DNA from: Bradyrhizobium diazoefficiens
GTDB lineage: Bacteria; Pseudomonadota; Alphaproteobacteria; Rhizobiales; Xanthobacteraceae
DNA length: 64,000 nt
NCBI RefSeq assembly: GCF_016616235.1
Contig: NZ_CP067100.1
Coordinates: 186,001-250,000 of the forward strand
Reading direction: 5' to 3'
In this document: piece by piece, positions 1-64,000 of the stretch
How the letters are laid out: each line of letters opens with the position of its first letter
Numbering within the stretch: the first letter of the stretch is position 1
The notes under the pieces: generated by a model
Database searches by the model: none
Seen by the model: the letters and a program-made list of their open reading frames with translations, nothing else
Told to the model about the DNA's origin: nothing
Made by a program: the position numbers and the translations under genes

Positions 1-429
1 GATGAAAAGCTCCAACCAGATCTGAACAAGGAGCAGCGCTGCTATACGAAATCGATCGAAGTATCGCCTAACGATCTCGTCACTGGCACTATAACGCGCA
101 CGGATGCGTCCAGCGGTAAGTTCAATTACGTTTGTACGATAACGGTGAATAACGATACGTCTAAACAGGAACAGCTCTCGATGACGGACATTCCGGAGCT
201 GGTCTACGCCGTATGCGCGGTAGAGAGCTATGACCTCGATCCGAAAAAGCGGGACAAGGAATATCCTGCCAATCCTATGACGCTTTCGGGACTCAGCCTT
301 GGGGTCGATCCAATTTCACCCGATCCGATCGCCTGGAGTACGAATACGACCATCGGTCACGATTTCATAACCAGTACGACCGATGGTGGCCAGTCTATCG
401 AGTTTGTCGTAAGACCTCCAAAGCCGTAA
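1..429 (+). CDS. Hypothetical protein, 5' end outside window
   Basis: The frame is open from the first base and ends with TAA at 427-429, so the window holds only the C-terminal 142 codons. The first internal ATG (145) falls inside a continuous reading frame that starts earlier, so it is not taken as the start. The visible part is polar, rich in Asp, Thr and Pro, and has no membrane segment or recognisable catalytic motif. Two cysteines, about residues 14 and 45 of the visible part, could form a disulfide if the protein is exported, but the N-terminus is not visible. I do not recognise the family. No gene follows for about 330 bases on this strand. Confidence 0.55.
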   Translation, partial: DEKLQPDLNKEQRCYTKSIEVSPNDLVTGTITRTDASSGKFNYVCTITVNNDTSKQEQLSMTDIPELVYAVCAVESYDLDPKKRDKEYPANPMTLSGLSLGVDPISPDPIAWSTNTTIGHDFITSTTDGGQSIEFVVRPPKP

Positions 430-758
430 CTTGGCCTCATCGCGAGTAGCACCCTCGCGGGAAAGTACTTTGCCGGTGCAAAGCGCTTGTCCCAACTACA
501 ATGGAACGTGACGCGTCCGAGCGAATTTCGGCGATCTGGTTGTGCTTGCGGCAGAGAAGGCATGCCTGTGCTCTGTCAGGTAAAGCTCCGACGTTCTTCA
601 GGAAGGGATCGACCTCCCGAGATGATTGATGCGGCGCTGAGAGATGTTGCGCCGCAACGCCTGAATCGGTTGCCCGCGCTTATGAATTGATGTGAGATCG
701 ATGAACTTCCCGGTGGGGACGGATTTCAGAAACAAGGAATTTTCGAGGAGGAATTGCA
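430..758. other. Intergenic, no supported gene
   Basis: About 330 bases between the truncated hypothetical and the SnoaL-like gene. Short open frames occur on both strands, but none has a convincing start, Shine-Dalgarno or domain. The last 25 bases carry the strong GAGGAGG ribosome site of the next gene. Confidence 0.5.
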
Positions 759-1205
759 ATGCTGCGGACCTGCCTCTCCTGTATTTTCCTGGCGGCCTTG
801 TCGCTACCTGCGGTCGCCGCCGAGAACGACCCGAAGCAGAAGGTCGAAGCAGTCGCGTCGGAGTATGCGGCGAGCTTCAACAGGCACGACGGCGCCGGCA
901 TCGCCGCGCTGTTCGCGACGGGCGGCATTCACGTCAATCCGGCAGGGCCGCGCTCCGATATCGCGGAATTCTATCAGGGAGCTTTCAAGGCCGGATTCGA
1001 CCACGAGGAGATCACCGTGGACCAAGCGTGGCCCCTGGGCTCCGACATGGCTCTTGCCATCGGCAATTACCGGCTGTCCGGAAAGAATCAGAGCGGTGCG
1101 CCGATCGAGACGAGCGGTATTTGGACCGCTACCTACGTGACCGAAGGTGGCAAGCTCAAGATCCGCCTGATTTCGGCTATGCCCAAGCCGCCGCCACAGA
1201 AGTAG
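759..1205 (+). CDS. Exported SnoaL/ketosteroid-isomerase-like protein
   Basis: 148 residues. Residues 1-21 form a Sec signal peptide (hydrophobic core LSCIFLAALSLPAVAA, likely cleavage after AVA-A). The remainder has the pattern of the NTF2-like/SnoaL superfamily: an N-terminal helix ending in FNRHDGAGIAALF, a turn with IHVNPAGPR, and paired strands ending in GIWTATYVTEGGKLKIRLISAM. Such domains bind or isomerise small hydrophobic molecules, but the substrate cannot be read from sequence. The start at 759 is fixed by GAGGAGG seven bases upstream and by the signal peptide. A DoxX-like membrane gene follows after 84 bases on the same strand and may be co-transcribed. Confidence 0.75.
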   Translation: MLRTCLSCIFLAALSLPAVAAENDPKQKVEAVASEYAASFNRHDGAGIAALFATGGIHVNPAGPRSDIAEFYQGAFKAGFDHEEITVDQAWPLGSDMALAIGNYRLSGKNQSGAPIETSGIWTATYVTEGGKLKIRLISAMPKPPPQK

Positions 1206-1289
1206 AGGACGGCGGCCATTTCGGGCGGCTTGTAATTGGCGCCGATGGGCCTGCTCACGGCGCTTCGATGCATTTCAAGGAGCGCTCCC

Positions 1290-1718
1290 ATGATTGACCA
1301 ACGTACGGCGCCTTATACCGCTTTGCTGCTTCGCGTCACGATTGCCGGCCTTTTCATTGCCGCCCTCTACGGCAAGTTCGTTCTCAAGCTGATCGGGCTC
1401 TGGTGGAACGGACTTCTCAAGGCAGGATATCCTGAGTGGGTATTGGCCTACACCCTCAGCGCGGAATTTGCGTCCGCGATCCTGCTTCTGCTGGGTCTCT
1501 ACACCAGGTGGGTCAGCCTCTACACGCTTCCGATGATGATAGGTGCAACCCACTTCTGGATGGTGCGCAAGAGCTTTTGGTTCGTGGAAGGCGGATGGGA
1601 GATGCCGTTCGTCTGGGCCATCATGCTCGTCGTTCAGGCCCTTCTTGGCGACGGGGCTTTTGCGCTGAGGACGCTAAGGCTCCCCTGGGAACAGCGCTTC
1701 CGCAAGGCGACCGCCTGA
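1290..1718 (+). CDS. DoxX family membrane protein
   Basis: 142 residues with four predicted membrane helices (about residues 8-25, 52-70, 74-92 and 103-120). The N-terminal ALLLRVTIAGLFIAALYGK and the LLLLGLYTRWVSLYTLPMM core match the DoxX/DoxD-like family. Members are small inner-membrane proteins linked to thiol or oxidative stress and quinone redox chemistry; the precise reaction is unsettled. The start at 1290 is chosen over an in-frame ATG at 1236 because AAGGAG lies eight bases upstream and the family begins at this point. It lies 84 bases downstream of the exported SnoaL-like gene. Confidence 0.8.
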   Translation: MIDQRTAPYTALLLRVTIAGLFIAALYGKFVLKLIGLWWNGLLKAGYPEWVLAYTLSAEFASAILLLLGLYTRWVSLYTLPMMIGATHFWMVRKSFWFVEGGWEMPFVWAIMLVVQALLGDGAFALRTLRLPWEQRFRKATA

Positions 1719-1877
1719 GGATCCAATCCGGTAGCGATGGTGTCCGTCTGCGGCGGCGTGGACCTCGGATGAAAGTGCGTCCGTCACGGCTAAATCCCTT
1801 CCATGCGGTGGGCAACAGCCTCAAGAAATGTCGGAGCGCGGGGTGGCGACCAGGCGCTCGCTCGGAGGCGCTCTTCC

Positions 1878-2600
1878 TCACGGGAGAGTTGCGTCCATAT
1901 GCACCTGGTCGACACAGCGCTGAATCCGGCCGGGGTAGACGGCGGCGGTCCAGGCGCGATCCAGAGGGCGAACGTCCCGCACGGCTTGAATCCGCAGACA
2001 TACCCAATTGGGCTCTCCTGATCTCTTTTTTCCGACACTGCCCAGCTCCAAAGCGAAGGCTCGCTCCTCGCCCACGGCGTGGCCGAGGATGTACGGGCAG
2101 ACCTCCAGTTCCTTGCCCGAATAGTTTAACCGAACGGGTTTGCGCTGAAGCATGGCTTGCCTCAGCGCCGCGAACGCAGCGCTGTGACCTGAGCGAACGA
2201 TCCGGAAGGGCTTCTTGCGAACGCCGTAACGGTACGCTGCGAAGGAGGGACTGAATGATGCAGCCTGCGTAATGCCAAGCCGTTCCATCACCGCGAAGCT
2301 GGTGCGGTCTACGAGGGAAAACTCTTCGTCGGGATAAGCGGCCTCGATCCGCGAAGCCGCTTCCAGATCGCCGGCCGTGACGGGCTCGACGACGGCGCCG
2401 GACTCCCGCAGGCGGCCCCAGAACGTCTCCGCCACCTCCTCGCCGAATCTTGCCGACAGCAGTTGCCAGGTCTCGGCGAGCACGTGGCCTGTGAGAGTCC
2501 ATCCGTCGAGGCTGGCCAGAATGGACTTGGCGAGCCCGTTATTGCGGTCGCGCGCAGAGGCGGCCGCGAACCACACCGAACTGTCCACGAACGTGCTCAC
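1878..2600 (-). CDS. PIN-domain nuclease fused to a WYL-like domain
   Basis: 240 residues from a GTG start, four bases after the stop of the upstream gene. Residues 1-136 are a VapC-type PIN domain: D6 (FVDSSVW), E43 (HVLAETWQLL), D98 (FSLVDRTSFAVM) and the closing AAYRYG...FRIVR strand. The fourth acidic residue, normally Asp in the TFDxHF motif, is Ser at about 117 (ASFSPSF), so metal-dependent RNase activity may be weak. Residues 140-240 resemble a WYL domain (AALRQAMLQRKPVRLNY then VCPYILG), a fold that senses ligands or nucleic acid in defence and repair regulators. Most VapC proteins end after the PIN domain. No antitoxin-like partner gene is visible. Last gene of the ligD operon. Confidence 0.7.
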   Translation of the reverse strand: MSTFVDSSVWFAAASARDRNNGLAKSILASLDGWTLTGHVLAETWQLLSARFGEEVAETFWGRLRESGAVVEPVTAGDLEAASRIEAAYPDEEFSLVDRTSFAVMERLGITQAASFSPSFAAYRYGVRKKPFRIVRSGHSAAFAALRQAMLQRKPVRLNYSGKELEVCPYILGHAVGEERAFALELGSVGKKRSGEPNWVCLRIQAVRDVRPLDRAWTAAVYPGRIQRCVDQVHMDATLP

Positions 2601-2603
2601 GTC

Positions 2604-3101
2604 TCACTCCTCGACCGGATATTCCCAAGACTGGCCGCTCGGAGCGTTCTGCTCAAGCCATTTCTCGGCGGCCTCTTTCGAGGCGAACAGCTTGATCCAG
2701 GTCGGGTCGCCGATTTGTCTGGACCCTTCGTCGGCGAGGAAGATCCAGACAGACGCTTGCCGCGGCCCGCCTTGGATCTCGTACTCCCACGCGACGCCTT
2801 CCGGATCGTGCTTGTCAAACCATCTGTCGGCGGCTTCGGCGGACGCGAAGACCTTCACCCATTCGGGATCGCCGATAGTCCGGTGTGTTCCGCGGTCGAA
2901 ATCGTCGAGATAGATCCACGCGGTCCGTCGCGTTCGACGCAATTCGGCTCGATGCTCGACGGCAGCATTGACCTTTTGTCGGTCGGCACGATCCTCTCTG
3001 TCCAGAGACATCACGCTGGCGTGAACGTCGGACGCAAGCCCAGGTCTTTGGCCGGGCGCGTTGTTGGCCCACTCGATCCAGCGGTCGAATGCATCCGCCA
3101 T
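2604..3101 (-). CDS. Tandem-repeat protein in the ligD operon
   Basis: 165 residues; start fixed by a consensus GAGGAGGTGA just upstream. Residues 60-110 and 117-165 are two copies of one module of about 48 residues: W-I-[YF]-L near the start, IGDP.W[VI]K[VL]FAS.EAA..W in the middle, and P.G..WEY at the end. The N-terminal 60 residues are charged and probably helical. I do not recognise the module; the spacing of aromatic residues suggests a small beta-alpha domain, perhaps for binding a partner. Two bases separate it from ligD upstream and three from the PIN-WYL gene downstream, so all three should be translated from one message. A role in end joining is inferred from position only. Confidence 0.8.
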   Translation of the reverse strand: MADAFDRWIEWANNAPGQRPGLASDVHASVMSLDREDRADRQKVNAAVEHRAELRRTRRTAWIYLDDFDRGTHRTIGDPEWVKVFASAEAADRWFDKHDPEGVAWEYEIQGGPRQASVWIFLADEGSRQIGDPTWIKLFASKEAAEKWLEQNAPSGQSWEYPVEE

Positions 3102-3103
3102 GG

Positions 3104-4918
3104 TCACCTCCTCCTCACCTGGAATGGGTTCTCGATCCTGAATGCGTCGGGCCTGATCGCTCGTTCGATGCGCGCCCACGTCACCGGCGCGGCGATCGGA
3201 AAGTGTTCGCGGGCCCGCGGCGAATAGGTCCCGATGGCGGTCGTCCCGCGCCCATTGCGCAAGTAGTCGAGAAAGATCCGCCCCCTGCGCCGCGCTTGCG
3301 CCGAGAGGATGTACCGATCGGGATCGCGTGCGGCGAACTCCGAGCAGAGGCTGCGGGCGATGCGATGCGCCTCGTCGTGCAGCATCGGCTCGTTGAGCGG
3401 CGCCATCAGATGGACGCCCTTGCCGCCGGTCAGTTTGGGCCAGGTGTCGAAGCCTTCGCGCTTCATGAGCGCGCGGAGCTCGAGCGCGGTGTCGGCCACC
3501 GCCTCCCATTCCACGTCCTCGCCGGGATCGAGGTCGATAACGATGCGGTCGGCGTGCTCGAAGTCCTCGACTGTCGAATTCCACGGGTGCAGCTCGACCG
3601 CTCCGATCTCGACGAGGCCCAGCAACCCTTCGAGGCTGTCGACCCACAGGCGCGTGCCCTGGCCGCCCTCGCGCTTCTGGATGCGGAGTTGGTGCACCGC
3701 CTCCGGGATATCCTTCGGCAGCAGGCCCTTGTGGTAGAACGTGGTGCCGTGGACGTGCCGCACCAGCTTGAGCGGGCGATGCCCTAGATGCGGCAGCGCC
3801 TTCCTCCAGACCCGCGTCCAATAGTCTGCGAGCTCTTCCTTGGAAGGCACCACCGCATCGGGAAGAAGCTGGAGGATGTTTTCCGCAGGCACGCCGAGCT
3901 TCCGCCGTGCTCCGGAGCCGGGGACCAGCCGCGGTGCTTTGACCTTCCGCACAGCAAGGTCTTCGCGGAGCCCTTTGAACGCGGCTTCGCGCAGCAGCCC
4001 GTCGTCGGTGAGCGCGCCGTACTCCACCTCTGCCAGCAGGCTCGGCTCGACCCAGGTCGCCTTCGGCTTGTTCACGGGCACATCAAGCGGCGATGTTCGC
4101 CGGATCAGCGGATCCAGCCGCTCGCGAAGTTCGCGCGCGGTCGTCTCCGTGTACCCGGTCCGAACCTTGCCCGCATAGAGGAGCTTGCCGTTCTCGCGAC
4201 GGCCCACGTAGAGCGAGGCGATCTTGCGCGGATTCGCTCCCAGTTTTTCCACGAAGGCGACGATCGGAAAGGTCTCGCTCTTCCTGCACTTGAGCTTGAT
4301 CCAGGACTCCTGCCGCCCGGAGCGGTAAGGCCGGCCGAGCCGTTTGGCGATGATCCCCTCGAGGCCGAGTTTGCAGCCCTTCTCGAACACCACCTTGCCG
4401 TTTGCCTCGAGCGCTTCGACGTAGATGAAAGTCTCGGGTGCGCCCTTCAGAAGGTCCTGCAGCAGACGCTTGCGGTCCTCGTACGCCGCGTCGCGCAGAT
4501 CGTAGCCGTCGAGGTACAGAAGATCGAAGGCGTGGTAGCGGACGCGCTCGCTGCGCTTCGGCCCGAGTTCGCGCCTGAGCTGCTGAAAATCTGGCAGGCT
4601 GCCGCTGCCGTAGACGACAGCCTCGCCGTCGATGATTGCGCTCTTCGCCTTCAGCTTACGAGCCGCGGCCGCAATCGAGGAAAACTGCTCGGTCCAGTCG
4701 AGCCCGGTGCGCGAATAGACTTTGATATCCCGATCGTTTCGATGCAGTTGCGCGCGGTAACCGTCGGCCTTGATCTCGTACACCCAATCCGACCCGCGCG
4801 GCGGATTTTCGCGTAGCGTGGGATCGCAGGGCTCGATGTAACCTGGAATAGCGGCTTTGCAGGCGCCGGGGACGCCCGATACTCCCGAACGAGACTGACG
4901 CAACGCCACGGCACACAT
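3104..4918 (-). CDS. ligD: ATP-dependent DNA ligase/polymerase LigD, no PE domain
   Basis: 604 residues. Residues about 21-310 are the ATP-dependent ligase: adenylated Lys50 in EIKADGYR, EGIIAKRL (motif IV) and WIKLKC (motif V), then the OB fold. Residues about 340-604 are the archaeo-eukaryotic-primase-type polymerase: HGTTFYHKG, ELHPWNS, the metal-binding IDLDPGE, and TGGKGVHL. The phosphoesterase domain often found at the N-terminus of LigD is absent, since the ligase starts almost at the Met. LigD acts with Ku to fill in and seal double-strand breaks; a Ku gene lies 4 kb away on the other strand. First gene of a three-gene operon with near-zero spacing. Confidence 0.93.
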   Translation of the reverse strand: MCAVALRQSRSGVSGVPGACKAAIPGYIEPCDPTLRENPPRGSDWVYEIKADGYRAQLHRNDRDIKVYSRTGLDWTEQFSSIAAAARKLKAKSAIIDGEAVVYGSGSLPDFQQLRRELGPKRSERVRYHAFDLLYLDGYDLRDAAYEDRKRLLQDLLKGAPETFIYVEALEANGKVVFEKGCKLGLEGIIAKRLGRPYRSGRQESWIKLKCRKSETFPIVAFVEKLGANPRKIASLYVGRRENGKLLYAGKVRTGYTETTARELRERLDPLIRRTSPLDVPVNKPKATWVEPSLLAEVEYGALTDDGLLREAAFKGLREDLAVRKVKAPRLVPGSGARRKLGVPAENILQLLPDAVVPSKEELADYWTRVWRKALPHLGHRPLKLVRHVHGTTFYHKGLLPKDIPEAVHQLRIQKREGGQGTRLWVDSLEGLLGLVEIGAVELHPWNSTVEDFEHADRIVIDLDPGEDVEWEAVADTALELRALMKREGFDTWPKLTGGKGVHLMAPLNEPMLHDEAHRIARSLCSEFAARDPDRYILSAQARRRGRIFLDYLRNGRGTTAIGTYSPRAREHFPIAAPVTWARIERAIRPDAFRIENPFQVRRR

Positions 4919-5037
4919 GCGGACTCAACGTCTCGAGGGCGATTCGTTCCGTGAAGCGGCGCCAGACAACATTCGCGGTCGCTCGGAACGAAGGCGCAGC
5001 GCGTCCGTTGGTCGGAATCGCTTGCGAGGTCGGGCAG

Positions 5038-5169
5038 ATGTGCACGGCTCAGACGCAGCGGCGGCGGGGACGCGGTCACGTCGAAATATCGGCGGGAACG
5101 TTTCTGATCGCAGTTGCCCTCGGTCTGGTGCTTGTGTGCGCCACCTCCCGCAGCGCGGCAACCGAATGA
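5038..5169 (+). CDS. Possible single-span membrane peptide
   Basis: 43 codons starting with ATG at 5038, eight bases after a GAGG ribosome-site-like sequence. Residues about 19-36 (ISAGTFLIAVALGLVLVCA) form one membrane helix preceded by a basic stretch. It lies in the 340-base gap between ligD and pcm, where nothing else is supported. The same frame is open back to an ATG at 4951, which has no ribosome site. No family recognised; this may not be a gene. Confidence 0.3.
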   Translation: MCTAQTQRRRGRGHVEISAGTFLIAVALGLVLVCATSRSAATE

Positions 5170-5259
5170 CGGCGCGACCGATTATGCGGGGTTTGAGCGA
5201 CCGCAAGCCCTGGCCTGACGTGCCGCGTGCGAATTTGGGCGCCTCCGGTCGCTAGTTGC

Positions 5260-5922
5260 TCAACCGGAAACGAGAGGAACGAAGCGCACCTCCTCGATCT
5301 CCTCCTCTACGAAACGGCCGTCCGGCGCGCGCGTCAGCTTCGTCAGCGGCTGCACACCGTCAGGGTTGCCGAGCGGGATCAGCAATCGTCCCGACGGAGC
5401 TAGTTGAGTCTTGAGAGCCGCGGGAACCTCTGCGCTGGCGGCTGACACCAGGATCACGTCGAACTCGCCACCGTCCGGCCATCCCGCGGTGCCGTCCCCA
5501 TGGCGCAGATCCACGTTCCGGCAACCGAGATGCCGAAGGCGCGAACGGGCACGCTGCACCAATGCTTCATGGCGCTCCAGCGCGCAAACCTCCCGGCCGA
5601 GATTGGCGGCGAGGGCCGCCAGATAACCAGAACCCGCGCCGATCTCCAGAACCCGGTCCGACTTGGCGATCGCGGCGGCCTCGAGCATTTTGGCGACGAT
5701 GTAGGGCTGAGAGATCGTCTGCCCTTTGGGGATCGGTAGCGCGGTGTCTTCGTACGCCGCTACCGCGAACCGCTGATCGAGGAAGATTTCGCGGGGGACC
5801 TGCCGCATCGCCAACAGGACCCGCCTGCTCCGGATGCCGCGGCTGGCAATCTGGACGTCGACCATCGTGTCGCGAAGGAAGCGGGACCTCTTGGACCGTT
5901 TGCTCTCCTTGGCCGCGCGCAT
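5260..5922 (-). CDS. pcm: Protein-L-isoaspartate O-methyltransferase
   Basis: 220 residues from the ATG at 5922, which has GGAG ten bases upstream; the open frame extends further but those residues do not fit the family. The protein has the PCMT layout: an N-terminal helix (MVDVQIASRGI), the substrate-loop region ISQPYIVAKMLEAA, SAM motif I VLEIGAGSGYLAA, motif II region FDVILVSAASAEVP, and a C-terminal LAPSGRLLIPLGN strand. It transfers a methyl group from SAM to isoaspartyl residues to start their repair in aged proteins. The gene lies back to back with a short hypothetical gene on the other strand. Confidence 0.88.
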   Translation of the reverse strand: MRAAKESKRSKRSRFLRDTMVDVQIASRGIRSRRVLLAMRQVPREIFLDQRFAVAAYEDTALPIPKGQTISQPYIVAKMLEAAAIAKSDRVLEIGAGSGYLAALAANLGREVCALERHEALVQRARSRLRHLGCRNVDLRHGDGTAGWPDGGEFDVILVSAASAEVPAALKTQLAPSGRLLIPLGNPDGVQPLTKLTRAPDGRFVEEEIEEVRFVPLVSG

Positions 5923-5944
5923 GACATCTTGGCTCCAGGCGTGA

Positions 5945-6139
5945 ATGATCGCCGTCGTGGCGGGTCGAGAGTATCTGAACCGACAGGCGGCCACCCTGCT
6001 CAACTTCGCGAAGACGACCACCGATCCGATGGTCGCCTTGGGCTTGGTCGAGAAGGCCGCCGATCTCAAGGAGCAAGCCGAGGAGCGGCGGGCCGACGGC
6101 CGCGAAGAGGCGACCGGTCTCGCCCGAGAGAGCTCGTGA
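5945..6139 (+). CDS. Short conserved-type hypothetical protein
   Basis: 64 residues with a compact helical pattern: REYLNRQAATLLNFAKTT, then ALGLVEKAADLKEQAEERR. It resembles small hypotheticals common in Bradyrhizobium that read 'REYL.RQA.TLL.FAKTT.DP..A..LVEKAADLK'; this comes from memory of the family and was not checked. No membrane segment or metal site. Divergent from pcm, with 22 bases between the start codons. Confidence 0.55.
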   Translation: MIAVVAGREYLNRQAATLLNFAKTTTDPMVALGLVEKAADLKEQAEERRADGREEATGLARESS

Positions 6140-6424
6140 CCGCCGCCGACCGAACAAATCGCGGAGCGCCGGCTTCCGACGTGGGGGAGGCGCGTGTGAC
6201 GGCGGCCAGAGTGGGCGGGAACTCAGAGCAGCGCCAGGACCGCGACCACCATCACCAAACCCGTCGCGGTCACGCACCAGCATGACATTGCGAGTTGATA
6301 ATCAGCCCCGGTGAAAAGGGCCTGTCCTGGGTGCCGACGCTATATCCGGAACCGGCGTGCGAACCGCAACTTTTCATGTCCTCATGTGTTCACGACAGGG
6401 GCATAGGATAGGCAAGGCGTGCCG
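6140..6424. other. Intergenic; possible 21-residue peptide only
   Basis: About 285 bases without a supported gene. The minus strand holds a 21-codon frame (6288 to 6223) encoding a mostly hydrophobic peptide, but it has no ribosome site and is not annotated as a gene. Confidence 0.35.
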
Positions 6425-6526
6425 ATGCCCCTCATGCCGATAGGTGACGTCTTTCTCACGGTGGCGATCATGACCCTCGCGTTCCTGGGCGAGGTCGCGG
6501 TGTTTGCTCTTCTCGGAATCTTCTGA
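6425..6526 (+). CDS. Possible 33-residue membrane peptide
   Basis: ATG at 6425 to TGA at 6524-6526. Almost the whole product is one hydrophobic segment (VFLTVAIMTLAFLGEVAVFALL) with a single buried Glu. Small one-helix proteins like this are frequent in rhizobial genomes, but there is no strong ribosome site and no recognised family. Confidence 0.25.
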   Translation: MPLMPIGDVFLTVAIMTLAFLGEVAVFALLGIF

Positions 6527-6652
6527 GCGCTTTGGCTGAGGGGGTTGGCGCGACCATGGCGGATCCGCAGCGTGCGGTGTGGCGCGGCATCGGATTGCTA
6601 CGGACCCCACTTTCGCGGATTCTTTTACGATTTCGGCCTAAATTCCGGCTCG

Positions 6653-6817
6653 ATGGACGGCGACTATGATCCCGAGCGCGAAGCCGAAGCGGCGATGAAG
6701 CTGGCCGCGGCGACGGATGGACCGGAGCGCTGGATCCGTCTGGCGACGGCATTGCACGAAATCGCTCGCATGCGGCAGCCCTCGATGTTCGGCCCCCGCA
6801 GCGAAGAGGCGGACTAA
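6653..6817 (+). CDS. Short hypothetical protein
   Basis: 54 residues from the ATG at 6653; the upstream part of the frame is Cys/Arg-rich and looks non-coding. The product is acidic and helical (DPEREAEAAMKLAAAT, then WIRLATALHEIARMR). No known domain. Its stop overlaps by four bases the stop of the convergent gene at 6814-7083. Confidence 0.45.
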   Translation: MDGDYDPEREAEAAMKLAAATDGPERWIRLATALHEIARMRQPSMFGPRSEEAD

Positions 6818-7083
6818 TCGGGATGCGGCGGGCACTCCGGGCAGGTGTCGCCGATCGAGTCGAGAACTTTCCGAACTTCTGCTGCGGCCTCCTCGGGAGA
6901 GGCGCCCGCCGGTGGATTCTGGCGGGCGATGTCAAAAGCTCGGGCGCGCGCATGCGGGTCGGCGCGGTCCTGCATCCAGCCGTGCTCCTCGCACTCGCTG
7001 ATGGCGCCGGCGTCCTGCAGCACCGAGATCACCCAACCGCGCAGCGTCCGGATCGTCGGCCGTCTTTCCTTCGTCATCAGCAT
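6814..7083 (-). CDS. Small hypothetical protein with C-terminal Cys pair
   Basis: 89 residues; the start at 7083 has GGGAG eight bases upstream. The N-terminus (TKERRPTIRTLRGWVISVLQ) looks like a short helical DNA- or protein-binding unit; ECEEHGWMQDRADPHAR follows, and the chain ends in CPECPP. The pair of cysteines could hold one metal with C37 and H40. No recognised family. It lies downstream of, and on the same strand as, the SRAP operon, separated by 167 bases. Confidence 0.6.
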   Translation of the reverse strand: MLMTKERRPTIRTLRGWVISVLQDAGAISECEEHGWMQDRADPHARARAFDIARQNPPAGASPEEAAAEVRKVLDSIGDTCPECPPHPD

Positions 7084-7250
7084 CGAGACCGCTCCCACCC
7101 GGACGAATCCTTGTGCCGTCCGCGTCGTTCCCGGCGGTTAGCACAGAGCAGGGATTCGAAATCGCTGGGTGCGCCGCTTCTCCACGTGTTCCGCCGCCCT
7201 GTGCACAGCGGCGAACTCAAATTGGCAGCAGCTTGCCCAAAGTGCCTTCC

Positions 7251-7979
7251 TCACGCGGCGAGCGCGGGGTCTTCCTTCTCGCCCGTTGCGACAATCCGCA
7301 GCGCGCCCTCCGGGAGAGGCCGCTGCAGCGACTTCACCTCGTACCAAGGAGCGCGGAGCCAGACCTCGTACTCCTCCGCCGTCTCCAGGATCACCGGCAT
7401 CGCCTTGGGATGGACGCGCTTGACCTCCGTGTTCGGCTCGCAGGTGAGGAAGCCGAAGACATCGGTGGTGATCTCGCCTTCCTTCGCCTTCGGCACACTG
7501 GTCCAATTCGTCCACAGCCCGGCAAATGCGGTCAGAGGCCGCGCCTCGTCCAGAGCGAACCAGACCGGCACTTTCTTGCCATCGATCCTATCGTACTCGG
7601 AAAAGCACGTGAACGGCACCAGGCAGCGATGCTCCGGTCCGAGCCACCGCTTCCAGTGGGAGCTGTTGACGTTCCTGATGTTGGTCGTGCCGCCGTCCGG
7701 CTCCATCCGCAGCAATTCCTTGAAATCGACGGTCTGCCCCCTGGCCTGCAGCTTTTCCGCGCGCTTCTTGGTCGCGTCCATCTGGGCCCGCTGCGAACTC
7801 GGCATGCCCCAGCGTGCCATGACGATCTCGCGTCCCTCGGCACCGTTACGCACGATCGGTGCGGGATAGTCCGGAAATATGCCGGGCGTCGATGGCAGGT
7901 TGCCGACATCACTGTTCAGCGCGCCGAGCAGGCGACGGATCGCGTCGACGTTCTTTGTCATTGAGTAGAGATTGCACAC
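7251..7979 (-). CDS. SRAP abasic-site protein (YedK/HMCES family)
   Basis: 242 residues. The start is taken as the GTG at 7979 because the family requires Cys at position 2, which forms a thiazolidine crosslink with abasic DNA after Met removal; this gives M-C-N-L-Y-S. GGAGAG lies six bases upstream. Other family landmarks are the Asn in NIRNVNSSHWKRWL, the catalytic Glu in CLVPFTCFSEYD, and the His in VHPKAMPVILE. The protein shields abasic sites in single-stranded DNA. It is the last of three minus-strand genes that begin behind a LexA-type box at 8872; the upstream gene stops only two bases before this start. Confidence 0.9.
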   Translation of the reverse strand: MCNLYSMTKNVDAIRRLLGALNSDVGNLPSTPGIFPDYPAPIVRNGAEGREIVMARWGMPSSQRAQMDATKKRAEKLQARGQTVDFKELLRMEPDGGTTNIRNVNSSHWKRWLGPEHRCLVPFTCFSEYDRIDGKKVPVWFALDEARPLTAFAGLWTNWTSVPKAKEGEITTDVFGFLTCEPNTEVKRVHPKAMPVILETAEEYEVWLRAPWYEVKSLQRPLPEGALRIVATGEKEDPALAA

Positions 7980-7981
7980 GA

Positions 7982-8431
7982 TCAACTCTCCGGAGCGACC
8001 AGGCGGGGTCGCGACATCAGTTGCAGCAGCGTGGCGGACGGCCGACGGCCGGCCTTAGCACATTTGCTGCAGCGTAGCCGGCTGGCCAAGTCGTGGACAA
8101 ATGTGGTCGGCGGATGACGCAGCGCGGCCAGGTCGACGTCCCGTCTCGTCTTGCAGCGCGAGCATTCGATCTCGAGCGAGGCGAAGCCTCCGTTGATGGC
8201 CTGGTCGACCGTCGGTGATGGGTCAATGGGCCCGCCATCCGCCCACATGCGCTCGTTCCAGGATTCGCAGAACAACTTGTCGGCCTGACGAATGAGCGCT
8301 TCGCCTTTAGCCCGGGCTTCGGCGGCCTGTCCTGCGAGGATCGTCGTCATCGCGCGTGCCCGGCCGAGCTCCTTGGTGAGCGCCTTGCGGTCTCCTCCGG
8401 AGAGGGGCGTCGGGTGATGTTTCGGTGCCAT
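7982..8431 (-). CDS. Zinc-ribbon hypothetical protein in SRAP operon
   Basis: 149 residues from the ATG at 8431. The N-terminal half is helical and basic (PLSGGDRKALTKELGRAR). The C-terminal half has two CxxC pairs about 30 residues apart (CSRC...RLRCSKC), a likely zinc ribbon. The segment between the pairs resembles that of the neighbouring product of 8463-8861, so the two may be diverged paralogues. Stop and next start (SRAP) are two bases apart. A DNA-damage role is inferred from the operon. Confidence 0.7.
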   Translation of the reverse strand: MAPKHHPTPLSGGDRKALTKELGRARAMTTILAGQAAEARAKGEALIRQADKLFCESWNERMWADGGPIDPSPTVDQAINGGFASLEIECSRCKTRRDVDLAALRHPPTTFVHDLASRLRCSKCAKAGRRPSATLLQLMSRPRLVAPES

Positions 8432-8462
8432 GGCAGCATCCAGGTTTGGGACGCGCCGGCGA

Positions 8463-8861
8463 CTATTCGAACGCAGGCCAACAGCCGTCTTCCTCATGGC
8501 GCCCGGTCCGCTGCGTGCAGGTCTTGTCCAACAGCCGCTGTCCGACATCTTTCCAGAGCGCGTCCGGACCGTAGAGACGAGCGGCGTCGACCTTCTGGAT
8601 CTCGACCACCCTGGCACAGCGGCGGCAGCTCACCCTCAGAACATGTTGAGGAATTTGGCTTAACCGCAGCGTGCCGCCGCACGGACTTGCCGGCTTGGCT
8701 TCGGCGCGGGGGTCGTCCAGAAGCGCCTGCCAGTACTCCCGCGGCAGATCATCGTCTGGAGCCAATCCGGGCTTCGGCGGCATGTTTCTGCGGACGCCAG
8801 CAGCCATCTTTTCCATTTGCTTGGGGGTCGGCATGCGCCAGCTCGCGGGTCGATCGGTCAT
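8463..8861 (-). CDS. Zinc-ribbon hypothetical protein, first gene of SRAP operon
   Basis: 132 residues from the ATG at 8861 (MTDRPASWRMP). Residues 19-50 carry a Pro-rich RNMPPKPGLAPDDDLPREYW segment. Residues about 64-116 hold a Cys set (C60, CRRC at about 77-80, C114) with VEIQKVDAARLYGPDALW between, similar in layout to the downstream zinc-ribbon protein. The start codon lies only 11 bases from the LexA-type repeat, with no clear ribosome site, so the message may be nearly leaderless. 31 bases separate it from the next gene. Confidence 0.7.
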   Translation of the reverse strand: MTDRPASWRMPTPKQMEKMAAGVRRNMPPKPGLAPDDDLPREYWQALLDDPRAEAKPASPCGGTLRLSQIPQHVLRVSCRRCARVVEIQKVDAARLYGPDALWKDVGQRLLDKTCTQRTGRHEEDGCWPAFE

Positions 8862-8871
8862 GTTACGATTA

Positions 8872-8886
8872 GAACATAACAAGAAC
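8872..8886 (-). promoter_or_regulatory. LexA-type box (GTTC-N7-GTTC)
   Basis: On the plus strand GAAC-ATAACAA-GAAC, which read on the minus strand is GTTC-N7-GTTC, the direct-repeat SOS box known for alphaproteobacterial LexA. It sits 11 bases upstream of the first gene of the SRAP operon. About two matches to the eight fixed bases are expected by chance in a window this size, so the call rests on position and on the repair function of the operon. Confidence 0.65.
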
Positions 8887-9000
8887 ATAAGAGTCGAGCC
8901 CCCGACCAAAAATTGGACTTATGGCGAGGCAGCCGTTGTCGGAACCATGGTCTGCCGTTCGTCTTGAATCCAGGCCGTCTCGAACCGGAGTTCTGCGTAC

Positions 9001-9924
9001 ATGGCCCCCCGTGCCAACTGGAAAGGCTTCCTGCGTTTGTCGCTCGTGACGTGCCCTGTGGCGCTCTATCTGGCCACCTCCGAGTCAGAGAAGATCAGCT
9101 TCAACCAGCTCAACCGGCAGACCGGCCACCGCATCAAGTACCTCAAGGTCGACGCCGATACGGGCGACGAGGTGCCCAACGAGGACATCGTCAAGGGGTA
9201 CGAACTCGACAAGGGCCAGTACATCGAGGTCACCAAGGAGGAGCTCGAGGAGATCGCGCTGGAATCCACGCGCACCATCGAGATCGACGAATTCGTCGAC
9301 AAGTCCGATATCGATCCGCGTTACCTGATCCGCCCGTACTACCTGCGGCCGGACGGAAAGGTGGGCCACGACGCCTTCGCGGTGATCCGCGAGACCATCC
9401 GCGAGATGAACAAGGTCGCGATCGGCCGGGTGGTGCTGACAAACCGCGAGCACATCATCGCGCTCGAGCCGCTCGACAAGGGTCTCGTCGGCACGCTGCT
9501 CCGGTATCCCTATGAGGTGCGCAGCGAGCAGGAGTATTTCGACGAGATCCAGGACGTCAAAGTCACCAAGGACATGCTCGATCTCGCCAGGCACATTGTG
9601 AACCAGAAGGCGGGGCGCTTCGAGCCCGAGAAGTTCGAGGACCACTACGAGACCGCGCTGATCGACCTCATCAACCAGAAGCGCGCGGGCAAGCCAATCA
9701 CGCCGAAAGAGCGGCCCGCATCGACTAACGTCGTTGACCTGATGGAAGCGCTCCGCCGATCCGTCGGCAAGGAGGCTGCGCCGGCAAAGGCCGCAAAGCC
9801 AGGCAAGAAACCGCGCAAGGCATCGAGTGGTCAGAAGGAGATGCTGATGCCGATCGAGGGCAAGAAGCCCAATGTGACGGCGGCGAAGAAGCCGGCGGTC
9901 AGGCCGCAGCGGAAGTCAGCCTGA
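9001..9924 (+). CDS. ku: Non-homologous end-joining protein Ku
   Basis: 307 residues. Opens with the family signature APRANWKGFLRLSLVTCPVA. The core beta-barrel follows (ISFNQLNRQTGHRIKYLKVD, then EIDEFVDKSDIDPRYL and the bridge region), then RFEPEKFEDHYETALIDLI, typical of the end of bacterial Ku cores. The last 70 residues are a Lys/Pro/Ala-rich tail, as in many bacterial Ku proteins, thought to bind DNA and LigD. Ku dimers encircle broken DNA ends and recruit LigD, encoded 4 kb away on the opposite strand. Divergent from the SRAP operon. Confidence 0.95.
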   Translation: MAPRANWKGFLRLSLVTCPVALYLATSESEKISFNQLNRQTGHRIKYLKVDADTGDEVPNEDIVKGYELDKGQYIEVTKEELEEIALESTRTIEIDEFVDKSDIDPRYLIRPYYLRPDGKVGHDAFAVIRETIREMNKVAIGRVVLTNREHIIALEPLDKGLVGTLLRYPYEVRSEQEYFDEIQDVKVTKDMLDLARHIVNQKAGRFEPEKFEDHYETALIDLINQKRAGKPITPKERPASTNVVDLMEALRRSVGKEAAPAKAAKPGKKPRKASSGQKEMLMPIEGKKPNVTAAKKPAVRPQRKSA

Positions 9925-9944
9925 GGTCGGAATAGGAGGACCGC

Positions 9945-10190
9945 ATGGATATGAAAGAAGCTTCCGCAATGACAGAAGCCTCTGGCCTCGTCGACGATCA
10001 GGACGCTGTCGGCGCACCGCAGCCGAGCGGCAAGACGGAGTCAGCCGTGACCCGCAGGTCGCTGCGCAAGCCTGCGAACGAGGCGGCGCTGCACTGGGCC
10101 GAGCTGCTGCGTAAGTTGACGGTGCAGGCCCCGTTGTCCTCGCTCTTCGTCGCGTTCCTACTCGGCACATGGGTTGCACGCCGGCGCTAG
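9945..10190 (+). CDS. Small protein with C-terminal membrane segment
   Basis: 81 residues; ATG at 9945 preceded by AGGAGG. The N-terminal 60 residues are polar; residues about 62-77 (APLSSLFVAFLLGTWVA) form one hydrophobic segment ending in RRR, as in tail-anchored proteins. It lies 20 bases after ku and probably shares its transcript. No recognised family. Confidence 0.6.
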   Translation: MDMKEASAMTEASGLVDDQDAVGAPQPSGKTESAVTRRSLRKPANEAALHWAELLRKLTVQAPLSSLFVAFLLGTWVARRR

Positions 10191-10218
10191 GGCCAAGCCG
10201 CGGGGGCTGCCGATATCC

Positions 10219-10829
10219 ACGGCAAGGAAGCTCAAGACATTTCAGACGTCGCTGGGCTTCTATGATCTGGCGATCGCGGCGCCGTCTATGAAGGCGGCGC
10301 TCGAGGCCTGGGGCGCTGGCAGCAATCTCTTCCATCAGGGCGTCGCCAAGGAGACGGACGACCCCGGCGTGGTAGCCGCACGATGTCGAAGCCAGGCGTG
10401 GTGCTCAAGCGCCCGGCGGGATCGAATGGCAACTTCGCCGAGCACTCCGACCTCCCGTCCGATCTGAGATCCGGCGAGAACCGGACTCTGCGCGGAAGAC
10501 ATCGGCAGAAGCCGGCGAAACGAGCCGCTCCCAAGATCAGCGAACAACAAGCCCGAAAAGCCGCGGCTGATTTCGAGAAGGAGAGTAAACGCCGCGAAGC
10601 CGAACGCCGGCGGGAAGAGGCTGTCCGAGAAAGGGAGCGCGAACGGCGCGAGAAGGCAACGGCCAAAGCGCAAGCGGCAATGGACCAGGGTGAGCGCGAA
10701 CACGACAGGAAAGCAGCGGCCATCCAAGCCGAGGTGGAGGCCCTCGAGAAACGGTCACGCGCGGAAGATGACCGGTGGGAAAAGGAAAGAGCGCGGCTGC
10801 AAGCCGCGCTGCGGCGTGCGCGCGATTAG
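10219..10829 (+). pseudogene. Broken TolA-like/coiled-coil gene
   Basis: Two frames together make one protein. The first part (from 10219) reads ARKLKTFQTSLGFYDLAIAAPSMKAALEAWG and runs to about 10382. The second, from 10383, continues with SKPGVVLKRPAGSNG and then a long Arg/Glu/Lys coiled coil (residues about 60-140). Restoring one A at about 10381 (GCACG to GCAACG) joins them in frame. The expected start codon is ACG at 10219, where the family starts with Met. I recall this family as small 'TolA-like' proteins encoded near ku in Bradyrhizobium. With a lost start and a one-base deletion, the gene is probably dead, although an ATG at 10174 overlapping the previous gene could still drive the first part. 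Confidence 0.6.
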
Positions 10830-10920
10830 GCCGAACGCGAAACGCTCCACCCGTACGGCAAGATGGCAAAACGACACCTAAAGCGTCTTGCCGATCCAAT
10901 CTATATCACCCCTCACCCCT

Positions 10921-10992
10921 CTGCCTGCCTGCTCTGCCTGCTCTGCCTGCTCTGCCTGCTCTGTCTGCCCTGTCTGCCTGCTCTGTCTGCCT
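10921..10992. repeat. 9-bp tandem repeat (TGCCTGCTC)
   Basis: About seven to eight copies of a nine-base unit, TGCCTGCTC, the last ones diverged to TGTCTGCCC. It lies in the roughly 250-base gap between the broken TolA-like gene and the next gene, where the sequence becomes pyrimidine-rich. Every frame through it is open simply because of the repeat. Confidence 0.8.
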
Positions 10993-11080
10993 ACCCACCC
11001 TTCCAAATATCCAACACCCAACCTCCCTAGAGAACTCCCCCCACTTTTGCGCAGAGAACAATTCAATGCAGGAGAACAGC

Positions 11081-11440
11081 ATGGATAAGGGACGCAATAC
11101 CTCACAAATGAACTCCGCTCTTGAACGGCTTCGTGCCGAGCGTATCCGCCACCAACAAACCTCCGAATACCAGATCAAGGTTGGCCCTTACAATTTCTAT
11201 CCGGGCAAAGGGACGATCTTCATGGATGGGGATCGAGAGGCCCACCCCGAACGCGGCCTCGACGAGTTCGTCGCACTGTTGCGCAAGCTGAAGGCCCGCA
11301 ACCCTAACGTCACCGAACAAAAGGTAAGTCGCGAACCAATCTTTCAGAAAGGAACCAACGGGTTTGATCTCCGGCAAGCAATCAGCGATCCGGAAGAGGC
11401 TGAGCGCTTTTTTCGCTGTGTTCCGAAAACAGGGCGGTGA
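11081..11440 (+). CDS. Hypothetical protein
   Basis: 119 residues from the ATG at 11081, chosen over the ATG at 11066 because GGAG lies about ten bases upstream of the former. Residues 8-30 are a basic helix (ALERLRAERIRHQQ). A strand pair follows (YQIKVGPYNFYPGKGTIFMDGD), then a helix (GLDEFVALLRKLKARN). The layout suggests a small alpha/beta protein; I do not recognise it. It stands alone on the plus strand and converges on the clamp-loader cluster, 97 bases from the nearest minus-strand gene. Confidence 0.6.
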   Translation: MDKGRNTSQMNSALERLRAERIRHQQTSEYQIKVGPYNFYPGKGTIFMDGDREAHPERGLDEFVALLRKLKARNPNVTEQKVSREPIFQKGTNGFDLRQAISDPEEAERFFRCVPKTGR

Positions 11441-11537
11441 ATTGAGGCCGAGTTTTCTCCGTCGACACGGGTTCGTCGAGGCGAGGTGTGGAAGCGATGG
11501 TCCCAAACTCTTTCATGCTGGCCGATAGTCCAAGCGC

Positions 11538-12056
11538 CTAGTTGTCCTCCACGACATTAAGATGATCTTGGACAATCTCCCCGAGCCACGACCACTCGGG
11601 CTCAACCGTCGACCGTATTAGAGCCCGGATGCGCGGCGTTGTCCCACGAATATCAAGGTCTCGTATGAGAGAGGCGAGATGAACCTTGTCTTCAATCCCC
11701 TCAAGCTCCTCAATTGTCGGAGGCAGCAAAAAGCAAGGGTATGTGATCGGGTCAATGCCATAGCGCCAGGTCGGGTATCGATGGGCGAACAGGTCCGCCG
11801 CATCTCCATCCCGGCAAAGCTTCTCGATCGCTTCATCCGGAATGAGATGACCAAAGGGCTCATTCGCAAGAGCCGCTCGCACCGAAGCCGGGTCACTCAT
11901 ATCCACGTTCCGCACGTACCGTCCGATCACCAACCCACGGGCTCGACGGGCGGCCGCGGCCTCCTCCTCCGACCAGCGACCCGCGAATGGCCGCTCGACA
12001 AAAGGTTGGCTGACCTCACGGCTCCCTCCCCGCTTCCTGCGCGTTGTCGAATTCAT
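11538..12056 (-). CDS. Hypothetical protein at end of clamp-loader cluster
   Basis: 172 residues; the ATG at 12056 has GGGAG seven bases upstream. The N-terminal 25 residues are basic and unstructured. A helical segment (WSEEEAAAARRARGLVIGRYV) follows, then PDEAIEKLCRDGDAADLFAHR, WRYGIDPITYPCFLLPPT, and a C-terminal helix rich in Trp and acidic residues. No known domain recognised. It is the last minus-strand gene after the two DnaX-like ATPases, 159 bases downstream of the second one, so it may be part of the same unit. Confidence 0.6.
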   Translation of the reverse strand: MNSTTRRKRGGSREVSQPFVERPFAGRWSEEEAAAARRARGLVIGRYVRNVDMSDPASVRAALANEPFGHLIPDEAIEKLCRDGDAADLFAHRYPTWRYGIDPITYPCFLLPPTIEELEGIEDKVHLASLIRDLDIRGTTPRIRALIRSTVEPEWSWLGEIVQDHLNVVEDN

Positions 12057-12215
12057 CTCAGCACTCCCATGAACAGGCCTATTCCGCCTCTTGGCTGACC
12101 CGGCCAGCCGGTCACCCAATTCGGTCCCGACCCCCCGCAATTGCCAACACTTGATCGCTCCAATAGGAATCGAGGTGCTAAATCAACATTTCTAAATCAA
12201 CAAGCGCGAGAGTGG

Positions 12216-13424
12216 CTAAATTAGAGCGGTTCCGGTCGCCATCTCCAGGTCATTACTGGTCGACCTAGTTCCGGTTAGGTCTTCATAACCCTTGAGGAAA
12301 CTGGCCCTCCACGGCACGCCGACCTTCACGGAAGCCCAAAAGCCGAGCGCCCGTTCGATCGCTTCATCGAGCTCGAGACCCCGAGCTTGGCACCACCCTG
12401 TCCAATCCCGCAAAATGCGCTCCCAACTTTCGGCCGACAGAAGACCCAACGCCGGGCTCACGCTCGCGGCCACCGGCAGACCGCCCGCCGCCTTGCGAAT
12501 GCGGCATTCTACGAGAAATGCTTGCATTGCCCTGACCCGCATAGGACCATGCGTACCGATACTCCCAAACAACGACATTGCTTCGTCGCGGTGACCGCTC
12601 AGCACAGCCCGCCAACACGCCAGCATCGTCGGACCCCAGCCGAACTCCGGCTCGCGCACAAGATTTTGGACCGTGACATCCCCGCGGCGCTCGATGGGAG
12701 CGAGAATAGCCAACGCCTCCCCAAATGAGCCGTTGCCGGCAACCGCGACTGCCCGCAAAGCCGCTTCATCGAACATCACCGACCGCCGCTCGCATATCAG
12801 CGACAAACGACCGACCATATCCTCCACCGATATCGGCCCAACACGATAAACGTTGCACCGCGATCGCAATGCGGCCGAAAAACGCGCTTCGTCATTCACA
12901 AGGAACACAAAGAGGCTCGACGAGACCTCCCGCTCCAGGGTCTTCAAGGCGATATCGGCGGTGGTGCCCGTGAACTCTTCGGAGTTGTTGAACACGACGA
13001 CCCGCACCGAAGCAGTATTCAAGCCTCCCTCGCGCTCAATCAGCGTATGAAGGGCCTCACCCTGCGCTTTCTCCAACACCCCTGCATCATCATCCTCGCC
13101 ATCCTCGCCACGTACGTCCTTCTCGACCCAACCCCAGCTTCGTTCTTCTTTCAGCGCACGACATTCATAACAATGGCCGCAGGGATCGCCATCGATCCGT
13201 GAAGCAAGCGCCCGCTCACAAAGCAGCGCCTGGGCATACATTTTCACCAATGTTCGCTTTCCGACGCCTGGCGAGCCGATCAGAGCGATCGGCTGATGCG
13301 AATTCGTTGCGCGCTCTCTCTTCAGGTTGGAAAGCAACGTCTCGAACCACCGCTCATGACCCAAGATGTCCTTGAACGAGCGCGGCCGCTCCCGCTCCAA
13401 ATAAGTGTCCAGCGATTGTCTCAT
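12216..13424 (-). CDS. DnaX/HolB-like clamp-loader ATPase, degenerate Walker B
   Basis: 402 residues from the ATG at 13424, which overlaps the TGA of the upstream gene (TGATG), so translation is probably coupled. Residues 12-200 follow the bacterial clamp-loader pattern: an N-terminal RPRSFKDILGHE (RPK.F..V.GQ in DnaX), Walker A GSPGVGKRT at 50-58, a four-Cys zinc module (C69, C82, C85, C88), and the SRC arginine-finger motif at 188-190. Walker B is VVVFNNSEE (about 142-150) instead of hhhhDExH, and the sensor-2 Arg is replaced in NGSFGEAL, so ATP hydrolysis is doubtful. The C-terminal 150 residues are helical, as in a clamp-loader collar. It probably forms a mixed ring with the 682-residue homologue. 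Confidence 0.8.
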   Translation of the reverse strand: MRQSLDTYLERERPRSFKDILGHERWFETLLSNLKRERATNSHQPIALIGSPGVGKRTLVKMYAQALLCERALASRIDGDPCGHCYECRALKEERSWGWVEKDVRGEDGEDDDAGVLEKAQGEALHTLIEREGGLNTASVRVVVFNNSEEFTGTTADIALKTLEREVSSSLFVFLVNDEARFSAALRSRCNVYRVGPISVEDMVGRLSLICERRSVMFDEAALRAVAVAGNGSFGEALAILAPIERRGDVTVQNLVREPEFGWGPTMLACWRAVLSGHRDEAMSLFGSIGTHGPMRVRAMQAFLVECRIRKAAGGLPVAASVSPALGLLSAESWERILRDWTGWCQARGLELDEAIERALGFWASVKVGVPWRASFLKGYEDLTGTRSTSNDLEMATGTALI

Positions 13425-14758
13425 CAATCGGACTCCGCGTCCGCCATCAAAGGCTCTTCATTTGACGAATCAGGGGCTTCTCCGCTCCTTGCCAAGCTGG
13501 TTAGGCAATGAAACCAATCGACGCCGTTTCCCGTCATTGCTTCCAACCGCGCGCGCAAGGCGCGCTGCACTTCAAGCCGCGCGTTATCCAGTCGGCTCGG
13601 CTCTTTTACTGTGTTGATCTCCAGCAATGGCGCAATTGCCTGCCACCCATCACCTGAAGAAAACCAAGCTGGCGCTCCCGCAACCCGGCTATATTTCTGA
13701 CAGAGATAGTCCATCGAGACGAACGCATTTCCGTTCAGAAACCTGTGCTCATTCGCCAAGAGTAACGCAGCCCACACGCAATGCATGGGATCTTCAACGC
13801 GCCGATAGCGCCTGTCACGACTTTCCAGGGTTGCGGTTGTCGCCCGATAGAGCCTCGTCAAGATTTCACTGGGATCGAGCATCCTGTTATGGTGCAGACC
13901 ATCGACCAACTGCATTAGTGCTGAGAATGATGCGCCATCGCGATCGTCCAAGAACCGCCTCAGCGTCTCAGGCAGAACCCACCGTCTCCTGCGCTTCGTC
14001 TCTGTCTCCTCGTTAAAACGGAATTCGCCGCCTTCCATTTCGCCCAAGACGATCAGATCAATCTGACGCGATAGTTCGAACGGCGTGCACGTCCCCTGCT
14101 CGACGAACTTCCTCAATCGCGTCAAGAAACGTCGATTGCCCGAGAGGTGGCTCAGATTGCCCAGTCGACTTTGCGGAAAGTAACTACGCGCGACAGGAAG
14201 GTAACTATCAAGGCTAACCATCGGCTCCTCGATGAGACCGACTGTTCCGACAGCGGCACGCCAAGCATCGGTTTTGACGACCTCGTGCGTTCCCGGTACG
14301 AGCAAACAAAGCGACTGGAGCGCAGCATCTCTTGCGATTAGATCCAGGGCAGTTTCGATATCATCCAGCGGTGGATGCCTCAGCGTCTTATCGCCGAGAT
14401 CGTGCACGGTAAGCGTGTCACTGAGCAAGGAAGCCTCAGCAACCGTCACGTGCAAACTGGGCAAAACCACGTTCTCAGACAGTTCCACTGAAGCGTCGCT
14501 CTTATCGGAGTCCGGCCGTCCGTCACCACCGGGGCTGCTAGGCTCTCGAGCTTGCGATTGGAGGGCGAGTGCGCCCGGCTTCACAACGCGCTGGGAAGAT
14601 GTCGAAACATCTTTCAGCTTACGCCCATCGAGCTCGGCCTGTCTGATCACCTTCGCGCGAACAGTGGCTCGCAACAGAGCCGAATTTTCACGATAGAGAT
14701 AGAGATGATTCTTCTGGGTGAGCTCGGGCAGCTGCACGAACTCAATGTCAGTCATCAT
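13424..14758 (-). CDS. Unrecognised protein between two clamp-loader ATPases
   Basis: 444 residues from the ATG at 14758 (a second ATG follows directly). Residues 1-60 contain alternating strands and basic helices (LYLYRENSALLRATVRAKVIRQAELDGRK). Residues 60-95 are a low-complexity linker rich in Ser, Pro, Gly and Asp. The rest is mostly helical, with LSRQIDLIVLGEMEGG, KRRRRWVLPETLRRFLDDRDG and a long region (SRDRRYRRVEDPMHCVWAALLLANEHRFL). No nucleotide-binding, nuclease or polymerase motif is visible. The stop of the 682-residue ATPase lies 11 bases upstream, and its own stop overlaps the next ATPase start, so it is likely a subunit of the same complex. Function unknown. Confidence 0.75.
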   Translation of the reverse strand: MMTDIEFVQLPELTQKNHLYLYRENSALLRATVRAKVIRQAELDGRKLKDVSTSSQRVVKPGALALQSQAREPSSPGGDGRPDSDKSDASVELSENVVLPSLHVTVAEASLLSDTLTVHDLGDKTLRHPPLDDIETALDLIARDAALQSLCLLVPGTHEVVKTDAWRAAVGTVGLIEEPMVSLDSYLPVARSYFPQSRLGNLSHLSGNRRFLTRLRKFVEQGTCTPFELSRQIDLIVLGEMEGGEFRFNEETETKRRRRWVLPETLRRFLDDRDGASFSALMQLVDGLHHNRMLDPSEILTRLYRATTATLESRDRRYRRVEDPMHCVWAALLLANEHRFLNGNAFVSMDYLCQKYSRVAGAPAWFSSGDGWQAIAPLLEINTVKEPSRLDNARLEVQRALRARLEAMTGNGVDWFHCLTSLARSGEAPDSSNEEPLMADAESD

Positions 14759-14769
14759 AACCGGTGTAC

Positions 14770-16818
14770 TCAAGGGCGGCTCCAAATCGCCCACGGTCGC
14801 ACTGGAGCGCTTGCCGCCCAGCGTTTGCGCAGCTCCTCCAGCTCATAGTCCTGCACTTCTTTCGAGCGGGCCGAGCCATCCAGGGGATACCGCGCCACCA
14901 CGTCCGCAAGCGCAGCTTGCCAAAGCAGCTTCTGCTCTTTGCGGCACCTGAACTCCTCCAGTTCCCAGCCGTCGTACAAACGGCCCCATTGCTTGTCATC
15001 GAACGCGGAGACGAGATCCACCCCACACTCAAGCTCAGCTTTTCGCCTCGCGGCTGCCCCCAGCGGCTCGGAAAAATCCAGCCGCGTTCGCTTGCCGATG
15101 TTTCCGGCAACACGTCGGTACGCTGACTCGATATTCAGTTTGGCGAAGATCGGATCAGTTGGGTTGAAGCCCCCGCATAGCCACCGCACGCAACTCCAAT
15201 GCCCATCGAGCATTTCGCCCTCGGGCACCATCTCGAGCGTAATCGCTTCGTCTTCCTTGCCCGGCACGCGATCACCTCTGTGCCATTTCTTCAACCAGCG
15301 GTCGGCCACCTTTGCATCCGGAACATGGGCGATAACCCGACCACATGATCCTTCGTCCTCGTCTCGCTCCTGAACGAACACTCGAAGACCGGAGCCGCCC
15401 CAGTTTTCGAGCTGTCCCTTCAGAGCCTGGCTAAACTTAGCGAAATGCTTGGACGCTTCCGCCTGCTCTTCGTGGCCAAAGAGACGGTGTCGAATTATGA
15501 TTCGGGCATTGAATGGCGGGTGGCCTTGCTGCACCAAGAATGACGCGGCGGCAAAGATGCTACGAACGTGGCTCCGGTGCAGATAAGCTGGATCTTTGGG
15601 CGCATCCTCATCATCCCGCTTGCGGAGAATCCGCCCCGACGCAGTTATTGGGACCTCTTGCCCCACGGGTTGTGCCGTGATGCGCTCCGCCTCGTTCGAT
15701 CGAGGAACGATCTCGCCGCGATTCACGCTAGCCTGAAAACGCATCAAAACAGCTAGAAGCGCTTCGTCACTCAAATCGCTGGTAACGACGGGCCACGCGT
15801 TCAATAAGCTTTCGAAAAACGCCTTCAGATCTATGGTCGGCAACCTCTTCATAAACGCGTTGGTGACGCGACTGCGCTCCTCCTCTCTGATGGATGCGAT
15901 TACCGGTTCGACCGAGACGTCCAGTCCGCAGAGCTCGACGTAGTACAACCCCACCAGAAACAGCTGGATTAAGCGCGCCTTGTTGCGAACGCTATCCGAC
16001 CACCGCAAAAACCTCCTGGTCTGCAGATTGAAGTCACCCGCCCCGAGAGCCTCGAAATACTGGATGAGATGTTCGATGTAGTCGACGCCAAAGACGTCAG
16101 CCACTCGATCCCGCGTGATTTTTGTTCCATCGCTAGTCAGACCCATCTTATCGAGAGCCTGAAGCATGTTCCTCGGCTGATGCTCACCCAGGCCTGCCAG
16201 CAGCGAAAGGGCTTCAGGATGGAAGGTGAGACTCTCCTCGCTTGCGGTACGGGCGAGAAGGCCGACACTCTGTTCATGGGTCAGGGGCCGAAGCTCCAAC
16301 ATGATGGTGCGAGAGCGCAACGCATCAGAAATTCTCTCCACTGCTGTCGTTGCAAAACAGAAAGACACACCTGGCGGCGTCTCTTCGACGCTCTTTAGGA
16401 GAAAGTCGAAGCTGTCCCGGTACTTCGATAGCACATGCGCTTCATCCAGAAAGATCACCGTCCGTTTGCCACACTTCGCGGATTCCAACAGGCGGTCGAT
16501 CTCAATCTCAAGCGCGCGCCGCTCCCTGAATTTCGGGGTGTCCAGTTCGGTGAAGCCGGTGTCGTCGCCAGCATCCCAAGCCTTGCACTGTCTGCAAGCG
16601 AAACATCTGTCACCCGTTGCCGTAGGCGCTTCGCAGTTTAAGGCCGCGGCATAAATGCGCACCAGCGTGGTTTTGCCAGACCCTACGCTGCCGTGCAGGA
16701 GCAGATTTGCGCAACTCTGCCCGTTCCGAATGAGCTGCGATATGATCCGTTTTGGATATTCCTGGCCTACAACTTGTTCGAAGGTCTTTGGGCGATATTT
16801 CAAGGCAAGACGTTTCAC
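14770..16818 (-). CDS. DnaX-like clamp-loader ATPase with Rep-like C-terminal half
   Basis: 682 residues from a GTG start with AGGA six bases upstream. Residues 1-240 are a canonical DnaX-type AAA+ module: LALKYRPKTFEQVVGQE, Walker A GSVGSGKT (43-50), zinc cysteines C62/C72/C75/C78, Walker B VIFLDEAH (121-128), sensor 1 CFATT, SRT (169-171) and sensor-2 R216. Residues 240-400 are a helical collar-like region. Residues about 425-595 resemble a rolling-circle replication-initiator-type protein: FNARIIIRH (436-444), EGSCGRVIAHVP where a GxHxHxxxHVP motif would be expected, and GNIGKRTRLDF then EPLGAAARRK (572-593). The HUH histidines are missing. The host's own dnaX would lie elsewhere. Heads an overlapping gene set with the 444- and 402-residue proteins. 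Confidence 0.82.
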   Translation of the reverse strand: MKRLALKYRPKTFEQVVGQEYPKRIISQLIRNGQSCANLLLHGSVGSGKTTLVRIYAAALNCEAPTATGDRCFACRQCKAWDAGDDTGFTELDTPKFRERRALEIEIDRLLESAKCGKRTVIFLDEAHVLSKYRDSFDFLLKSVEETPPGVSFCFATTAVERISDALRSRTIMLELRPLTHEQSVGLLARTASEESLTFHPEALSLLAGLGEHQPRNMLQALDKMGLTSDGTKITRDRVADVFGVDYIEHLIQYFEALGAGDFNLQTRRFLRWSDSVRNKARLIQLFLVGLYYVELCGLDVSVEPVIASIREEERSRVTNAFMKRLPTIDLKAFFESLLNAWPVVTSDLSDEALLAVLMRFQASVNRGEIVPRSNEAERITAQPVGQEVPITASGRILRKRDDEDAPKDPAYLHRSHVRSIFAAASFLVQQGHPPFNARIIIRHRLFGHEEQAEASKHFAKFSQALKGQLENWGGSGLRVFVQERDEDEGSCGRVIAHVPDAKVADRWLKKWHRGDRVPGKEDEAITLEMVPEGEMLDGHWSCVRWLCGGFNPTDPIFAKLNIESAYRRVAGNIGKRTRLDFSEPLGAAARRKAELECGVDLVSAFDDKQWGRLYDGWELEEFRCRKEQKLLWQAALADVVARYPLDGSARSKEVQDYELEELRKRWAASAPVRPWAIWSRP

Positions 16819-16947
16819 GAGAATTCCTAGTTAATACTGTTTGGCGCGCCTTTATCTAGGCGCACGACTGGGTGCGAGCGGCGCTTTTCATGACAACGCG
16901 GCGGCCAGTTACGGCCGCCGCGGGTGAGTGGATGGAGGCATAAGCCG

Positions 16948-17589
16948 TCAATGCATCATGAAGGACAAGCATCCGCCGAGTTCGAGAGCATCCTGACGGT
17001 ATGGCTCATTGAGTGTGATGACCTCTTCATCCCACGTAGGCTCTTCCGCGTACTTGGATGTGAATTTCAACGGCGTGGAGAGCGGCCCGTCGCCGCGGAA
17101 GGCGACCGTTTCTGCACAACCAACGATGAATTCGAACCCTGCCGTTCGTGCGAGCCGTCGCGAAAGTGGGCCGGAGCCCGAGCACGCGCGACGCAACTCG
17201 TCGTGGAGTTCAGGAAAGCACCACCAATCATATTCGCCGAATAGGAACGCGTGCGACAGCTCCTCAGTGTTGTCGATGTCCTTGAAGCGAAGGCGAGCCT
17301 TCTCGATCTCTTTGGAGTCTACATCATTCAAGGTTTCGAAATAGTCGTCGGGGAGGTCCGCAAAGTCGTCGTCGAAGTAGCCGTCGGGCAAAGTTTCGAA
17401 CAGATCGGCGTTTTCGAGTTCGGCAGGTGCGGTGGGAACCGAAGGCGCGGCGTTAGTTGGCGCTTTCGGCGCCTTCGACGTCCCCTTGGGTGACTTGGAC
17501 GTGGACGTGGACGTGCTATCGCCGACATCACGCGCCCAGACAAGAGTTAAGTGTTTGATCTTCTTTGGAATATCTGATCGATCGGCCAT
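16948..17589 (-). CDS. Acidic hypothetical protein, first gene of clamp-loader cluster
   Basis: 213 residues; ATG at 17589 with GAGG five bases upstream. Residues 1-20 are basic, 22-58 are a Ser/Thr/Pro/Lys linker, and 60-90 are strongly acidic with a repeated LPDGYF/LPDDYF motif. Residues 95-213 look folded (AFLFGEYDWWCFPELHDELRRA, then AGFEFIVGC). The two LPD[GD]YF copies look like short partner-binding motifs. No family recognised. It lies 129 bases upstream of the GTG of the DnaX-like gene on the same strand, and 61 bases downstream of a LexA-box-like repeat. Confidence 0.65.
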   Translation of the reverse strand: MADRSDIPKKIKHLTLVWARDVGDSTSTSTSKSPKGTSKAPKAPTNAAPSVPTAPAELENADLFETLPDGYFDDDFADLPDDYFETLNDVDSKEIEKARLRFKDIDNTEELSHAFLFGEYDWWCFPELHDELRRACSGSGPLSRRLARTAGFEFIVGCAETVAFRGDGPLSTPLKFTSKYAEEPTWDEEVITLNEPYRQDALELGGCLSFMMH

Positions 17590-17649
17590 TGGCCCCTCTC
17601 ATGGTCGGGCCTCGGCACGTCATGAGCGGAGCACCCATACAATATAGAG

Positions 17650-17664
17650 GAACAAAGAACGAAC
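17650..17664 (-). promoter_or_regulatory. LexA-box-like repeat upstream of clamp-loader cluster
   Basis: Plus strand GAAC-AAAGAAC-GAAC; minus strand GTTC-N7-GTTC, the alphaproteobacterial SOS-box pattern. It lies 61 bases upstream of the acidic protein gene and just before a TATATT hexamer that could be a -10 element (minus strand). Roughly two chance matches are expected in the window, so this is only suggestive. Confidence 0.35.
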
Positions 17665-17849
17665 CTATGAAAACCCATTATCACAATCGCGTGAATTGAA
17701 TTTGCCGATCATTTAGAGGCCGGTCGGCTGGTTTCTTGGTTTGGATCTAGGATCGGATCACTTTCTCGTCCCGTCAACCAACGTCAATTCCACCATCGGC
17801 TCGCTGAATCTCTCTCGCCACAACGGCAACAACAAGAGAGAGAGACACC

Positions 17850-19043
17850 TTGAGCAACACCGAAGCAACGACACCAGCCTCCGCCTCATCAGGCACCCGG
17901 AAAAGAAAAGCCAAATTCACGCAACTCACCCAGACCCCTTGGGTGCCGGAGCGCATGCTTCAGGAATACGGCGGCACATGCAATATTGACTCAAGATTCC
18001 GCCGCTGCGCCCGTATGCTCCAAATTTTCTGGATGCGCGACCACGGCATCGCCAATGCAATTCCCGACGCCGCGAGTAGCACGCATCTCGGCTCCTATCT
18101 CAGCTCCGATGCCGCGGAGGCCGGCCTCAATTTCCTGACCCCCGAAATCCACCTCCTCGCGCTACGCGAAATGCTTCTCCGCGAAGACGACGCCGCCATA
18201 GACGAAGATCGGCTCGTTGCGAATTCGTTGAGCTCGCAGCCGCTGGTGTTCAATGCGTTCGGTCCATTGGCGCTCGACGTCAAGCTGGCCACCAAGGTGT
18301 TCCGTCAACTTCTGCCCGACTTCGTCCAATCGGTCGAGAAAGTCGTCTTCGAACATTCTCCTGGACGGCGCGATGACCGCTTCCTCGCCGATCGCTCCGC
18401 CTTCGACGTCGCTGTTCATGTCAAGACACCGGAAGGCGGGTCCGGCATCGTCTATGCCGAGATGAAATACAGCGAAGACATGACCGGCCCCGCGGCACGC
18501 TGGCGGGAACGCTACGAACAGGCATTTAAGGAGGTTCGTTTATTCAAGGATCCCACCAGCCCGATCCTTCGTTCCATACCGGTCGAGCAATTGGCCCGTG
18601 AACATTGCCTCAGCCAGCTTGCGGTCGACAACGGCGTAACACCGCGCGCTATGTTCATCGGCATCGGGCCTCGGCTCAATCGGCGCGTCCAGGCCGCCTT
18701 CTTCGTCTATGCCAACGAGTTGCTGCCGATCGACGAGACCGATCGATCACGCGTCGGCTTCCAGCATTTCACCCTGGAGACGTTCATCGATGCCATTGAC
18801 GTGGCAGGCGATGGGGAAACTGCTGACCAGCTTTGGAAGCGCTACTGCGACTTCCAGCGCGTCTATGACGCCGCTCTTGCGGTCATTGCGCCGAAGACCC
18901 CCGTCAATGAGACGCCGAGTCCGGTCGCAGATCAAGCCGCCCATGATACGAATCTTCGTCCTCAAGAGGGCTCTCGCAAGAAGCGAAGCCGACCGGCTCA
19001 TCCCGCGAGCTCTTCCGAAGTCACGGATGCTGCGAATGCATGA
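17850..19043 (+). CDS. PD-(D/E)XK nuclease-like protein (PGN_0703 type)
   Basis: 397 residues from a TTG start preceded by a GAGAGAG tract; no ATG lies near the family's usual beginning. Residues 45-100 carry the family landmarks RFRRCARMLQIFWMRDHGI, HLGSYL and NFLTPEI. The nuclease core is at 175-210: D186 in SAFDVAVHV and E204-M-K206 in VYAEMKYSED, the D...ExK signature. Family members are predicted restriction-type endonucleases. The C-terminal 50 residues are a charged tail. First gene of a plus-strand set in which the next two genes overlap its end, and divergent from the clamp-loader cluster across a 260-base promoter region. Confidence 0.75.
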   Translation: MSNTEATTPASASSGTRKRKAKFTQLTQTPWVPERMLQEYGGTCNIDSRFRRCARMLQIFWMRDHGIANAIPDAASSTHLGSYLSSDAAEAGLNFLTPEIHLLALREMLLREDDAAIDEDRLVANSLSSQPLVFNAFGPLALDVKLATKVFRQLLPDFVQSVEKVVFEHSPGRRDDRFLADRSAFDVAVHVKTPEGGSGIVYAEMKYSEDMTGPAARWRERYEQAFKEVRLFKDPTSPILRSIPVEQLAREHCLSQLAVDNGVTPRAMFIGIGPRLNRRVQAAFFVYANELLPIDETDRSRVGFQHFTLETFIDAIDVAGDGETADQLWKRYCDFQRVYDAALAVIAPKTPVNETPSPVADQAAHDTNLRPQEGSRKKRSRPAHPASSSEVTDAANA

Positions 19044-19377
19044 CTCAGCTCTTCTACCGGACGAATTGAAGATTCGTTTGTTCGCGAACGCCTTGGCGGA
19101 TGAGCGCGACCATTTTCCGGTGGTCAAACTGTTCACGCCTGACGCAGGCGCGACCTGGCTCCTCGTAGAGTGTGACCCTGACGAGCCGGATCGGTTGTTC
19201 GGCCTGTGTGACCTGGGTCTCGGGCATCCGGAGCTCGGCTGGGTCAGCCTCGCGGAAATCGAGGAGATCAGAGGTCGCCTGGGCCTTCCCGTGGAACGGG
19301 ACCTTCATTTCACCCCGGACAAGCCGATTTCGGTATACGCCGCTGAAGCCCGAGCCAAAGGCCGCATCGTTGCCTAA
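19036..19377 (+). CDS. DUF2958 family protein
   Basis: 113 residues; the ATG at 19036 overlaps the end of the nuclease gene (an ATG at 19027 is also possible), suggesting coupled translation. Nearly the whole chain matches the DUF2958 pattern: LLPDELKIRLFANA, VVKLFTPDAGATWLL, LFGLCDLGLGHPELGWVSLAEIE, and LPVERDLHF near the C-terminus. The family is common on plasmids and integrative elements of alphaproteobacteria; its biochemical role is unknown. Its association with mobile elements fits the island setting. Confidence 0.85.
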   Translation: MHDSALLPDELKIRLFANALADERDHFPVVKLFTPDAGATWLLVECDPDEPDRLFGLCDLGLGHPELGWVSLAEIEEIRGRLGLPVERDLHFTPDKPISVYAAEARAKGRIVA

Positions 19378-19588
19378 GAAAAGGAAGCAGTGCAATCACC
19401 AGTGGGGCCATGAGCCCCACTGTCAGCCTGCCTTCATCAATTTCTACGAATGCGCAAGCTGCGGTACCACGTGGGAAGACACATGGTCCTGCGGTTGCGA
19501 CGACGCGTGCCCGAACTGCCGCGCAGATACGTCCCCGGTCGACTCTCAAGAGGTCGCAGCTTGCGCATGTGATTACCTCGGGCACTAA
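19370..19588 (+). CDS. Cysteine-rich zinc-binding small protein
   Basis: 72 residues from a TTG at 19370 that overlaps the DUF2958 stop. Ten or more cysteines and several His: CNHQWGHEPHC, YECASCGTTWEDTWSCGCDD, CPNCRAD and a final CACDYL. This makes two likely zinc ribbons. Proteins with the ending 'W.CGCDDECP.CG....P' are found next to DUF2958 genes on mobile elements; this is recalled, not searched. The start is inferred from the overlap and the basic KKRK beginning. Confidence 0.65.
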   Translation: MPKKRKQCNHQWGHEPHCQPAFINFYECASCGTTWEDTWSCGCDDACPNCRADTSPVDSQEVAACACDYLGH

Positions 19589-19906
19589 GACGGAATTCGA
19601 CTGCAACCGTGTCCTCGCATTCAAAACGCCCCGTCGCGGTAAAAGGGACGGCGTTGATGCATCGCTCTCCCACTGGCGCGAAAAAATCACACGGTCGGCG
19701 CGTGAAACACGACTATATTTTCTGCCCCCGCCGACCAGTCGGCCCACCCCTCCGCTCTCCTACCCCTCCCTTCCCTGCACTACCCCTGCGCCCGCTCAAT
19801 TCGAAGAACCCACGAAGCGAAGCGTTTTCAGGACGGTTGCCTCCAACGTAACATTTCGAAGTACTCCCCGAATCCCGGCGACAACAACCTAGCTGCCACG
19901 GGACCC
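19589..19906. other. Intergenic, pyrimidine-rich
   Basis: About 318 bases between the Cys-rich gene and the ligase gene. It contains a CT-rich run near 19740-19800. Open frames through it lack domains and ribosome sites. It probably holds the ligase promoter, which I cannot locate. Confidence 0.45.
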
Positions 19907-20599
19907 ATGACGGACCGAAAGATCAACAATCCACGTTCATGGAATGGAAAGGCTCTCGCGGGTGACTGGTTGGTGACGCTGAAACTGGATGGAGTTCGTG
20001 CGATATGGCATGACAAGCGCGGCTGGTTGAGCCGGGCGAATAAGAGTCTCCATAACATTCCTCCTTGGCGCGCGGGTCAACCGCGAGACTGCGAGGTCTT
20101 CGTCAACAACTTCCGCGACACAATCAGGGCGACCCGTACCAGGTGTCTCAAGCAAGACACGCCCTCGATTGCACAAGAACACCTCTATGGCCTCGCCCTT
20201 CTCGACCAGCGCCTTCGTTGGGGAAGCTTGACCAACCCCACCCCCGCGGACATACGCGCCCAGCTCCAACGCGCCAATGACCTGGGCTACGAGGGTGTTG
20301 TCCTTCGTCAGGGCGACCATTGGATCAAGGTCAAGCCTGCGGAGACGCACGACGTCCTCATCACGGGATTCGCTGAAGGCAAAGGCAAGCATGGCGGCCG
20401 GTTGGGCTTCGTCACAACTGTAAAAGGCGCCGTGGGCGCGGGTTTCTCCGACAGCGAACGCGAGACTCTGTGGGCCGAAGCCAAGGCCCGAACGTTGGTT
20501 GGCCAAGTCATCGAGGTTAGCTGCCTCGAGCTCACGGCGGACAGAAAGTTCCGGCACCCGTTCTTCGTCCGCATGCGTCCAGACAAGACAGTCCCATAG
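19907..20599 (+). CDS. ATP-dependent DNA ligase, small phage-like form
   Basis: 230 residues. The nucleotidyl-transfer Lys is K26 in LKLDGVRAIW (KxDGxR). Other ligase motifs are LSRANK (motif Ia), CEVFV (motif III), GYEGVVLR (motif IV) and HWIKVKP (motif V). The C-terminal 70 residues are a short OB-like domain (VIEVSCLELTADRKFRHP). It has no extra N-terminal DNA-binding domain, as in small viral and plasmid ligases. It could seal nicks for the neighbouring nuclease or replication-like proteins, or belong to a mobile element. It stands alone, with clear gaps on both sides. Confidence 0.85.
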   Translation: MTDRKINNPRSWNGKALAGDWLVTLKLDGVRAIWHDKRGWLSRANKSLHNIPPWRAGQPRDCEVFVNNFRDTIRATRTRCLKQDTPSIAQEHLYGLALLDQRLRWGSLTNPTPADIRAQLQRANDLGYEGVVLRQGDHWIKVKPAETHDVLITGFAEGKGKHGGRLGFVTTVKGAVGAGFSDSERETLWAEAKARTLVGQVIEVSCLELTADRKFRHPFFVRMRPDKTVP

Positions 20600-20753
20600 G
20601 CAGCTCGATCCCGTGTCCACAGGCGCTTAGTATGATAAATCAGAAAGGCGCTTTTGCTGTCCTCGCCTTTTAGTCCATGCTGCGTGCTGCAACGCTCCAA
20701 ACAATGTCGAAAGTAATCATGCAAACAAACGAAAAACGAAATCGAAATTAAGG

Positions 20754-20954
20754 ATGTCCGCTGTTGAAGCCTTGGCCTTGAGGGGTCGGATCGAGGTTGC
20801 CGCGAAAGAGGGGAATATGCTCAGCTTGATGATGCCTAATGGCAAACCGCTGGGAGAGTGTACACGTAACGACCTGACTGAGCTCGCACAAGCAATTGAG
20901 GACGCCGGGTCTGAGCTCGATCGACTCAAACAATTCTTCTCAGCCAACGAATAA
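20754..20954 (+). CDS. Small hypothetical protein
   Basis: 66 residues, ATG at 20754 preceded by TAAGG. Residues 28-60 read MPNGKPLGECTRNDLTELAQAIEDAGSELDRL in effect: a short turn with LGECTRNDL followed by a long helix. It is similar in style to small island proteins with a 'LGDCT..DL' motif. No known function. A 154-base gap separates it from the ligase gene. Confidence 0.5.
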   Translation: MSAVEALALRGRIEVAAKEGNMLSLMMPNGKPLGECTRNDLTELAQAIEDAGSELDRLKQFFSANE

Positions 20955-21380
20955 TTGGTGGCGCATTCGCTAAATGCCTTTTGGCGAAGTTGCCGCGTTC
21001 GAATACCACATCACATCAGCTTGCGGAGGGTTCGCTGGATGAACGTATGCCCATTGGCTTAATGAGAGGAAGCGGAGAGCTCGCCTATGGCGTGCGCGTA
21101 ATCAAAATATCGATGCCACACGCCGCTGCAATCGCATTTTCCACCTCCCCTCTGGAGTGAGACTGCGACGCATCCTTCTGAGCACCGCCTGTACAATGCA
21201 CGCGAGTAAACATCGGTCTCTTCCCAATGAATCAACATTGAGCTTCGTGCGAGTCTCCCCAGAGCAGCGGCTAGGGGTACCGGCACGTGAGGGGCTTTCG
21301 GAAACGTGGCGTAGCCCGATGAAACCGCAAGGTGCGAAGCTCAAAGAGCCCCTTCATCGGGGGCTCTTTCCATAAGAAGA
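20955..21380. other. Intergenic with a terminator at its right end
   Basis: About 425 bases. Short open frames on both strands have no domain, ribosome site or codon pattern that I can support. The only clear element is the hairpin at 21343-21369. Confidence 0.45.
21343..21369. terminator. Hairpin, likely terminator of XRE gene
   Basis: Ten-base-pair perfect stem AAAGAGCCCC / GGGGCTCTTT with a seven-base loop (TTCATCG). It begins 11 bases beyond the XRE gene stop (minus strand), and the stem ends in T or A runs on both strands, so it could act in either direction. Confidence 0.7.
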
Positions 21381-21611
21381 CTACTTTTTCCGCGCCTTCT
21401 TGGGAGGCGGCTTCAGAAACTCGGCAGCCTCGACGTCCAGTACCTTTGCCAGCTTTCCGATTATTTCCAGGCCTACGAACGTCCCACCCTTTTCCAGCTT
21501 GCTCATGTAGGTCCGGTTCACGCCGGCCTCATAGGCCAAATCCTCCTGGGACAGCCCTTTGGCGTGCCGAAAGCGGCGCAAGTTCGCAGCAAAGACTTGG
21601 CGGAGGTCCAT
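21381..21611 (-). CDS. XRE-family helix-turn-helix regulator
   Basis: 76 residues, essentially one Cro/CI-type HTH: FAANLRRFRHAKGLSQEDLAYEAGVNRTYMSKLEKG, followed by a helix-strand IIGKLAKVLDVEAAEFL and a basic tail. The recognition helix is GVNRTYMSKLEKG. Single-domain XRE proteins commonly control restriction-modification or mobile-element genes. It is divergent from the GYF_2/PP2C operon, with 137 bases between starts, so it may regulate that operon or itself. Confidence 0.9.
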   Translation of the reverse strand: MDLRQVFAANLRRFRHAKGLSQEDLAYEAGVNRTYMSKLEKGGTFVGLEIIGKLAKVLDVEAAEFLKPPPKKARKK

Positions 21612-21748
21612 GCCTCAAGCAATCAAGGCACCGCTTATTAACCCACCGCTTTAAACAGACAAAATTCTGGACTTCGCGCCGCTAGAAACATTACAAACCA
21701 ACAACCGAATCTAGACCAAGCGCGGGCTATCAACACCGGGGGGCCAAT

Positions 21749-22321
21749 TTGAGCGATACAGCGGCAAGGGACGATGCATGGTTCTATGCAGAAGGCGGCC
21801 AGCGCAAAGGCCCTGTGCCCTCCGACAAGCTACGCGAATTATTGGCGGCTCAGATGATCGACGGAGAGACCCCAGTCTGGCGTAAAGGCTTGGCTGACTG
21901 GCAACCATTGCGCACAACAGAACTCGGGACAGAGCTCAAGGATACTCCACCGCCCATCGCCGCGAACCACGTGAACAATGGTTTCGTGTGGGCGCTCGCC
22001 TTCGCGCCACTTGTCTATCTCTTCGTTGACGTCGCTCTACTCAATTACCAAAACAGCCATCCGGCAGGTGACGAGTTTTTCGACGCGTTTCTATCACCGC
22101 TCAGTTGGCTCGTTCCGGTGTTGACGAATGCGGGGCTGTGCCTAATCGACACGGAACAGCTCAAGCGTGCCGGCTACAGCGCGGGGTGGCTAACGCTCTT
22201 CGCACTGCTTTTGGCTCCAGTCTATCTTTTCGTGCGCGCGCAACGTCTTCGTCAGACTCCATTTTATGGATTTGTTTGGATCGCATCGTTCATCGCGTCG
22301 ATCATTTTGCGGGCGGCGTGA
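21749..22321 (+). CDS. GYF_2-domain membrane protein
   Basis: 190 residues from a TTG start. Residues 10-60 are a GYF_2 domain (AWFYAEGGQRKGPVPSDKLRELL, ETPVWRKGLADWQPL), a small module that binds proline-rich partners. Residues 78-190 hold four hydrophobic segments (about 78-97, 113-130, 146-162 and 170-187). The domain probably faces the cytoplasm, with the rest in the inner membrane. It starts a five-gene plus-strand unit; its stop is one base from the next start. There is no strong Shine-Dalgarno. Confidence 0.7.
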   Translation: MSDTAARDDAWFYAEGGQRKGPVPSDKLRELLAAQMIDGETPVWRKGLADWQPLRTTELGTELKDTPPPIAANHVNNGFVWALAFAPLVYLFVDVALLNYQNSHPAGDEFFDAFLSPLSWLVPVLTNAGLCLIDTEQLKRAGYSAGWLTLFALLLAPVYLFVRAQRLRQTPFYGFVWIASFIASIILRAA

Positions 22322-22322
22322 C

Positions 22323-22742
22323 GTGCAAACAGATTCCCATACCGACGACTTTATTTTCCTGGTGATTTTTTTCCTGGCCATCGGGATCATCTACATCGCG
22401 CCGACCCTCGTAGCATTCCGGCGCAACCACCCCAACCGTTGGATCATCATGGTCATCAATATCGCCTTCGGCGGCACGATCATCGGATGGGGAGTCGCGA
22501 TGGTGTGGGCGATGCGGGTGGCTCACCGAATAGGCTCTACAAGCAGCGGGGGCGAGTCCGGTCTCAACCTGTTCATCAACGACGTGAAGAAGATTCAGCT
22601 CGTCGACCCTCCACCTTTGCCACAGACATCCACCGTGCAAGAGCTGGAACGTATCCATGATCTCCTCGTGCGTGGTGCGATTTCTCAGGTTGAATTCGAC
22701 GGCCTGAAGGCCAAGCTGTTAGGTGGCGCTTCGTCACAATAA
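22323..22742 (+). CDS. Superinfection-immunity-like membrane protein with SHOCT tail
   Basis: 139 residues from a GTG one base after the previous stop. Residues 8-28 and 45-65 are membrane helices with YIAPTLVAFRRNHPNRW between them and NIAFGGTIIGWGVAMVWAM after, the pattern of the T4 superinfection immunity (Imm-like) family. Residues 104-137 form a SHOCT motif (VQELERIHDLLVRGAISQVEFDGLKAKLL), a short oligomerisation module. In T4 such proteins block DNA entry of later phage; a defence role here is possible but not shown. Confidence 0.75.
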   Translation: MQTDSHTDDFIFLVIFFLAIGIIYIAPTLVAFRRNHPNRWIIMVINIAFGGTIIGWGVAMVWAMRVAHRIGSTSSGGESGLNLFINDVKKIQLVDPPPLPQTSTVQELERIHDLLVRGAISQVEFDGLKAKLLGGASSQ

Positions 22743-22776
22743 TAGGGGTTCCCTTCATCGAGGCCTGAGCGATCAC

Positions 22777-23538
22777 ATGACAAGTTGGATCATTGCCGGC
22801 TTCACCAATCGGGGGCGCGTACGTCCGCATAATGAGGATGCCGTTGCCATCGGCGACCGTATCCTTACCGGCGACATGGACGCACCGCTCGTCGTGACGT
22901 CACCGGGCGATTGCTGCCTCCTGATGATCGCCGACGGCATGGGTGGCCATGCGCACGGCGCGATGGCCAGCCGAGCCGTGCTCGATTACCTGGTTGCTGC
23001 GGTTGATCGGCTTTCAAATTCAGCCTCCTGCGCCGAGGCGATCGAGGAAACCAATCGACACCTCTACGAACTCATGCGAGAGCACGAGGAAGCGCTCGGC
23101 ATGGGTTCTACGCTCGTGGGAGCCGTTCTGACGGCCGGCCAACTACTCACATTCAACATCGGCGACAGCCGCGGCTATCTGCTCAGCGCAGGCCAATTGG
23201 TGCAGCTCAGCCAAGACGATGTACCCGAAGGCGAGAGCAGCCACATCAGTCCCCGCAAGTCCCACGCCATCACCCAAGCTTTGGGCGGCTCTCCATTTCC
23301 AATCATGGTCGAACCTCACATCTTCGTCGACGCGCCGCTTGCGCCAGGTGAGACCCTGCTCTTGTGTAGCGACGGCCTCAGCGACATGGTCAGCAGCCAC
23401 GCGATCAGCGAGGCATTGGAGACAGCCAAGGACCCGCTTCATGCCGTGAAGCATCTTGCTGCGAAAGCATTTAGCGCCGGAGCGCGGGACAACGTCTCCT
23501 TGCTTGTCGCACGCTGTTCGGTCGCGTCTGAATTGTAG
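22777..23538 (+). CDS. PP2C-family serine/threonine phosphatase
   Basis: 253 residues from the ATG at 22777. Metal-binding and catalytic motifs of the PPM/PP2C family are present: RVRPHNEDA, LMIADGMGGHAHG, MGSTLVGAVL, FNIGDSRGYLL, LLLCSDGLSDMV and GARDNVSLLV. It removes phosphate from Ser/Thr in an Mn/Mg-dependent reaction. No kinase gene lies in the window, so the partner kinase is either elsewhere or absent. Set between membrane and exported proteins, it suggests a phosphorylation-controlled envelope device. Confidence 0.92.
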   Translation: MTSWIIAGFTNRGRVRPHNEDAVAIGDRILTGDMDAPLVVTSPGDCCLLMIADGMGGHAHGAMASRAVLDYLVAAVDRLSNSASCAEAIEETNRHLYELMREHEEALGMGSTLVGAVLTAGQLLTFNIGDSRGYLLSAGQLVQLSQDDVPEGESSHISPRKSHAITQALGGSPFPIMVEPHIFVDAPLAPGETLLLCSDGLSDMVSSHAISEALETAKDPLHAVKHLAAKAFSAGARDNVSLLVARCSVASEL

Positions 23539-23554
23539 CGAGAGGAACCATTTT

Positions 23555-24094
23555 ATGGAGTTTGCGCACCCTTTCAGAACTTACTGCATCGCAACGATCT
23601 GTATCGCAATCAACTGCTCAAGCAGCTCAGCAGAAGTCATCGTCTACAAAGAAGCTTGCGCACATGACGCATTCGAAGACTGGAATCTGAGGTGCAAGAT
23701 CAACAAGAACACCTTCACCGCTGACCCCACCGATTTCCGAACCACCGCTTTCAGGGAGATCAGATCGATAACGATCTGCGCATCGTTCAATAACGGCGGC
23801 GCACTGAACATCCCCGCAACCATCGTCCACAATTACAATGACGGCAGGCAGTCCAAACCGACTGAGCTTTTCGACAGCGTAAAATTTCAAGGTAGTTTGA
23901 CGGCCAACAGAATGTCTTGGGTCGGAACAAGTCCGCGGCTCGCACCGGCCTGGCCTCGGGCGTGGAGCATGAGAGCTGATCTACTTCAGACCGGTCGGCA
24001 GAATTCATTCACCTACACAGCGACCTTACTGAATGGCCAACAGCCGGTCGGGGAGATACGAGGCTCATGCAGCTTTCTTGAGGACGACAAATGA
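23555..24094 (+). CDS. Exported hypothetical protein
   Basis: 179 residues; GAGGAA ribosome site, ATG at 23555. The N-terminal 26 residues (FRTYCIATICIAINCSSSSA) look like a Sec signal. The mature part has cysteines in pairs (ACAHDAF...LRCKI, TICASF, GSCSF) that could form disulfides, and beta-rich sequence. The family is not recognised. It follows the PP2C gene after 16 bases and overlaps the next gene by four bases (ATGA). Confidence 0.65.
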   Translation: MEFAHPFRTYCIATICIAINCSSSSAEVIVYKEACAHDAFEDWNLRCKINKNTFTADPTDFRTTAFREIRSITICASFNNGGALNIPATIVHNYNDGRQSKPTELFDSVKFQGSLTANRMSWVGTSPRLAPAWPRAWSMRADLLQTGRQNSFTYTATLLNGQQPVGEIRGSCSFLEDDK

Positions 24095-24582
24095 TCGGCC
24101 GAGCACATAAAGCCATCCTGTGTTTCAGCCTTGCCATGCTCACGGGACTTTGGTCCAAGCAGTCTTGTGCCGCAAACGTCTATCTTCACAAGGGAGAAGG
24201 TGGGGCAGGCCTCGATGCCGAACTTCAGCTTGGTGAGGCGGATCAGTTCAATCTGGCCCTGATAGGGTGCAGAAACTTTGCTAGGTCGCAGCGGGTCCAA
24301 CTCGGTCTGTATGTTAGAGCAGACAAGCTGCCTGCTGAACTCGAACGAGTCGGAAATCGAAAGGACGAAGAGCTGACCCTGTATCTCTGCATCAATGAGA
24401 CGTGTGAGGAGCGCACCTGGAAGCTCTTGGAGAGCGGGACCGGAGACACCTATTTCACGACCGCCAGCTTTCTGAAGACACGTCAGGTCATCAAATCTAT
24501 TCGTGTCATCCTGCCAAAGGAAGCGAGGAAGTACGAGTATCGGGGTGACATTGACGGAATTCTGAAGAAAATTTGCCGATAG
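24091..24582 (+). CDS. Exported hypothetical protein
   Basis: 163 residues beginning in an ATGA overlap with the previous gene. Residues 1-27 are a signal peptide (AILCFSLAMLTGLWSKQSCA). The mature part contains a Gly-rich turn (KGEGGAGLDAELQLGEAD), then alternating strands with cysteines (GCRNF, YLCINETCEER) and a C-terminal charged helix ending KKICR. Like its neighbour, it is a disulfide-bearing periplasmic or secreted protein of unknown family. Last gene of the GYF_2/PP2C unit. Confidence 0.65.
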   Translation: MIGRAHKAILCFSLAMLTGLWSKQSCAANVYLHKGEGGAGLDAELQLGEADQFNLALIGCRNFARSQRVQLGLYVRADKLPAELERVGNRKDEELTLYLCINETCEERTWKLLESGTGDTYFTTASFLKTRQVIKSIRVILPKEARKYEYRGDIDGILKKICR

Positions 24583-24921
24583 AGGACGACCAGAAGCTCG
24601 CGCCTCAGTCCGATTAAGAGTATGGGCCGGGATATGGGCGGTAGACCAGCCTATTTCGGGAAGCGCTGAAAATTAAGGGCTTTTGCCTCAGTATGGCGGA
24701 GAGAGTGTCCAAATAGGGCTATATTGCCCTCATTCGCACATGTTCGCCGATCTTCGGGAAACTCCTGCGCCACAGCGGCAAGCGTACGTCGGACCTCATA
24801 GCGTTCATGCCAACTCGCCTGAAGTTCTCGCGCAAATGTAGGCTGGCGTATGGGCCAAGACGTTCGACGGAAGGTTGGGCATTGGATCGAGCCAGCCTCG
24901 GCTCCGTCTACGTGTATATCG
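24583..24921. other. Convergent intergenic region, no supported gene
   Basis: About 340 bases between the ends of the PP2C unit and the seven-gene defence operon. A minus-strand frame runs through it but overlaps the HNH gene in another frame and shows no domain. No strong hairpin terminator was seen. Confidence 0.45.
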
Positions 24922-25677
24922 CTAGTGACTTGCGCGTACTCGTTGGCGATGACGAACGAGCCGGCGGCGATGCTCGTCGGTAAGAGAAATTGGAGTGTGC
25001 CAGCGCAGTTCGGCACGCGCGGCTTCGCTGAGGCCGGCCGAGAACTCCGGCCTTCCCTCATCGTCGAAGGTCACGAGTGCGCGGTCGAATGCGGCGTCCC
25101 AAAGCGCTGAAAGGAGAAGGCCGTTATGCACGTCGAGCCGTTCGGCGTCGCTTTCGCAATCTGCCCATGGGATGATGTGCGATGCGCGCAGTAGGGCCGG
25201 GTCGGAAATCCCGGTGAGGGGACAGCGCCCCTGCCAGTAGTCCATCAGGCGATCGCGAAAAACGTCCTGCCCGATCCTCTGCACGACGAGCCGCTCGACC
25301 TCGGTGGTCCGGGGCAGGTCAGCGACCCGGCGCTCAAACTCCTGGAGCGGTGCATCGGGCAGGCTGACACCCAGCTCATAGGTCCGATGCAGCGCCGCAT
25401 AGAGGGCGCCGAGCGTGTCAAAGAAGAAGCGAGCTCGGCCGGGACCGGAGATGTCGGCTTCGGGTACGCTGAGTTCACGGATGATGCCGAGATGGTCAAG
25501 GGCCAGAAGCCATGGCCCTGACGGTCCTATGGCCGCCAGATAGACCGTACCCTTCGCTGTAGTCGAGCCGAAGGCCGCCCAGCCCCTTTCTTCACCCAGT
25601 ATCCGGCGAAAGCCGTTCTGCGAGGCGGCCTTTTGGCATTCCTCGCGGACGACAAAGGACTGCGGCGATTCAAGCAC
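24922..25677 (-). CDS. HNH_2-type endonuclease
   Basis: 251 residues from a GTG, 13 bases after the SMC-like gene. Residues 1-140 are an unrecognised N-terminal domain (GWAAFGSTTAKGTVYLAAIG, then a helical part). Residues 148-215 form the HNH core: YWQGRCPLTG, LLRASHIIPWA, HNGLLLSALWDAAFDRALVTF. The His in ASHIIPW and the Asn in HNGL are the expected catalytic residues. HNH_2 domains occur at the ends of restriction-like proteins. As the last gene of the operon it may supply the cleavage activity for the methylase/ATPase set. Confidence 0.85.
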   Translation of the reverse strand: MLESPQSFVVREECQKAASQNGFRRILGEERGWAAFGSTTAKGTVYLAAIGPSGPWLLALDHLGIIRELSVPEADISGPGRARFFFDTLGALYAALHRTYELGVSLPDAPLQEFERRVADLPRTTEVERLVVQRIGQDVFRDRLMDYWQGRCPLTGISDPALLRASHIIPWADCESDAERLDVHNGLLLSALWDAAFDRALVTFDDEGRPEFSAGLSEAARAELRWHTPISLTDEHRRRLVRHRQRVRASH

Positions 25678-25690
25678 TGTCCGGCCCTCA

Positions 25691-27673
25691 CTATAGATCG
25701 CGCGCCATCAATCGCTCCGAGCCCGGCGCCCCTCTCAGGACCAGCCTCAGCCAGGGATCGCGACGAAGGTCATCTGGGGGACGGGTAGTCGTCGTCACGA
25801 TGTACTGAAATGGCGTTGTCTTCCTCGGCGCCTCAAGCTCGCGCATCAGGCGGAAAAGCTCATCGTAGATGCTGAGGCCGAGATCGGCTTCACGGGGACT
25901 GTCGTGAACAAGGAATGCGGGAACACTGGTCGCACCCTCGATGCTCAGACAAAGGCAGGCGAGATCGAAAGCCAACACCTTCAGGGATTCGATGGCGGCT
26001 GTTCGGCGATCTCCGTCGACATCGACGGTCAATTGCAGCCTATCGCCGCTCAAGGTCACGGTTCCCTTCGCATTCTCATTGACCATGCGACGAATAATGG
26101 CTGAGAATTTCTCCGTTATTCGACCGAAAGTCAGGCTCTGCTTGTCGCGGAAGGCTGCAAGCCGCTCCCGTTCTTTGGTCAACTTTTCGTCGAGGTTAAG
26201 CAACCGCTTCCGTACCTCATCTCGCTCAGTCGATAGCTCGGAAAAGCGCTCGACCCCTTCCTTGAGTCGTGTCGCCGCCTGCCAGGCGGACGCACGCGTG
26301 TCGCGCACACTTTCGATGGTTTGTACCCTCTTCTCTGCCTGCTCGACTTGCTGGCGCCCGAGAACGGTGGCAGGCTGAAGAGCTTTTAGTCGAGCTTCCA
26401 GACTGTCGATCTTTTGCTTCTGATTGCTAACCTCCTGGCGCTTGGCGGCCAGGCGGGCTCGGCAATCTGTCTCATTGTGCAGCTTGTGAGACAATCCGCA
26501 TTTCTCCGCGAGCGCCTTATCAATCGGCACCTCACAGATCGGGCACACCTGACTGGCCGCATTCTCCGCCGCTGCGGACAGACTTGGCATTTCGCTGGAG
26601 AGCAGAGTCAGAACGTGGTTCTCGGCCGGTATCTGGGCCTCCAGGCGGATGCGCTCTTCGTCAGTGCTCCGCAGTATTTCGCGGGCTTCCTGCAACGCCT
26701 TGCGGGCCTGTCCGAGTTCCGCGGTGTCGCCAGTCGGAAGCTGGGCGGCCGCAGCGAGCCGCCCGTCGGCGGCCTTTCGAAATACCTCCAGGAGCAGGGG
26801 CATCTCGGGCACGGTCTGTCCGGAAAGGCCGAGCTGTTCAATCAATCGTTCGTGGCGTCTACCGCGATCCCAATCGAGGTACGACGCTTCCCGCTCCGCC
26901 GTGGCGACTTCGGTTCGCAGCGCTTCCTCCGCGCGTCGAGTTTGCTGTTCCTCTTCAGTAATCGCCATGAGGAACGCCCGAAGCGCCTCGCGCCGCGGTC
27001 CGGTTTCACGTCCACTTGCTGGCAATGGTGCATCGGAGCCGGATGCGGGGGAGCGCCAATCGAGAACGTCGTCAAAGCGGCATTCCTGATCGCGCGTGAG
27101 CCAGGCGAGCGCTATCGGCCATGCCTTCTGGCTGGGCTGAAGACGAGCCAAACCCGCGACACCGGCCGTCACGATGGCCTGCTCTATCGCCTCGATCAGT
27201 GGATCGATGCTTGTTGTCGCACCATCGCCCGCAGCAATCTCATCGAGATTGCCGTCGGCAATCGCGACATGCCGGCGCCGGATGCCGAGTGGCCGCACGA
27301 CGGCCCAGCACACGCCATCGAGAATCACCTCCGCGCCGACGATCCCATTCGGAAAAGCGACCGCGATCCGTTCCCGTTGGGTTTCGTCGGCGAAGCGCTG
27401 CTCGCCGAGGCAGTAGCGCAGCAGGCGGCAGAACAAGGTCTTGCCGCTTCCGTGACCAATGGCGCGCACGCCGCCCGCACTGTTTTCATCGAAACCGTCC
27501 GGTGACCAGATGATGTTCAGCCCCGGCCGAAGCATGATGTCCTCGCGGATTTTCGGGCCACCGGGCGCCTCCCAGAGCGCCAGGCGCCGCACCCAGAGGC
27601 GCGGCTCTTTCAGGCCCGCCGGAACGGTCAGGCTGAGCTTCGGGGCATCGAACATCTCATGCTGCTGCGACAT
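25691..27673 (-). CDS. SMC/Rad50-like ATPase with zinc hook
   Basis: 660 residues from the ATG at 27673, which overlaps the methyltransferase end by 17 bases. Walker A is GHGSGKT (73-79). A first coiled coil covers about 235-370, then a CxxC zinc-hook-like turn (C377-P-I-C380), a second coiled coil (about 400-520), and a C-terminal ATPase lobe with FLVHDSPREADLG as Walker B and D-loop (Asp-Ser in place of the usual Asp-Glu). A layout of head, coil, hook, coil and head is that of Rad50/SbcC-type proteins. These clamp DNA and often partner a nuclease; here the following HNH gene is the obvious candidate. Confidence 0.8.
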   Translation of the reverse strand: MSQQHEMFDAPKLSLTVPAGLKEPRLWVRRLALWEAPGGPKIREDIMLRPGLNIIWSPDGFDENSAGGVRAIGHGSGKTLFCRLLRYCLGEQRFADETQRERIAVAFPNGIVGAEVILDGVCWAVVRPLGIRRRHVAIADGNLDEIAAGDGATTSIDPLIEAIEQAIVTAGVAGLARLQPSQKAWPIALAWLTRDQECRFDDVLDWRSPASGSDAPLPASGRETGPRREALRAFLMAITEEEQQTRRAEEALRTEVATAEREASYLDWDRGRRHERLIEQLGLSGQTVPEMPLLLEVFRKAADGRLAAAAQLPTGDTAELGQARKALQEAREILRSTDEERIRLEAQIPAENHVLTLLSSEMPSLSAAAENAASQVCPICEVPIDKALAEKCGLSHKLHNETDCRARLAAKRQEVSNQKQKIDSLEARLKALQPATVLGRQQVEQAEKRVQTIESVRDTRASAWQAATRLKEGVERFSELSTERDEVRKRLLNLDEKLTKERERLAAFRDKQSLTFGRITEKFSAIIRRMVNENAKGTVTLSGDRLQLTVDVDGDRRTAAIESLKVLAFDLACLCLSIEGATSVPAFLVHDSPREADLGLSIYDELFRLMRELEAPRKTTPFQYIVTTTTRPPDDLRRDPWLRLVLRGAPGSERLMARDL

Positions 27674-30600
27674 GCGTGACCCAGCTTCGAACCTCGTCGG
27701 GCAAGGAGGTGACCGTCGCATCCAGATCGAGCGAACCTAGCGCCTCCAGCACGAATCCAGACCGTCCATCCGGCCAGCCAGCAGTGTCGAACGCATCGAG
27801 GCCCGGCCCCGGCGCCCATGTTCCCGCCGACAGGTTCTCGATCAAACGTCCGTTGCCGCGATGGTTGGAGACGGCTGTGCCCCAGCCCTGATTGCTGCGT
27901 GCCGCGAAGCCGATCACATTCCCCGTACGCGGCTCGGCCTCCTTTCCGACCAGCCGTCGCCACTCCCGCGCTCCTGGCTCCGGGAGCAGCGACGTCAGAA
28001 GGTGCGGCTCCAGTATCATCGCGGCAGCGAGGCGGATCGTCCGGCTCGGCGTCGGCCCGTTGACCGCCTTGAGGATCGCGGTCAGGGCAGCGCCAGCGTC
28101 ATTCGGCTGCTGCGCTGCGCGCGTCCAAGTTCCATCGGGCAGAGCGGCGAGAGCAGGCTTCTGAATGGTTGGTGCTGTATGTGCGCCCTGACTCGCCCCG
28201 AGTCCGAGAGCGACGAATGTCCCATCGGCCTCCATCCGCTGCCACGCTTCCAGCACCAAACGCTCGGTGCGGTATCCGCCGTGGAGGCGGATTTCCTTTT
28301 CCTTCAACACGCGGAAGGTTTCGGAGGGATAGTCCACGCCCTTAACCTTGGCCGGGTCGAGCACGTATTGCAGCTCTTCATGGGTCAGGCCGTATTTACT
28401 GGCGAAGAAGACATCGAGTTCGGCACGTACTTGCGCGCGGCGATTCTCATTCCACGCGAAGGGCTGACCGGAATATCCCAGATCCTCCGCCCAAGCCTTC
28501 ATGGCGTGGCTGGTGTAGGTCAGCTCCAGCACGCGCGGGCGGATGAAGTCGAGATCGTCGGTGGAAAAGGCCGAAGGCGGAAGGACGGGAAACTGGTTCA
28601 GGTAGCCAAAAGTCAGGTGCGTGCCCCCGACCTTTTGACGCGCAACGAAATCAAGGACTATGGACGATACGTTGGCGAGGAACGCGCCACCGAGTTCTGC
28701 ACTGACGTTAAGGAAGAACTGAGGCGACGTGTGCCCTACCGCAACTTTCGGGATCACGCTCGCGATCACCGTCCGTTCATTGGTCGCATTGGTGATGTCC
28801 CGCCACGCCATGAGCCAACGCGGCTGTTTCGCGGCAATCAGGAGTTCGGCGAGGCGGAGCGTATCCTTTGGCCCCTCCGCGACGAGGGTCAGATCGGCCA
28901 CCGTCAGCGGCGTCTCGCACTGCATTTCGTCGCCGGCGGCAAGCGTCTTTGGATCGAGCAGGAAGCGTTCAGGCGATGCCTTGAGCGCTCCACGCCAATC
29001 CTGCGCACGGCCGAGGAAATGGAAGATGTCGGCCTCTCGCGCTGGCTTTCCTTCAAGGGCGGGAATGGCACCGGCCAGCCAGATGATAAGCGCCTTAAGT
29101 GCCATGGCGCGAGCGCTTTCCTGCGCATCGACGTCTGTTTTTCGGCGTCCCTTTCCACCTTCGCCTCGCGCCAGCCTGACGGCGCTTTTCAATGCCGCCG
29201 GCACGCGGGCGGCGCGCAAGATGACCTCTTCCTCCGGCACCCAATAACGCGGCGACGGCTCGAAATCCGGGTTCTGCTTTTCGGCACGGGTGCAGTCTCG
29301 GGCGCTTTCCTCATCATTGCTTGCGCCGACGCCAAAGGTCGCCCAGCGGTGATCGAAGTGATGGATCATCTTGGCTTCGTAGAGTGGCACACAGCGCTCG
29401 GTGCCTGCCGCAGTCTCCAGCACCCAGTCCGGGCCATCGCGCCGCCAGCCCTCGGCTGCAAACCGCGCCGCTGCTCGGAACCACGCGGCGTCTTCCGCCA
29501 TGTGCCAGATTCGGCTTTGAAAGGTGGCGCCCCAAGGATTTCCCTCCGCCCCCTTCGCCTCTTCAATCAGCACGGGCACGCGGGCATAGAGCTTCGCCGT
29601 CAAGTCGGCGTCGGCGCGAGAACGAAAAACAGGCGCAGTGCGGGTATTGGGGTTCAGTCGGGCAATTTCGTCCGAGGCTAGGCTAAAGCGGCGGTCAGGA
29701 TTTGCAAGGAAAGTGACTTGCCTGAGAAAGAAGGCAAACTCTGACTGGCCATTTGCTGGTACTCCGATGGAGAGTAGAGCAAATTTGAATGCATGATGGA
29801 CACTGGCAAAGATCATCTCCTCATTCTCGAAGGAATACAAAGCAGACAACCGCTTACTCTCCACCAATGCGGCGAAGAACGGCGCAGTATTGGCATCGGT
29901 AGCAATACCAGTGGGAACGATCACACCGGCCCGTCCGGTTGGCTTAGCGAGGCGAGAGAATAGCTCGGCGAAAAGAGCGTAGGTGTTGACATCTCCTCTG
30001 CCAGTAAGCCGATATCGTCCCGACGATCGCGCGAATTCGCTTGCCGCCTCTGCCGTGCGCTTGGCGAATATAAAATCCCGCCACAAGCGTCCATCCGCAC
30101 TCTCAGGATCGGCCGGCTCCAGTGCGTCGATCAACTTCTGCCGCTCCGCCTTGTTGGGCGCACTGGCGATTGCTGGGGAGCGCGCGGCAAAAAACTCCTG
30201 CTCCTGGAGCTTGAATCGTTCCCATGGCGGATTTCCGATGACTACGTCGAAACCGCCATCGCACTCCATGACCTCGGGAAATTCGATGAACCAGTGAAAG
30301 GCGTTCACCTTCTGAGCGGTTAGCGTAGCTCCCTTGCGCAGATGCTCGGCGGGCACCTGGCCGCCTGCCGCCTGCCACACGTGTTCGGTCAGCGGCATGA
30401 CGTCTGCACTCGTTGCGGCGCCCGCTGCTTTTGGCGTGAAGAAAGCCGGCATGTAGAAATTGGCCGAGATATAGAGGTCGCTGGCTGTCTTCAGGCTCTG
30501 CCAATCATCCGATGCGCGTATTGCCTCGAAGCCACGCGCCTTCGCCTCCACGCTGTCCAGATCGTCTTGCGCCATCTCCTTCAGCTTATGATCCTGCGCG

Positions 30601-32507
30601 GCTAGGATTTCAGGCGGCGACCAGTCCTGGAACAGTTGCAGATGCTCTTTCGCCCGGTCACGTTGTTCCTTGTTGAGGCGGGCGTAGCGACGGGAGAGTT
30701 CCTTGTCGTCGCCGGTCAGCGGCTTGTAGGCTTCATCGGGTAAGCCCTCGCGCAACATCGTGCGGTCGAACACACCTATCAGGCTGTCGCCGCAGCGAAT
30801 CTGTGCGTCGAAGAAGGCCAGCGGGCGGCCTGGCTCCAGCGCTTCGATCCACAGCGCGACCTTGGTCAGCTCGACCGCCATGGGATTGCGGTCCACGCCA
30901 TAGAGGCAGCGGCAGGCGACTTCACGCAATGCATGGCGGAAGTCGGCAGCCGAAGGGATTCCTCCGGCGCGATGCCGGGCGACGCGGGTGGCTATGCGCC
31001 GCGCCGCCGCTAGCAAGAAATGCCCGGAGCCGCAGGCTGGATCGATCACGGTGAGCTTCAGGAGCGCTTCGACAGGATCGGAAGCTTTAGCTTCCCGCTC
31101 ATCGAGCATCGGATTGAGCGTAGTGTCGAGCAGGAGCTGCACCAAGCTGTCGGGCGTATAGTAGGAGCCGGTGGTCTTGCGCTGATTACCCTTCTGCTCG
31201 GCGGCTTCCGAGGCGAAGACCAGCGCCTTGCCCTCGTCGCCGAGTTGCGGCTGAAGTTCGAGCAGAGATTCGTAGACCGAGCCCAGCTCCTCGGTCTCCA
31301 TCGCCCGCCAGTTCACCGGCACCATCCCGGCCTTGTCTGAGAGCCAGGACAGCCGGTAGAGCGCCTCCATGAAGGCGCGGTTGCGCAGGCGCGAGGTTTC
31401 GAGATGCGGCAGCATGCCGGCGCCGAAGAGGCCGCCAAGCGGCGGCAGGCCGAGCGCCGGCTCGCCGTACGCAAGGCCGCGGAAGACAACCTTGATGCCC
31501 TCGTAGCGGTCGTGGTGTTTGTCCCAGGTGGCGCCGCGGGCCGCTTGCGCCCGAAGCGCAGCAAGGCTGTAGCCGTCGGTGTAGAGTTTGCAGGCATCCG
31601 GCTTCGCCGCTTCGGGATGAAGCAGGCTGCGGTCCTCGGCCACCATCAGGAAGATGAGGCGATAGACGAGGCGAAGAAGCTCGTTGAACCATTCGGTCCG
31701 GTCGATTGCGCCGGATTTCAGGCGGGCGGCGAGATCGGGGTTGGCTTCGAGAAAACCTGAGCCAAGCACCCTGAGCGCGGTTTCGACCTGGGCCGCCAAC
31801 TTGTCTCGGGCAGCTTCACCCTCGCGCGAGCCGGCCTCGCGCCAGCGTTCGAGCGCGCAATCGGTGACGGGTGCGCCGGCGACGCCGAACCGTGTGCGAT
31901 GGATGAGCGACCAGAGCACGGCGAAGGAGGCGGCGTCCTCATTCGTGAATATCTGAGCAAGATCGGCCTCGATATAGGCCGGCCGGGTCAGTGAGGCGTT
32001 GTCGCGCATGAGGCGGAGGAACGTCCCGTTGGTGACTAGGCCCCAAAGCGCGTCATCGCTGTCGTTGAGATAGTCCTGGAGCGCGAAAGCCGGGGACCGC
32101 GAACGACCGGTCGAGAGCGTCGGACTGCGTCGGTCGAGTTTTTCTTCGGCAGGCGGCACGACGACGACAGGAACGCGACCACCGGCGAGGAAGGAGATCA
32201 CGCCATCGGCCCGAGCGAGATCGTCGAAGCCGAAGGTTTCCGCAAGGAAGGCCCGCACGAAACGCTGCGTCGCCTCGGCCGAGGGTTTCTGAAGTTTGGC
32301 GAAGGCATCGAAATGGGACTGTCCGACGCGGAAGGCGGTTGAAACCTCCTCGCGGATCGTCAGCCCCTTGCGGATTCGATAATCCTCCTCCGTCTGGTCG
32401 GATGCCTGTCGGCGGTCGATGCTGGCGACCATGGCGGGCGCGATCAGGTTGCCCTCCAGGGTCAGCGAGGGCCAAGCTAACATGTCGGTGACGGGCTTGC
32501 GCGCCAT
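27657..32507 (-). CDS. Large N6-adenine DNA methyltransferase (Eco57I/DrmMI-like)
   Basis: 1616 residues. SAM motif I is DPACGSGHFLL (489-499) and catalytic motif IV is NPPW (759-762), the N6-adenine class. Residues 1-450 are an N-terminal domain with no intact PD-(D/E)XK signature that I can see, so this is probably a modification-only enzyme rather than a type IIG enzyme. The long C-terminal part (about 1000-1616) would hold target recognition (QFFLNVSAELGGAFLANV region). Such proteins mark self DNA in DISARM, BREX and helicase-methylase-ATPase systems. Its ATG lies three bases after the SNF2 helicase stop. Confidence 0.88.
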   Translation of the reverse strand: MARKPVTDMLAWPSLTLEGNLIAPAMVASIDRRQASDQTEEDYRIRKGLTIREEVSTAFRVGQSHFDAFAKLQKPSAEATQRFVRAFLAETFGFDDLARADGVISFLAGGRVPVVVVPPAEEKLDRRSPTLSTGRSRSPAFALQDYLNDSDDALWGLVTNGTFLRLMRDNASLTRPAYIEADLAQIFTNEDAASFAVLWSLIHRTRFGVAGAPVTDCALERWREAGSREGEAARDKLAAQVETALRVLGSGFLEANPDLAARLKSGAIDRTEWFNELLRLVYRLIFLMVAEDRSLLHPEAAKPDACKLYTDGYSLAALRAQAARGATWDKHHDRYEGIKVVFRGLAYGEPALGLPPLGGLFGAGMLPHLETSRLRNRAFMEALYRLSWLSDKAGMVPVNWRAMETEELGSVYESLLELQPQLGDEGKALVFASEAAEQKGNQRKTTGSYYTPDSLVQLLLDTTLNPMLDEREAKASDPVEALLKLTVIDPACGSGHFLLAAARRIATRVARHRAGGIPSAADFRHALREVACRCLYGVDRNPMAVELTKVALWIEALEPGRPLAFFDAQIRCGDSLIGVFDRTMLREGLPDEAYKPLTGDDKELSRRYARLNKEQRDRAKEHLQLFQDWSPPEILAAQDHKLKEMAQDDLDSVEAKARGFEAIRASDDWQSLKTASDLYISANFYMPAFFTPKAAGAATSADVMPLTEHVWQAAGGQVPAEHLRKGATLTAQKVNAFHWFIEFPEVMECDGGFDVVIGNPPWERFKLQEQEFFAARSPAIASAPNKAERQKLIDALEPADPESADGRLWRDFIFAKRTAEAASEFARSSGRYRLTGRGDVNTYALFAELFSRLAKPTGRAGVIVPTGIATDANTAPFFAALVESKRLSALYSFENEEMIFASVHHAFKFALLSIGVPANGQSEFAFFLRQVTFLANPDRRFSLASDEIARLNPNTRTAPVFRSRADADLTAKLYARVPVLIEEAKGAEGNPWGATFQSRIWHMAEDAAWFRAAARFAAEGWRRDGPDWVLETAAGTERCVPLYEAKMIHHFDHRWATFGVGASNDEESARDCTRAEKQNPDFEPSPRYWVPEEEVILRAARVPAALKSAVRLARGEGGKGRRKTDVDAQESARAMALKALIIWLAGAIPALEGKPAREADIFHFLGRAQDWRGALKASPERFLLDPKTLAAGDEMQCETPLTVADLTLVAEGPKDTLRLAELLIAAKQPRWLMAWRDITNATNERTVIASVIPKVAVGHTSPQFFLNVSAELGGAFLANVSSIVLDFVARQKVGGTHLTFGYLNQFPVLPPSAFSTDDLDFIRPRVLELTYTSHAMKAWAEDLGYSGQPFAWNENRRAQVRAELDVFFASKYGLTHEELQYVLDPAKVKGVDYPSETFRVLKEKEIRLHGGYRTERLVLEAWQRMEADGTFVALGLGASQGAHTAPTIQKPALAALPDGTWTRAAQQPNDAGAALTAILKAVNGPTPSRTIRLAAAMILEPHLLTSLLPEPGAREWRRLVGKEAEPRTGNVIGFAARSNQGWGTAVSNHRGNGRLIENLSAGTWAPGPGLDAFDTAGWPDGRSGFVLEALGSLDLDATVTSLPDEVRSWVTHVAAA

Positions 32508-32510
32508 GGC

Positions 32511-35276
32511 TCAGGCCTCTCCCGGCATCAGTACGAACAGGCCGATCACGTCCGGCGGCAGCACGGCCTCCACGGTGACGCGCGAAGCGGACCCTGACGC
32601 GGCGCGGAGGCGCGCGTGGTCGGCCATGAGCTTTCGCGCGCGCGACTGGACGAAGTCGGCGATCGGTCCATCGATCAGGCCCGGCAAGCCCTCCTTCGTC
32701 TGGGCGATGAACCTGTCGCGTGCGACGGGCGCGAGATCGGAAGCGGCTGGCACATTGAGCCATTCCCGCGCAGCTTCGCCCACTGCCACGATCCGGTCGC
32801 CCTGGATAGCCACCAGGGCTGCTTCCTCCGCCAGCAGCAGCCGCTCCTTGCGGGCATGGACGGTCAACTTGAACCGGACACGCAAGAGAGCAAGGCGCGT
32901 CACTTGCTGGACGGCCGCGGTCGGCCAGGCGCCGACCCGGCCAATGCCGAGACCCGACAGGGACTCGGGATCGAGAGAAGCCTCGACCAGCGCTTCGGCA
33001 AGGGTCGCCGTCAGGGGATGCGTCCTGGTCAGCAGGGCCGCGCCTGACGGCGCCGGCTCGGCTGTCGCCAAACGCACCGATCCGGCGAGATCGTGCTGAG
33101 CAAGACGCTCGCGCAGGCCGGCGTCGAGGGCATCGAGATGAGCCAGGAGCACGGTTTTCCGGGTTTCCAGAGGCACGCCGAAACGCGCCATCGCCCGCTC
33201 GACGAACAGTCTCGCATCAGCAGGGGAGCCGAGCAGCGTGCGGACCTTCTCCCATTCCGGGGCGACTTCCTGCGGCTTCATCGCGTTCTGGGCGAAACGC
33301 GCGCGTGATTTCTTCTCATTATCGGCGGCATCGCGCCAGCGCGCCTCCATGATCTTGGCGCCGTCGTCAAGGCGAAGATCAAACGCGAGTTGACGGGGCA
33401 CGCCACGGCGCAGCATCATCGATACCATCAGCGCATCCGTCACCGGCCCTCGTTCCTCGGGGAGCGGCACGATTACACCCGTCGCCTTGCGGATTTCCTC
33501 GGCCTTGCGCAGGATGACTTCGAGCACCGCGCCATCGATGGCACTGTCCGGCGAGAACATCATGATCGATCGAACGATTTCCGCCGGCTGGCCGAAGCGA
33601 TCGACCCGCCCCTCGCGCTGTTGATGCCGGGTCGGATTCCACGAAAGGTCGTAGTGAACGACCGTGTCGAAGAGCTGCTGAAGGTTGATGCCTTCGGACA
33701 AGCAGTCGGTGGCGACGAGAATTCGCTGAACCGGTTTTCCCTCATCCACGGGCGCCATGTCCGCCACGCGGTCGCGACGCTCGTCCGGAGTGAGAACGCC
33801 CGTCACGGCTTCGATGGTCAACTTCGGAAAAGCCTTGCGTAGGCCATCGCGGACATGCTCGGCCGTCGCCAGATAGCGACAGAAGACGACGGGATTTACC
33901 CCTTTCTTGATGAGGGGCGTCAGCTCATCGACGAGGGCGGTCAGCTTCGGATCGGGCTTGCCGACCAATTCTTCCGCGCGCCTGACCAATGCGAGAAGCT
34001 CAGGATCGGCGTCGAACACCGTGCCCGGTTCGAGATCAACGGCGTCCTCGTCGTCCCCGTCATCATCATAAATTTGAGGTTCGAGGCGATCGCTCTCGTT
34101 CAGCACGCGGTTCCGCAGCGCGCTCAGGGCTGCGGCCGGCGAAGAGCCGACACAGCGCATCAGGGCCAACGTGCCCCAGAAGGCCAGGCGCCGCTCCCGC
34201 TGCCCAGATCCCGCCCGGGACACGACGCCGAGGCAATAGTCGAGAACGGCTTCCTGGAACCCGCGATGGGCCTCAGACAGCCGATAGGCGAACTCCTTCG
34301 TCTCATGCTTCGGGAAAGTGCGATCTTCGTCCCAATCCTCGGAGACGAGATCGATACGGCGGCGCTGGACGAAGTGCCGGGCCAAACTCTCGCGATAGCG
34401 CGGGTCCTCGAAGTTCATCGACGCAAATGACGGGTCAATCAGGGAAAGCAGACGCCCGAAAGCCTCCTCGTCGCCGGAATGCGGCGTCGCGGTCAGAAGG
34501 ATCATCCGGCGCTCGGGATTCCGGGCCAGTCCCGACAGAAGCTCGAAACGTTGCTGGCGGCCCTGGTGCGTGCCGACGCAGGCATGCGCTTCATCGACGA
34601 TGACGAAATCCGGGCATGCGCGCGCGAAGCCTTCGCGGCGCTTCTCGGCCTTGATATAGTCGAGGCTGACGACCGTGAAGGGATAGGCATCGAACAGGGT
34701 CTGAGCGAGCGGCAGGCCACGTTCCAGCCGGCTTGCGGTGCCCGACGTGACCGGCACAGCGGCGATCCCGAAGCGCGCCTTCAGCTCTCCGATCCACTGC
34801 TCGACGAGATGCGGCGGGCAGAGCACCGAGAATGCGTCCACCTCACCCCGATCCATCAGCTCGCGCAGGATCAGGCCGGCTTCGATCGTCTTCCCGATGC
34901 CGACGTCGTCCGCGATCAGCAGGCGCGGCGCCGACAGACGAAGCGCCATCAGCAAGGGCACGAGCTGATAGATTCGAGGTTCGAAGGCGAGTTGAGCAGC
35001 GGACCGGAATGGGCCGGCGCCCCGCCGCAACGTCAGACGCATCGCATCCGCGAGCAACGCCGCTTTCGCCTGAACCGTGACCACAGCGTTTGCCGGGAGA
35101 TCGAAGCGGGCAGGCTCGACCGGCAGAAGCTCCAGCACCGGATCGAGGACGACGGCGTCGCTGTCGCCGCCCGAAAGGGGACGAAGCGCCAGAATGCCCT
35201 CCCTCGGGGACGGCAGTGCGACCCACTCGCGTCCGCGGGCGCGAACCAGGTCTCCGGGGGCAAAATTCACCGTCAT
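32511..35276 (-). CDS. SNF2-type helicase (DrmD-like)
   Basis: 921 residues from the ATG at 35276 (GGTGG eight bases upstream); a TTG at 35291 is less likely. Walker A is DDVGIGKT (123-130), motif II is DEAH (228-231), and SNF2 motifs III-VI follow (ILLTATPHSGDEEAF, ILVATDCLSEGINLQ, RHQQREGRVDRFGQ). The N-terminal 60 residues look like a small SH3-like barrel (FAPGDLVRARGREWVALPS). It resembles the SNF2 helicases of DISARM (DrmD) and of other defence islands, which translocate on double-stranded DNA. Placed between the DUF1998 helicase and the methyltransferase with gaps of three to four bases. Confidence 0.88.
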   Translation of the reverse strand: MTVNFAPGDLVRARGREWVALPSPREGILALRPLSGGDSDAVVLDPVLELLPVEPARFDLPANAVVTVQAKAALLADAMRLTLRRGAGPFRSAAQLAFEPRIYQLVPLLMALRLSAPRLLIADDVGIGKTIEAGLILRELMDRGEVDAFSVLCPPHLVEQWIGELKARFGIAAVPVTSGTASRLERGLPLAQTLFDAYPFTVVSLDYIKAEKRREGFARACPDFVIVDEAHACVGTHQGRQQRFELLSGLARNPERRMILLTATPHSGDEEAFGRLLSLIDPSFASMNFEDPRYRESLARHFVQRRRIDLVSEDWDEDRTFPKHETKEFAYRLSEAHRGFQEAVLDYCLGVVSRAGSGQRERRLAFWGTLALMRCVGSSPAAALSALRNRVLNESDRLEPQIYDDDGDDEDAVDLEPGTVFDADPELLALVRRAEELVGKPDPKLTALVDELTPLIKKGVNPVVFCRYLATAEHVRDGLRKAFPKLTIEAVTGVLTPDERRDRVADMAPVDEGKPVQRILVATDCLSEGINLQQLFDTVVHYDLSWNPTRHQQREGRVDRFGQPAEIVRSIMMFSPDSAIDGAVLEVILRKAEEIRKATGVIVPLPEERGPVTDALMVSMMLRRGVPRQLAFDLRLDDGAKIMEARWRDAADNEKKSRARFAQNAMKPQEVAPEWEKVRTLLGSPADARLFVERAMARFGVPLETRKTVLLAHLDALDAGLRERLAQHDLAGSVRLATAEPAPSGAALLTRTHPLTATLAEALVEASLDPESLSGLGIGRVGAWPTAAVQQVTRLALLRVRFKLTVHARKERLLLAEEAALVAIQGDRIVAVGEAAREWLNVPAASDLAPVARDRFIAQTKEGLPGLIDGPIADFVQSRARKLMADHARLRAASGSASRVTVEAVLPPDVIGLFVLMPGEA

Positions 35277-35280
35277 GAAA

Positions 35281-38200
35281 TCATCCACCAAACATCGTGC
35301 GCATCGCCTGGGGCACTCCCGCAGTGACCGCTCCCGGCAACTCGAACAGAGTCCATCCCTTGGCTTCCGCCGCCTCTCGCGCTGTCTCGGTCAAAGGGTA
35401 AACGCTTGCAGCGACGAAATGGCTGCGCCAGGCGTGGGTCATCTCCTGGCCGGAGAAGCTGACGGCCGAAGCGTCAGGCGCCGGAATACCCGCATCCTTG
35501 AAGACTTGAGCCCATCCCCCGCCCTCGGTCGATTGGCTCTGCGACGTCGCGAGCACCACCTTGCCGCGCGCAAGATCGATCAGCATCTGCTTCGCTTCAT
35601 TGCTCGTTCGGTCAATCAGCTCGTGATCGGGCTGGTTGAAATAGGAGAGGAGACAGCGATAGCATCCGCGGACGCATGCCTCCCCATCGCGGTTAACGAG
35701 CAGTTTGGCGTCGCCGGCTGCAATCGCTTCATCAACCTTTTCGAAATGCATGAGTGTCAGCGCTTCTCGCGCGACCTGGCTGAGTGCCTGCGCATCCTCG
35801 ATCAGACGACTCAACACGCCTGCGCCACCTTCAGTCGCCTCGTAGGCCAGGATGGCGCGTCGATTATCTCGGGCAGGCAGAGGTTCGCCGAGGATCTCGC
35901 CTTCTTCCAATTGGAAGACGACCTCGATACCCCTCATGAGGGCATGCTGGACCGTCGCAATCGTCTCCGGTGCATAGGCCGTGGGTTCGTTGAAGCGGAA
36001 GAGCAGCGCGTTCTTGTGGTCGCGGACGATTGGAACGATCCGCACGGGCCGCTCAATATCAGGAGCCGGATCACCATCCTGATCCTCGTCCTCGGCCTTT
36101 GCCCAGTAGCCACTGCGCGGATCGATATAGAAGCCGAAAACGGTCCGGTTAGCCCGCCGCTTGAGTCCTTTGTTGATCCGGCTGATCTCGGCGCTGTTGG
36201 CGTATTGTAAGCTGAGAATCGAGGTCTCCTCGCAACGAAAATCGGCTGCGGTGATCTGCGCACGGCCGTCCCGCTTCGGCCAGGAAAAGACGGTCTGGAT
36301 GTCGAAGCCTTGCCGTACCCGCTCCTCGTCATTCGCAGTGATCCGCTCAGCAGGTGCGGCTTCTACATTGTCAATCCGGAGCGTCCTCTGCACCGGCACC
36401 TCGCCAGCCATCGGGCTGTTGCAGGCATGACAGCGCTCGACGTCGCCGTCATGACAGGCGCCACAGTTCGAGCAGATGAAGATGTCCCGGGTAGCGAGCT
36501 CCGCCCCGTCCTCCGTCCGCACTTCCGGCGGCAGCTTCGCCTTCATGACTCGGTAGGCGCGCCCTTCGTGATAGATGAGGCTGCGCGGCCCGAATTCCGA
36601 AATGGCCAGGAAGCGGGCGCGCTGGAGGAACGAGCCGGTTTTCCCTTCCCCCGGGATAAAGGCGTAGAGTGGCAGACGGGGGAAATTGTAGCCCGGCAGG
36701 AAACCTTCCGTCGCGAGATAGCGATAGGAGTAGAAGTCGGAGCCGTTCGAAGCCTTGCCCTGCTCGAGAATGGTGATCTGGTCGCTCGCCTGCATCTGGG
36801 CCGCCTTGATTCGACGGCGGTCTGCGCCCGGGAGCCCAGCGATTTCCGAGCGGGCATTCGCCTCCATCAACTGCGTTCGGGCTGAGTTGTAGAGCTCTCG
36901 CCAACGGTCGAAGGCGCGATCAAACTCTTGAGGGGCACGCTGGGCAACCGCTGAGATGAAGTCATCCGGCTCGCCCATCCAAACGGGCTTCCGACCATCC
37001 ATCGAAGCAAGAATCTGATGGAGGACGCGCTTCATAGGGGAATGTGCCGCAATCACCAACTCAGGCCGATCGATGACGTCGTGAATCGCTTGCTTCAGCG
37101 GGTAGCCAGTCTGTGTCAGGTCGAGCACTTCCGGAATGTCGGGAGACAGGGCGAGCTTCGCTTCGGCAAGCCAAACGGCATGCAGGTGTGACCGTACGAG
37201 TTCTTCATTGGTGATGTCGAGCGCCGGAGGACGAACGACACCGGCCACCATCTCGTTACGCCGCCCAAAGAAGTACTGGTCGTGCGGCGACTGAGCGGCG
37301 CAATAGGTCACGATGACAGCGGCCTGGCCGGAGCGACCCGCACGGCCGGCGCGCTGGGCATAATTCGCGGGCGTCGGTGGCACGTTTCGCAGATAGACTG
37401 CGTTGAGCGCCGATATGTCGACGCCAAGTTCCATAGTGGGTGAACAGAACAGGGCAGGCAGGAATTGCTCTGGTTCTCCTGCCGCCTTGAGATCGGCGGC
37501 ACTCTTCGCGAGATTTTCCTTATCTTCTTTCTCGAACCGAAACCGCCACTCGCGCCATTCGCGCTGCCTCTGTGATACCTGAGCCGTGTGCTCACGGCCT
37601 TCGAGGCCCCAAAAGCTGCTCTGGCCCGCTTTCAGATCGGCTGCGATCTCACTGTAGAGATCATGAAAATAGCGGTTTCCCTGCGCTGCGCCCGTCCGGA
37701 TCGCTTCGCCGGGCACAATGCGAACCGCTGATGGCGACAGTCGCCAGCCCTGCAAATCGGCTTCGATGTCGATGCGCGACACCAGGCCTTCACTGGCCAG
37801 AAACTCCATCAGGCCCGTCATGACCGTCAAGTAGTCCGTCTTGCCGAGCTTGGTCCCAATGATCTTTTTGCGATTGATGAGGCGCGAGATGCGGGAGTTG
37901 TGTCCCGCACGGACGATCGTCTGCTCCACCCTCAGGTTGACATCGTTCCTGCCCGGAGCCTGCAGAAACAAGGCCGTGCGGCTTCTCGGTTTCTCCCTTG
38001 CATCGATGGCCCAGGGCGCACGCAGGAGATTTCTCGACTTCTGCGCGACGGCGTCGAGTTCGGTCAGATCGAGCGCTTCCGTGCCAACGGCGAGGCCATC
38101 GAGCATGGCGCCGAGGAGCAGCTTCAGCATCGCCTTGCGCGCAGGCCCACCGAGGGTCCCGAATTCTGGGAGAATGCTCGTGAGCCGCGCGGTATTTTCC

Positions 38201-40452
38201 ACGACGTCGTCAAGCCCAATGAACTCGACGTCGATGAGCTTGAGCACCGAAAGGCTCGGGTTGGTGTAGCGCCATCCCCGGCGCAAATCCGTCCAGAGCC
38301 GATGGGCAAGGACCTTCGCGAGGGAGCGCTGCGCGTCTTCGCGGATCACAGCACCGGCTTCGGGGTCCAACATCCAATGGATGCGGGCGTCCTTATTTCC
38401 GGCCGTGAATCCGAGCGCCTTCACGACCCTCAAACCGAATTCGTCCTCGGTCAACCCTGCATCGCCCGCATCCAGAACGGCGCGCAGGATCGCGCCGCGC
38501 AGCAAGCTGACGAACAGGAAGTCATTGAAATGACCGGCCTGGAGGGCCGCGTCCTGCCGGTTGTCCGTGAAGCCCAGGAGCTTGCGCTTTTCCTTCGGCA
38601 CGCCGCTGCCGCGCCCATTCATCCATTCCAGCGCGGTCGCGACGAGAAGTGTCGTGGCCGAGCTTCGGCCCTCGCCCGACAGACCCGCGAGTTTGTTGCG
38701 TTCGCGCATGCGGGGCGACGCCTGATCGAGGCAGCACGGGCAGAAGCCGAACCTGCCCGGGATGAACCAGAAGCTCTTCCCAGATGGATCGTAGCGTCCA
38801 TCCGGAGCCACCGTGACTGGCTGAGGCACCTGGCGTTTCCTGCTCGCGCGGAGCCGCTCGATGCCGTTGCGTTCCTCGCGCCAATCCTCGGGATAAGACT
38901 CGATCTCGCCCGTGAAGGCATAGTCGGGGTCACCGTCGCCCGTGGGACTCAGGTAGCCTGCTGTGTCCCCCTCCTCATCGTCAAGCGGCGTATCGTCGAT
39001 GTTCCTCGGCAGAAAGAGGATTCCGTCAGTATCTTCGGATTTGGTGACGACGTGGACTTCGTGTCCGCATTCCCGGCAGAAACGGGTTGGATAAAGACGA
39101 TGACCAGGCGCGCTGGGATCTTCGAGCTGACCTTCGAACAGCACATTCCTGGGCTGGTTTGTCAGCGTGGTAAAAACTTCACCTGCGCCAGAGATGAACT
39201 GGTGGAGTTTGAACGCCAGGAATGCACCGCTTCCCGAGCCGCCCCGCTCGGTTTCCGGAAGGCTGATGCGGGTCAGGAATGACTCAAGGCCACTTCGGCA
39301 GGTTTCGATGTCTACGCCGCTATCCTTCGATAGCAACGCTACAGCGTCCCCAAAGGGGATCGGCTTCTTGCGCTTGAGTTCTTGCGCGTCCTCTAGACCG
39401 ATCACCAATTCAGTCCAAACCGCCAGAGGATGCTTCCTCAGAATTTGATCGGTCAGCACATCCGGGAGCGCAGATGTCAGGGCAGGCGCAAGCTTTGGCC
39501 GCACGTCGTCGAATTTCAGCAGATCATCCGTCGCCCGTTGAAGCGACTCGTCGATGACCGATTCCGGCCCAATCGGAGTCCCGAATAGGCGCGATGCCAC
39601 GTCCGCCACAGCTTGCGCGCGGTTAGTATCGGAGCCTTCGCTCGCCATGGTGGCCGAGGTCCCGATGCAGATTGGCGCCTTGTCCGGCGTACAGCGGTTG
39701 CGGAGGCGACGAACGAGGATGGCAACATCGGCGCCCTGACGGCCGCGATAGGTGTGCAGCTCGTCAAGGACGATGAAGTTGAGTCCGTGCGCGTTCTCTA
39801 TGACCCGGGTATCGAGACTATCCTGCCGCGTCAGAAGCAATTCGGCCATCATGAAGTTGGTGAGCAGTATGTCCGGTGGGCTATCGGCAATCCGCTGCCG
39901 CTCTTCTTGGCTTTCCTGACCGGTGTAGCGCCGCACGACAGGGCGAAGCTCGTCGGGCAGGCCGGATTGAGAAATGAACCTCTCAATCTCCTTAATCTGG
40001 CTGTTGGCCAGCGCGTTCATCGGATAAACGATGATGGCGCTGGTCCTGCGCGGCCTGCTGGCTTTCCGCGCGCGGACGATCGTATCGACTATAGGCACAA
40101 AGAAGCAAAGCGACTTGCCCGAGCCGGTTCCAGTCGTGACCACGTAACTCTGTCCGCCCCGAGCCTTAGCGATGGACTGCGCCTGGTGGCGATGAAACCG
40201 CAGGGGCGTTGGCCCGAACCGGAATATTCTGCCGGTCGCTTCGTCGAGATCGCCAGAGGCGACCAGATCATCGACCGTCGACCCCTGAAGATATCGAGGG
40301 TTGAGAGACAGCAGAGCATCCGGCCAGAAGCGACCAGCATCGTATTGGCGGTCGATCTCCGATTTCAGATCATCAGATCGAATGATGCTGAAGGAGCGTG
40401 AGAAGCGAGCGTAAGAATCGATAAGTCGATGTTCGAACTCAAATGCCTTCAT
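35281..40452 (-). CDS. DEAD/DEAH helicase with DUF1998-type C-terminus
   Basis: 1723 residues. Walker A is TTGTGSGKS (106-114) and motif II is DELH (230-233) within VLDELHTYRG, the form found in MrfA/DrmA-type helicases. The second RecA lobe contains LFCSPTMELGVDISALN and YAQRAGRAGRSGQ. Near residue 1350 there is a four-Cys zinc finger (CSNCGACHDGDVERCHAC). The C-terminal region ends in a DUF1998-type cluster (ACVRGCYRCLLSYFNQPDH). In DISARM the helicase (DrmA) and the DUF1998 protein (DrmB) are separate; here both features are in one chain. A gap of about 400 bases separates it from the upstream Ski2-like helicase. Confidence 0.87.
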   Translation of the reverse strand: MKAFEFEHRLIDSYARFSRSFSIIRSDDLKSEIDRQYDAGRFWPDALLSLNPRYLQGSTVDDLVASGDLDEATGRIFRFGPTPLRFHRHQAQSIAKARGGQSYVVTTGTGSGKSLCFFVPIVDTIVRARKASRPRRTSAIIVYPMNALANSQIKEIERFISQSGLPDELRPVVRRYTGQESQEERQRIADSPPDILLTNFMMAELLLTRQDSLDTRVIENAHGLNFIVLDELHTYRGRQGADVAILVRRLRNRCTPDKAPICIGTSATMASEGSDTNRAQAVADVASRLFGTPIGPESVIDESLQRATDDLLKFDDVRPKLAPALTSALPDVLTDQILRKHPLAVWTELVIGLEDAQELKRKKPIPFGDAVALLSKDSGVDIETCRSGLESFLTRISLPETERGGSGSGAFLAFKLHQFISGAGEVFTTLTNQPRNVLFEGQLEDPSAPGHRLYPTRFCRECGHEVHVVTKSEDTDGILFLPRNIDDTPLDDEEGDTAGYLSPTGDGDPDYAFTGEIESYPEDWREERNGIERLRASRKRQVPQPVTVAPDGRYDPSGKSFWFIPGRFGFCPCCLDQASPRMRERNKLAGLSGEGRSSATTLLVATALEWMNGRGSGVPKEKRKLLGFTDNRQDAALQAGHFNDFLFVSLLRGAILRAVLDAGDAGLTEDEFGLRVVKALGFTAGNKDARIHWMLDPEAGAVIREDAQRSLAKVLAHRLWTDLRRGWRYTNPSLSVLKLIDVEFIGLDDVVENTARLTSILPEFGTLGGPARKAMLKLLLGAMLDGLAVGTEALDLTELDAVAQKSRNLLRAPWAIDAREKPRSRTALFLQAPGRNDVNLRVEQTIVRAGHNSRISRLINRKKIIGTKLGKTDYLTVMTGLMEFLASEGLVSRIDIEADLQGWRLSPSAVRIVPGEAIRTGAAQGNRYFHDLYSEIAADLKAGQSSFWGLEGREHTAQVSQRQREWREWRFRFEKEDKENLAKSAADLKAAGEPEQFLPALFCSPTMELGVDISALNAVYLRNVPPTPANYAQRAGRAGRSGQAAVIVTYCAAQSPHDQYFFGRRNEMVAGVVRPPALDITNEELVRSHLHAVWLAEAKLALSPDIPEVLDLTQTGYPLKQAIHDVIDRPELVIAAHSPMKRVLHQILASMDGRKPVWMGEPDDFISAVAQRAPQEFDRAFDRWRELYNSARTQLMEANARSEIAGLPGADRRRIKAAQMQASDQITILEQGKASNGSDFYSYRYLATEGFLPGYNFPRLPLYAFIPGEGKTGSFLQRARFLAISEFGPRSLIYHEGRAYRVMKAKLPPEVRTEDGAELATRDIFICSNCGACHDGDVERCHACNSPMAGEVPVQRTLRIDNVEAAPAERITANDEERVRQGFDIQTVFSWPKRDGRAQITAADFRCEETSILSLQYANSAEISRINKGLKRRANRTVFGFYIDPRSGYWAKAEDEDQDGDPAPDIERPVRIVPIVRDHKNALLFRFNEPTAYAPETIATVQHALMRGIEVVFQLEEGEILGEPLPARDNRRAILAYEATEGGAGVLSRLIEDAQALSQVAREALTLMHFEKVDEAIAAGDAKLLVNRDGEACVRGCYRCLLSYFNQPDHELIDRTSNEAKQMLIDLARGKVVLATSQSQSTEGGGWAQVFKDAGIPAPDASAVSFSGQEMTHAWRSHFVAASVYPLTETAREAAEAKGWTLFELPGAVTAGVPQAMRTMFGG

Positions 40453-40855
40453 TACTTGTCTCGCTAATACTGGTCGTTCGCCCGAATGCGTTCCGTGGAC
40501 AAATTGATCTTGGCCGGCAGGAACCCTTAAGGGGCAATGGCGCTATTCCGCCTAGCGGTCAGGCAAGGCAGCCGTGGCTAGACAATCATAGGTATCCGAC
40601 AAGAGACGAACCGCCTATTGGTAGAGAGGCTATTCTGTCCACGAGTTATCCTCGAATCAACCATCTCGAAACATCTCCGCCCCCTGATGCCCCAACGTCA
40701 ATGGTCTCGGTCACACGCAGTAGTTTTAGAATGGCGCGCATATCGGTCGCCCTCACCTCGCGCCATCCCCGGACCTTGATCAAGTCAAAGCCCGGCATCT
40801 GGCTTCATTCGATCGCAGATGGCCCGCTTTCTGCATTCCGTTCCCAGCAACTCCC
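40453..40855. other. Spacer inside the defence locus
   Basis: About 400 bases between the Ski2-like helicase and the DUF1998 helicase, both minus strand. No frame here has coding features. This is the only long gap in the locus and probably holds a promoter for the five downstream genes, dividing the locus into a two-gene and a five-gene part. Confidence 0.45.
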
Positions 40856-43800
40856 TCAGCGCGCTGCTCGATAGGCTCGTAGAACCACGGGCTCCCCTCT
40901 AATCGCATCGAGAATGAAGTCGTCTGAAAGAGCGCTTTCGTCGAAAGACTCCAGCTCACCGTTGGAGCGCGCGAGTTCATAGCCCGCCGCGTCGAGCCAA
41001 TAGACGGTCCCGGCGATACACACAGGGAGCACCGCATACTGTTCGTTGCGACCGTCCGTTCCGGTCAAACGGGCAGGTTCGGGTGCCTCTGCAGGGTGGT
41101 CGACCGCTCTGCGAGGAAGGCTTCTCTCCCACTCCAAAAAATGCCGAGGATCGATCCGGTCTTCCGAGACAATCTCGTCGACCTCCCGTTCGAGCCAGGC
41201 ATTGAAATCCGTACGAAGTGCCGCAGCTTCCTGCCGCGTTTTGGCGCGCCCCTGTGCCAGCGCAAAGGCCACGAAGGGATCGAGGGTACCCCAGCGAAGA
41301 AGCTCGCGAGCCCAAAATCCAAACCAGGGCAGTTCTGTTGTCCCCTGCCATTCAGCAAGGGACGGCACCGCAAGCGGGCTGTCTGCGCCCTGCGTCCATG
41401 CCTGCGCGACTACCGCTCCGATCGCGACGCCAAGTCGAAATTCCAGATTTTCGGAAACGAACCTCTGCCAGGATCTCAGCGCCGCGGGCTCGGGCGCAGC
41501 GGCTTCCGCGGCTCCCATCCACCACCCCAACACTTCTTCCCAGTTGGCCAGCAAGTCCCGGTCAGTTTGAGTATTGCGGATTCGGAAACCAAAGCCGCGA
41601 TCATCGGTGAGAAGCTCACCAATGGCTTCGAATCTTGCTAGCCGATCAGCTTCATCGTCGCTGCCATAATTACTGGCAGCCAAAAGTTGAACACGAATGG
41701 CGGCCGCGGTCGCTTCGAAGCGTCGTCCGACGTGTGGCGAAAATCCATATTGATAGAGCCGAGACCGTTCAGCAGGGTCTGTGTAGACCTTATCGACCAG
41801 CCCGCGACCGCGTTGAATGAATGCCGATTTTAACCATTCCTCGCGAGCAGCGGCCGCAGCTGTAAAGCTGCTGCGCCACACCTCTGCCAGCCTTTGCTCA
41901 AGGGTCGTAGGTTCTAGCGCAGCGCCGTCGAGTCGTGAAACTTCCTCGATTGCAGACAGAAGGACGGCATCGAGTTCGTCCAAGCTGTCCGCCAACCTAG
42001 GCCTCTCGCCGGCTACGCCCCTTCCCGCATGTTCAGTGATGTCGCTCGGAGCAGTCACTTCGAGCCAATCCAAGAAAGCTTCGTTATCATCATCGCCAAA
42101 GATTTCTTCGAACTTCTCTCGAATAGCTTCGAGCAGAACACCGAGCGGGCTGTCGATTGTCTCTCCGCCAAGCTCCTCAGCGCGCAAATTCCTGCGCATC
42201 TTGACGTAGTTCGCGCGCAGTCCGGCCATCTGTCGCGTTTGCAGCCCCCGCAACCGAGGCGCAGTTGCTCCAATCGTCGTCGGCAGGGCAACGAAAGTCA
42301 TGCCTTCCATGCCCTTTGCTGCTCCGGGACGGCCGGCGCGGCCTGCTAGATTCCGGAACTCAGCCGTCGACAGTGGTCGAACAATTCGCTCTTCCTCATC
42401 GGCATCGAAGCTTGCGCGCTGGAGCGACGTAACAAAGATGATGTCAAACGGTAGATTGACGCCTTCGCTTAGGGTCGCCGTAGCCAGCGTGATCGGACAG
42501 ATCTTGCGATCGATAAGCTCAGTCATCAACCGCCGCAGACGCTGCGGCATCTGCCCGTGGCTAGTAGCAATGCCACGCGCGAGAAGCGCGGCTTCGTAGG
42601 AATTCGCACCGCAGTAATCCACGCAACTGTCAAACGCTTCGCGATAGAGCCCGCCGAGAACGCCTTCAGGTGGTTCGAATTGTGTAAATCCGGTCCAGGT
42701 CGGGAGAGCAAATGCCTCAACATACCAACCCATGGTCTGTTCTGGTTCTTGCGCAATGGAAATTAAGATACGCCGCTCGCCGTCTACCAGATGAAGCGCG
42801 GTCCAAAGGACACTGAGTTCGTTGAAGCGATAGAGGCTGGAATACATGCGGGCCGGCAACTTTGGCATCGGCCCAATGCGAAGGTTCATGTAAACGGCAT
42901 CCCCGCGATCCTGCAGGCGCAGTCGCTTGTCGTTCAATAGCTCAAGCAACAATCGAGACGAACGCCCTCGCGCGTTCTCGAGCACGCCGATGATCTGCCG
43001 CGTACTGCGGTAGCGGATACCAACGGCTTGCGCATTTTCGCGTCCTTCCACCCAACGGGCGACGGGACCGGCAGCACCGCCAGCGACTGCGGTCAAGGCG
43101 ATCCGTACCAACCCGGGCACCTGTGCCAACAACCGCGAAACGAAGGACTCAAGGCGTAAGGCGCGGCTGCTATGGTTCGCAAAATCCTTGCGCGCACTGT
43201 CAACATCGTCAGGTACGACCTGATGGGCTTCGTCGATTATCAGCAGTTTGAGCCGGGTAATGAGATGGGGCGCGAGATACCGCATCAGCGCCTCAGCCTT
43301 TTCGACTGTAGCAACGAGCACGGTTGGCTGATCAGCGGCCAACCAATAATCGGTGATCCCCCAGTCGGTGCCGCCATATAGGCCGGTTACGATGAATTCA
43401 GCGCCTAGTTCGCCGCGCAGCTTGTGTTCGACTTCGCCCGCGAGGGCGCGCGACGGCACCAAGTAGATTGCCAGTGGAACGATGCCATCATGGTCCCGCA
43501 GTAGCAGTTCTTTGACGATCCCAAGATTAGCAATCAACGTCTTGCCCGAACCGGTCGGAGTGCAGAGTGCGAAAGAGTCCTCTGCAATTAGCCGCTGAAG
43601 TCCAGCCTGCTGGGATACCCAAAGAATGCCGCGTCCCCGACTGTATTGACGCCGGCAATAAGCTGCGAGCTCACGACTTCGTACATGCCCTGCGGGAGCC
43701 AGTCGCCTGACCGGCCCATAGATACTGGCAGCAGCATAGGATCGCGCAACCGCATAGAGCAGGCTAATAAGCAAAGAGATATCATCGCTGAAGGTTCGCG

Positions 43801-44479
43801 CCGCCATGCCATCCAGCGCCTTCATCTTCAGCAATGCTTGGGTTAGCCTGGCATCGTCGCCCCGCCGCAGACAGTCGGCGCACAGGCCGAGCGTTCGAAC
43901 AAGTTCAACTGTAAAGTACCAGCCGATGCGGCCAGAACCTTCCTCCCGGAGGATGCTGGCCGACCCCTCGCGCTGCAGATATTCTGGGTGATCGCGCCAG
44001 AACACGACACAATGCGCCAGGACGGCATCGAAGTTGGCACGCAGGAAGCTTCCGTAGAGGGCGCTTCCCGGGTCGTCCAGATCGGCGAGGGATACGAGAG
44101 CATCCGCCATCGCAGGTAACCCGCCGAGCTGGAAGGCCGCAGCTGCGAGCAACTCCACTGGGGTGCTCCGCCGGATATCGTCTGAGGCCCGCGTCAGCCA
44201 TTCGAAAATTTCGCCCGCGCGCCGATAGCAATCGATCGCCCCAGCCGAGGTCGCGCCCTCGATGTCATAGAATATCTCTGCGGCATGGAGCAGCCGCCGA
44301 GCGTCCGAGATCAGCGTCGATGATTCCCGGTCACGCCACCCGAGAGCTGGCAGGTCCCAGCTGGTCTGGAGACAGCGGACCAAGGCACGCGCTTGCGGGA
44401 CGGTTAGCTCATTCTCAAGCGCGAGACCGATGCGCAGATTATTGGCGACCTCTAGCCGTTCGAGATCGAACTCTGGCAT
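40856..44479 (-). CDS. Ski2-like helicase (HamB-like)
   Basis: 1207 residues; start and upstream stop overlap (TAATG). Residues 1-290 are a helical N-terminal domain without known motifs. Walker A is TPTGSGKT (307-314), motif Ia VPSRALAGEVE, motif II DEAH (416-419), motif III ALTAVAG, motif V LATATLSEGVNLPFD, and motif VI FRNLAGRAGRPG. Residues 800-1207 are an unrecognised helical region. This layout fits the HamB helicase of Hachiman, which partners a HamA nuclease to sense and cut DNA; the gene just upstream is a PD-(D/E)XK protein, as expected. Confidence 0.82.
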   Translation of the reverse strand: MPEFDLERLEVANNLRIGLALENELTVPQARALVRCLQTSWDLPALGWRDRESSTLISDARRLLHAAEIFYDIEGATSAGAIDCYRRAGEIFEWLTRASDDIRRSTPVELLAAAAFQLGGLPAMADALVSLADLDDPGSALYGSFLRANFDAVLAHCVVFWRDHPEYLQREGSASILREEGSGRIGWYFTVELVRTLGLCADCLRRGDDARLTQALLKMKALDGMAARTFSDDISLLISLLYAVARSYAAASIYGPVRRLAPAGHVRSRELAAYCRRQYSRGRGILWVSQQAGLQRLIAEDSFALCTPTGSGKTLIANLGIVKELLLRDHDGIVPLAIYLVPSRALAGEVEHKLRGELGAEFIVTGLYGGTDWGITDYWLAADQPTVLVATVEKAEALMRYLAPHLITRLKLLIIDEAHQVVPDDVDSARKDFANHSSRALRLESFVSRLLAQVPGLVRIALTAVAGGAAGPVARWVEGRENAQAVGIRYRSTRQIIGVLENARGRSSRLLLELLNDKRLRLQDRGDAVYMNLRIGPMPKLPARMYSSLYRFNELSVLWTALHLVDGERRILISIAQEPEQTMGWYVEAFALPTWTGFTQFEPPEGVLGGLYREAFDSCVDYCGANSYEAALLARGIATSHGQMPQRLRRLMTELIDRKICPITLATATLSEGVNLPFDIIFVTSLQRASFDADEEERIVRPLSTAEFRNLAGRAGRPGAAKGMEGMTFVALPTTIGATAPRLRGLQTRQMAGLRANYVKMRRNLRAEELGGETIDSPLGVLLEAIREKFEEIFGDDDNEAFLDWLEVTAPSDITEHAGRGVAGERPRLADSLDELDAVLLSAIEEVSRLDGAALEPTTLEQRLAEVWRSSFTAAAAAREEWLKSAFIQRGRGLVDKVYTDPAERSRLYQYGFSPHVGRRFEATAAAIRVQLLAASNYGSDDEADRLARFEAIGELLTDDRGFGFRIRNTQTDRDLLANWEEVLGWWMGAAEAAAPEPAALRSWQRFVSENLEFRLGVAIGAVVAQAWTQGADSPLAVPSLAEWQGTTELPWFGFWARELLRWGTLDPFVAFALAQGRAKTRQEAAALRTDFNAWLEREVDEIVSEDRIDPRHFLEWERSLPRRAVDHPAEAPEPARLTGTDGRNEQYAVLPVCIAGTVYWLDAAGYELARSNGELESFDESALSDDFILDAIRGEPVVLRAYRAAR

Positions 44480-45432
44480 TATCGCGCCCAGAGGCTGTCG
44501 TAGACAGCATCGATGAGATGTTCGCCATCATTGAGGATGACCTCGACGATCTGCAGATCGTGCGGCGCCTTATAATCTTCAGGACACTTTTTCCATGGTA
44601 TCAGGCTATGTCCCTCGCCGCCACGCGACGGAACGTCATTGCCAACTATCACGACAAGATTGGTACGCGGCACCACCACCGGATTCTGAGCGGTGAGAAT
44701 CTTGTCAAGCGACAGGATCGTCGCCGAGAAGGCGTCGGGCTCGCGATCGCGCAGGATTCGCTGGAGCTGACGCAGTCCGTGCGGCACGCCCATATCGGTG
44801 TTGAGCTGAGCCCATATGCCTTTGCCACTCGGTATTTTATCGCCGGTATCCGGGCAGTCGATTAGATCGAGCATCAACTTGTCGACGGCCGATTTCCGCA
44901 GCGCAGCACGCCACTTTGCCTCGCCCGCGATGAATCTGGTCACCGCACCATCTGAGTCCAACACCAACGCCAGGAAGTCAGAACCCCGCCGGCCGTAGGT
45001 GGCGCGCAGGCGCCTAGCATCTCTGGCGAAGGCAAAAAGATACTGTTCGACGTCCTCGTGGAAACGAAACAAGTAGACTGGGATGTACCAGGGATGTTCT
45101 CCGACGTACTTCGATTGATAATGCTCGGTGACAAGCCCAGCCATTACTTCACCGAACAATCCACGACGCGTCGTGCTATCGAGACATCCTGGATAGGTCG
45201 CGTGAGCTACAGAAGCATCCGCATCAGGATGCAACTCGATGCCCATTTGCTCGTGAAAATACTCCCGTGCGTCCAGATGCGCGGACTCGAAATATGGACG
45301 GAGCGCTCCCACGAGCGAGTCATCACGGCTCCCGCTCTCCTCAAGAAGAAGGTGGCCATAACTACCGTTGGTTCCCGGATAGACCGTTAACCACGCATCC
45401 ATCGCAGAACTAGGCGGCGCGCAAGTATGCAT
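44479..45432 (-). CDS. PD-(D/E)XK nuclease-like protein (HamA-like)
   Basis: 317 residues from the ATG at 45432, chosen over the GTG at 45447 because GGGGGA lies six bases upstream. Residues 90-175 carry a nuclease-fold pattern: GLFGEVMAGLV with E95, then D152 in GSDFLAL and E171-A-K173 in RFIAGEAKWRAAL, matching E...D...ExK. This order resembles HamA (DUF1837) of Hachiman, which degrades DNA when released by its helicase HamB. Overall similarity cannot be measured here. It is the first gene of the locus, 21 bases downstream of a pair of overlapping palindromes. Confidence 0.65.
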   Translation of the reverse strand: MHTCAPPSSAMDAWLTVYPGTNGSYGHLLLEESGSRDDSLVGALRPYFESAHLDAREYFHEQMGIELHPDADASVAHATYPGCLDSTTRRGLFGEVMAGLVTEHYQSKYVGEHPWYIPVYLFRFHEDVEQYLFAFARDARRLRATYGRRGSDFLALVLDSDGAVTRFIAGEAKWRAALRKSAVDKLMLDLIDCPDTGDKIPSGKGIWAQLNTDMGVPHGLRQLQRILRDREPDAFSATILSLDKILTAQNPVVVPRTNLVVIVGNDVPSRGGEGHSLIPWKKCPEDYKAPHDLQIVEVILNDGEHLIDAVYDSLWAR

Positions 45433-45452
45433 CGTCAATTCCCCCACACCTA

Positions 45453-45473
45453 GCTATCGCGATAGCGCTATCG
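45453..45473. promoter_or_regulatory. Overlapping palindromes upstream of defence locus
   Basis: Two perfect 14-bp palindromes share seven bases: GCTATCGCGATAGC (45453-45466) and CGATAGCGCTATCG (45460-45473). They lie 21-41 bases upstream of the first gene, the usual position of a repressor operator. No regulator gene is adjacent; the nearest is the XRE gene at 21.4 kb. The structure could also be a hairpin in the leader RNA. Confidence 0.5.
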
Positions 45474-45639
45474 ACGCCAGAGTACACCACCACATTGATT
45501 GTGAATTTCGATCATCACCGTGAGGTTGCGCATTATCTCCAACCCTCGCCCCGAAACATGGCCGCCCGTCGACTGAACCAAAGCCCTCCATATGGGCTTG
45601 GACACGACGCCGAAGATTCGGAATGGCGCGCGCATACAG

Positions 45640-45985
45640 GTGCTCACCGCCGTCAAGATCAAACAGAATCTCAAGCCGGGGATGTATGCCGACGGGCTTG
45701 GGCTCTACCTGAAAGGCCGCGTCAGCAACTCCAAGAGCTGGATCTTCCGGTATCGCACCGGCGGCAGGCTGCGGGATATGGGGCTTGGCTCGTTTCATAC
45801 CTTCTCGCTTGCGGAAGCACGCGAGAAGGCGGAGGTCTGCCGTGTCATGCGGCTCAAAGGTCTCGATCCGCTGGAGGAGCGCCACAAGAGCAACAGGCCA
45901 AAACAATCGAAACGGCTGAGGCCACCACCTTTCCGAAGTGTGCCGAGACGTACATCGCCGCCCACAAGGCGTGCGACGGTCCACA
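45640..45985 (+). pseudogene. P4-type integrase remnant
   Basis: Starts at a GTG with LTAVKIKQNLKPGMYADGLGL and continues SWIFRYRTGGRLRDMGLG and LAEAREKAEVCRVMRLKGLDP, the arm-binding (DUF4102) domain of P4-type integrases. Near 45885 the frame shifts; the family sequence continues in another frame as TIETAEATTFPKCAETYIAAHKA and stops near 45985. The core-binding and catalytic domains are missing. It is a decayed integrase, adjacent to and oriented opposite the intact one. Confidence 0.8.
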
Positions 45986-46030
45986 ACGCCGACGGACCGT
46001 GCTCACGCCGTCGGAGGAATGCCGTAGCCT

Positions 46031-47620
46031 TCAACAAACGTCAATGTTTGGGAACCGGTCGACGGCCTTCGCCTTCGCAGCAATGGTTACGTCCCCGTAA
46101 TCCTCAGAAGCATTGCGCGGTGCGTGCCCCTGTATGGCATCGAGCACCCGCATGGCCACCTCTTGCTCAATGCCGATAGTCTTAAAACGATGGCGCCAGC
46201 CATGGCTCGGATCAACGTTCGGGTCCTTCAGAACCTCGCGCACGAAGGCGTTGACCTTATTCCGCGCTGTCTTCACCGCCTTGCGAACGCCAAGATCTCC
46301 AGCTTTGGGGTCAATGAATAGATAGCCTCTTGAGGACCTCTCATAAAACTCTGGAAAACCTTCTTCGATGATTTGCCGATGCAGCACCACATCTCTGGCT
46401 TCGTCAGTCTTCACGGGGCCCGCCTCGGGCGTCACGTGCACGACCCAATCTTTGCCTTCACGGCGAACGTCCTCTTTGCGAAGCTGAAGCATCTCGCCTA
46501 CCCGCGCTCCCGTGAACGCACACAACCACGGCACCCACCGCTTGGCCAACGCCAGCTTCGGAGCAGCCCTCCCAGCAGCAGAATTCCGGGCGTGCTTGAG
46601 AATGGCGGTTGCTTCTCGGTCGTAAAATCCCTTTGACCTAAGTTTGCGCGATTTGCCGACCTTGATGGTAAGTCCTTCGGCAGGGTTGGAGTGCATGCGG
46701 CGGTTCATGACTGCCCAGCCAAACACCGTCTTTAGGCCGGCTAGGTCACTGTCCTTCACGGTCTTCGCACTCGCGCCGCCCCGCAGCCGGTGATCCTTGA
46801 AGCGGACTATGTCCTCCGGCGTTACGCGGCCCGCCTCGTCATGCTTCAGGAAGGCCACGAGCTTCATCGTCGTCTTCTGATAGCTCTCATAGGTACTCTG
46901 TTTGCGACCGGCGGCCTTCGCCTCCTTCCACCAATCCTCGACCAATGCCGACAGCGACCCGTTAGAGGCGCCAGACTCCAAGGCGACCTTTCCTCGTTCT
47001 GCCATAGCGTCTCCTCGCGGGAGTTGGATCTGTCGAGAAACGGACGAGAATTCGCCTTCGCCTCTTGCCAGTTTTGCCAAAAGTACGCTGGCACGCTGCA
47101 TGGCGGCGCCGAGTGCGCGGGCCATGGTTCGGCGGTTCTCAAAATTGATAAAGATCCCGTTGGCCGTCAGATAGCCGTCAGCAGCATCCAAACACGTCTG
47201 TTCCATCCGGAAAATCTTGTCCTCCGGCAATTCCGGGGCGCCATCCAACACCCGTTGAGACGCAGCAAGTCTCAGCTCCCTTGTCTGTGGGGGGCCAAAC
47301 AGCCGATCTCCGGCCACGACATCCCAACCGGTCTGTTGGCTTGGGTTATCCCTGTACATCTGCAGCCACTGATCGTAGGCGACGAGGGCAAGTTGATGCG
47401 CCTCACGTTCAGTCAGCAGTTTTGGCCCTGCGCGTAGGTTGGCCCACCGAGCCTCGAGCTCGGCAAGCGCCTTCGCGAAGCGCTGTTTCGCCTCGCCTGG
47501 ATCGCGGGTTTGAAGGCTTACTTTCTCCTCGCGCTTGCCGACGATCTTACGCAAATCGTCAGGAACAGCCTTTCGGAGCTGATAGATTCCAGTTTTGGGA
47601 TGCTTCCACGGACGCGACAT
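46031..47620 (-). CDS. Tyrosine recombinase/integrase
   Basis: 529 residues from the ATG at 47620 (MSRPWKHPKTGIYQLRK). The N-terminal region matches DUF6538-like phage integrases (YQLRKAVPDDLRKIVGKREEKVSLQTRD). A core-binding domain at about 220-330 includes LSALVEDWWKEAKAAGRKQSTYESY. The catalytic domain has Arg in FTGARVGEMLQL, HxxR in HGWRHRFKT, and the Tyr near EDYG. Integrases of this class recombine an element into the 3' end of a tRNA gene; tRNA-Leu lies 99 bases away with its 3' end facing this gene. It very likely inserted the island to the left. Confidence 0.92.
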   Translation of the reverse strand: MSRPWKHPKTGIYQLRKAVPDDLRKIVGKREEKVSLQTRDPGEAKQRFAKALAELEARWANLRAGPKLLTEREAHQLALVAYDQWLQMYRDNPSQQTGWDVVAGDRLFGPPQTRELRLAASQRVLDGAPELPEDKIFRMEQTCLDAADGYLTANGIFINFENRRTMARALGAAMQRASVLLAKLARGEGEFSSVSRQIQLPRGDAMAERGKVALESGASNGSLSALVEDWWKEAKAAGRKQSTYESYQKTTMKLVAFLKHDEAGRVTPEDIVRFKDHRLRGGASAKTVKDSDLAGLKTVFGWAVMNRRMHSNPAEGLTIKVGKSRKLRSKGFYDREATAILKHARNSAAGRAAPKLALAKRWVPWLCAFTGARVGEMLQLRKEDVRREGKDWVVHVTPEAGPVKTDEARDVVLHRQIIEEGFPEFYERSSRGYLFIDPKAGDLGVRKAVKTARNKVNAFVREVLKDPNVDPSHGWRHRFKTIGIEQEVAMRVLDAIQGHAPRNASEDYGDVTIAAKAKAVDRFPNIDVC

Positions 47621-47718
47621 AGCTAACGGCAATTGTACCACCCTTCTGTACCATTGAGGAGCGGGTAAGCCGTTGAATCTGCTAATTTGCTTTGGATTTC
47701 ACGCTCTTAGAAGAGCGA

Positions 47719-47805
<87 letters not shown>

Positions 47806-47955
47806 ATGCCGTTTGGGGCACGGGGGCGGTTACTACGGTTCAGTGACGCGGTTGTCAATTCATGCTTGAGCCGTGGTTCGGCTTGCCGATTGCGCATCGC
47901 AAACCGGCCCGATACAAGCCTGATAACACGCACTCTTCCTGCAGGAATGGCTCCC

Positions 47956-48921
47956 ATGGCATCGAATCTGGACACGCTGGTCACGGTTTTCGGCGGATCG
48001 GGGTTTTTGGGCCGGAATGTCGTCCGCGCCCTGTGCAAGCGGGATTACCGGGTCCGTGTTGCGGTACGGCGGCCGGAACTGGCCGGATACCTCCAGCCCT
48101 CCGGCAAGCTCGGGCAGGTCCACGCCGTCCAGGCCAATCTGCGCTATCCGGCCTCGGTCGAGGCGGCGCTGCGCGATTCGCATGTCGCGATCAATCTCGT
48201 GGGGGTGCTGGCTGAGAGTGGCGCCCAGACCTTCGACGCGGTCCAGGCCAAGGGCGCCGAGACCGTCGCCAAGGCGGCCGCAGCGGTGGGTGCGAGCCTG
48301 ATCCATGTCTCGGCGATCGGCGCCGACGCGCAATCGCCCTCGCGCTATGCCAGAGCCAAGGCGGCCGGCGAAGCCGCCGTCTTGGCGGCGGTGCCGTCGG
48401 CGACGATCTTCCGCCCGTCCGTGATGTTCGGCCCCGAGGACCAGTTCACCAACCGCTTTGCGGCGCTGGCCCGGATCTCGCCGGTGCTGCCGCTGATCGG
48501 CGGGAGCACGCGGATGCAGCCGGTCTATGTCGGCGACGTCGCCACCGCGATCGCCGATGCGGTCGACGGCAAGGCCAAGGCGGGGGCGACCTACGAGCTC
48601 GGCGGTCCGGAAGTGCTGACGATGCGCGAGATCATCGAGGCCATCCTTGAGATCACCGACCGCGAGCGCATGCTCGTGCCGCTGCCGTTCGGCCTTGCCC
48701 GTTTCCAGGCCAACTTCCTGCAATTCGCGCCGGGCGCGTTCAAGCTGACGCCGGACCAGGTCACGCTGCTCGAGCGCGACAACGTCGTGTCGGATGCGGC
48801 CAAGGCCGCCGGGCTGACGCTGGAAGGCCTCGGCATCACGGCCGATTCGCTGGAAGCGATTGCCCCGCAATATCTCTGGCGCTTTCGCCCGCAGGGCCAG
48901 TTCCAGCGCATGGGCGTGTGA
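47956..48921 (+). CDS. NDUFA9-like NAD(P)-binding protein
   Basis: 321 residues from the ATG at 47956 (AGGA nine bases upstream; an ATG at 47947 is also possible). Rossmann motif VTVFGGSGFLGRNVVRAL, then VAINLVGVLAESG, LIHVSAIGADAQSPSRYARAKAAGE and the FRPSVMFGPED segment. This is the atypical SDR group related to the complex I subunit NDUFA9/39 kDa. In alphaproteobacteria it is a chromosomal housekeeping-type gene of uncertain role, perhaps in ubiquinone or complex I assembly. First gene to the right of the tRNA, marking the start of core chromosome. Confidence 0.88.
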   Translation: MASNLDTLVTVFGGSGFLGRNVVRALCKRDYRVRVAVRRPELAGYLQPSGKLGQVHAVQANLRYPASVEAALRDSHVAINLVGVLAESGAQTFDAVQAKGAETVAKAAAAVGASLIHVSAIGADAQSPSRYARAKAAGEAAVLAAVPSATIFRPSVMFGPEDQFTNRFAALARISPVLPLIGGSTRMQPVYVGDVATAIADAVDGKAKAGATYELGGPEVLTMREIIEAILEITDRERMLVPLPFGLARFQANFLQFAPGAFKLTPDQVTLLERDNVVSDAAKAAGLTLEGLGITADSLEAIAPQYLWRFRPQGQFQRMGV

Positions 48922-48933
48922 GTTTTCTTTTTA

Positions 48934-48959
48934 ACCTCTCCCCGCCTGCGGGGAGAGGT
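48934..48959. repeat. REP-like palindrome
   Basis: Twelve-base-pair perfect hairpin ACCTCTCCCCGC / GCGGGGAGAGGT with a CT loop, 13 bases after the NDUFA9-like stop. It is the left part of a repeat unit that continues to about 49042 (GAGGGGGCAC...CCTCACCCCAACCCT), where an IS element has inserted. Related palindromes occur at 50408, 61584, 61675 and 62121. Confidence 0.8.
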
Positions 48960-49042
48960 CGGATCGCCCTTGCGATCCGGGTGAGGGGGCACAAGTCTCT
49001 CGGCGACCTCTCGTGTGGAGAGAGGCCCCTCACCCCAACCCT

Positions 49043-50401
49043 CATAGGCGCTAGGTTTAGCTCTGGACACGAAGAATCTCGATATGATTCAAACTTGGGA
49101 TGAAGATTCGTCCTGAGATTCTGGATCATTGGCCGGAGGTGAGTGCGCGACTTCCGGGAGGCTTCGACCTGGAAGCCACGGCGCGGTTACGCGGAGCCTT
49201 TACCCGGGCGCGGGAGATTAAGAACGCCGAGACGCTGTTGCGGTTGGCGCTTGCCTATGGCGGCTTGGGCATGTCGCTGCGTGAGACGTGTGTGTGGGCG
49301 GAAGCCGGCGGCATCGTCCGTTTGTCCGATCCATCACTGCTCGATCGGCTGTGTAAAGCCGCGCCCTGGCTTGGTGACATTGTGGCTGCGCTGATCGCCG
49401 AACAGGCCAAAATGACGGCGGGGAGCTGGGTTGGGTATCGCCTGCGTGCACTCGACGGAACCTCGATCTGCGAACCGGGAGCTGACCGTACGACGTGGCG
49501 GCTGCACGTCGGCTACGATCTGGCAACGGGTCAGGTTGATCAGCTTGAGCTAACCGACGTGCATGGCGCGGAGAATCTTCAGCGCCTCACCTACGCACAC
49601 GGCGATATCGTGCTGGGCGACCGCTATTATGCGAGGCCGCGCGATCTGCGGCCGGTGATCGAAGCCGGTGCAGACTTCATCGTGCGGACTGGCTGGAACT
49701 CGTTGCGCCTGTTGCAGGCCAATGGCGAGCCCTTTGATCTGTTTGCCGCTCTCGCGGCTCAGTCGGAACAGGAAAGCGAGCTGCAAGTTCGCGTCCACGA
49801 GGGCCAGACAAAGACTCCACCGCCGGAGCCGCTGATCCTGCGCCTCGTCGTGCGACGCAAGCCGCCGGAGCAGGCCGAAACCGAGCGAAAGCGCCTGCTC
49901 AAGGATGCCAAGAAGCGCGGCAAGCAACCCGATCCACGCAGTCTCGAGGCGGCGAAGTACATTCTTCTCCTTACCTCGCTGCCAGTCGCCACCTTCCCAC
50001 CGGCCGATGTCCTCGCCCTCTATCGCTTCCGCTGGCAGATCGAGCTGGCATTCAAGCGGTTCAAGAGCTTAGCCGGGCTCGACATGCTGCCAGCCAAGAA
50101 GCCTGAACTTGCGCGGGCGTGGATCTACGCCAGACTGATCGTCGCCATCATCGCTGAACAGATCGCCGGGCAAGTCCCGGACTCTTTCCCCTCTGAGTTC
50201 GGAACCACCACAAGCAAGCCCATCGCGTTGGCGCCTCATGAAGATCGCCCTGGCGACCGTTCGTGCCGCCATTCGTGGACCACTTCTCTGGCAGGCTTTC
50301 TGTAATCTCTTCACCCGAGCCCGCCGGCACTTCTGCGAACCGCCACGCCGGCGCAGAAAACAATGCGACTATCTACACAAACGCATAACCTAGCGCCCAT
50401 G
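49043..50401 (+). mobile_element. IS4-family-like insertion sequence
   Basis: 1359 bp with imperfect terminal inverted repeats: CATAGGCGCTAGGTT at the left end and, read inward from the right end, CATGGGCGCTAGGTT. An 11-bp target duplication, ACCCCAACCCT, is present at 49032-49042 and 50402-50412. Joining the flanks restores the REP-like repeat. It carries one transposase gene, which is frameshifted near its end. Confidence 0.9.
49100..50391 (+). pseudogene. IS4-type DDE transposase, frameshifted near the C-terminus
   Basis: The first frame runs from the ATG at 49100 for 401 residues. DDE landmarks: Asp in LRALDGTSICEPG, Asp in IVLGDRYYARPRD, and Y-x2-R-x3-E-x6-K in YRFRWQIELAFKRFK. After SEFGTTTSKP (about 50221) the sequence becomes unrelated. 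Removing one base, the A at about 50222, gives SKP-SRWRLMKIALATVRAAIRG and continues to a natural stop at 50391 inside the right inverted repeat, with FCEPPRRRRKQCDYLHKR near the end. The copy is therefore probably inactive, though the catalytic triad is intact and a truncated product is made. Confidence 0.8.
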
Positions 50402-50440
50402 ACCCCAACCCTCTCCCCGTAAGAATGGGGCGAGGGGGCG
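50402..50440. repeat. Right half of the REP-like repeat split by the IS
   Basis: Begins with the duplicated ACCCCAACCCT and continues with CTCTCCCCGTAAGAATGGGGCGAG, an imperfect hairpin of the same type as that at 48934. No gene lies between it and the dprE2-like stop. Confidence 0.7.
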
Positions 50441-50476
50441 CACCAAGGGCGGGGCGACAGCGCCATTCTTCAAACA

Positions 50477-51217
50477 TCAAAACTTCAATTTCTTGAACAC
50501 CGCCTCGGGCAGCGCCTTCATGATCAGCATCACGAGGCGCCATTTGCCGCTGACGTAGACGACGTCGGTCTTGTTCTCGACGGCGTTGAGGATGGCATCG
50601 CCGACGACAGGCGCTTCCACCGTGAGCGGGCCGATCAGCTTCATGCCTTCCGTCATTTTGGTGCGAACGAACCCAGGCTTCACTGTGACGACGTGCACGC
50701 CGCCGCGGCTGGCGCGGGCGCGCAGGCCCGAGAGGAAGGCGGAGAAGCCGGCTTTCGCCGAGCCGTAGACATAGTTCGAGGCGCGGCCGCGATCGCCGGC
50801 GACGGAGGACACGCCGACGATGGTGCCGGTGCCGCGCGCCAGAAACTTTTCGGCGAACAGGCCGAGGATCAGCGACGGCCCCTCGTAGTTCGAGCGCATG
50901 ATCGTGGTCGCGTGCGCGAGATCGCTCTCGGCATTCTGCTGCACGCCGAGCAGGCCGACGATCGAGATGATGACATCGGGCAAGACGGGAAGGCCACTCA
51001 CAAAACCATCGAACGAAGCGGTGTCGAGCACGTCGAACTTATAGAGGCCGACCTCGACATTGTAGCGCGCGCGCAGATCAGCGGCGTCGGGCTCCAGCGC
51101 AGTGACGTCGCGGCCTGCAAGGCCGACATCGTATCCAGCCCTGGCAAAGGCGCGCGCCGCGGCGCGGCCGATATCGGAGGAGCCACCGAGCACAAGTGCG
51201 ATCTTGCGTGACGTCAC
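50477..51217 (-). CDS. SDR oxidoreductase, DprE2-like
   Basis: 246 residues. Rossmann SDR: cofactor motif LVLGGSSDIGRAAARAF, the catalytic Ser in VGVSSVAGDRG and YxxxK in YVYGSAKAGF, and VKPGFVRTKM after it. It resembles the NADH-dependent DprE2 that reduces the keto intermediate in the conversion of decaprenyl-phosphoryl-ribose to arabinose. The adjacent upstream gene is a DprE1-like oxidase (gap three bases), which supports the assignment. In this organism the lipid carrier and final polymer are unknown. Confidence 0.8.
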   Translation of the reverse strand: MTSRKIALVLGGSSDIGRAAARAFARAGYDVGLAGRDVTALEPDAADLRARYNVEVGLYKFDVLDTASFDGFVSGLPVLPDVIISIVGLLGVQQNAESDLAHATTIMRSNYEGPSLILGLFAEKFLARGTGTIVGVSSVAGDRGRASNYVYGSAKAGFSAFLSGLRARASRGGVHVVTVKPGFVRTKMTEGMKLIGPLTVEAPVVGDAILNAVENKTDVVYVSGKWRLVMLIMKALPEAVFKKLKF

Positions 51218-51220
51218 GGC

Positions 51221-52546
51221 TTACACCTCATCGAACAGGCGTTGTGAAAGTTTGGAGCGGATGTTGCAGGCGGGATCGAGCGATTTGCGGATCGCGTTGA
51301 AGCGCGACAGGGCGGGATAGCCGGCCTCGAACGTCGCGCGCGCCTGGCGCGCGTCTTTCGCCAGGTAGAGCCGGCCGCCGGCCCCCACGACGAGGCGGTC
51401 GATCTCGTCGAGAAAATTCAAGATGTCGCCCTTCACCGGGAAATCCAGCGCCAGCGTGTAGCCGGGCAGCGGGAACGACAGGATACCGTCGCCCTGGCCG
51501 AGTTTTTTGAGCACCGCGAGGAAGGAGGCATCGCCGCGACGCGCAACGCGGTCGAGGATGTCAGCGAGCACGGCGCGCGCGCTGGCTTCCGGGATCACGC
51601 ATTGATGCTGGAGGAAGCCGCGCCTGCCATAGATGCGATTCCACTCGGCGATCGCGTCGAGCGGAAAGAAGTAGGGATAGAGCGAGACCACATGGCTGCC
51701 GCCGGCGCGCCGCGCGCCCATGCGGTAGTAGAGCTCGTTGAAAGCGCGGATGCTATAACGGTTCAGTGTCATTGACGGAAAGTCGAAGGGCACGCCGAGC
51801 CCGGGATTCTTGCCGACCGGAAATGCAGCGGCGCCGTCCGCCAGCTCGTCGCGGCGCGCGTGCTCGCCGAGATAGATCAGCGAGCGGCCGAGATCGCGCC
51901 CGCGCGCGGCGCAATCGATCCACGCCACCGAATAAGTCGCAGAGTCGCCAGCATCAAGCGCGCGCATCGCGGCGTCGAGATCGGATGCGCAGATCACGCG
52001 TTCGCGGATCCACCCCGTTTCGGCCCGGCGCAGCCGCAATGTCGCTTCGAGAATGATACCGGTGAGGCCCATGCCGCCGATGGTCGCGAAGAAGGCATCG
52101 GAGTTCTGCTCGCGCGAGGCCTCGATGACCTCGCCCTGTCCGGTGCGCAGCAGGATGCTGTCGACATAGCGGCCAAAACCGCCCTCGCAATGATGGTTCT
52201 TGCCGTGCACGTCGGCGGCAATCGCGCCGCCGACCGAGACGAAACGCGTGCCGGGCACGACGAAGGGCAGGAAACCGCGCGGGCCAAAAGTGTCGATCAG
52301 GTCCGACAGCAGCACGCCGGCTTCGAGACGGACGCGCGCGGTCGCGGCATCGAACGACCTGACCCGGTCGAACCCGGTCATCCCGATCGTCCTGACAGCA
52401 CCGATCGCGGCATCGCCATAGGCGCGGCCGTTGCCCCGCGCCACCGAGCCGGCCATCACAGCTTCGTCCACTGCCGCGAACGAGCGCGGGCGCAGCACGT
52501 CGCTATCGACGACCGGAAAACGCCCCCAGCCGCTGACGAGAGTCAT
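51221..52546 (-). CDS. FAD-linked oxidase, DprE1-like
   Basis: 441 residues. The N-terminal p-cresol-methylhydroxylase-type FAD-binding domain shows ARGNGRAYGDAA (flavin site), FLPFVVPGTRFVSVGGAIAADVHGKNHH and the GMGLTGIILEATL strand. The C-terminal substrate domain includes LSFPLPGYTLALDFPVKG and YLAKDARQ. This is the pattern of DprE1, which oxidises the 2'-OH of polyprenyl-phosphoryl-ribose. With the adjacent DprE2-like reductase it forms a two-step epimerase giving arabinose donors, possibly for arabinosylated glycoconjugates. Confidence 0.85.
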   Translation of the reverse strand: MTLVSGWGRFPVVDSDVLRPRSFAAVDEAVMAGSVARGNGRAYGDAAIGAVRTIGMTGFDRVRSFDAATARVRLEAGVLLSDLIDTFGPRGFLPFVVPGTRFVSVGGAIAADVHGKNHHCEGGFGRYVDSILLRTGQGEVIEASREQNSDAFFATIGGMGLTGIILEATLRLRRAETGWIRERVICASDLDAAMRALDAGDSATYSVAWIDCAARGRDLGRSLIYLGEHARRDELADGAAAFPVGKNPGLGVPFDFPSMTLNRYSIRAFNELYYRMGARRAGGSHVVSLYPYFFPLDAIAEWNRIYGRRGFLQHQCVIPEASARAVLADILDRVARRGDASFLAVLKKLGQGDGILSFPLPGYTLALDFPVKGDILNFLDEIDRLVVGAGGRLYLAKDARQARATFEAGYPALSRFNAIRKSLDPACNIRSKLSQRLFDEV

Positions 52547-52695
52547 GGTTCAGCTCCTGTGCCGGGTGCGCACGGCCCCGCTCCGGAAACTGCCTACCGA
52601 TCAAAAGCTTATTTTGCGTTGAAGGCGCGGTAGCAGCGTAGCCTGGATGGAGCGCAGCGCAATCCGGGCTACGGGGCTCAACGCGCTTCTAAAGG

Positions 52696-53502
52696 TTAAT
52701 GTCCCAGCGCCAGCGCGATCAGGCCGAGCGTGCCGATGATAACGCGCCACCAGGCGAACACCACGAAGCCGTGGCGGGTGACGTATTCCAGGAACGTCTT
52801 CACCACGATGATCGCGGTGACGAACGACACCACGAAGCCGATCGCGACGATGCCCATATGGTCCATCGTCATCTCGGAACGGTTCTTGTAAAAATCGTAG
52901 GCGAACGCGCCGATCATGGTGGGGATGGCGAGGAAGAACGAGAATTCCGCCGCCGCGCGCTTGTCGGCGCCGAGGAACATCGCGGCGACGATGCTGGCGC
53001 CGGAGCGCGACACGCCCGGGATCATGGCGACGCACTGCGCAATGCCGATATAGAGATACGTCAGCAGCGGAAACTTGGTGGCGTCATGCTCGCGCGGCTT
53101 GAGGTCGAGCTTGTCGACCCAGAGCAGGATGGCGCCGCCAACGATCAGCGTGAAGCACACGACCCACGGATTGAACAGCACGCTCTTGATGTATTTGCCG
53201 GCGACGAGGCCGACGACCACCGCCGGCAGGAACGCCACCAGCACGCCGATCACGAAGCGGCGCGCATAGACATCGCCGGTGAACGTGCCGATCGCAACGT
53301 CCCAGAGCTTTTTGAAGTACAGCCCGACGATCGCGAGGATTGCGCCGAGCTGGATCAGAACCGTAAACGAATCCCAGAACGCGCCTTCGCCGAGGCCGAA
53401 GAAGCGCTCCGCAAGCAGCAAATGGCCGGTCGAGGACACGGGAAGGAACTCGGTCACACCCTCGATGATGCCGAGGATCACTGCCCGTATTGTGTCTGAC
53501 AT
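52696..53502 (-). CDS. uppP: Undecaprenyl-diphosphatase UppP (BacA)
   Basis: 268 residues and eight or so membrane helices. Signature motifs: GIIEGVTEFLPVSSTGHLLL (residues 12-31, catalytic Glu) and AMIPGVSRSGASIVAAM (about 160-176, catalytic Ser/Arg). It dephosphorylates undecaprenyl diphosphate at the membrane to recycle the lipid carrier for peptidoglycan and surface polysaccharides, and its overexpression gives bacitracin resistance. It may connect functionally to the polyprenyl-linked DprE pair upstream. Confidence 0.96.
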   Translation of the reverse strand: MSDTIRAVILGIIEGVTEFLPVSSTGHLLLAERFFGLGEGAFWDSFTVLIQLGAILAIVGLYFKKLWDVAIGTFTGDVYARRFVIGVLVAFLPAVVVGLVAGKYIKSVLFNPWVVCFTLIVGGAILLWVDKLDLKPREHDATKFPLLTYLYIGIAQCVAMIPGVSRSGASIVAAMFLGADKRAAAEFSFFLAIPTMIGAFAYDFYKNRSEMTMDHMGIVAIGFVVSFVTAIIVVKTFLEYVTRHGFVVFAWWRVIIGTLGLIALALGH

Positions 53503-53671
53503 ATTTACGGTCCATTTCCGCTGGAAAAGCGGGGCTCTTCTGGCCTATTCCCCACAATGCTGCAATCGCAAAATGCGCCGCCACACCCTTGCCTCGCGGT
53601 TTTGACGGACTAGTGTGGCGCCGCACAAACATTGATGGATTCTTAAGCACCATCACATAGTCAAAGGCTTC

Positions 53672-54364
53672 ATGTTTACGCTGTTTCATCATCCGTTCTG
53701 TCCGCATTCGCGCTTCATCCGCCTGATCGCGGGCGAATACGGGCTCGATCTGAAGCTGGTCGAGGAGCGCAGCTGGGAACGGCGCGAGGCATTTCTGCTG
53801 CTCAATGCCGCCGGCACGACGCCCGTGCTGGTGGACGACGAGCAGCCGCCGATCCCGGGCGCGGCCATCATCGCCGAATATGTCGATGAGGCCTATGGCG
53901 CCGAGATGGGACCCAAGCGCCTGATGCCGGAGACGATTGCCGAGCGCGTCGAGGTGCGCCGGCTGATGGCCTGGTTCAACGAAAAGTTCTTCGAGGAGGT
54001 CTCGCATCCGCTCGTCACCGAGCGCATCTACAAGCGCTTCATGAGCGAGGACAATGGCGGCGGCGCACCCTCGGCCGACGTGATGCGCGCGGCGAAGGCC
54101 AATGTACGCTATCATCTGGCCTATATCGGCTGGCTGGCGCAGACGCGCAATTTCCTCGCCGGCGACCGGCTCACTTACGCGGATCTCGCCGCCGCGGCGC
54201 ATCTCTCGGCGATCGACTATCTGGGCGACGTGCCATGGAGCGAGGACGACGCAGCAAAGGCGTGGTACGCGCGGGTGAAATCCCGCCCGTCGTTCCGTCC
54301 GCTGCTGAGCGAATGGCTGGCAGGCGTGCCGGCGTCGCGGACCTATGTGGACCTGGATTTCTGA
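53672..54364 (+). CDS. Glutathione S-transferase-like protein, FzlA type
   Basis: 230 residues. GST N-terminal thioredoxin-like domain with [32 protein letters not shown] and the conserved [16 protein letters not shown]. Helical C-terminal domain with [32 protein letters not shown], ending in YVDLDF. In Rhizobiales this GST, followed directly by queG, corresponds to FzlA, which binds FtsZ and is needed for division in Caulobacter; this is recalled, not searched. The queG start appears to lie within its 3' end. Confidence 0.8.
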
Positions 54365-55491
54365 GCGCTACCGATCTGTCTGAATTGAAGGCGAAGTTGA
54401 CGGCTGAGGCAAAGGCGCTCGGCTTCGACTGCATCGGCGTGACCGAGCCCGGCACGATCGAAACTGCCGGCAAATACTTCCTCGAATTCATCGCATCAGG
54501 CGGCCATGGCGACATGGACTGGCTGGCCGCAAGCCCCGAGCGCCGGGTCGATCCGCGCGGGCTGTGGGCCGACGTGCGCAGCGTGATCATGCTCGGCGTC
54601 AATTACGGGCCCGACCAGGATCCGCTCGCGATCCTGAAGCAGCGCACGCGCGCGGCGATCTCGGTCTATGCGCAGGGCGACGATTATCACGACCTCGTTA
54701 AGAAGCGCCTGAAGGCGCTGGCGCGCTGGCTGGTCGCCGCCGTGCCGTCGGAGGTGAAGGTGTTCGTCGACACCGCCGCTGTGATGGAGAAGCCGCTGGC
54801 GCAGGCCGCGCATCTGGGCTGGCAGGGCAAGCACACCAACCTGGTCTCGCGCGAGTTCGGCTCCTGGCTGTTTCTCGGCGCGATCTACACCACGCTGGAG
54901 CTGCCGCGCGACGATGCCGAGATCGATCATTGCGGCTCGTGCCGGGCGTGTCTCGACATCTGCCCGACCGCGGCCTTCCCCGCGCCCTACAAGCTCGATG
55001 CGCGGCGCTGCATCTCGTATCTGACCATCGAGAACAAGGGACCGATCCCGCGCGAATTTCGCAGGAGCCTCGGCAATCGCATCTATGGCTGCGACGATTG
55101 CCTCGCGGCGTGCCCCTGGAACAAATTTGCGCAGGAGGGACGGGAAGCCAAGCTCGCCGCGCGTGACGAATTGCGTGCGCCCGGCCTGGCCGAGCTGTCA
55201 CGACTGGACGACGCCGCGTTCCGCACGCTGTTCACGAAGTCCCCGGTGAAGCGCATCGGACGCGATCGATTTTTGCGCAACGTCCTGATCGCAATCGGCA
55301 ACTCTGGTGAGGTGGCGCTGGCCGGAGAGGCTCGGCGCTTGCTGGAGGATGCGAGTCCGCTGGTCCGTGGGGCTGCGGTGTGGGCGCTGAGCCAGTTGGC
55401 GTCGCCAGATGAGTTTGAAGCGCTCAAGGCCAACGCAATTGCCACCGAGCAAGACGAGGGCGTACGCGAGGAGTGGCGAGCCGCTTCCTGA
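54313..55491 (+). CDS. queG: Epoxyqueuosine reductase QueG
   Basis: About 392 residues from the ATG at 54313, which overlaps the GST gene by 52 bases. The conserved region starts only at [24 protein letters not shown], just after the GST stop, so a CTG at 54361 or another start is possible. Landmarks: the cobalamin-binding N-terminal domain ([11 protein letters not shown]), the first [4Fe-4S] motif [17 protein letters not shown], the second [16 protein letters not shown], and C-terminal HEAT-like helices. It performs the last step of queuosine synthesis, reducing epoxyqueuosine in tRNA. Confidence 0.92.
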
Positions 55492-55498
55492 TCCTCGC

Positions 55499-55690
55499 TG
55501 TCATGCCCCGGCTTGACCGGGGCATCCGGTACGCCGCGGCTTCTCGGCTCCATCACCGCCGCCTCGGAGTACTGGATCGCCCGGTCCCGGCTCCGCCAAG
55601 GCTACGCCGGACCACAAGGGTGCTCGGCCGGCGAAGCTTTAGCGAAGACGGCAAGCCGGGCGATGACACCATTGTTGTGGCGACGGTGCG
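55499..55690. repeat. Dispersed intergenic repeat, copy A
   Basis: Begins TCATGCCCCGGCTTGACCGGGGCATCCGG and includes TACGCCGCGGCTTCTC, a unit repeated at 57164. Ends with a GGCGATGACACC segment also matched near the end of the second copy. It lies after queG and has no gene. The palindrome CCCCGG...CCGGGG can form a hairpin. Confidence 0.75.
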
Positions 55691-55741
55691 CGCGCCTCAC
55701 CACACTTGATTTCCTCGCGCATTCCCGCAATCTCGCGCGCC

Positions 55742-56539
55742 ATGACAAACATGCCTTTCTTCACCCGCGAGGGCGATACATTCCATCCGACGGAAGTGGC
55801 CAACGGTCCGTGGGATCCGAAATCGCTGCACGGTCGCGTCATCGTCGGCCTGCTCGGCTTCGCCATCGAGGAGCGCCATTCGGGGCCTGAATTCGTGCCG
55901 GCGCGGCTCACCGTCGACATGTTCCGGCTGCCGACCATCGACAAGCCGATTGAGGTGACGACGCGGCTTGTGCGCGACGGTCTGCGCATTCGGGTCGTGG
56001 AGGCGGAGTTTGTCTCCGGCGGCGTCAGCATGGCGCGCGCCTCGTGCCAGTTGCTGCGGCGGACGCAGAATCCTGAAGGCAACGTGTGGTCGCCGCCGAA
56101 CTGGGACGTGCCGAAGCCAGCCGACATTCCAAAACCGACCGATCCCCGGCTCGGCATGAACGGCAAATGGGCGACGCGGCCCATCGTCGGCCACATGGGC
56201 TCGCTCGGTCCGCGCCGGCTCTGGATGAGCGAGGTGCGCGAGCTCGTCGCCGGCGTGCCGATGACGCCATTCGTGCATGTCGCCACCGGCGCTGATTTCG
56301 CCAGCCCGTTCGCCAATGCCGGCGACAAGGGGCTCGGCTACATCAACAGCGACGTGACGATCTACCTGCACCGGCTGCCGGTGACGAACTGGATCGGTTT
56401 CGAGGTGGTGAACCACCAGGCCACGGACGGCATCGCGATTGGCGAATGCTGGCTCTATGACGAAAAGGGCGCGATCGGCACCGCGACAGTGGCCGCGCTG
56501 GCGCAGCGCAAGCCGATGGCGAAGCCGGCGGCGCCGTAA
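55742..56539 (+). CDS. Acyl-CoA thioesterase family protein
   Basis: 265 residues from the ATG at 55742 (another at 55751). Double hotdog layout: an N-terminal half with NGPWDPKSLHGRVIVGLLGFAIE and ARLTVDMFRLPTIDKPIEVTTRLVRDG, and a C-terminal half with FASPFANAGDKGLGYINSDVTIYLHRLPVTNWIGFEV, which has the Asp-Val-Thr signature strand of TesB-like enzymes, then ATDGIAIGECWLYDEKG. It probably hydrolyses acyl-CoA; chain preference unknown. Flanked by repeat elements, transcribed alone. Confidence 0.82.
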   Translation: MTNMPFFTREGDTFHPTEVANGPWDPKSLHGRVIVGLLGFAIEERHSGPEFVPARLTVDMFRLPTIDKPIEVTTRLVRDGLRIRVVEAEFVSGGVSMARASCQLLRRTQNPEGNVWSPPNWDVPKPADIPKPTDPRLGMNGKWATRPIVGHMGSLGPRRLWMSEVRELVAGVPMTPFVHVATGADFASPFANAGDKGLGYINSDVTIYLHRLPVTNWIGFEVVNHQATDGIAIGECWLYDEKGAIGTATVAALAQRKPMAKPAAP

Positions 56540-56554
56540 GGTTTAACTCTCCCC

Positions 56555-56658
56555 GTCATTCCGGGGCGCGCCACTTGGCGCGAGCCCGGAATCCATTTCT
56601 CCACCGTCGTTGCGGCCCGATGGATTCCGGGTTCGCGCTGTGCGCGCCCCGGAATGAC
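56555..56658. repeat. Long inverted repeat of about 104 bp
   Basis: Outer arms GTCATTCCGGGGCGCGC and GCGCGCCCCGGAATGAC are perfect complements. Inner arms CCCGGAATCCAT and ATGGATTCCGGG also pair, giving one long hairpin between the convergent thioesterase and NTF2-like genes. It resembles palindromic elements common in Bradyrhizobium and Rhodopseudomonas genomes, and may terminate both genes. Confidence 0.85.
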
Positions 56659-56670
56659 AAGAGGAGGAAC

Positions 56671-57138
56671 CTACGCCAAATGCCGCTTCATCTCCGGCCG
56701 GGCCTTCAGCTCCGCGCCCTGCTTGGCGACGATCTTGACAATGCGCTCAGGCGCAAATTTCAAATCGACAAACGCCGGCGCGGTGTTGGCGACCTCGTGA
56801 TAACGGGCGATCTTGCCGTCGCGCAGCGTCATGATCGCGACGCCCTCGAACATCGCCCGCGCGCCGTTCGCTTCCGGCAAGGTCGAGCGATAGCTGAACG
56901 TGTAGCGCGCATAGAGCGTGCTGCCGTCCGTGACGGGATCGTGCATGTCCCAGCGGAAATCGGTCGCCGTGCGATAGAACCAGTCGTCGATCATCACGGC
57001 GATCTTCGCGCGGCCTTCGAAGGCGCCGTAGAAGACATCGTGATAGATGCCGTCCTCGGTGAAGAGCTCAGCAAAGGCGCGGCCGTTGCGCTGCTCGACG
57101 GCATCGCAAAAGGCGCGCAGCATCGCAGTTGTGGTCAT
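56671..57138 (-). CDS. NTF2-like (SnoaL) protein
   Basis: 155 residues; the ATG at 57138 is preferred because GGAG lies eight bases upstream (an ATG at 57144 is too close to it). NTF2-like fold: LRAFCDAVEQRNGRAFAELFTEDGIYHDVFYG, WFYRTATDFRWDMHDPV and MFEGVAIMTLRDGKIARYHEVANT. These are paired helices and strands with a conserved Asp/His pocket. Probably a cytoplasmic enzyme or binding protein for a small molecule; no specific substrate. Confidence 0.8.
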   Translation of the reverse strand: MTTTAMLRAFCDAVEQRNGRAFAELFTEDGIYHDVFYGAFEGRAKIAVMIDDWFYRTATDFRWDMHDPVTDGSTLYARYTFSYRSTLPEANGARAMFEGVAIMTLRDGKIARYHEVANTAPAFVDLKFAPERIVKIVAKQGAELKARPEMKRHLA

Positions 57139-57163
57139 CTGCATTTCTCCTTCCCCGTTTCTG

Positions 57164-57280
57164 TCATGCCCCGGCTTGACGGGCATCCAGTACGCCGCGG
57201 CTTCTCAGCTAAGCACGAGGGCCTCCGGAAGACTGGGTCGCCCAATCAAGGTCGGGCGACGACACCGGATGCTGAGAGAC
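57164..57280. repeat. Dispersed intergenic repeat, copy B
   Basis: Shares TCATGCCCCGGCTTGACGGGCATCCAG and TACGCCGCGGCTTCTC with the copy at 55499, and ends with GACGACACCGGATGCTGAG. Its left palindrome is shorter by three bases than in copy A. It lies between the NTF2-like and hydrolase genes. Confidence 0.7.
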
Positions 57281-57284
57281 ACAA

Positions 57285-58109
57285 TCACCCGATCTCCGCG
57301 ACCGCGGCAAGAATGCGCGCGATGTCCTGCGGGCGCGACAGGCGATGATCGCCGTCCTGGATCAGAGTCAGCACGACGTCGTCGGCCGGCAGGCGGTGGG
57401 TTAGCGCGAAGGCGTGCTGCCACGGCACATCGGGATCCCTAGCGCCTTGCAGGATGCGGACGGGACAGCCGAGATCGATGGCGCTGCCGAGCACGAGATG
57501 ATTGCGCCCCTCCTCGATCAGGTTTCGCGTGATCGGGTAGGGCGAGCCGTCGCCATAGTCTGACGGTCGCAGCCAGAAGCCTTTAGTCTCGATCTCCTTC
57601 TTCACCGCGTGCGAAAAATTCTTCCACATCAGCTCTTCGGTGAAATCGGGCGCCGGCGCGATCAGCACGAGGCCCGCCAGCGACGCCTTGGCTTGCTGTT
57701 GTTCTTGCTGTTGTTCTTGCCGCTTCCTGATCTCGCGCGCGAGTAGCAGCGCCATCCAGCCGCCCATGGAGGAGCCGATCAGCACCTGCGGTCCCTCGCA
57801 GAACCGTTCGACCACCGCCACGCTGTCCTCGAGCCAGCGTCCGATAGTTCCATCGGCGAAATCGCCACTGGATTCGCCATGGCCGGAATAGTCGAACCGG
57901 ACCATGGCGCGGCCGTGCTCCCCGGCCCAGGCATCCAGCGCCTGGGCCTTGCCGCCCTGCATGTCCGATTTGAAGCCGCCGAGCCAGACCAGTCCAGGCC
58001 CCTGACTTTGTCCCTGTCCGCGGCGGCTGCGCACCGCAATTTTGCGCGCGGACGGGCCCTCGCCCACATCGATGAAGTCGAGCACGGCATCAGGAATTGC
58101 GTTGGTCAT
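57285..58109 (-). CDS. Alpha/beta hydrolase (ABHD10-like)
   Basis: 274 residues. Alpha/beta hydrolase fold with oxyanion-loop strand LVWLGGFKSDMQGGKA, the nucleophile elbow VLIGSSMGGWMALLLAREI (Ser in GSSMGG), the Asp in QGARDPDVPW and the His in IQDGDHRLSRP. The combination GGFKSDM and GSSMGGW is typical of the ABHD10-like group, palmitoyl-thioesterase-type enzymes of alphaproteobacteria and mitochondria. A Gln/Glu-rich insert (about 129-140), encoded by a short CTGTTGTTCTTG repeat, is lineage-specific. It is followed by infC on the opposite strand, with 247 bases between starts. Confidence 0.85.
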   Translation of the reverse strand: MTNAIPDAVLDFIDVGEGPSARKIAVRSRRGQGQSQGPGLVWLGGFKSDMQGGKAQALDAWAGEHGRAMVRFDYSGHGESSGDFADGTIGRWLEDSVAVVERFCEGPQVLIGSSMGGWMALLLAREIRKRQEQQQEQQQAKASLAGLVLIAPAPDFTEELMWKNFSHAVKKEIETKGFWLRPSDYGDGSPYPITRNLIEEGRNHLVLGSAIDLGCPVRILQGARDPDVPWQHAFALTHRLPADDVVLTLIQDGDHRLSRPQDIARILAAVAEIG

Positions 58110-58356
58110 GGAACGTTTACTCTGGCTGTGCGGTTTTCAGCGGTTCGGCCCGCATACGATCGCGTAACCGTTGCCGGTCCCTTTGGGACGCTTGCGGAAC
58201 AGAAGCAAGGTGTCTATGTCGATCAGCGTGCCCGCAGGCGTGGCCGAAATGCCTCGCATTTGAAGCTTTTTCGCCTCGCGCACGAGCGAGTTGCTTGCCG
58301 GCAAACGCATCTTCCTTCAAGATAGCCGCCTCTTTCACAACTTTGGAGAACCACCC

Positions 58357-58896
58357 ATTCGCCGTCCTAATAAAGCTCCGCCCGCTGCCAGCAAAGACGG
58401 GCCGCGCATCAATGATGATATCCGCAATGCGCAGATCCAGCTGATCGATCAGACCGGTGACAACAAGGGCACGGTCGAGACGGTCCTTGCCATCAAGATG
58501 GCCCAGGAAGCCGGCATGGATCTGGTCGAGATTTCGCCGAACGTCAGTCCTCCCGTCTGCAAGATCATGGACTACGGGAAGTACAAGTATTCCGCTCAGA
58601 AGAAGGCCGCGGAAGCCCGCAAACGGCAGAAGACCGTCGAGATCAAGGAGATCAAGCTCCGCCCGATGATCGACGATCACGATTACGACGTGAAGATGCG
58701 CGCGATGCAGCGATTCTTCGAAGAGGGCGACAAGGTCAAGATCACACTGCGCTATCGCGGCCGCGAAATGGCGCATCAGGAGATCGGCACCAAGCTTTTG
58801 GACAAGATCAAGACCGACGTCGCCGAGCTCGCCAAGGTCGAGCAGGACGCGCGGTTCGAAGGCCGTCAGGTTGTCATGGTGCTGGCGCCGCGCTGA
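58357..58896 (+). CDS. infC: Translation initiation factor IF-3
   Basis: 179 residues starting from the rare codon ATT at 58357 (first residues RRPNKAPPA), with GGAG eight bases upstream. The AUU start is the well-known self-limiting control of infC, since IF-3 rejects non-canonical starts. N-domain: [21 protein letters not shown] and [17 protein letters not shown]-domain: [19 protein letters not shown] and [18 protein letters not shown]-3 binds the 30S subunit and checks initiator tRNA and start codon. It is followed by a terminator, then rpmI-rplT. Confidence 0.96.
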
Positions 58897-58939
58897 CGCC
58901 GGCTATTCAGGGCTGAGACATTTAGAATTGAGAAATCAA

Positions 58940-58976
58940 CGGCCCGTCCGGACATCCGGCGGGCCGCCTTGTTTTT
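58940..58976 (+). terminator. Rho-independent terminator after infC
   Basis: Outer stem CGGCCCG/CGGGCCG (seven pairs) enclosing a CCGG/CCGG inner stem with an ACAT loop, followed by CCTTGTTTTT. Located 44 bases after the infC stop. It implies that rpmI-rplT needs its own promoter, at least in part. Confidence 0.85.
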
Positions 58977-59033
58977 CACCTCCTCCGCTCTTGTCCGCCG
59001 CTTGTCGGCGGGCAGGTTCCCGCCGGTTCATCG

Positions 59034-59062
59034 TTGCCAATTAGCTTGTCCTCTGTCATAAG
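59034..59062 (+). promoter_or_regulatory. Possible sigma-70-type promoter of rpmI-rplT
   Basis: TTGCCA and CATAAG separated by 17 bases, in the 330-base gap between infC and rpmI and downstream of the terminator. It fits the -35/-10 pattern moderately. The remaining 160 bases before rpmI would be the leader, which may hold L20-type autoregulation; I cannot show a specific structure. Confidence 0.4.
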
Positions 59063-59226
59063 CCCAGCCTTCATCGCCCGGCTGATTAAGGGCTGCCGTG
59101 GCGGTGTTTCGTGCGGGTTTTGCGCTCGTTCGCAAAAACCTGAGCACAATCAACGCTCTAACGAGCATTTTGAACGGCCAGCCGCCTTCACGGGCGGATT
59201 TCTGTTGTGGCCATGAGGAGAGCCAA

Positions 59227-59427
59227 ATGCCCAAGCTGAAGACCAAATCGGGCGCCAAAAAGCGCTTCAAGGTGACTGCCACCGGCAAAGTGATGCACGC
59301 CCAGCGCGGCAAGCGTCACGGCATGATCAAGCGGACGAAGAAGCAGATCCGTCAGCTCCGCGGCACCCGCGTGCTGTTCAAGACCGACGGCGACAACGTC
59401 AAGAAGTACTTCTTGCCGAACGCCTGA
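59227..59427 (+). CDS. rpmI: 50S ribosomal protein L35
   Basis: 66 residues, GAGGAG six bases upstream of the ATG. The family sequence is plain: [36 protein letters not shown], ending KKYFLPNA. A small, highly basic protein that stabilises the large ribosomal subunit. Followed after 80 bases by rplT, with which it is normally co-transcribed. Confidence 0.98.
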
Positions 59428-59507
59428 TCGCGTCCACGATCATTGCCAACCGTGCCGCGCATCCCGCGGCGATCCGATAACCAAAGTCATCTCTGAAGGA
59501 TCTTGTC

Positions 59508-59867
59508 ATGTCTCGCGTCAAACGCGGTGTGACCGCCCACGCCAAGCACAAGAAAGTCTACAAGGCCGCCAAGGGCTTCTACGGCCGCCGCAAGAACACC
59601 ATCCGCGCCGCCAAGCCGGCCGTGGAGAAGGCCCAGCAATACGCCTTCCGTGATCGCAAGCGCAAGAAGCGGACCTTCCGCGCGCTCTGGATCCAGCGCA
59701 TCAACGCTGCCGTCCGTCCGTTCGGCCTGACCTACAGCCGATTTATCGACGGCATGGCCAAGTCCGGAATCACCGTGGACCGCAAGGTGCTGTCGGATCT
59801 CGCGATCAACGAGCCCGCGTCGTTCCAGGCGATCGCCGAGAAGGCCAAGGCCGCTCTGGCTGCCTAA
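59508..59867 (+). CDS. rplT: 50S ribosomal protein L20
   Basis: 119 residues. Standard L20: the long basic N-terminal helix ([40 protein letters not shown]), then [33 protein letters not shown] and a globular C-terminal domain. It binds 23S rRNA early in assembly of the 50S subunit and in many bacteria represses its own operon. A GC-rich hairpin follows 33 bases after the stop. Confidence 0.98.
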
Positions 59868-59896
59868 AAGGCTGCGCTCGCCGCCTGAGGCTTGTG

Positions 59897-60304
59897 CTAG
59901 CGGGCCTTCGGGCCCGCAGCCTTCAGTGCTCGCTGGGAGTAGCGCTGGGCGACCTTCGCCCGGCAGAAGGCTGTCGCCGAGATATACATGGTGCCGGACC
60001 TGTTCCGGTACTTGCGGTCGCAAGCTCCCAACGCGCGCTGATAGCTGAGCTTTTGCGGCGGCTTCAATTGGCCGGCAAAATCGGCTTCGCACTTCTTCTC
60101 GACCGCTTCGCCGAATTGCACGTCGCCGCTGGCGCCATAGGCGCAGGCCTCGAACAGCTTCATGGCACGGTCGCAGCCGGGTGCCGCGTTGAGGACGGCG
60201 ACGATGTCCTCCATCGACGTCGATTTGGCCGGGCATTCCTCAGCGTAGGCCGCACTTCCCCAGAGAGCCAAGGCCAGTCCGGCCAGGCAAGATCGTAGAC
60301 GCAT
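59897..60304 (-). CDS. Exported Cys-containing hypothetical protein
   Basis: 135 residues from the ATG at 60304 (GGAG six bases upstream); upstream extensions of the frame run into pheS antisense sequence. Residues 1-21 are a signal peptide (LRSCLAGLALALWGSAAYA). The mature protein has six cysteines (EECPAKS, PGCDRAM, FEACAYG, KKCEADF, GACDRKY, FCRAKV), probably three disulfides in a small helical periplasmic fold. Family not recognised. Convergent with rplT and divergent from pheS. Confidence 0.75.
   Translation of the reverse strand: MRLRSCLAGLALALWGSAAYAEECPAKSTSMEDIVAVLNAAPGCDRAMKLFEACAYGASGDVQFGEAVEKKCEADFAGQLKPPQKLSYQRALGACDRKYRNRSGTMYISATAFCRAKVAQRYSQRALKAAGPKAR
59900..59917. terminator. 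GC hairpin between rplT and convergent gene
   Basis: GCGGGCC-TTCG-GGCCCGC, a seven-pair stem with a stable UUCG tetraloop, flanked by AGGCT/AGCCT that extend it. It overlaps the last codons of the minus-strand gene. There is no T-run, so termination may rely on the hairpin or on Rho. Confidence 0.55.
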
Positions 60305-60437
60305 CGCCCACTCCTTCGTCAGGTTGGTGCCAGCCATGCCTATAGAGGCCAAATGCCCTGCATTTACGACAGCTATCCGGCTTGACGTTCCGGCCCGGCT
60401 GCGGCCACAACCGGCAGCCTTTTGAAAGGATCCGACC

Positions 60438-61520
60438 GTGTCCGACCTCGCAACGCTCGAAACATCCATCCTCGACCAGATCGCCGCCGCCGGCGACGAA
60501 GCCGCGCTCGAAGCGGTGCGCGTCGCCGCCCTCGGCAAGAAGGGTTCGATCTCCGCGCTGCTTGCCACGCTCGGCAAGATGTCGCCGGATGAGCGCAAGA
60601 CGCAGGGCGCCGCGATCAACCAGGCCAAGGACAAGGTCACCGAGGCGCTCGCCGCAAGGCGCGACGTGCTGAAGTCCGCAGCGCTCGATGCCCGGCTCGC
60701 GTCGGAGACCGTCGATGTCACCCTGCCGCTGCGCGATGCGCCGACGGATGCCGGCCGCATCCATCCGCTGAGCCAGGTCTGGGACGAGCTGACCACGATC
60801 TTCGCCGACATGGGATTCTCGGTCGCCGAAGGCCCTGATATCGAGACCGACGACTACAACTTCACAAAACTGAATTTTCCGGAAGGCCATCCGGCGCGCG
60901 AGATGCACGACACCTTCTTCTTCCATCCGAAGGAGGACGGCTCGCGCATGCTGCTGCGAACCCACACCTCGCCGGTGCAGGTGCGCACCATGCTGAGCCA
61001 GAAGCCGCCGATCCGCGTGATCTGCCCGGGCCGCACCTACCGCATCGATTCGGACGCGACCCACACGCCGCAATTCCACCAGGTCGAAGGCCTCGTCATC
61101 GACAAGCATTCGCATCTCGGCCATCTCAAATGGATCCTGCACGAGTTCTGCAAGGCGTTCTTCGAGGTCGACCACATCAACATGCGCTTCCGCCCGTCGT
61201 TCTTCCCGTTCACCGAGCCGTCGCTCGAAGTCGACATCCAGTGCCGCCGCGACAAGGGCGAGATCCGCTTCGGCGAAGGCGAGGACTGGCTGGAGATTCT
61301 CGGCTGCGGCATGGTGCATCCGAACGTGCTGCGCGCCTGCGGCATCGATCCCGACGAGTACCAGGGCTTTGCCTGGGGCATGGGCATCGACCGCATCGCC
61401 ATGCTGAAATACGGCATCGCCGATTTGCGCCAGCTGTTCGACAGCGACGTCCGTTGGCTGTCCCATTACGGCTTCAAGCCACTCGAGGTGCCGACGCTGG
61501 CGGGAGGGCTGAGCGCGTGA
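60438..61520 (+). CDS. pheS: Phenylalanyl-tRNA synthetase alpha subunit
   Basis: 360 residues from a GTG with GAAAGGA upstream. The N-terminal coiled coil (residues about 1-90) binds tRNA. The class II catalytic core follows: [19 protein letters not shown], motif 2 region [10 protein letters not shown], the Phe-binding [16 protein letters not shown] and motif 3 [18 protein letters not shown]. It forms the alpha2-beta2 enzyme with PheT. Between pheS and pheT lie a repeat pair and a DUF559 gene, so the usual tight pheST junction is interrupted. Confidence 0.98.
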
Positions 61521-61583
61521 TGGCGGGGATTGGCCACGCGGTGACCCTCTCCGTTCCCTTCGCGGAGAGAACCCTCTCCCTGA

Positions 61584-61698
61584 CCCTCCCCCGCAAGCGG
61601 GGGAGGGAATGGATAGAGCGTGCGCTTGGCGTTCGCATGGATACGTACCCCCTGGCCGCTCGACAGGTCGAACTCCCTCCCCCGCTTGCGGGGGAGGG
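61584..61698. repeat. Pair of REP-like palindromes between pheS and pheT
   Basis: Two hairpins: CCCTCCCCCGC-AA-GCGGGGGAGGG (61584-61607) and CCCTCCCCCGC-TT-GCGGGGGAGGG (61675-61698), with wider flanks in opposite orientation (CCCTCTCCCTGA to the left, TTGGGGAGAGGG to the right). The paired arrangement is like bacterial interspersed mosaic elements. They lie 64 bases after the pheS stop. Confidence 0.85.
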
Positions 61699-61720
61699 TT
61701 GGGGAGAGGGTTTCTCCGCA

Positions 61721-62179
61721 ATGGGGCTGCCAATGGTTGATCCCAAGCATCCGGACTGGAAAGTGCCGGCCAAGCTGCGCGCCAACGCACGCGCACTCAA
61801 GCGCAATTCGACCGACGCAGAGCGAATCCTTTGGTCGGAGCTGCGGGCCCGTCGATTGAACGGTGTGGTTTTCCGCCGCCAGGTGCCGATCGGAAACTAC
61901 ATTGCCGATTTCGTCTGCCATGCAGCCAAGCTCGTGATCGAACTCGATGGTGGCCAGCATTTCTCGGATGAAGGCGAGCGCGCCGATGCGCGTCGCTCGG
62001 CCGCGATCGAATCGAAGGGCTTCAAGGTGGTCCGCTTCAGCAATCTCGATGTCATGTCCAATCGTGGCGGCGTTCTCGAAACAATCGCGACCGCCATCGC
62101 GGAGAGAGCCCCCACCCCAGCCCTCCCCCGCAAGCGGGAGAGGGAGCAGACCGCCTCCCTGGAGAAAAAGCAGCCATGA
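61721..62179 (+). CDS. DUF559 (VSR-like) endonuclease-domain protein
   Basis: 152 residues from the ATG at 61721 (or 61733). DUF559 pattern: [56 protein letters not shown], then [25 protein letters not shown]. The core IADFVC...[10 protein letters not shown] holds the D...ExD signature of the very-short-patch/restriction fold. The last 24 residues (from [13 protein letters not shown]) are encoded by another REP-like repeat. The stop overlaps the pheT start (ATGA). These proteins are thought to act as DNA nucleases; role unproven. Confidence 0.85.
62121..62144. repeat. REP-like palindrome inside DUF559 gene end
   Basis: CCCTCCCCCGC-AA-GCGGGAGAGGG, one mismatch in the stem, preceded by CCCACCCCAG. 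It lies within the last codons of the DUF559 gene and 31 bases upstream of pheT, so its hairpin could affect translation of both. Confidence 0.75.
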
Positions 62180-64000
62180 AATTCACCCTCTCCTGGCTGA
62201 AAGATCATCTCGACACCGACGAGCCCTTGGACAAGCTCGCCGAGAAGCTCACCATGATCGGGCTCGAGGTCGAGAACATCGAGGACAAGGCGAAGGCGCT
62301 CAAGCCCTTTACCATCGCCAAGGTGATCTCGGCCGAGCAGCATCCGAATGCCGATCGCTTGCGCGTCTGCATGGTCGACACCGGCGACGGCGGCGCGCCG
62401 GTGCAGGTCGTGTGCGGTGCGCCGAATGCGCGCGCGGGGCTGGTCAGCGTGTTCTCGCCCCCAGGCACCTATATTCCGGGCAAGGACATCACGCTCGGCG
62501 TCGGCACCATCCGCGGCGTCGAGAGCCGCGGCATGCTGTGCTCGGCGGCGGAATTGCAGATCTCCAACGACCATGACGGCATCATGGAATTGCCGGCGGA
62601 CGCGCCGATCGGTGCGGGTTACGCCGAATGGGCCGCGCTCGGCGATCCCGTCATCGAGATCAACCTCACGCCGAACCGGCAGGACTGCACCGGCGTGCAC
62701 GGCATCGCGCGCGATCTGGCCGCCGCCGACATGGGCAAGTTCAAAGACCCCACCATCAAGCCGATCAAGGGCGAATTCCCTTGTCCCGTGAAGGTCGCGG
62801 TCGAGGACGCGACGCTGTGCCCGGGTTTCGCGCTGCGCCTCGTGCGCGGCGTCAAGAACGGGCCGTCGCCGGAGTGGCTGCAGAAGGGGCTGACCGCGAT
62901 CGGCCTGCGCCCGATCAACGCGCTGGTCGACATCACCAACTTCATGACCTACGACCGCGCGCGGCCGCTGCACGTGTTCGACGCCAGGAAGGTCAAGGGC
63001 AATCTCGTGGTGCGCCGCGCCCGCGACGGCGAGACTCTGCTGGCACTCGACGGCCGCACCTACAATCTCGATCCCACCATATGCGTGATCGCCGATGAGC
63101 ACGGCGTCGAATCGCTCGCCGGCATCATGGGCGGCGAAGCTTCGGGCTGCGACGAGACCACCACAGACGTGCTGATCGAGTCCGCGCTGTGGAACGAAAT
63201 CAACATCGCCCAGACCGGCCGCAAGCTCGGCATCAATTCCGATGCGCGCTACCGCTTCGAGCGCGGCGTCGATCCGGCCTTCATGGTGCCCGGGCTTGAG
63301 CTCGCGACAAAACTCGTGATGGAGATGTGCGGCGGGGCGCCGTCCGAGACCGTCGTGGTCGGCAAGGCTTTTGGCGACGACCGCGTGATCGATTTCCCGG
63401 TCACGGAGGTGAAGCGCCTCTCCGGCATCGAGGTGCCGCAAGCCGAGATGAAGCGCATCCTGACCCATCTCGGCTTCATGATGGCGGGCCCCGGCCCGGT
63501 CGTGAAGGTCGCGGTGCCGTCGTGGCGCTCCGACGTGCACGGCAAGGCCGACATCGTCGAGGAGATCGTCCGCATCTTCGGCGTCGACAAGGTGCCGATG
63601 ACGCCGTTCGAACGCGGTGAGGACGCGCGCAAGTCCGTGCTGACGCCGCTGCAGCTGCGCACCCGCCGCGCGCGGCGCGCGCTGGCGAGCCGCGGCATCA
63701 TCGAGGCCGTGACGTGGTCGTTCATCACCAAGGCTGCGGCAGAATTGTTCGGCGGCGGCCAGCGCGAGCTCGAAGTCGCCAACCCGATCGCGTCCGACCT
63801 CTCCGACATGCGCCCGACCCTGCTTGCGGGGCTCATCTCGGCAGCACAAGCGAATGCCGATCGCGGCTTTGGCGATGTCGCGTTGTTCGAGGTCGGCCAG
63901 GTTTTCAAAGGCGATCGGCCGCAGGACCAGTTCATGGCGGCGAGCGGCGTGCGCCGCGGCTTTGCCTCCTCGGAAGGCCTCGGCCGGCACTGGACGGGCT
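62176..64000 (+). CDS. pheT: Phenylalanyl-tRNA synthetase beta subunit (3' end outside window)
   Basis: 608 codons are visible from the ATG at 62176, overlapping the DUF559 stop. N-terminal: [14 protein letters not shown], the tRNA-binding EMAP-like domain ([52 protein letters not shown]), the B3/B4 editing domain ([43 protein letters not shown]) and the B5 domain ([33 protein letters not shown]). The class II-like core begins near residue 490. The C-terminal anticodon-binding domain is beyond the window. Confidence 0.97.

Follow-up and report, generated by a model that had tools for sequence, protein, structure and literature searches.

A clamp-loader-like operon on an integrative genomic island carries an apparently inactivated HUH Rep domain on its gamma-type subunit

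Clamp loaders are usually regarded as core parts of the replisome or as phage replication genes, and VapE/primase-helicase replication modules are found not only on islands but also in satellites. Among the described systems closest to the locus analysed here are the bacterial Pol III clamp loader (delta-gamma3-delta'), the HUH rolling-circle Reps (PF23343) and the phage clamp loaders (T4 gp44/62; PHROG 5846, 168 and 11838), in which, as here, a mobile genome carries its own loader. Subunit definitions for the T4 loader and a set of divergent marine clamp-loader subunits are given in PMC3331839 and PMC12153180, respectively. In a 64,000-nt stretch of the Bradyrhizobium diazoefficiens genome (hereafter, the window) we analysed three adjoining genes, A, B and C, that look like the anatomy of a complete bacterial delta-gamma-delta' loader. 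Unlike the Pol III loader, they form a single operon on a mobile island, and the tail of the gamma subunit is a Rep domain that appears to be dead. On balance, and with some reserve, we read A-B-C as a replication or processivity module of integrative genomic islands. No like module was found in the literature searched, a scope that left most subscription papers and bioRxiv outside.

The ORF list of the window contains all five minus-strand genes of the preliminary description at 11538-17589. They encode E (16948-17589; 213 aa), an acidic LPDxYF protein; A (14770-16818; 682 aa); B (13424-14794; 456 aa from a GTG, or 444 aa from an ATG at 14758); C (12216-13427; 403/402 aa); and D (11538-12140), a small conserved protein of 200 aa from a TTG or 172 aa from an internal ATG. 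The overlapping or near-zero junctions ascribed to most of these genes hold for A-B-C, where A and B overlap by 25 nt (an 11-nt gap if B begins at its 444-aa start) and B and C by 4 nt, but not for E and D, which lie 129 nt from A and 75 nt from C; tight packing is confined to the trio. Four family libraries returned zero rows for B and only chance-level rows for D and E (E-value 0.24 or worse). No polymerase or clamp gene was seen near the cluster among the scanned ORFs of the window, in keeping with the earlier remark that no replication gene lies nearby. When the window was compared with L001, from Bradyrhizobium sp. 21 (genome G708), a member of the same genus, and with L075, pN came out much lower than pS in gamma, delta, delta' and D. 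Since the operon also recurs in other genomes, the cluster is more than a chance assemblage.

The N-terminal part of A (residues 1-390; 15649-16818, minus strand) is a gamma/DnaX-type AAA+ clamp-loader ATPase by family match and motifs. It matches the DnaX N-terminal model TIGR02397 at 7.5e-49 (166.9 bits) and E. coli gamma/tau in the PDB at 5.3e-28, and it shares with the Pol III gamma subunit a Walker A (GSVGSGKTT), a Walker B (VIFLDEAH), a four-cysteine module and an SRT motif (ALRSRTI). C likewise matches TIGR02397 (1.4e-25, 90.3 bits) and E. coli gamma/tau in the PDB. These matches, together with the cysteine module and SR motif of both proteins, uphold the claim of true clamp-loader descent, although both scores fall below the curated cut-off of 250 for housekeeping DnaX (equivalog); another dnaX match lies at C1:926080. 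A script recovered the Walker A pattern in 18 of 20 sister gammas; in L023 it is recognisable by eye, and in L086 it was not found. The type 3' gammas of L028 and L086 have DQ instead of DE in Walker B, which counts against the replication reading. The phage family PHROG 5846 matches the ATPase of A at 1.7e-41, two viral contigs match residues 1-196 only, and 127 plasmid records match full-length A, none of them over 80% of its length.

The preliminary description had two DnaX-type ATPases, which stands for A but not for C. C has the degenerate Walker A GSPGVGKRT and no Walker B, and is therefore unlikely to be an ATPase; its cysteine module and SRC finger are retained. It also matches PF13177 (1.1e-11) and HolB TIGR00678 (3.1e-17, below cut-off). 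In an alignment of 14 delta' parts, GK is never followed by T/S, the Walker B DE pair is missing throughout (L022 has DD) and the SR is kept in all 14. As judged from this alignment, C combines the dead ATP site and arginine finger of a delta' subunit, the same combination as in the Pol III loader. B, previously noted as a protein of no known kind, remains so as far as the family libraries go, but its predicted fold looks like that of a delta clamp-loader subunit. Sequence profiles were less informative: a PDB profile search with B gave a best E-value of 0.14, not significant, and its profile-profile comparison with housekeeping delta was likewise not significant, some unrelated control pairs scoring better. 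In VIA, bacterial delta is tied with RFC subunits, and the clamp-binding SLF motif found in 35 of 40 homologues is SLL in the window; both count against the replication reading. It is the delta-like fold of B together with the delta'-like C that makes A-B-C look like a whole loader.

The C-terminal part of A (residues 405-682; 14773-15606, minus strand) was overlooked in the preliminary description, which is incomplete in this respect. A profile of this segment and eight relatives (A2) also matches stand-alone proteins that lack the ATPase, the best being that of L088 (4.1e-34), and all seven stand-alone intact Reps share the HxH and YxxK motifs of HUH Reps. Five of the seven were taken into family scans (L048 and L093 were left out). 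Pfam PF23343 (REP_ORF2-G2P) matches L094 at 32.1 bits, above its cut-off of 27.8, L088 at 26.3 and L092 at 18.8; the PHROG rolling-circle and replication-initiation families match only L088 (8.2e-4) and L094 (7.8e-5); and L091 and L047 have no Rep family match in Pfam or PHROGs. A PDB search with the L094 Rep returned no row. Conversely, a profile built from the seven intact Reps (A5) found window A at 9.4e-23 in the ORF set. In 60 genomes it found five places, two intact Reps and three gamma C-termini, window A among them at 2.2e-22; it missed the gammas of G012, G024 and G033, which counts against the replication reading. On these sequence comparisons, the gamma C-terminal domain (PsiRep) is an HUH Rep by descent, homologous to PF23343 Reps over the HUH region.

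PsiRep differs from those Reps in its fusion to a clamp-loader ATPase and in lacking both catalytic motifs. The HUH histidines are present in none of 23 aligned PsiRep copies and in 7/7 intact Reps (the window has SCG), and the same holds for the catalytic tyrosine and lysine (the window has RWLCG); the 23 copies, fused or detached, include the pieces from L027, L083 and L089. By alignment, PsiRep is without the residues of active HUH Rep catalysis. The domain is nevertheless under constraint, with pN 0.167 against pS 0.709 in the comparison with L001; no ratio is given because pS is near saturation. Neither B nor PsiRep matched anything in 50,697 phage records, which sets the module apart from phage clamp loaders, and we rejected a phage origin on this basis. 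PsiRep was also unmatched in 72,556 plasmid records.

Searching 391 genomes of the family with A2 identified the domain in at least 23 genomes and in 6 of 47 genera, a lower bound because only the best six or fewer candidates were scored per genome; a class-wide search scoring the best eight or fewer found it in 1 of 289 genomes, the window's own. The gamma-PsiRep loci number 22, from 21 genomes (G525 contributes two, and L081 and L082 are very similar). Two loci with fragments of A (L083, L090) were left out, and G034 (weak PDDEXK) and G492/L072 (weak C-terminal match) lie outside the counts; L026, L048, L049 and L089 are short contigs of 5-11 kb. The preliminary reading would have fallen if the two ATPases never occurred together elsewhere, which is not the case: gamma accompanies delta and delta' in 15 of the 22 loci, the window included.

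The loci fall into several architectures. Gamma-delta-delta' alone (type 1) is found in four, so that the trio of the window recurs in L001, L022 and L075. A VapE-like gene is added upstream of gamma in 11 of the 22 (type 2), which likens them to the VapE/primase-helicase modules of islands; VapE is absent from the window. Eight of these eleven (L023, L024, L026, L027, L077, L078, L084 and L085) have delta and delta' as one gene, split in L078 and short in L085, an arrangement that departs from the Pol III loader, and three (L080-L082) have separate delta and delta' genes. In L028, L086 and L087 gamma is instead accompanied by two other divergent genes (U442, U388). L089 has gamma in two ORFs, and gamma is also split in L027.

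In three further loci (L025, L076, L079) gamma stands beside a divergent gene, U378, whose predicted structure is a beta-clamp fold. As with B, profile searches with this clamp-like family were not significant: the best PDB E-value was 0.041, and some unrelated pairs scored better than the comparison with DnaN. The window has no clamp of its own, and PF02767 finds one beta clamp in the whole genome, a model that would not see divergent clamps. A second, divergent PF02767 match (59.5 bits) was noted in a relative at G007:C147:20123-20452, and a 405-aa ORF upstream of gamma in L089 (5382-6599) appears clamp-like by eye.

The PD-(D/E)XK nuclease reported to face the cluster is confirmed as PDDEXK_13 (17850-19043, plus strand; PF20796, 1.5e-85). 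Of the 22 gamma loci, 20 have it within the stretch fetched, the exceptions being L026 (a 9-kb contig) and L087; of the seven intact-Rep loci, six have it (not L093). It is followed on the plus strand by a DUF2958 protein (19036-19377, within ORF 18709-19377; PF11171, 7e-38), a short ATP-dependent DNA-ligase-like protein (19907-20599; PF14743, 1.8e-7; PF04679, 1.8e-6) and recurrent neighbours comprising a family named GYF-like by eye (21749-22321), an ORF at 22266-22742 and a PP2C-like protein (22723-23538; PF13672, 1.2e-13). D has relatives on the downstream side of delta' in L001 and L075; others are found close to intact Reps, in L094 and, as a weak match, in L048. In L075 an ORF partly similar to E (42 bits) is found upstream of gamma. 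PDDEXK_13, DUF2958 and PP2C are atypical as replication genes and count against the replication reading.

PDDEXK_13, the most constant of the neighbours, would be used more naturally in defence, the main rival, which we regard as unlikely: the dead Rep would recognise the origins or intermediates of invaders, the loader would place or remove clamps, and PDDEXK_13 would cut. Such a role is also in keeping with the defence-type cargo of the island and with CBASS-type genes near the modules of L023 and L025. Among 60 relatives, moreover, all six gamma genomes are among the ten with a strong PDDEXK_13 match, a coincidence with a chance of about 4e-6 under independence of genomes, which are not in fact independent; in G033 the two genes are on different contigs. 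Yet the nuclease also occurs with intact Reps and in L045 and L046, where the 20 kb read showed no gamma and no Rep, an absence that counts against the replication reading as well; the other four PDDEXK_13 relatives have an intact Rep (G015, G035) or neither in the stretch read (G001, G028). PADLOC v2.0.0 of 2023 returned nothing for B, D, E or PDDEXK and gave best E-values of 0.0048 for A and 0.0099 for C, so that no named system was usefully matched, as the preliminary description had anticipated. The VapE-like gene, the clamp-fold genes and the alternation with Reps point instead to replication: gamma and an intact Rep were together in no fetched stretch, and genome G540 holds one of each in separate places.

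The ligase-like neighbour, which recurs in the window, L001, L024, L025, L075, L076 and the PDDEXK contig L049, suggests a further role, in DNA repair or conversion, where the loader would aid resynthesis at breaks or incoming single strands together with this protein and PDDEXK_13. A gene read by eye as Ku-like (ORF 9001-9924), 1.6 kb leftward of the module, would suit such a role. We consider it quite unlikely, as it leaves the Rep domain and VapE unexplained, and the Ku side is not tied to the module because its DNA recurs at many unlinked places. The region concerned (2600-10400, with Ku-like and SRAP-like genes by eye) was seen at such places both in relatives and in the window's own genome.

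The integrase-linked island proposed for the cluster could be delimited. An identical 18-bp repeat occurs at genome positions 125122-125139, outside the window, and 233718-233735, the latter (47718-47735 in the window) lying at the 3' end of a tRNA-Leu(CAG) gene; the tyrosine integrase of the island is encoded at 46031-47641 (minus strand; PF00589, 3.7e-10). In relative G009 both flanks are adjacent, with the same 18 bp at the junction; as this sequence is present at both ends in the window's genome, the island measures about 108.6 kb. Integrase, att repeats and an empty site thus identify an integrative element. Most right-flank matches in the same genus start near the tRNA-Leu end, G002 has about 0.7 kb between the flanks, and G005 has a different insertion at the same site with a related integrase. 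No nested att of a smaller element was found. An N-terminal integrase remnant of about 104 aa (45592-46179), overlapping the present integrase, belongs to the integrase family that adjoins the module in sister loci.

That remnant would fit a decaying replication module without present function, as would the lack of a helicase and clamp in the window, the SLL motif of delta, the split gamma genes of L027 and L089 and the split or short delta-delta' genes of L078 and L085. The five intact ORFs of the window, and a pN much lower than pS for the trio and D in comparisons with both L001 and L075, make decay very unlikely.

Of the options first offered, namely defence, repair and element replication, the last is the best supported. 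The computed support for a replication module consists of the subunit anatomy, the Rep ancestry and catalytic-residue loss, the recurrence, the alternation with intact Reps in PDDEXK_13 loci, the association with a VapE-like or clamp-fold gene and the island. Because the loader alternates with a Rep, has a dead Rep and is accompanied by a helicase-like or clamp gene, replication or stable maintenance is the simplest account. We infer that gamma, probably in several copies, would assemble with B and C as a pentamer able to open a sliding clamp and place it on primed DNA. The clamp would be host DnaN in the window's genome and, in three sister loci, the clamp-fold protein encoded beside gamma. 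The dead Rep domain, a former rolling-circle Rep that would have lost its nicking chemistry and stayed conserved, may bind the element's origin or DNA and so serve as an address, bringing the loader and then host Pol III to the excised element, while the initiation chemistry would come from elsewhere, as from VapE in type 2.

More tentatively, and at somewhat less than even chances, this island family may have converted a rolling-circle initiator to serve as the address tag of a clamp loader, directing the host replicase to the element without nicking the origin, some members carrying their own ring. Such a mode of replication control was not found described for bacterial mobile elements, and a domain that targets loading would make this a natural address-tagged clamp loader, an experimental handle on the delivery of clamps to chosen DNA. 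Here an apparently complete loader is an accessory of mobile DNA, with its motor joined to an initiator of replication that has lost its catalytic residues, in a type of locus that in other genomes holds active initiators or a sliding clamp encoded by the element itself. The combination suggests a route, so far unrecognised, by which mobile DNA could make use of the host's copying machinery. The assignments also offer likely names for proteins that sources annotate as DNA polymerase III gamma/tau or leave as hypothetical.

A search for an origin near the module in ten stretches gave one candidate besides weak palindromes. Tandem 9-bp repeats occupy 10921-10992, inside the longest reading frame of sm120, a conserved small ORF located at the module's other end (10775-11440, plus strand). 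In L001 a similar array (16219-16324) is found upstream of this gene, and the unit was not detected in the eight remaining stretches, among them L075 and L022, leaving the candidate in two of four type 1 loci. The array could be origin iterons or simple sequence.

Several further observations concern the surroundings of the module. The region 24922-45984 of the window is a composite defence-type cluster with HNH, LmuB-like (2.7e-19) and DrmMI/type IIG methylase-like genes, a full-length DpdE-like helicase (3.7e-189), DruE-like and HamB-like helicases and a weak HamA-like match; no one named system that combines all of these is known to us. In L001 (105-3125) a TrwB/HerA-like ATPase and, by eye, a Vsr-like endonuclease adjoin the conserved neighbours. 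A DncV-like cyclase and an E2/ThiF-like protein lie near the module in L023 (15484-18325), an E2/ThiF/JAB protein is found in L025 (14095-16764), and in L028 a large protein with RHS and insecticidal-toxin-like domains lies near the module (11623-18705).
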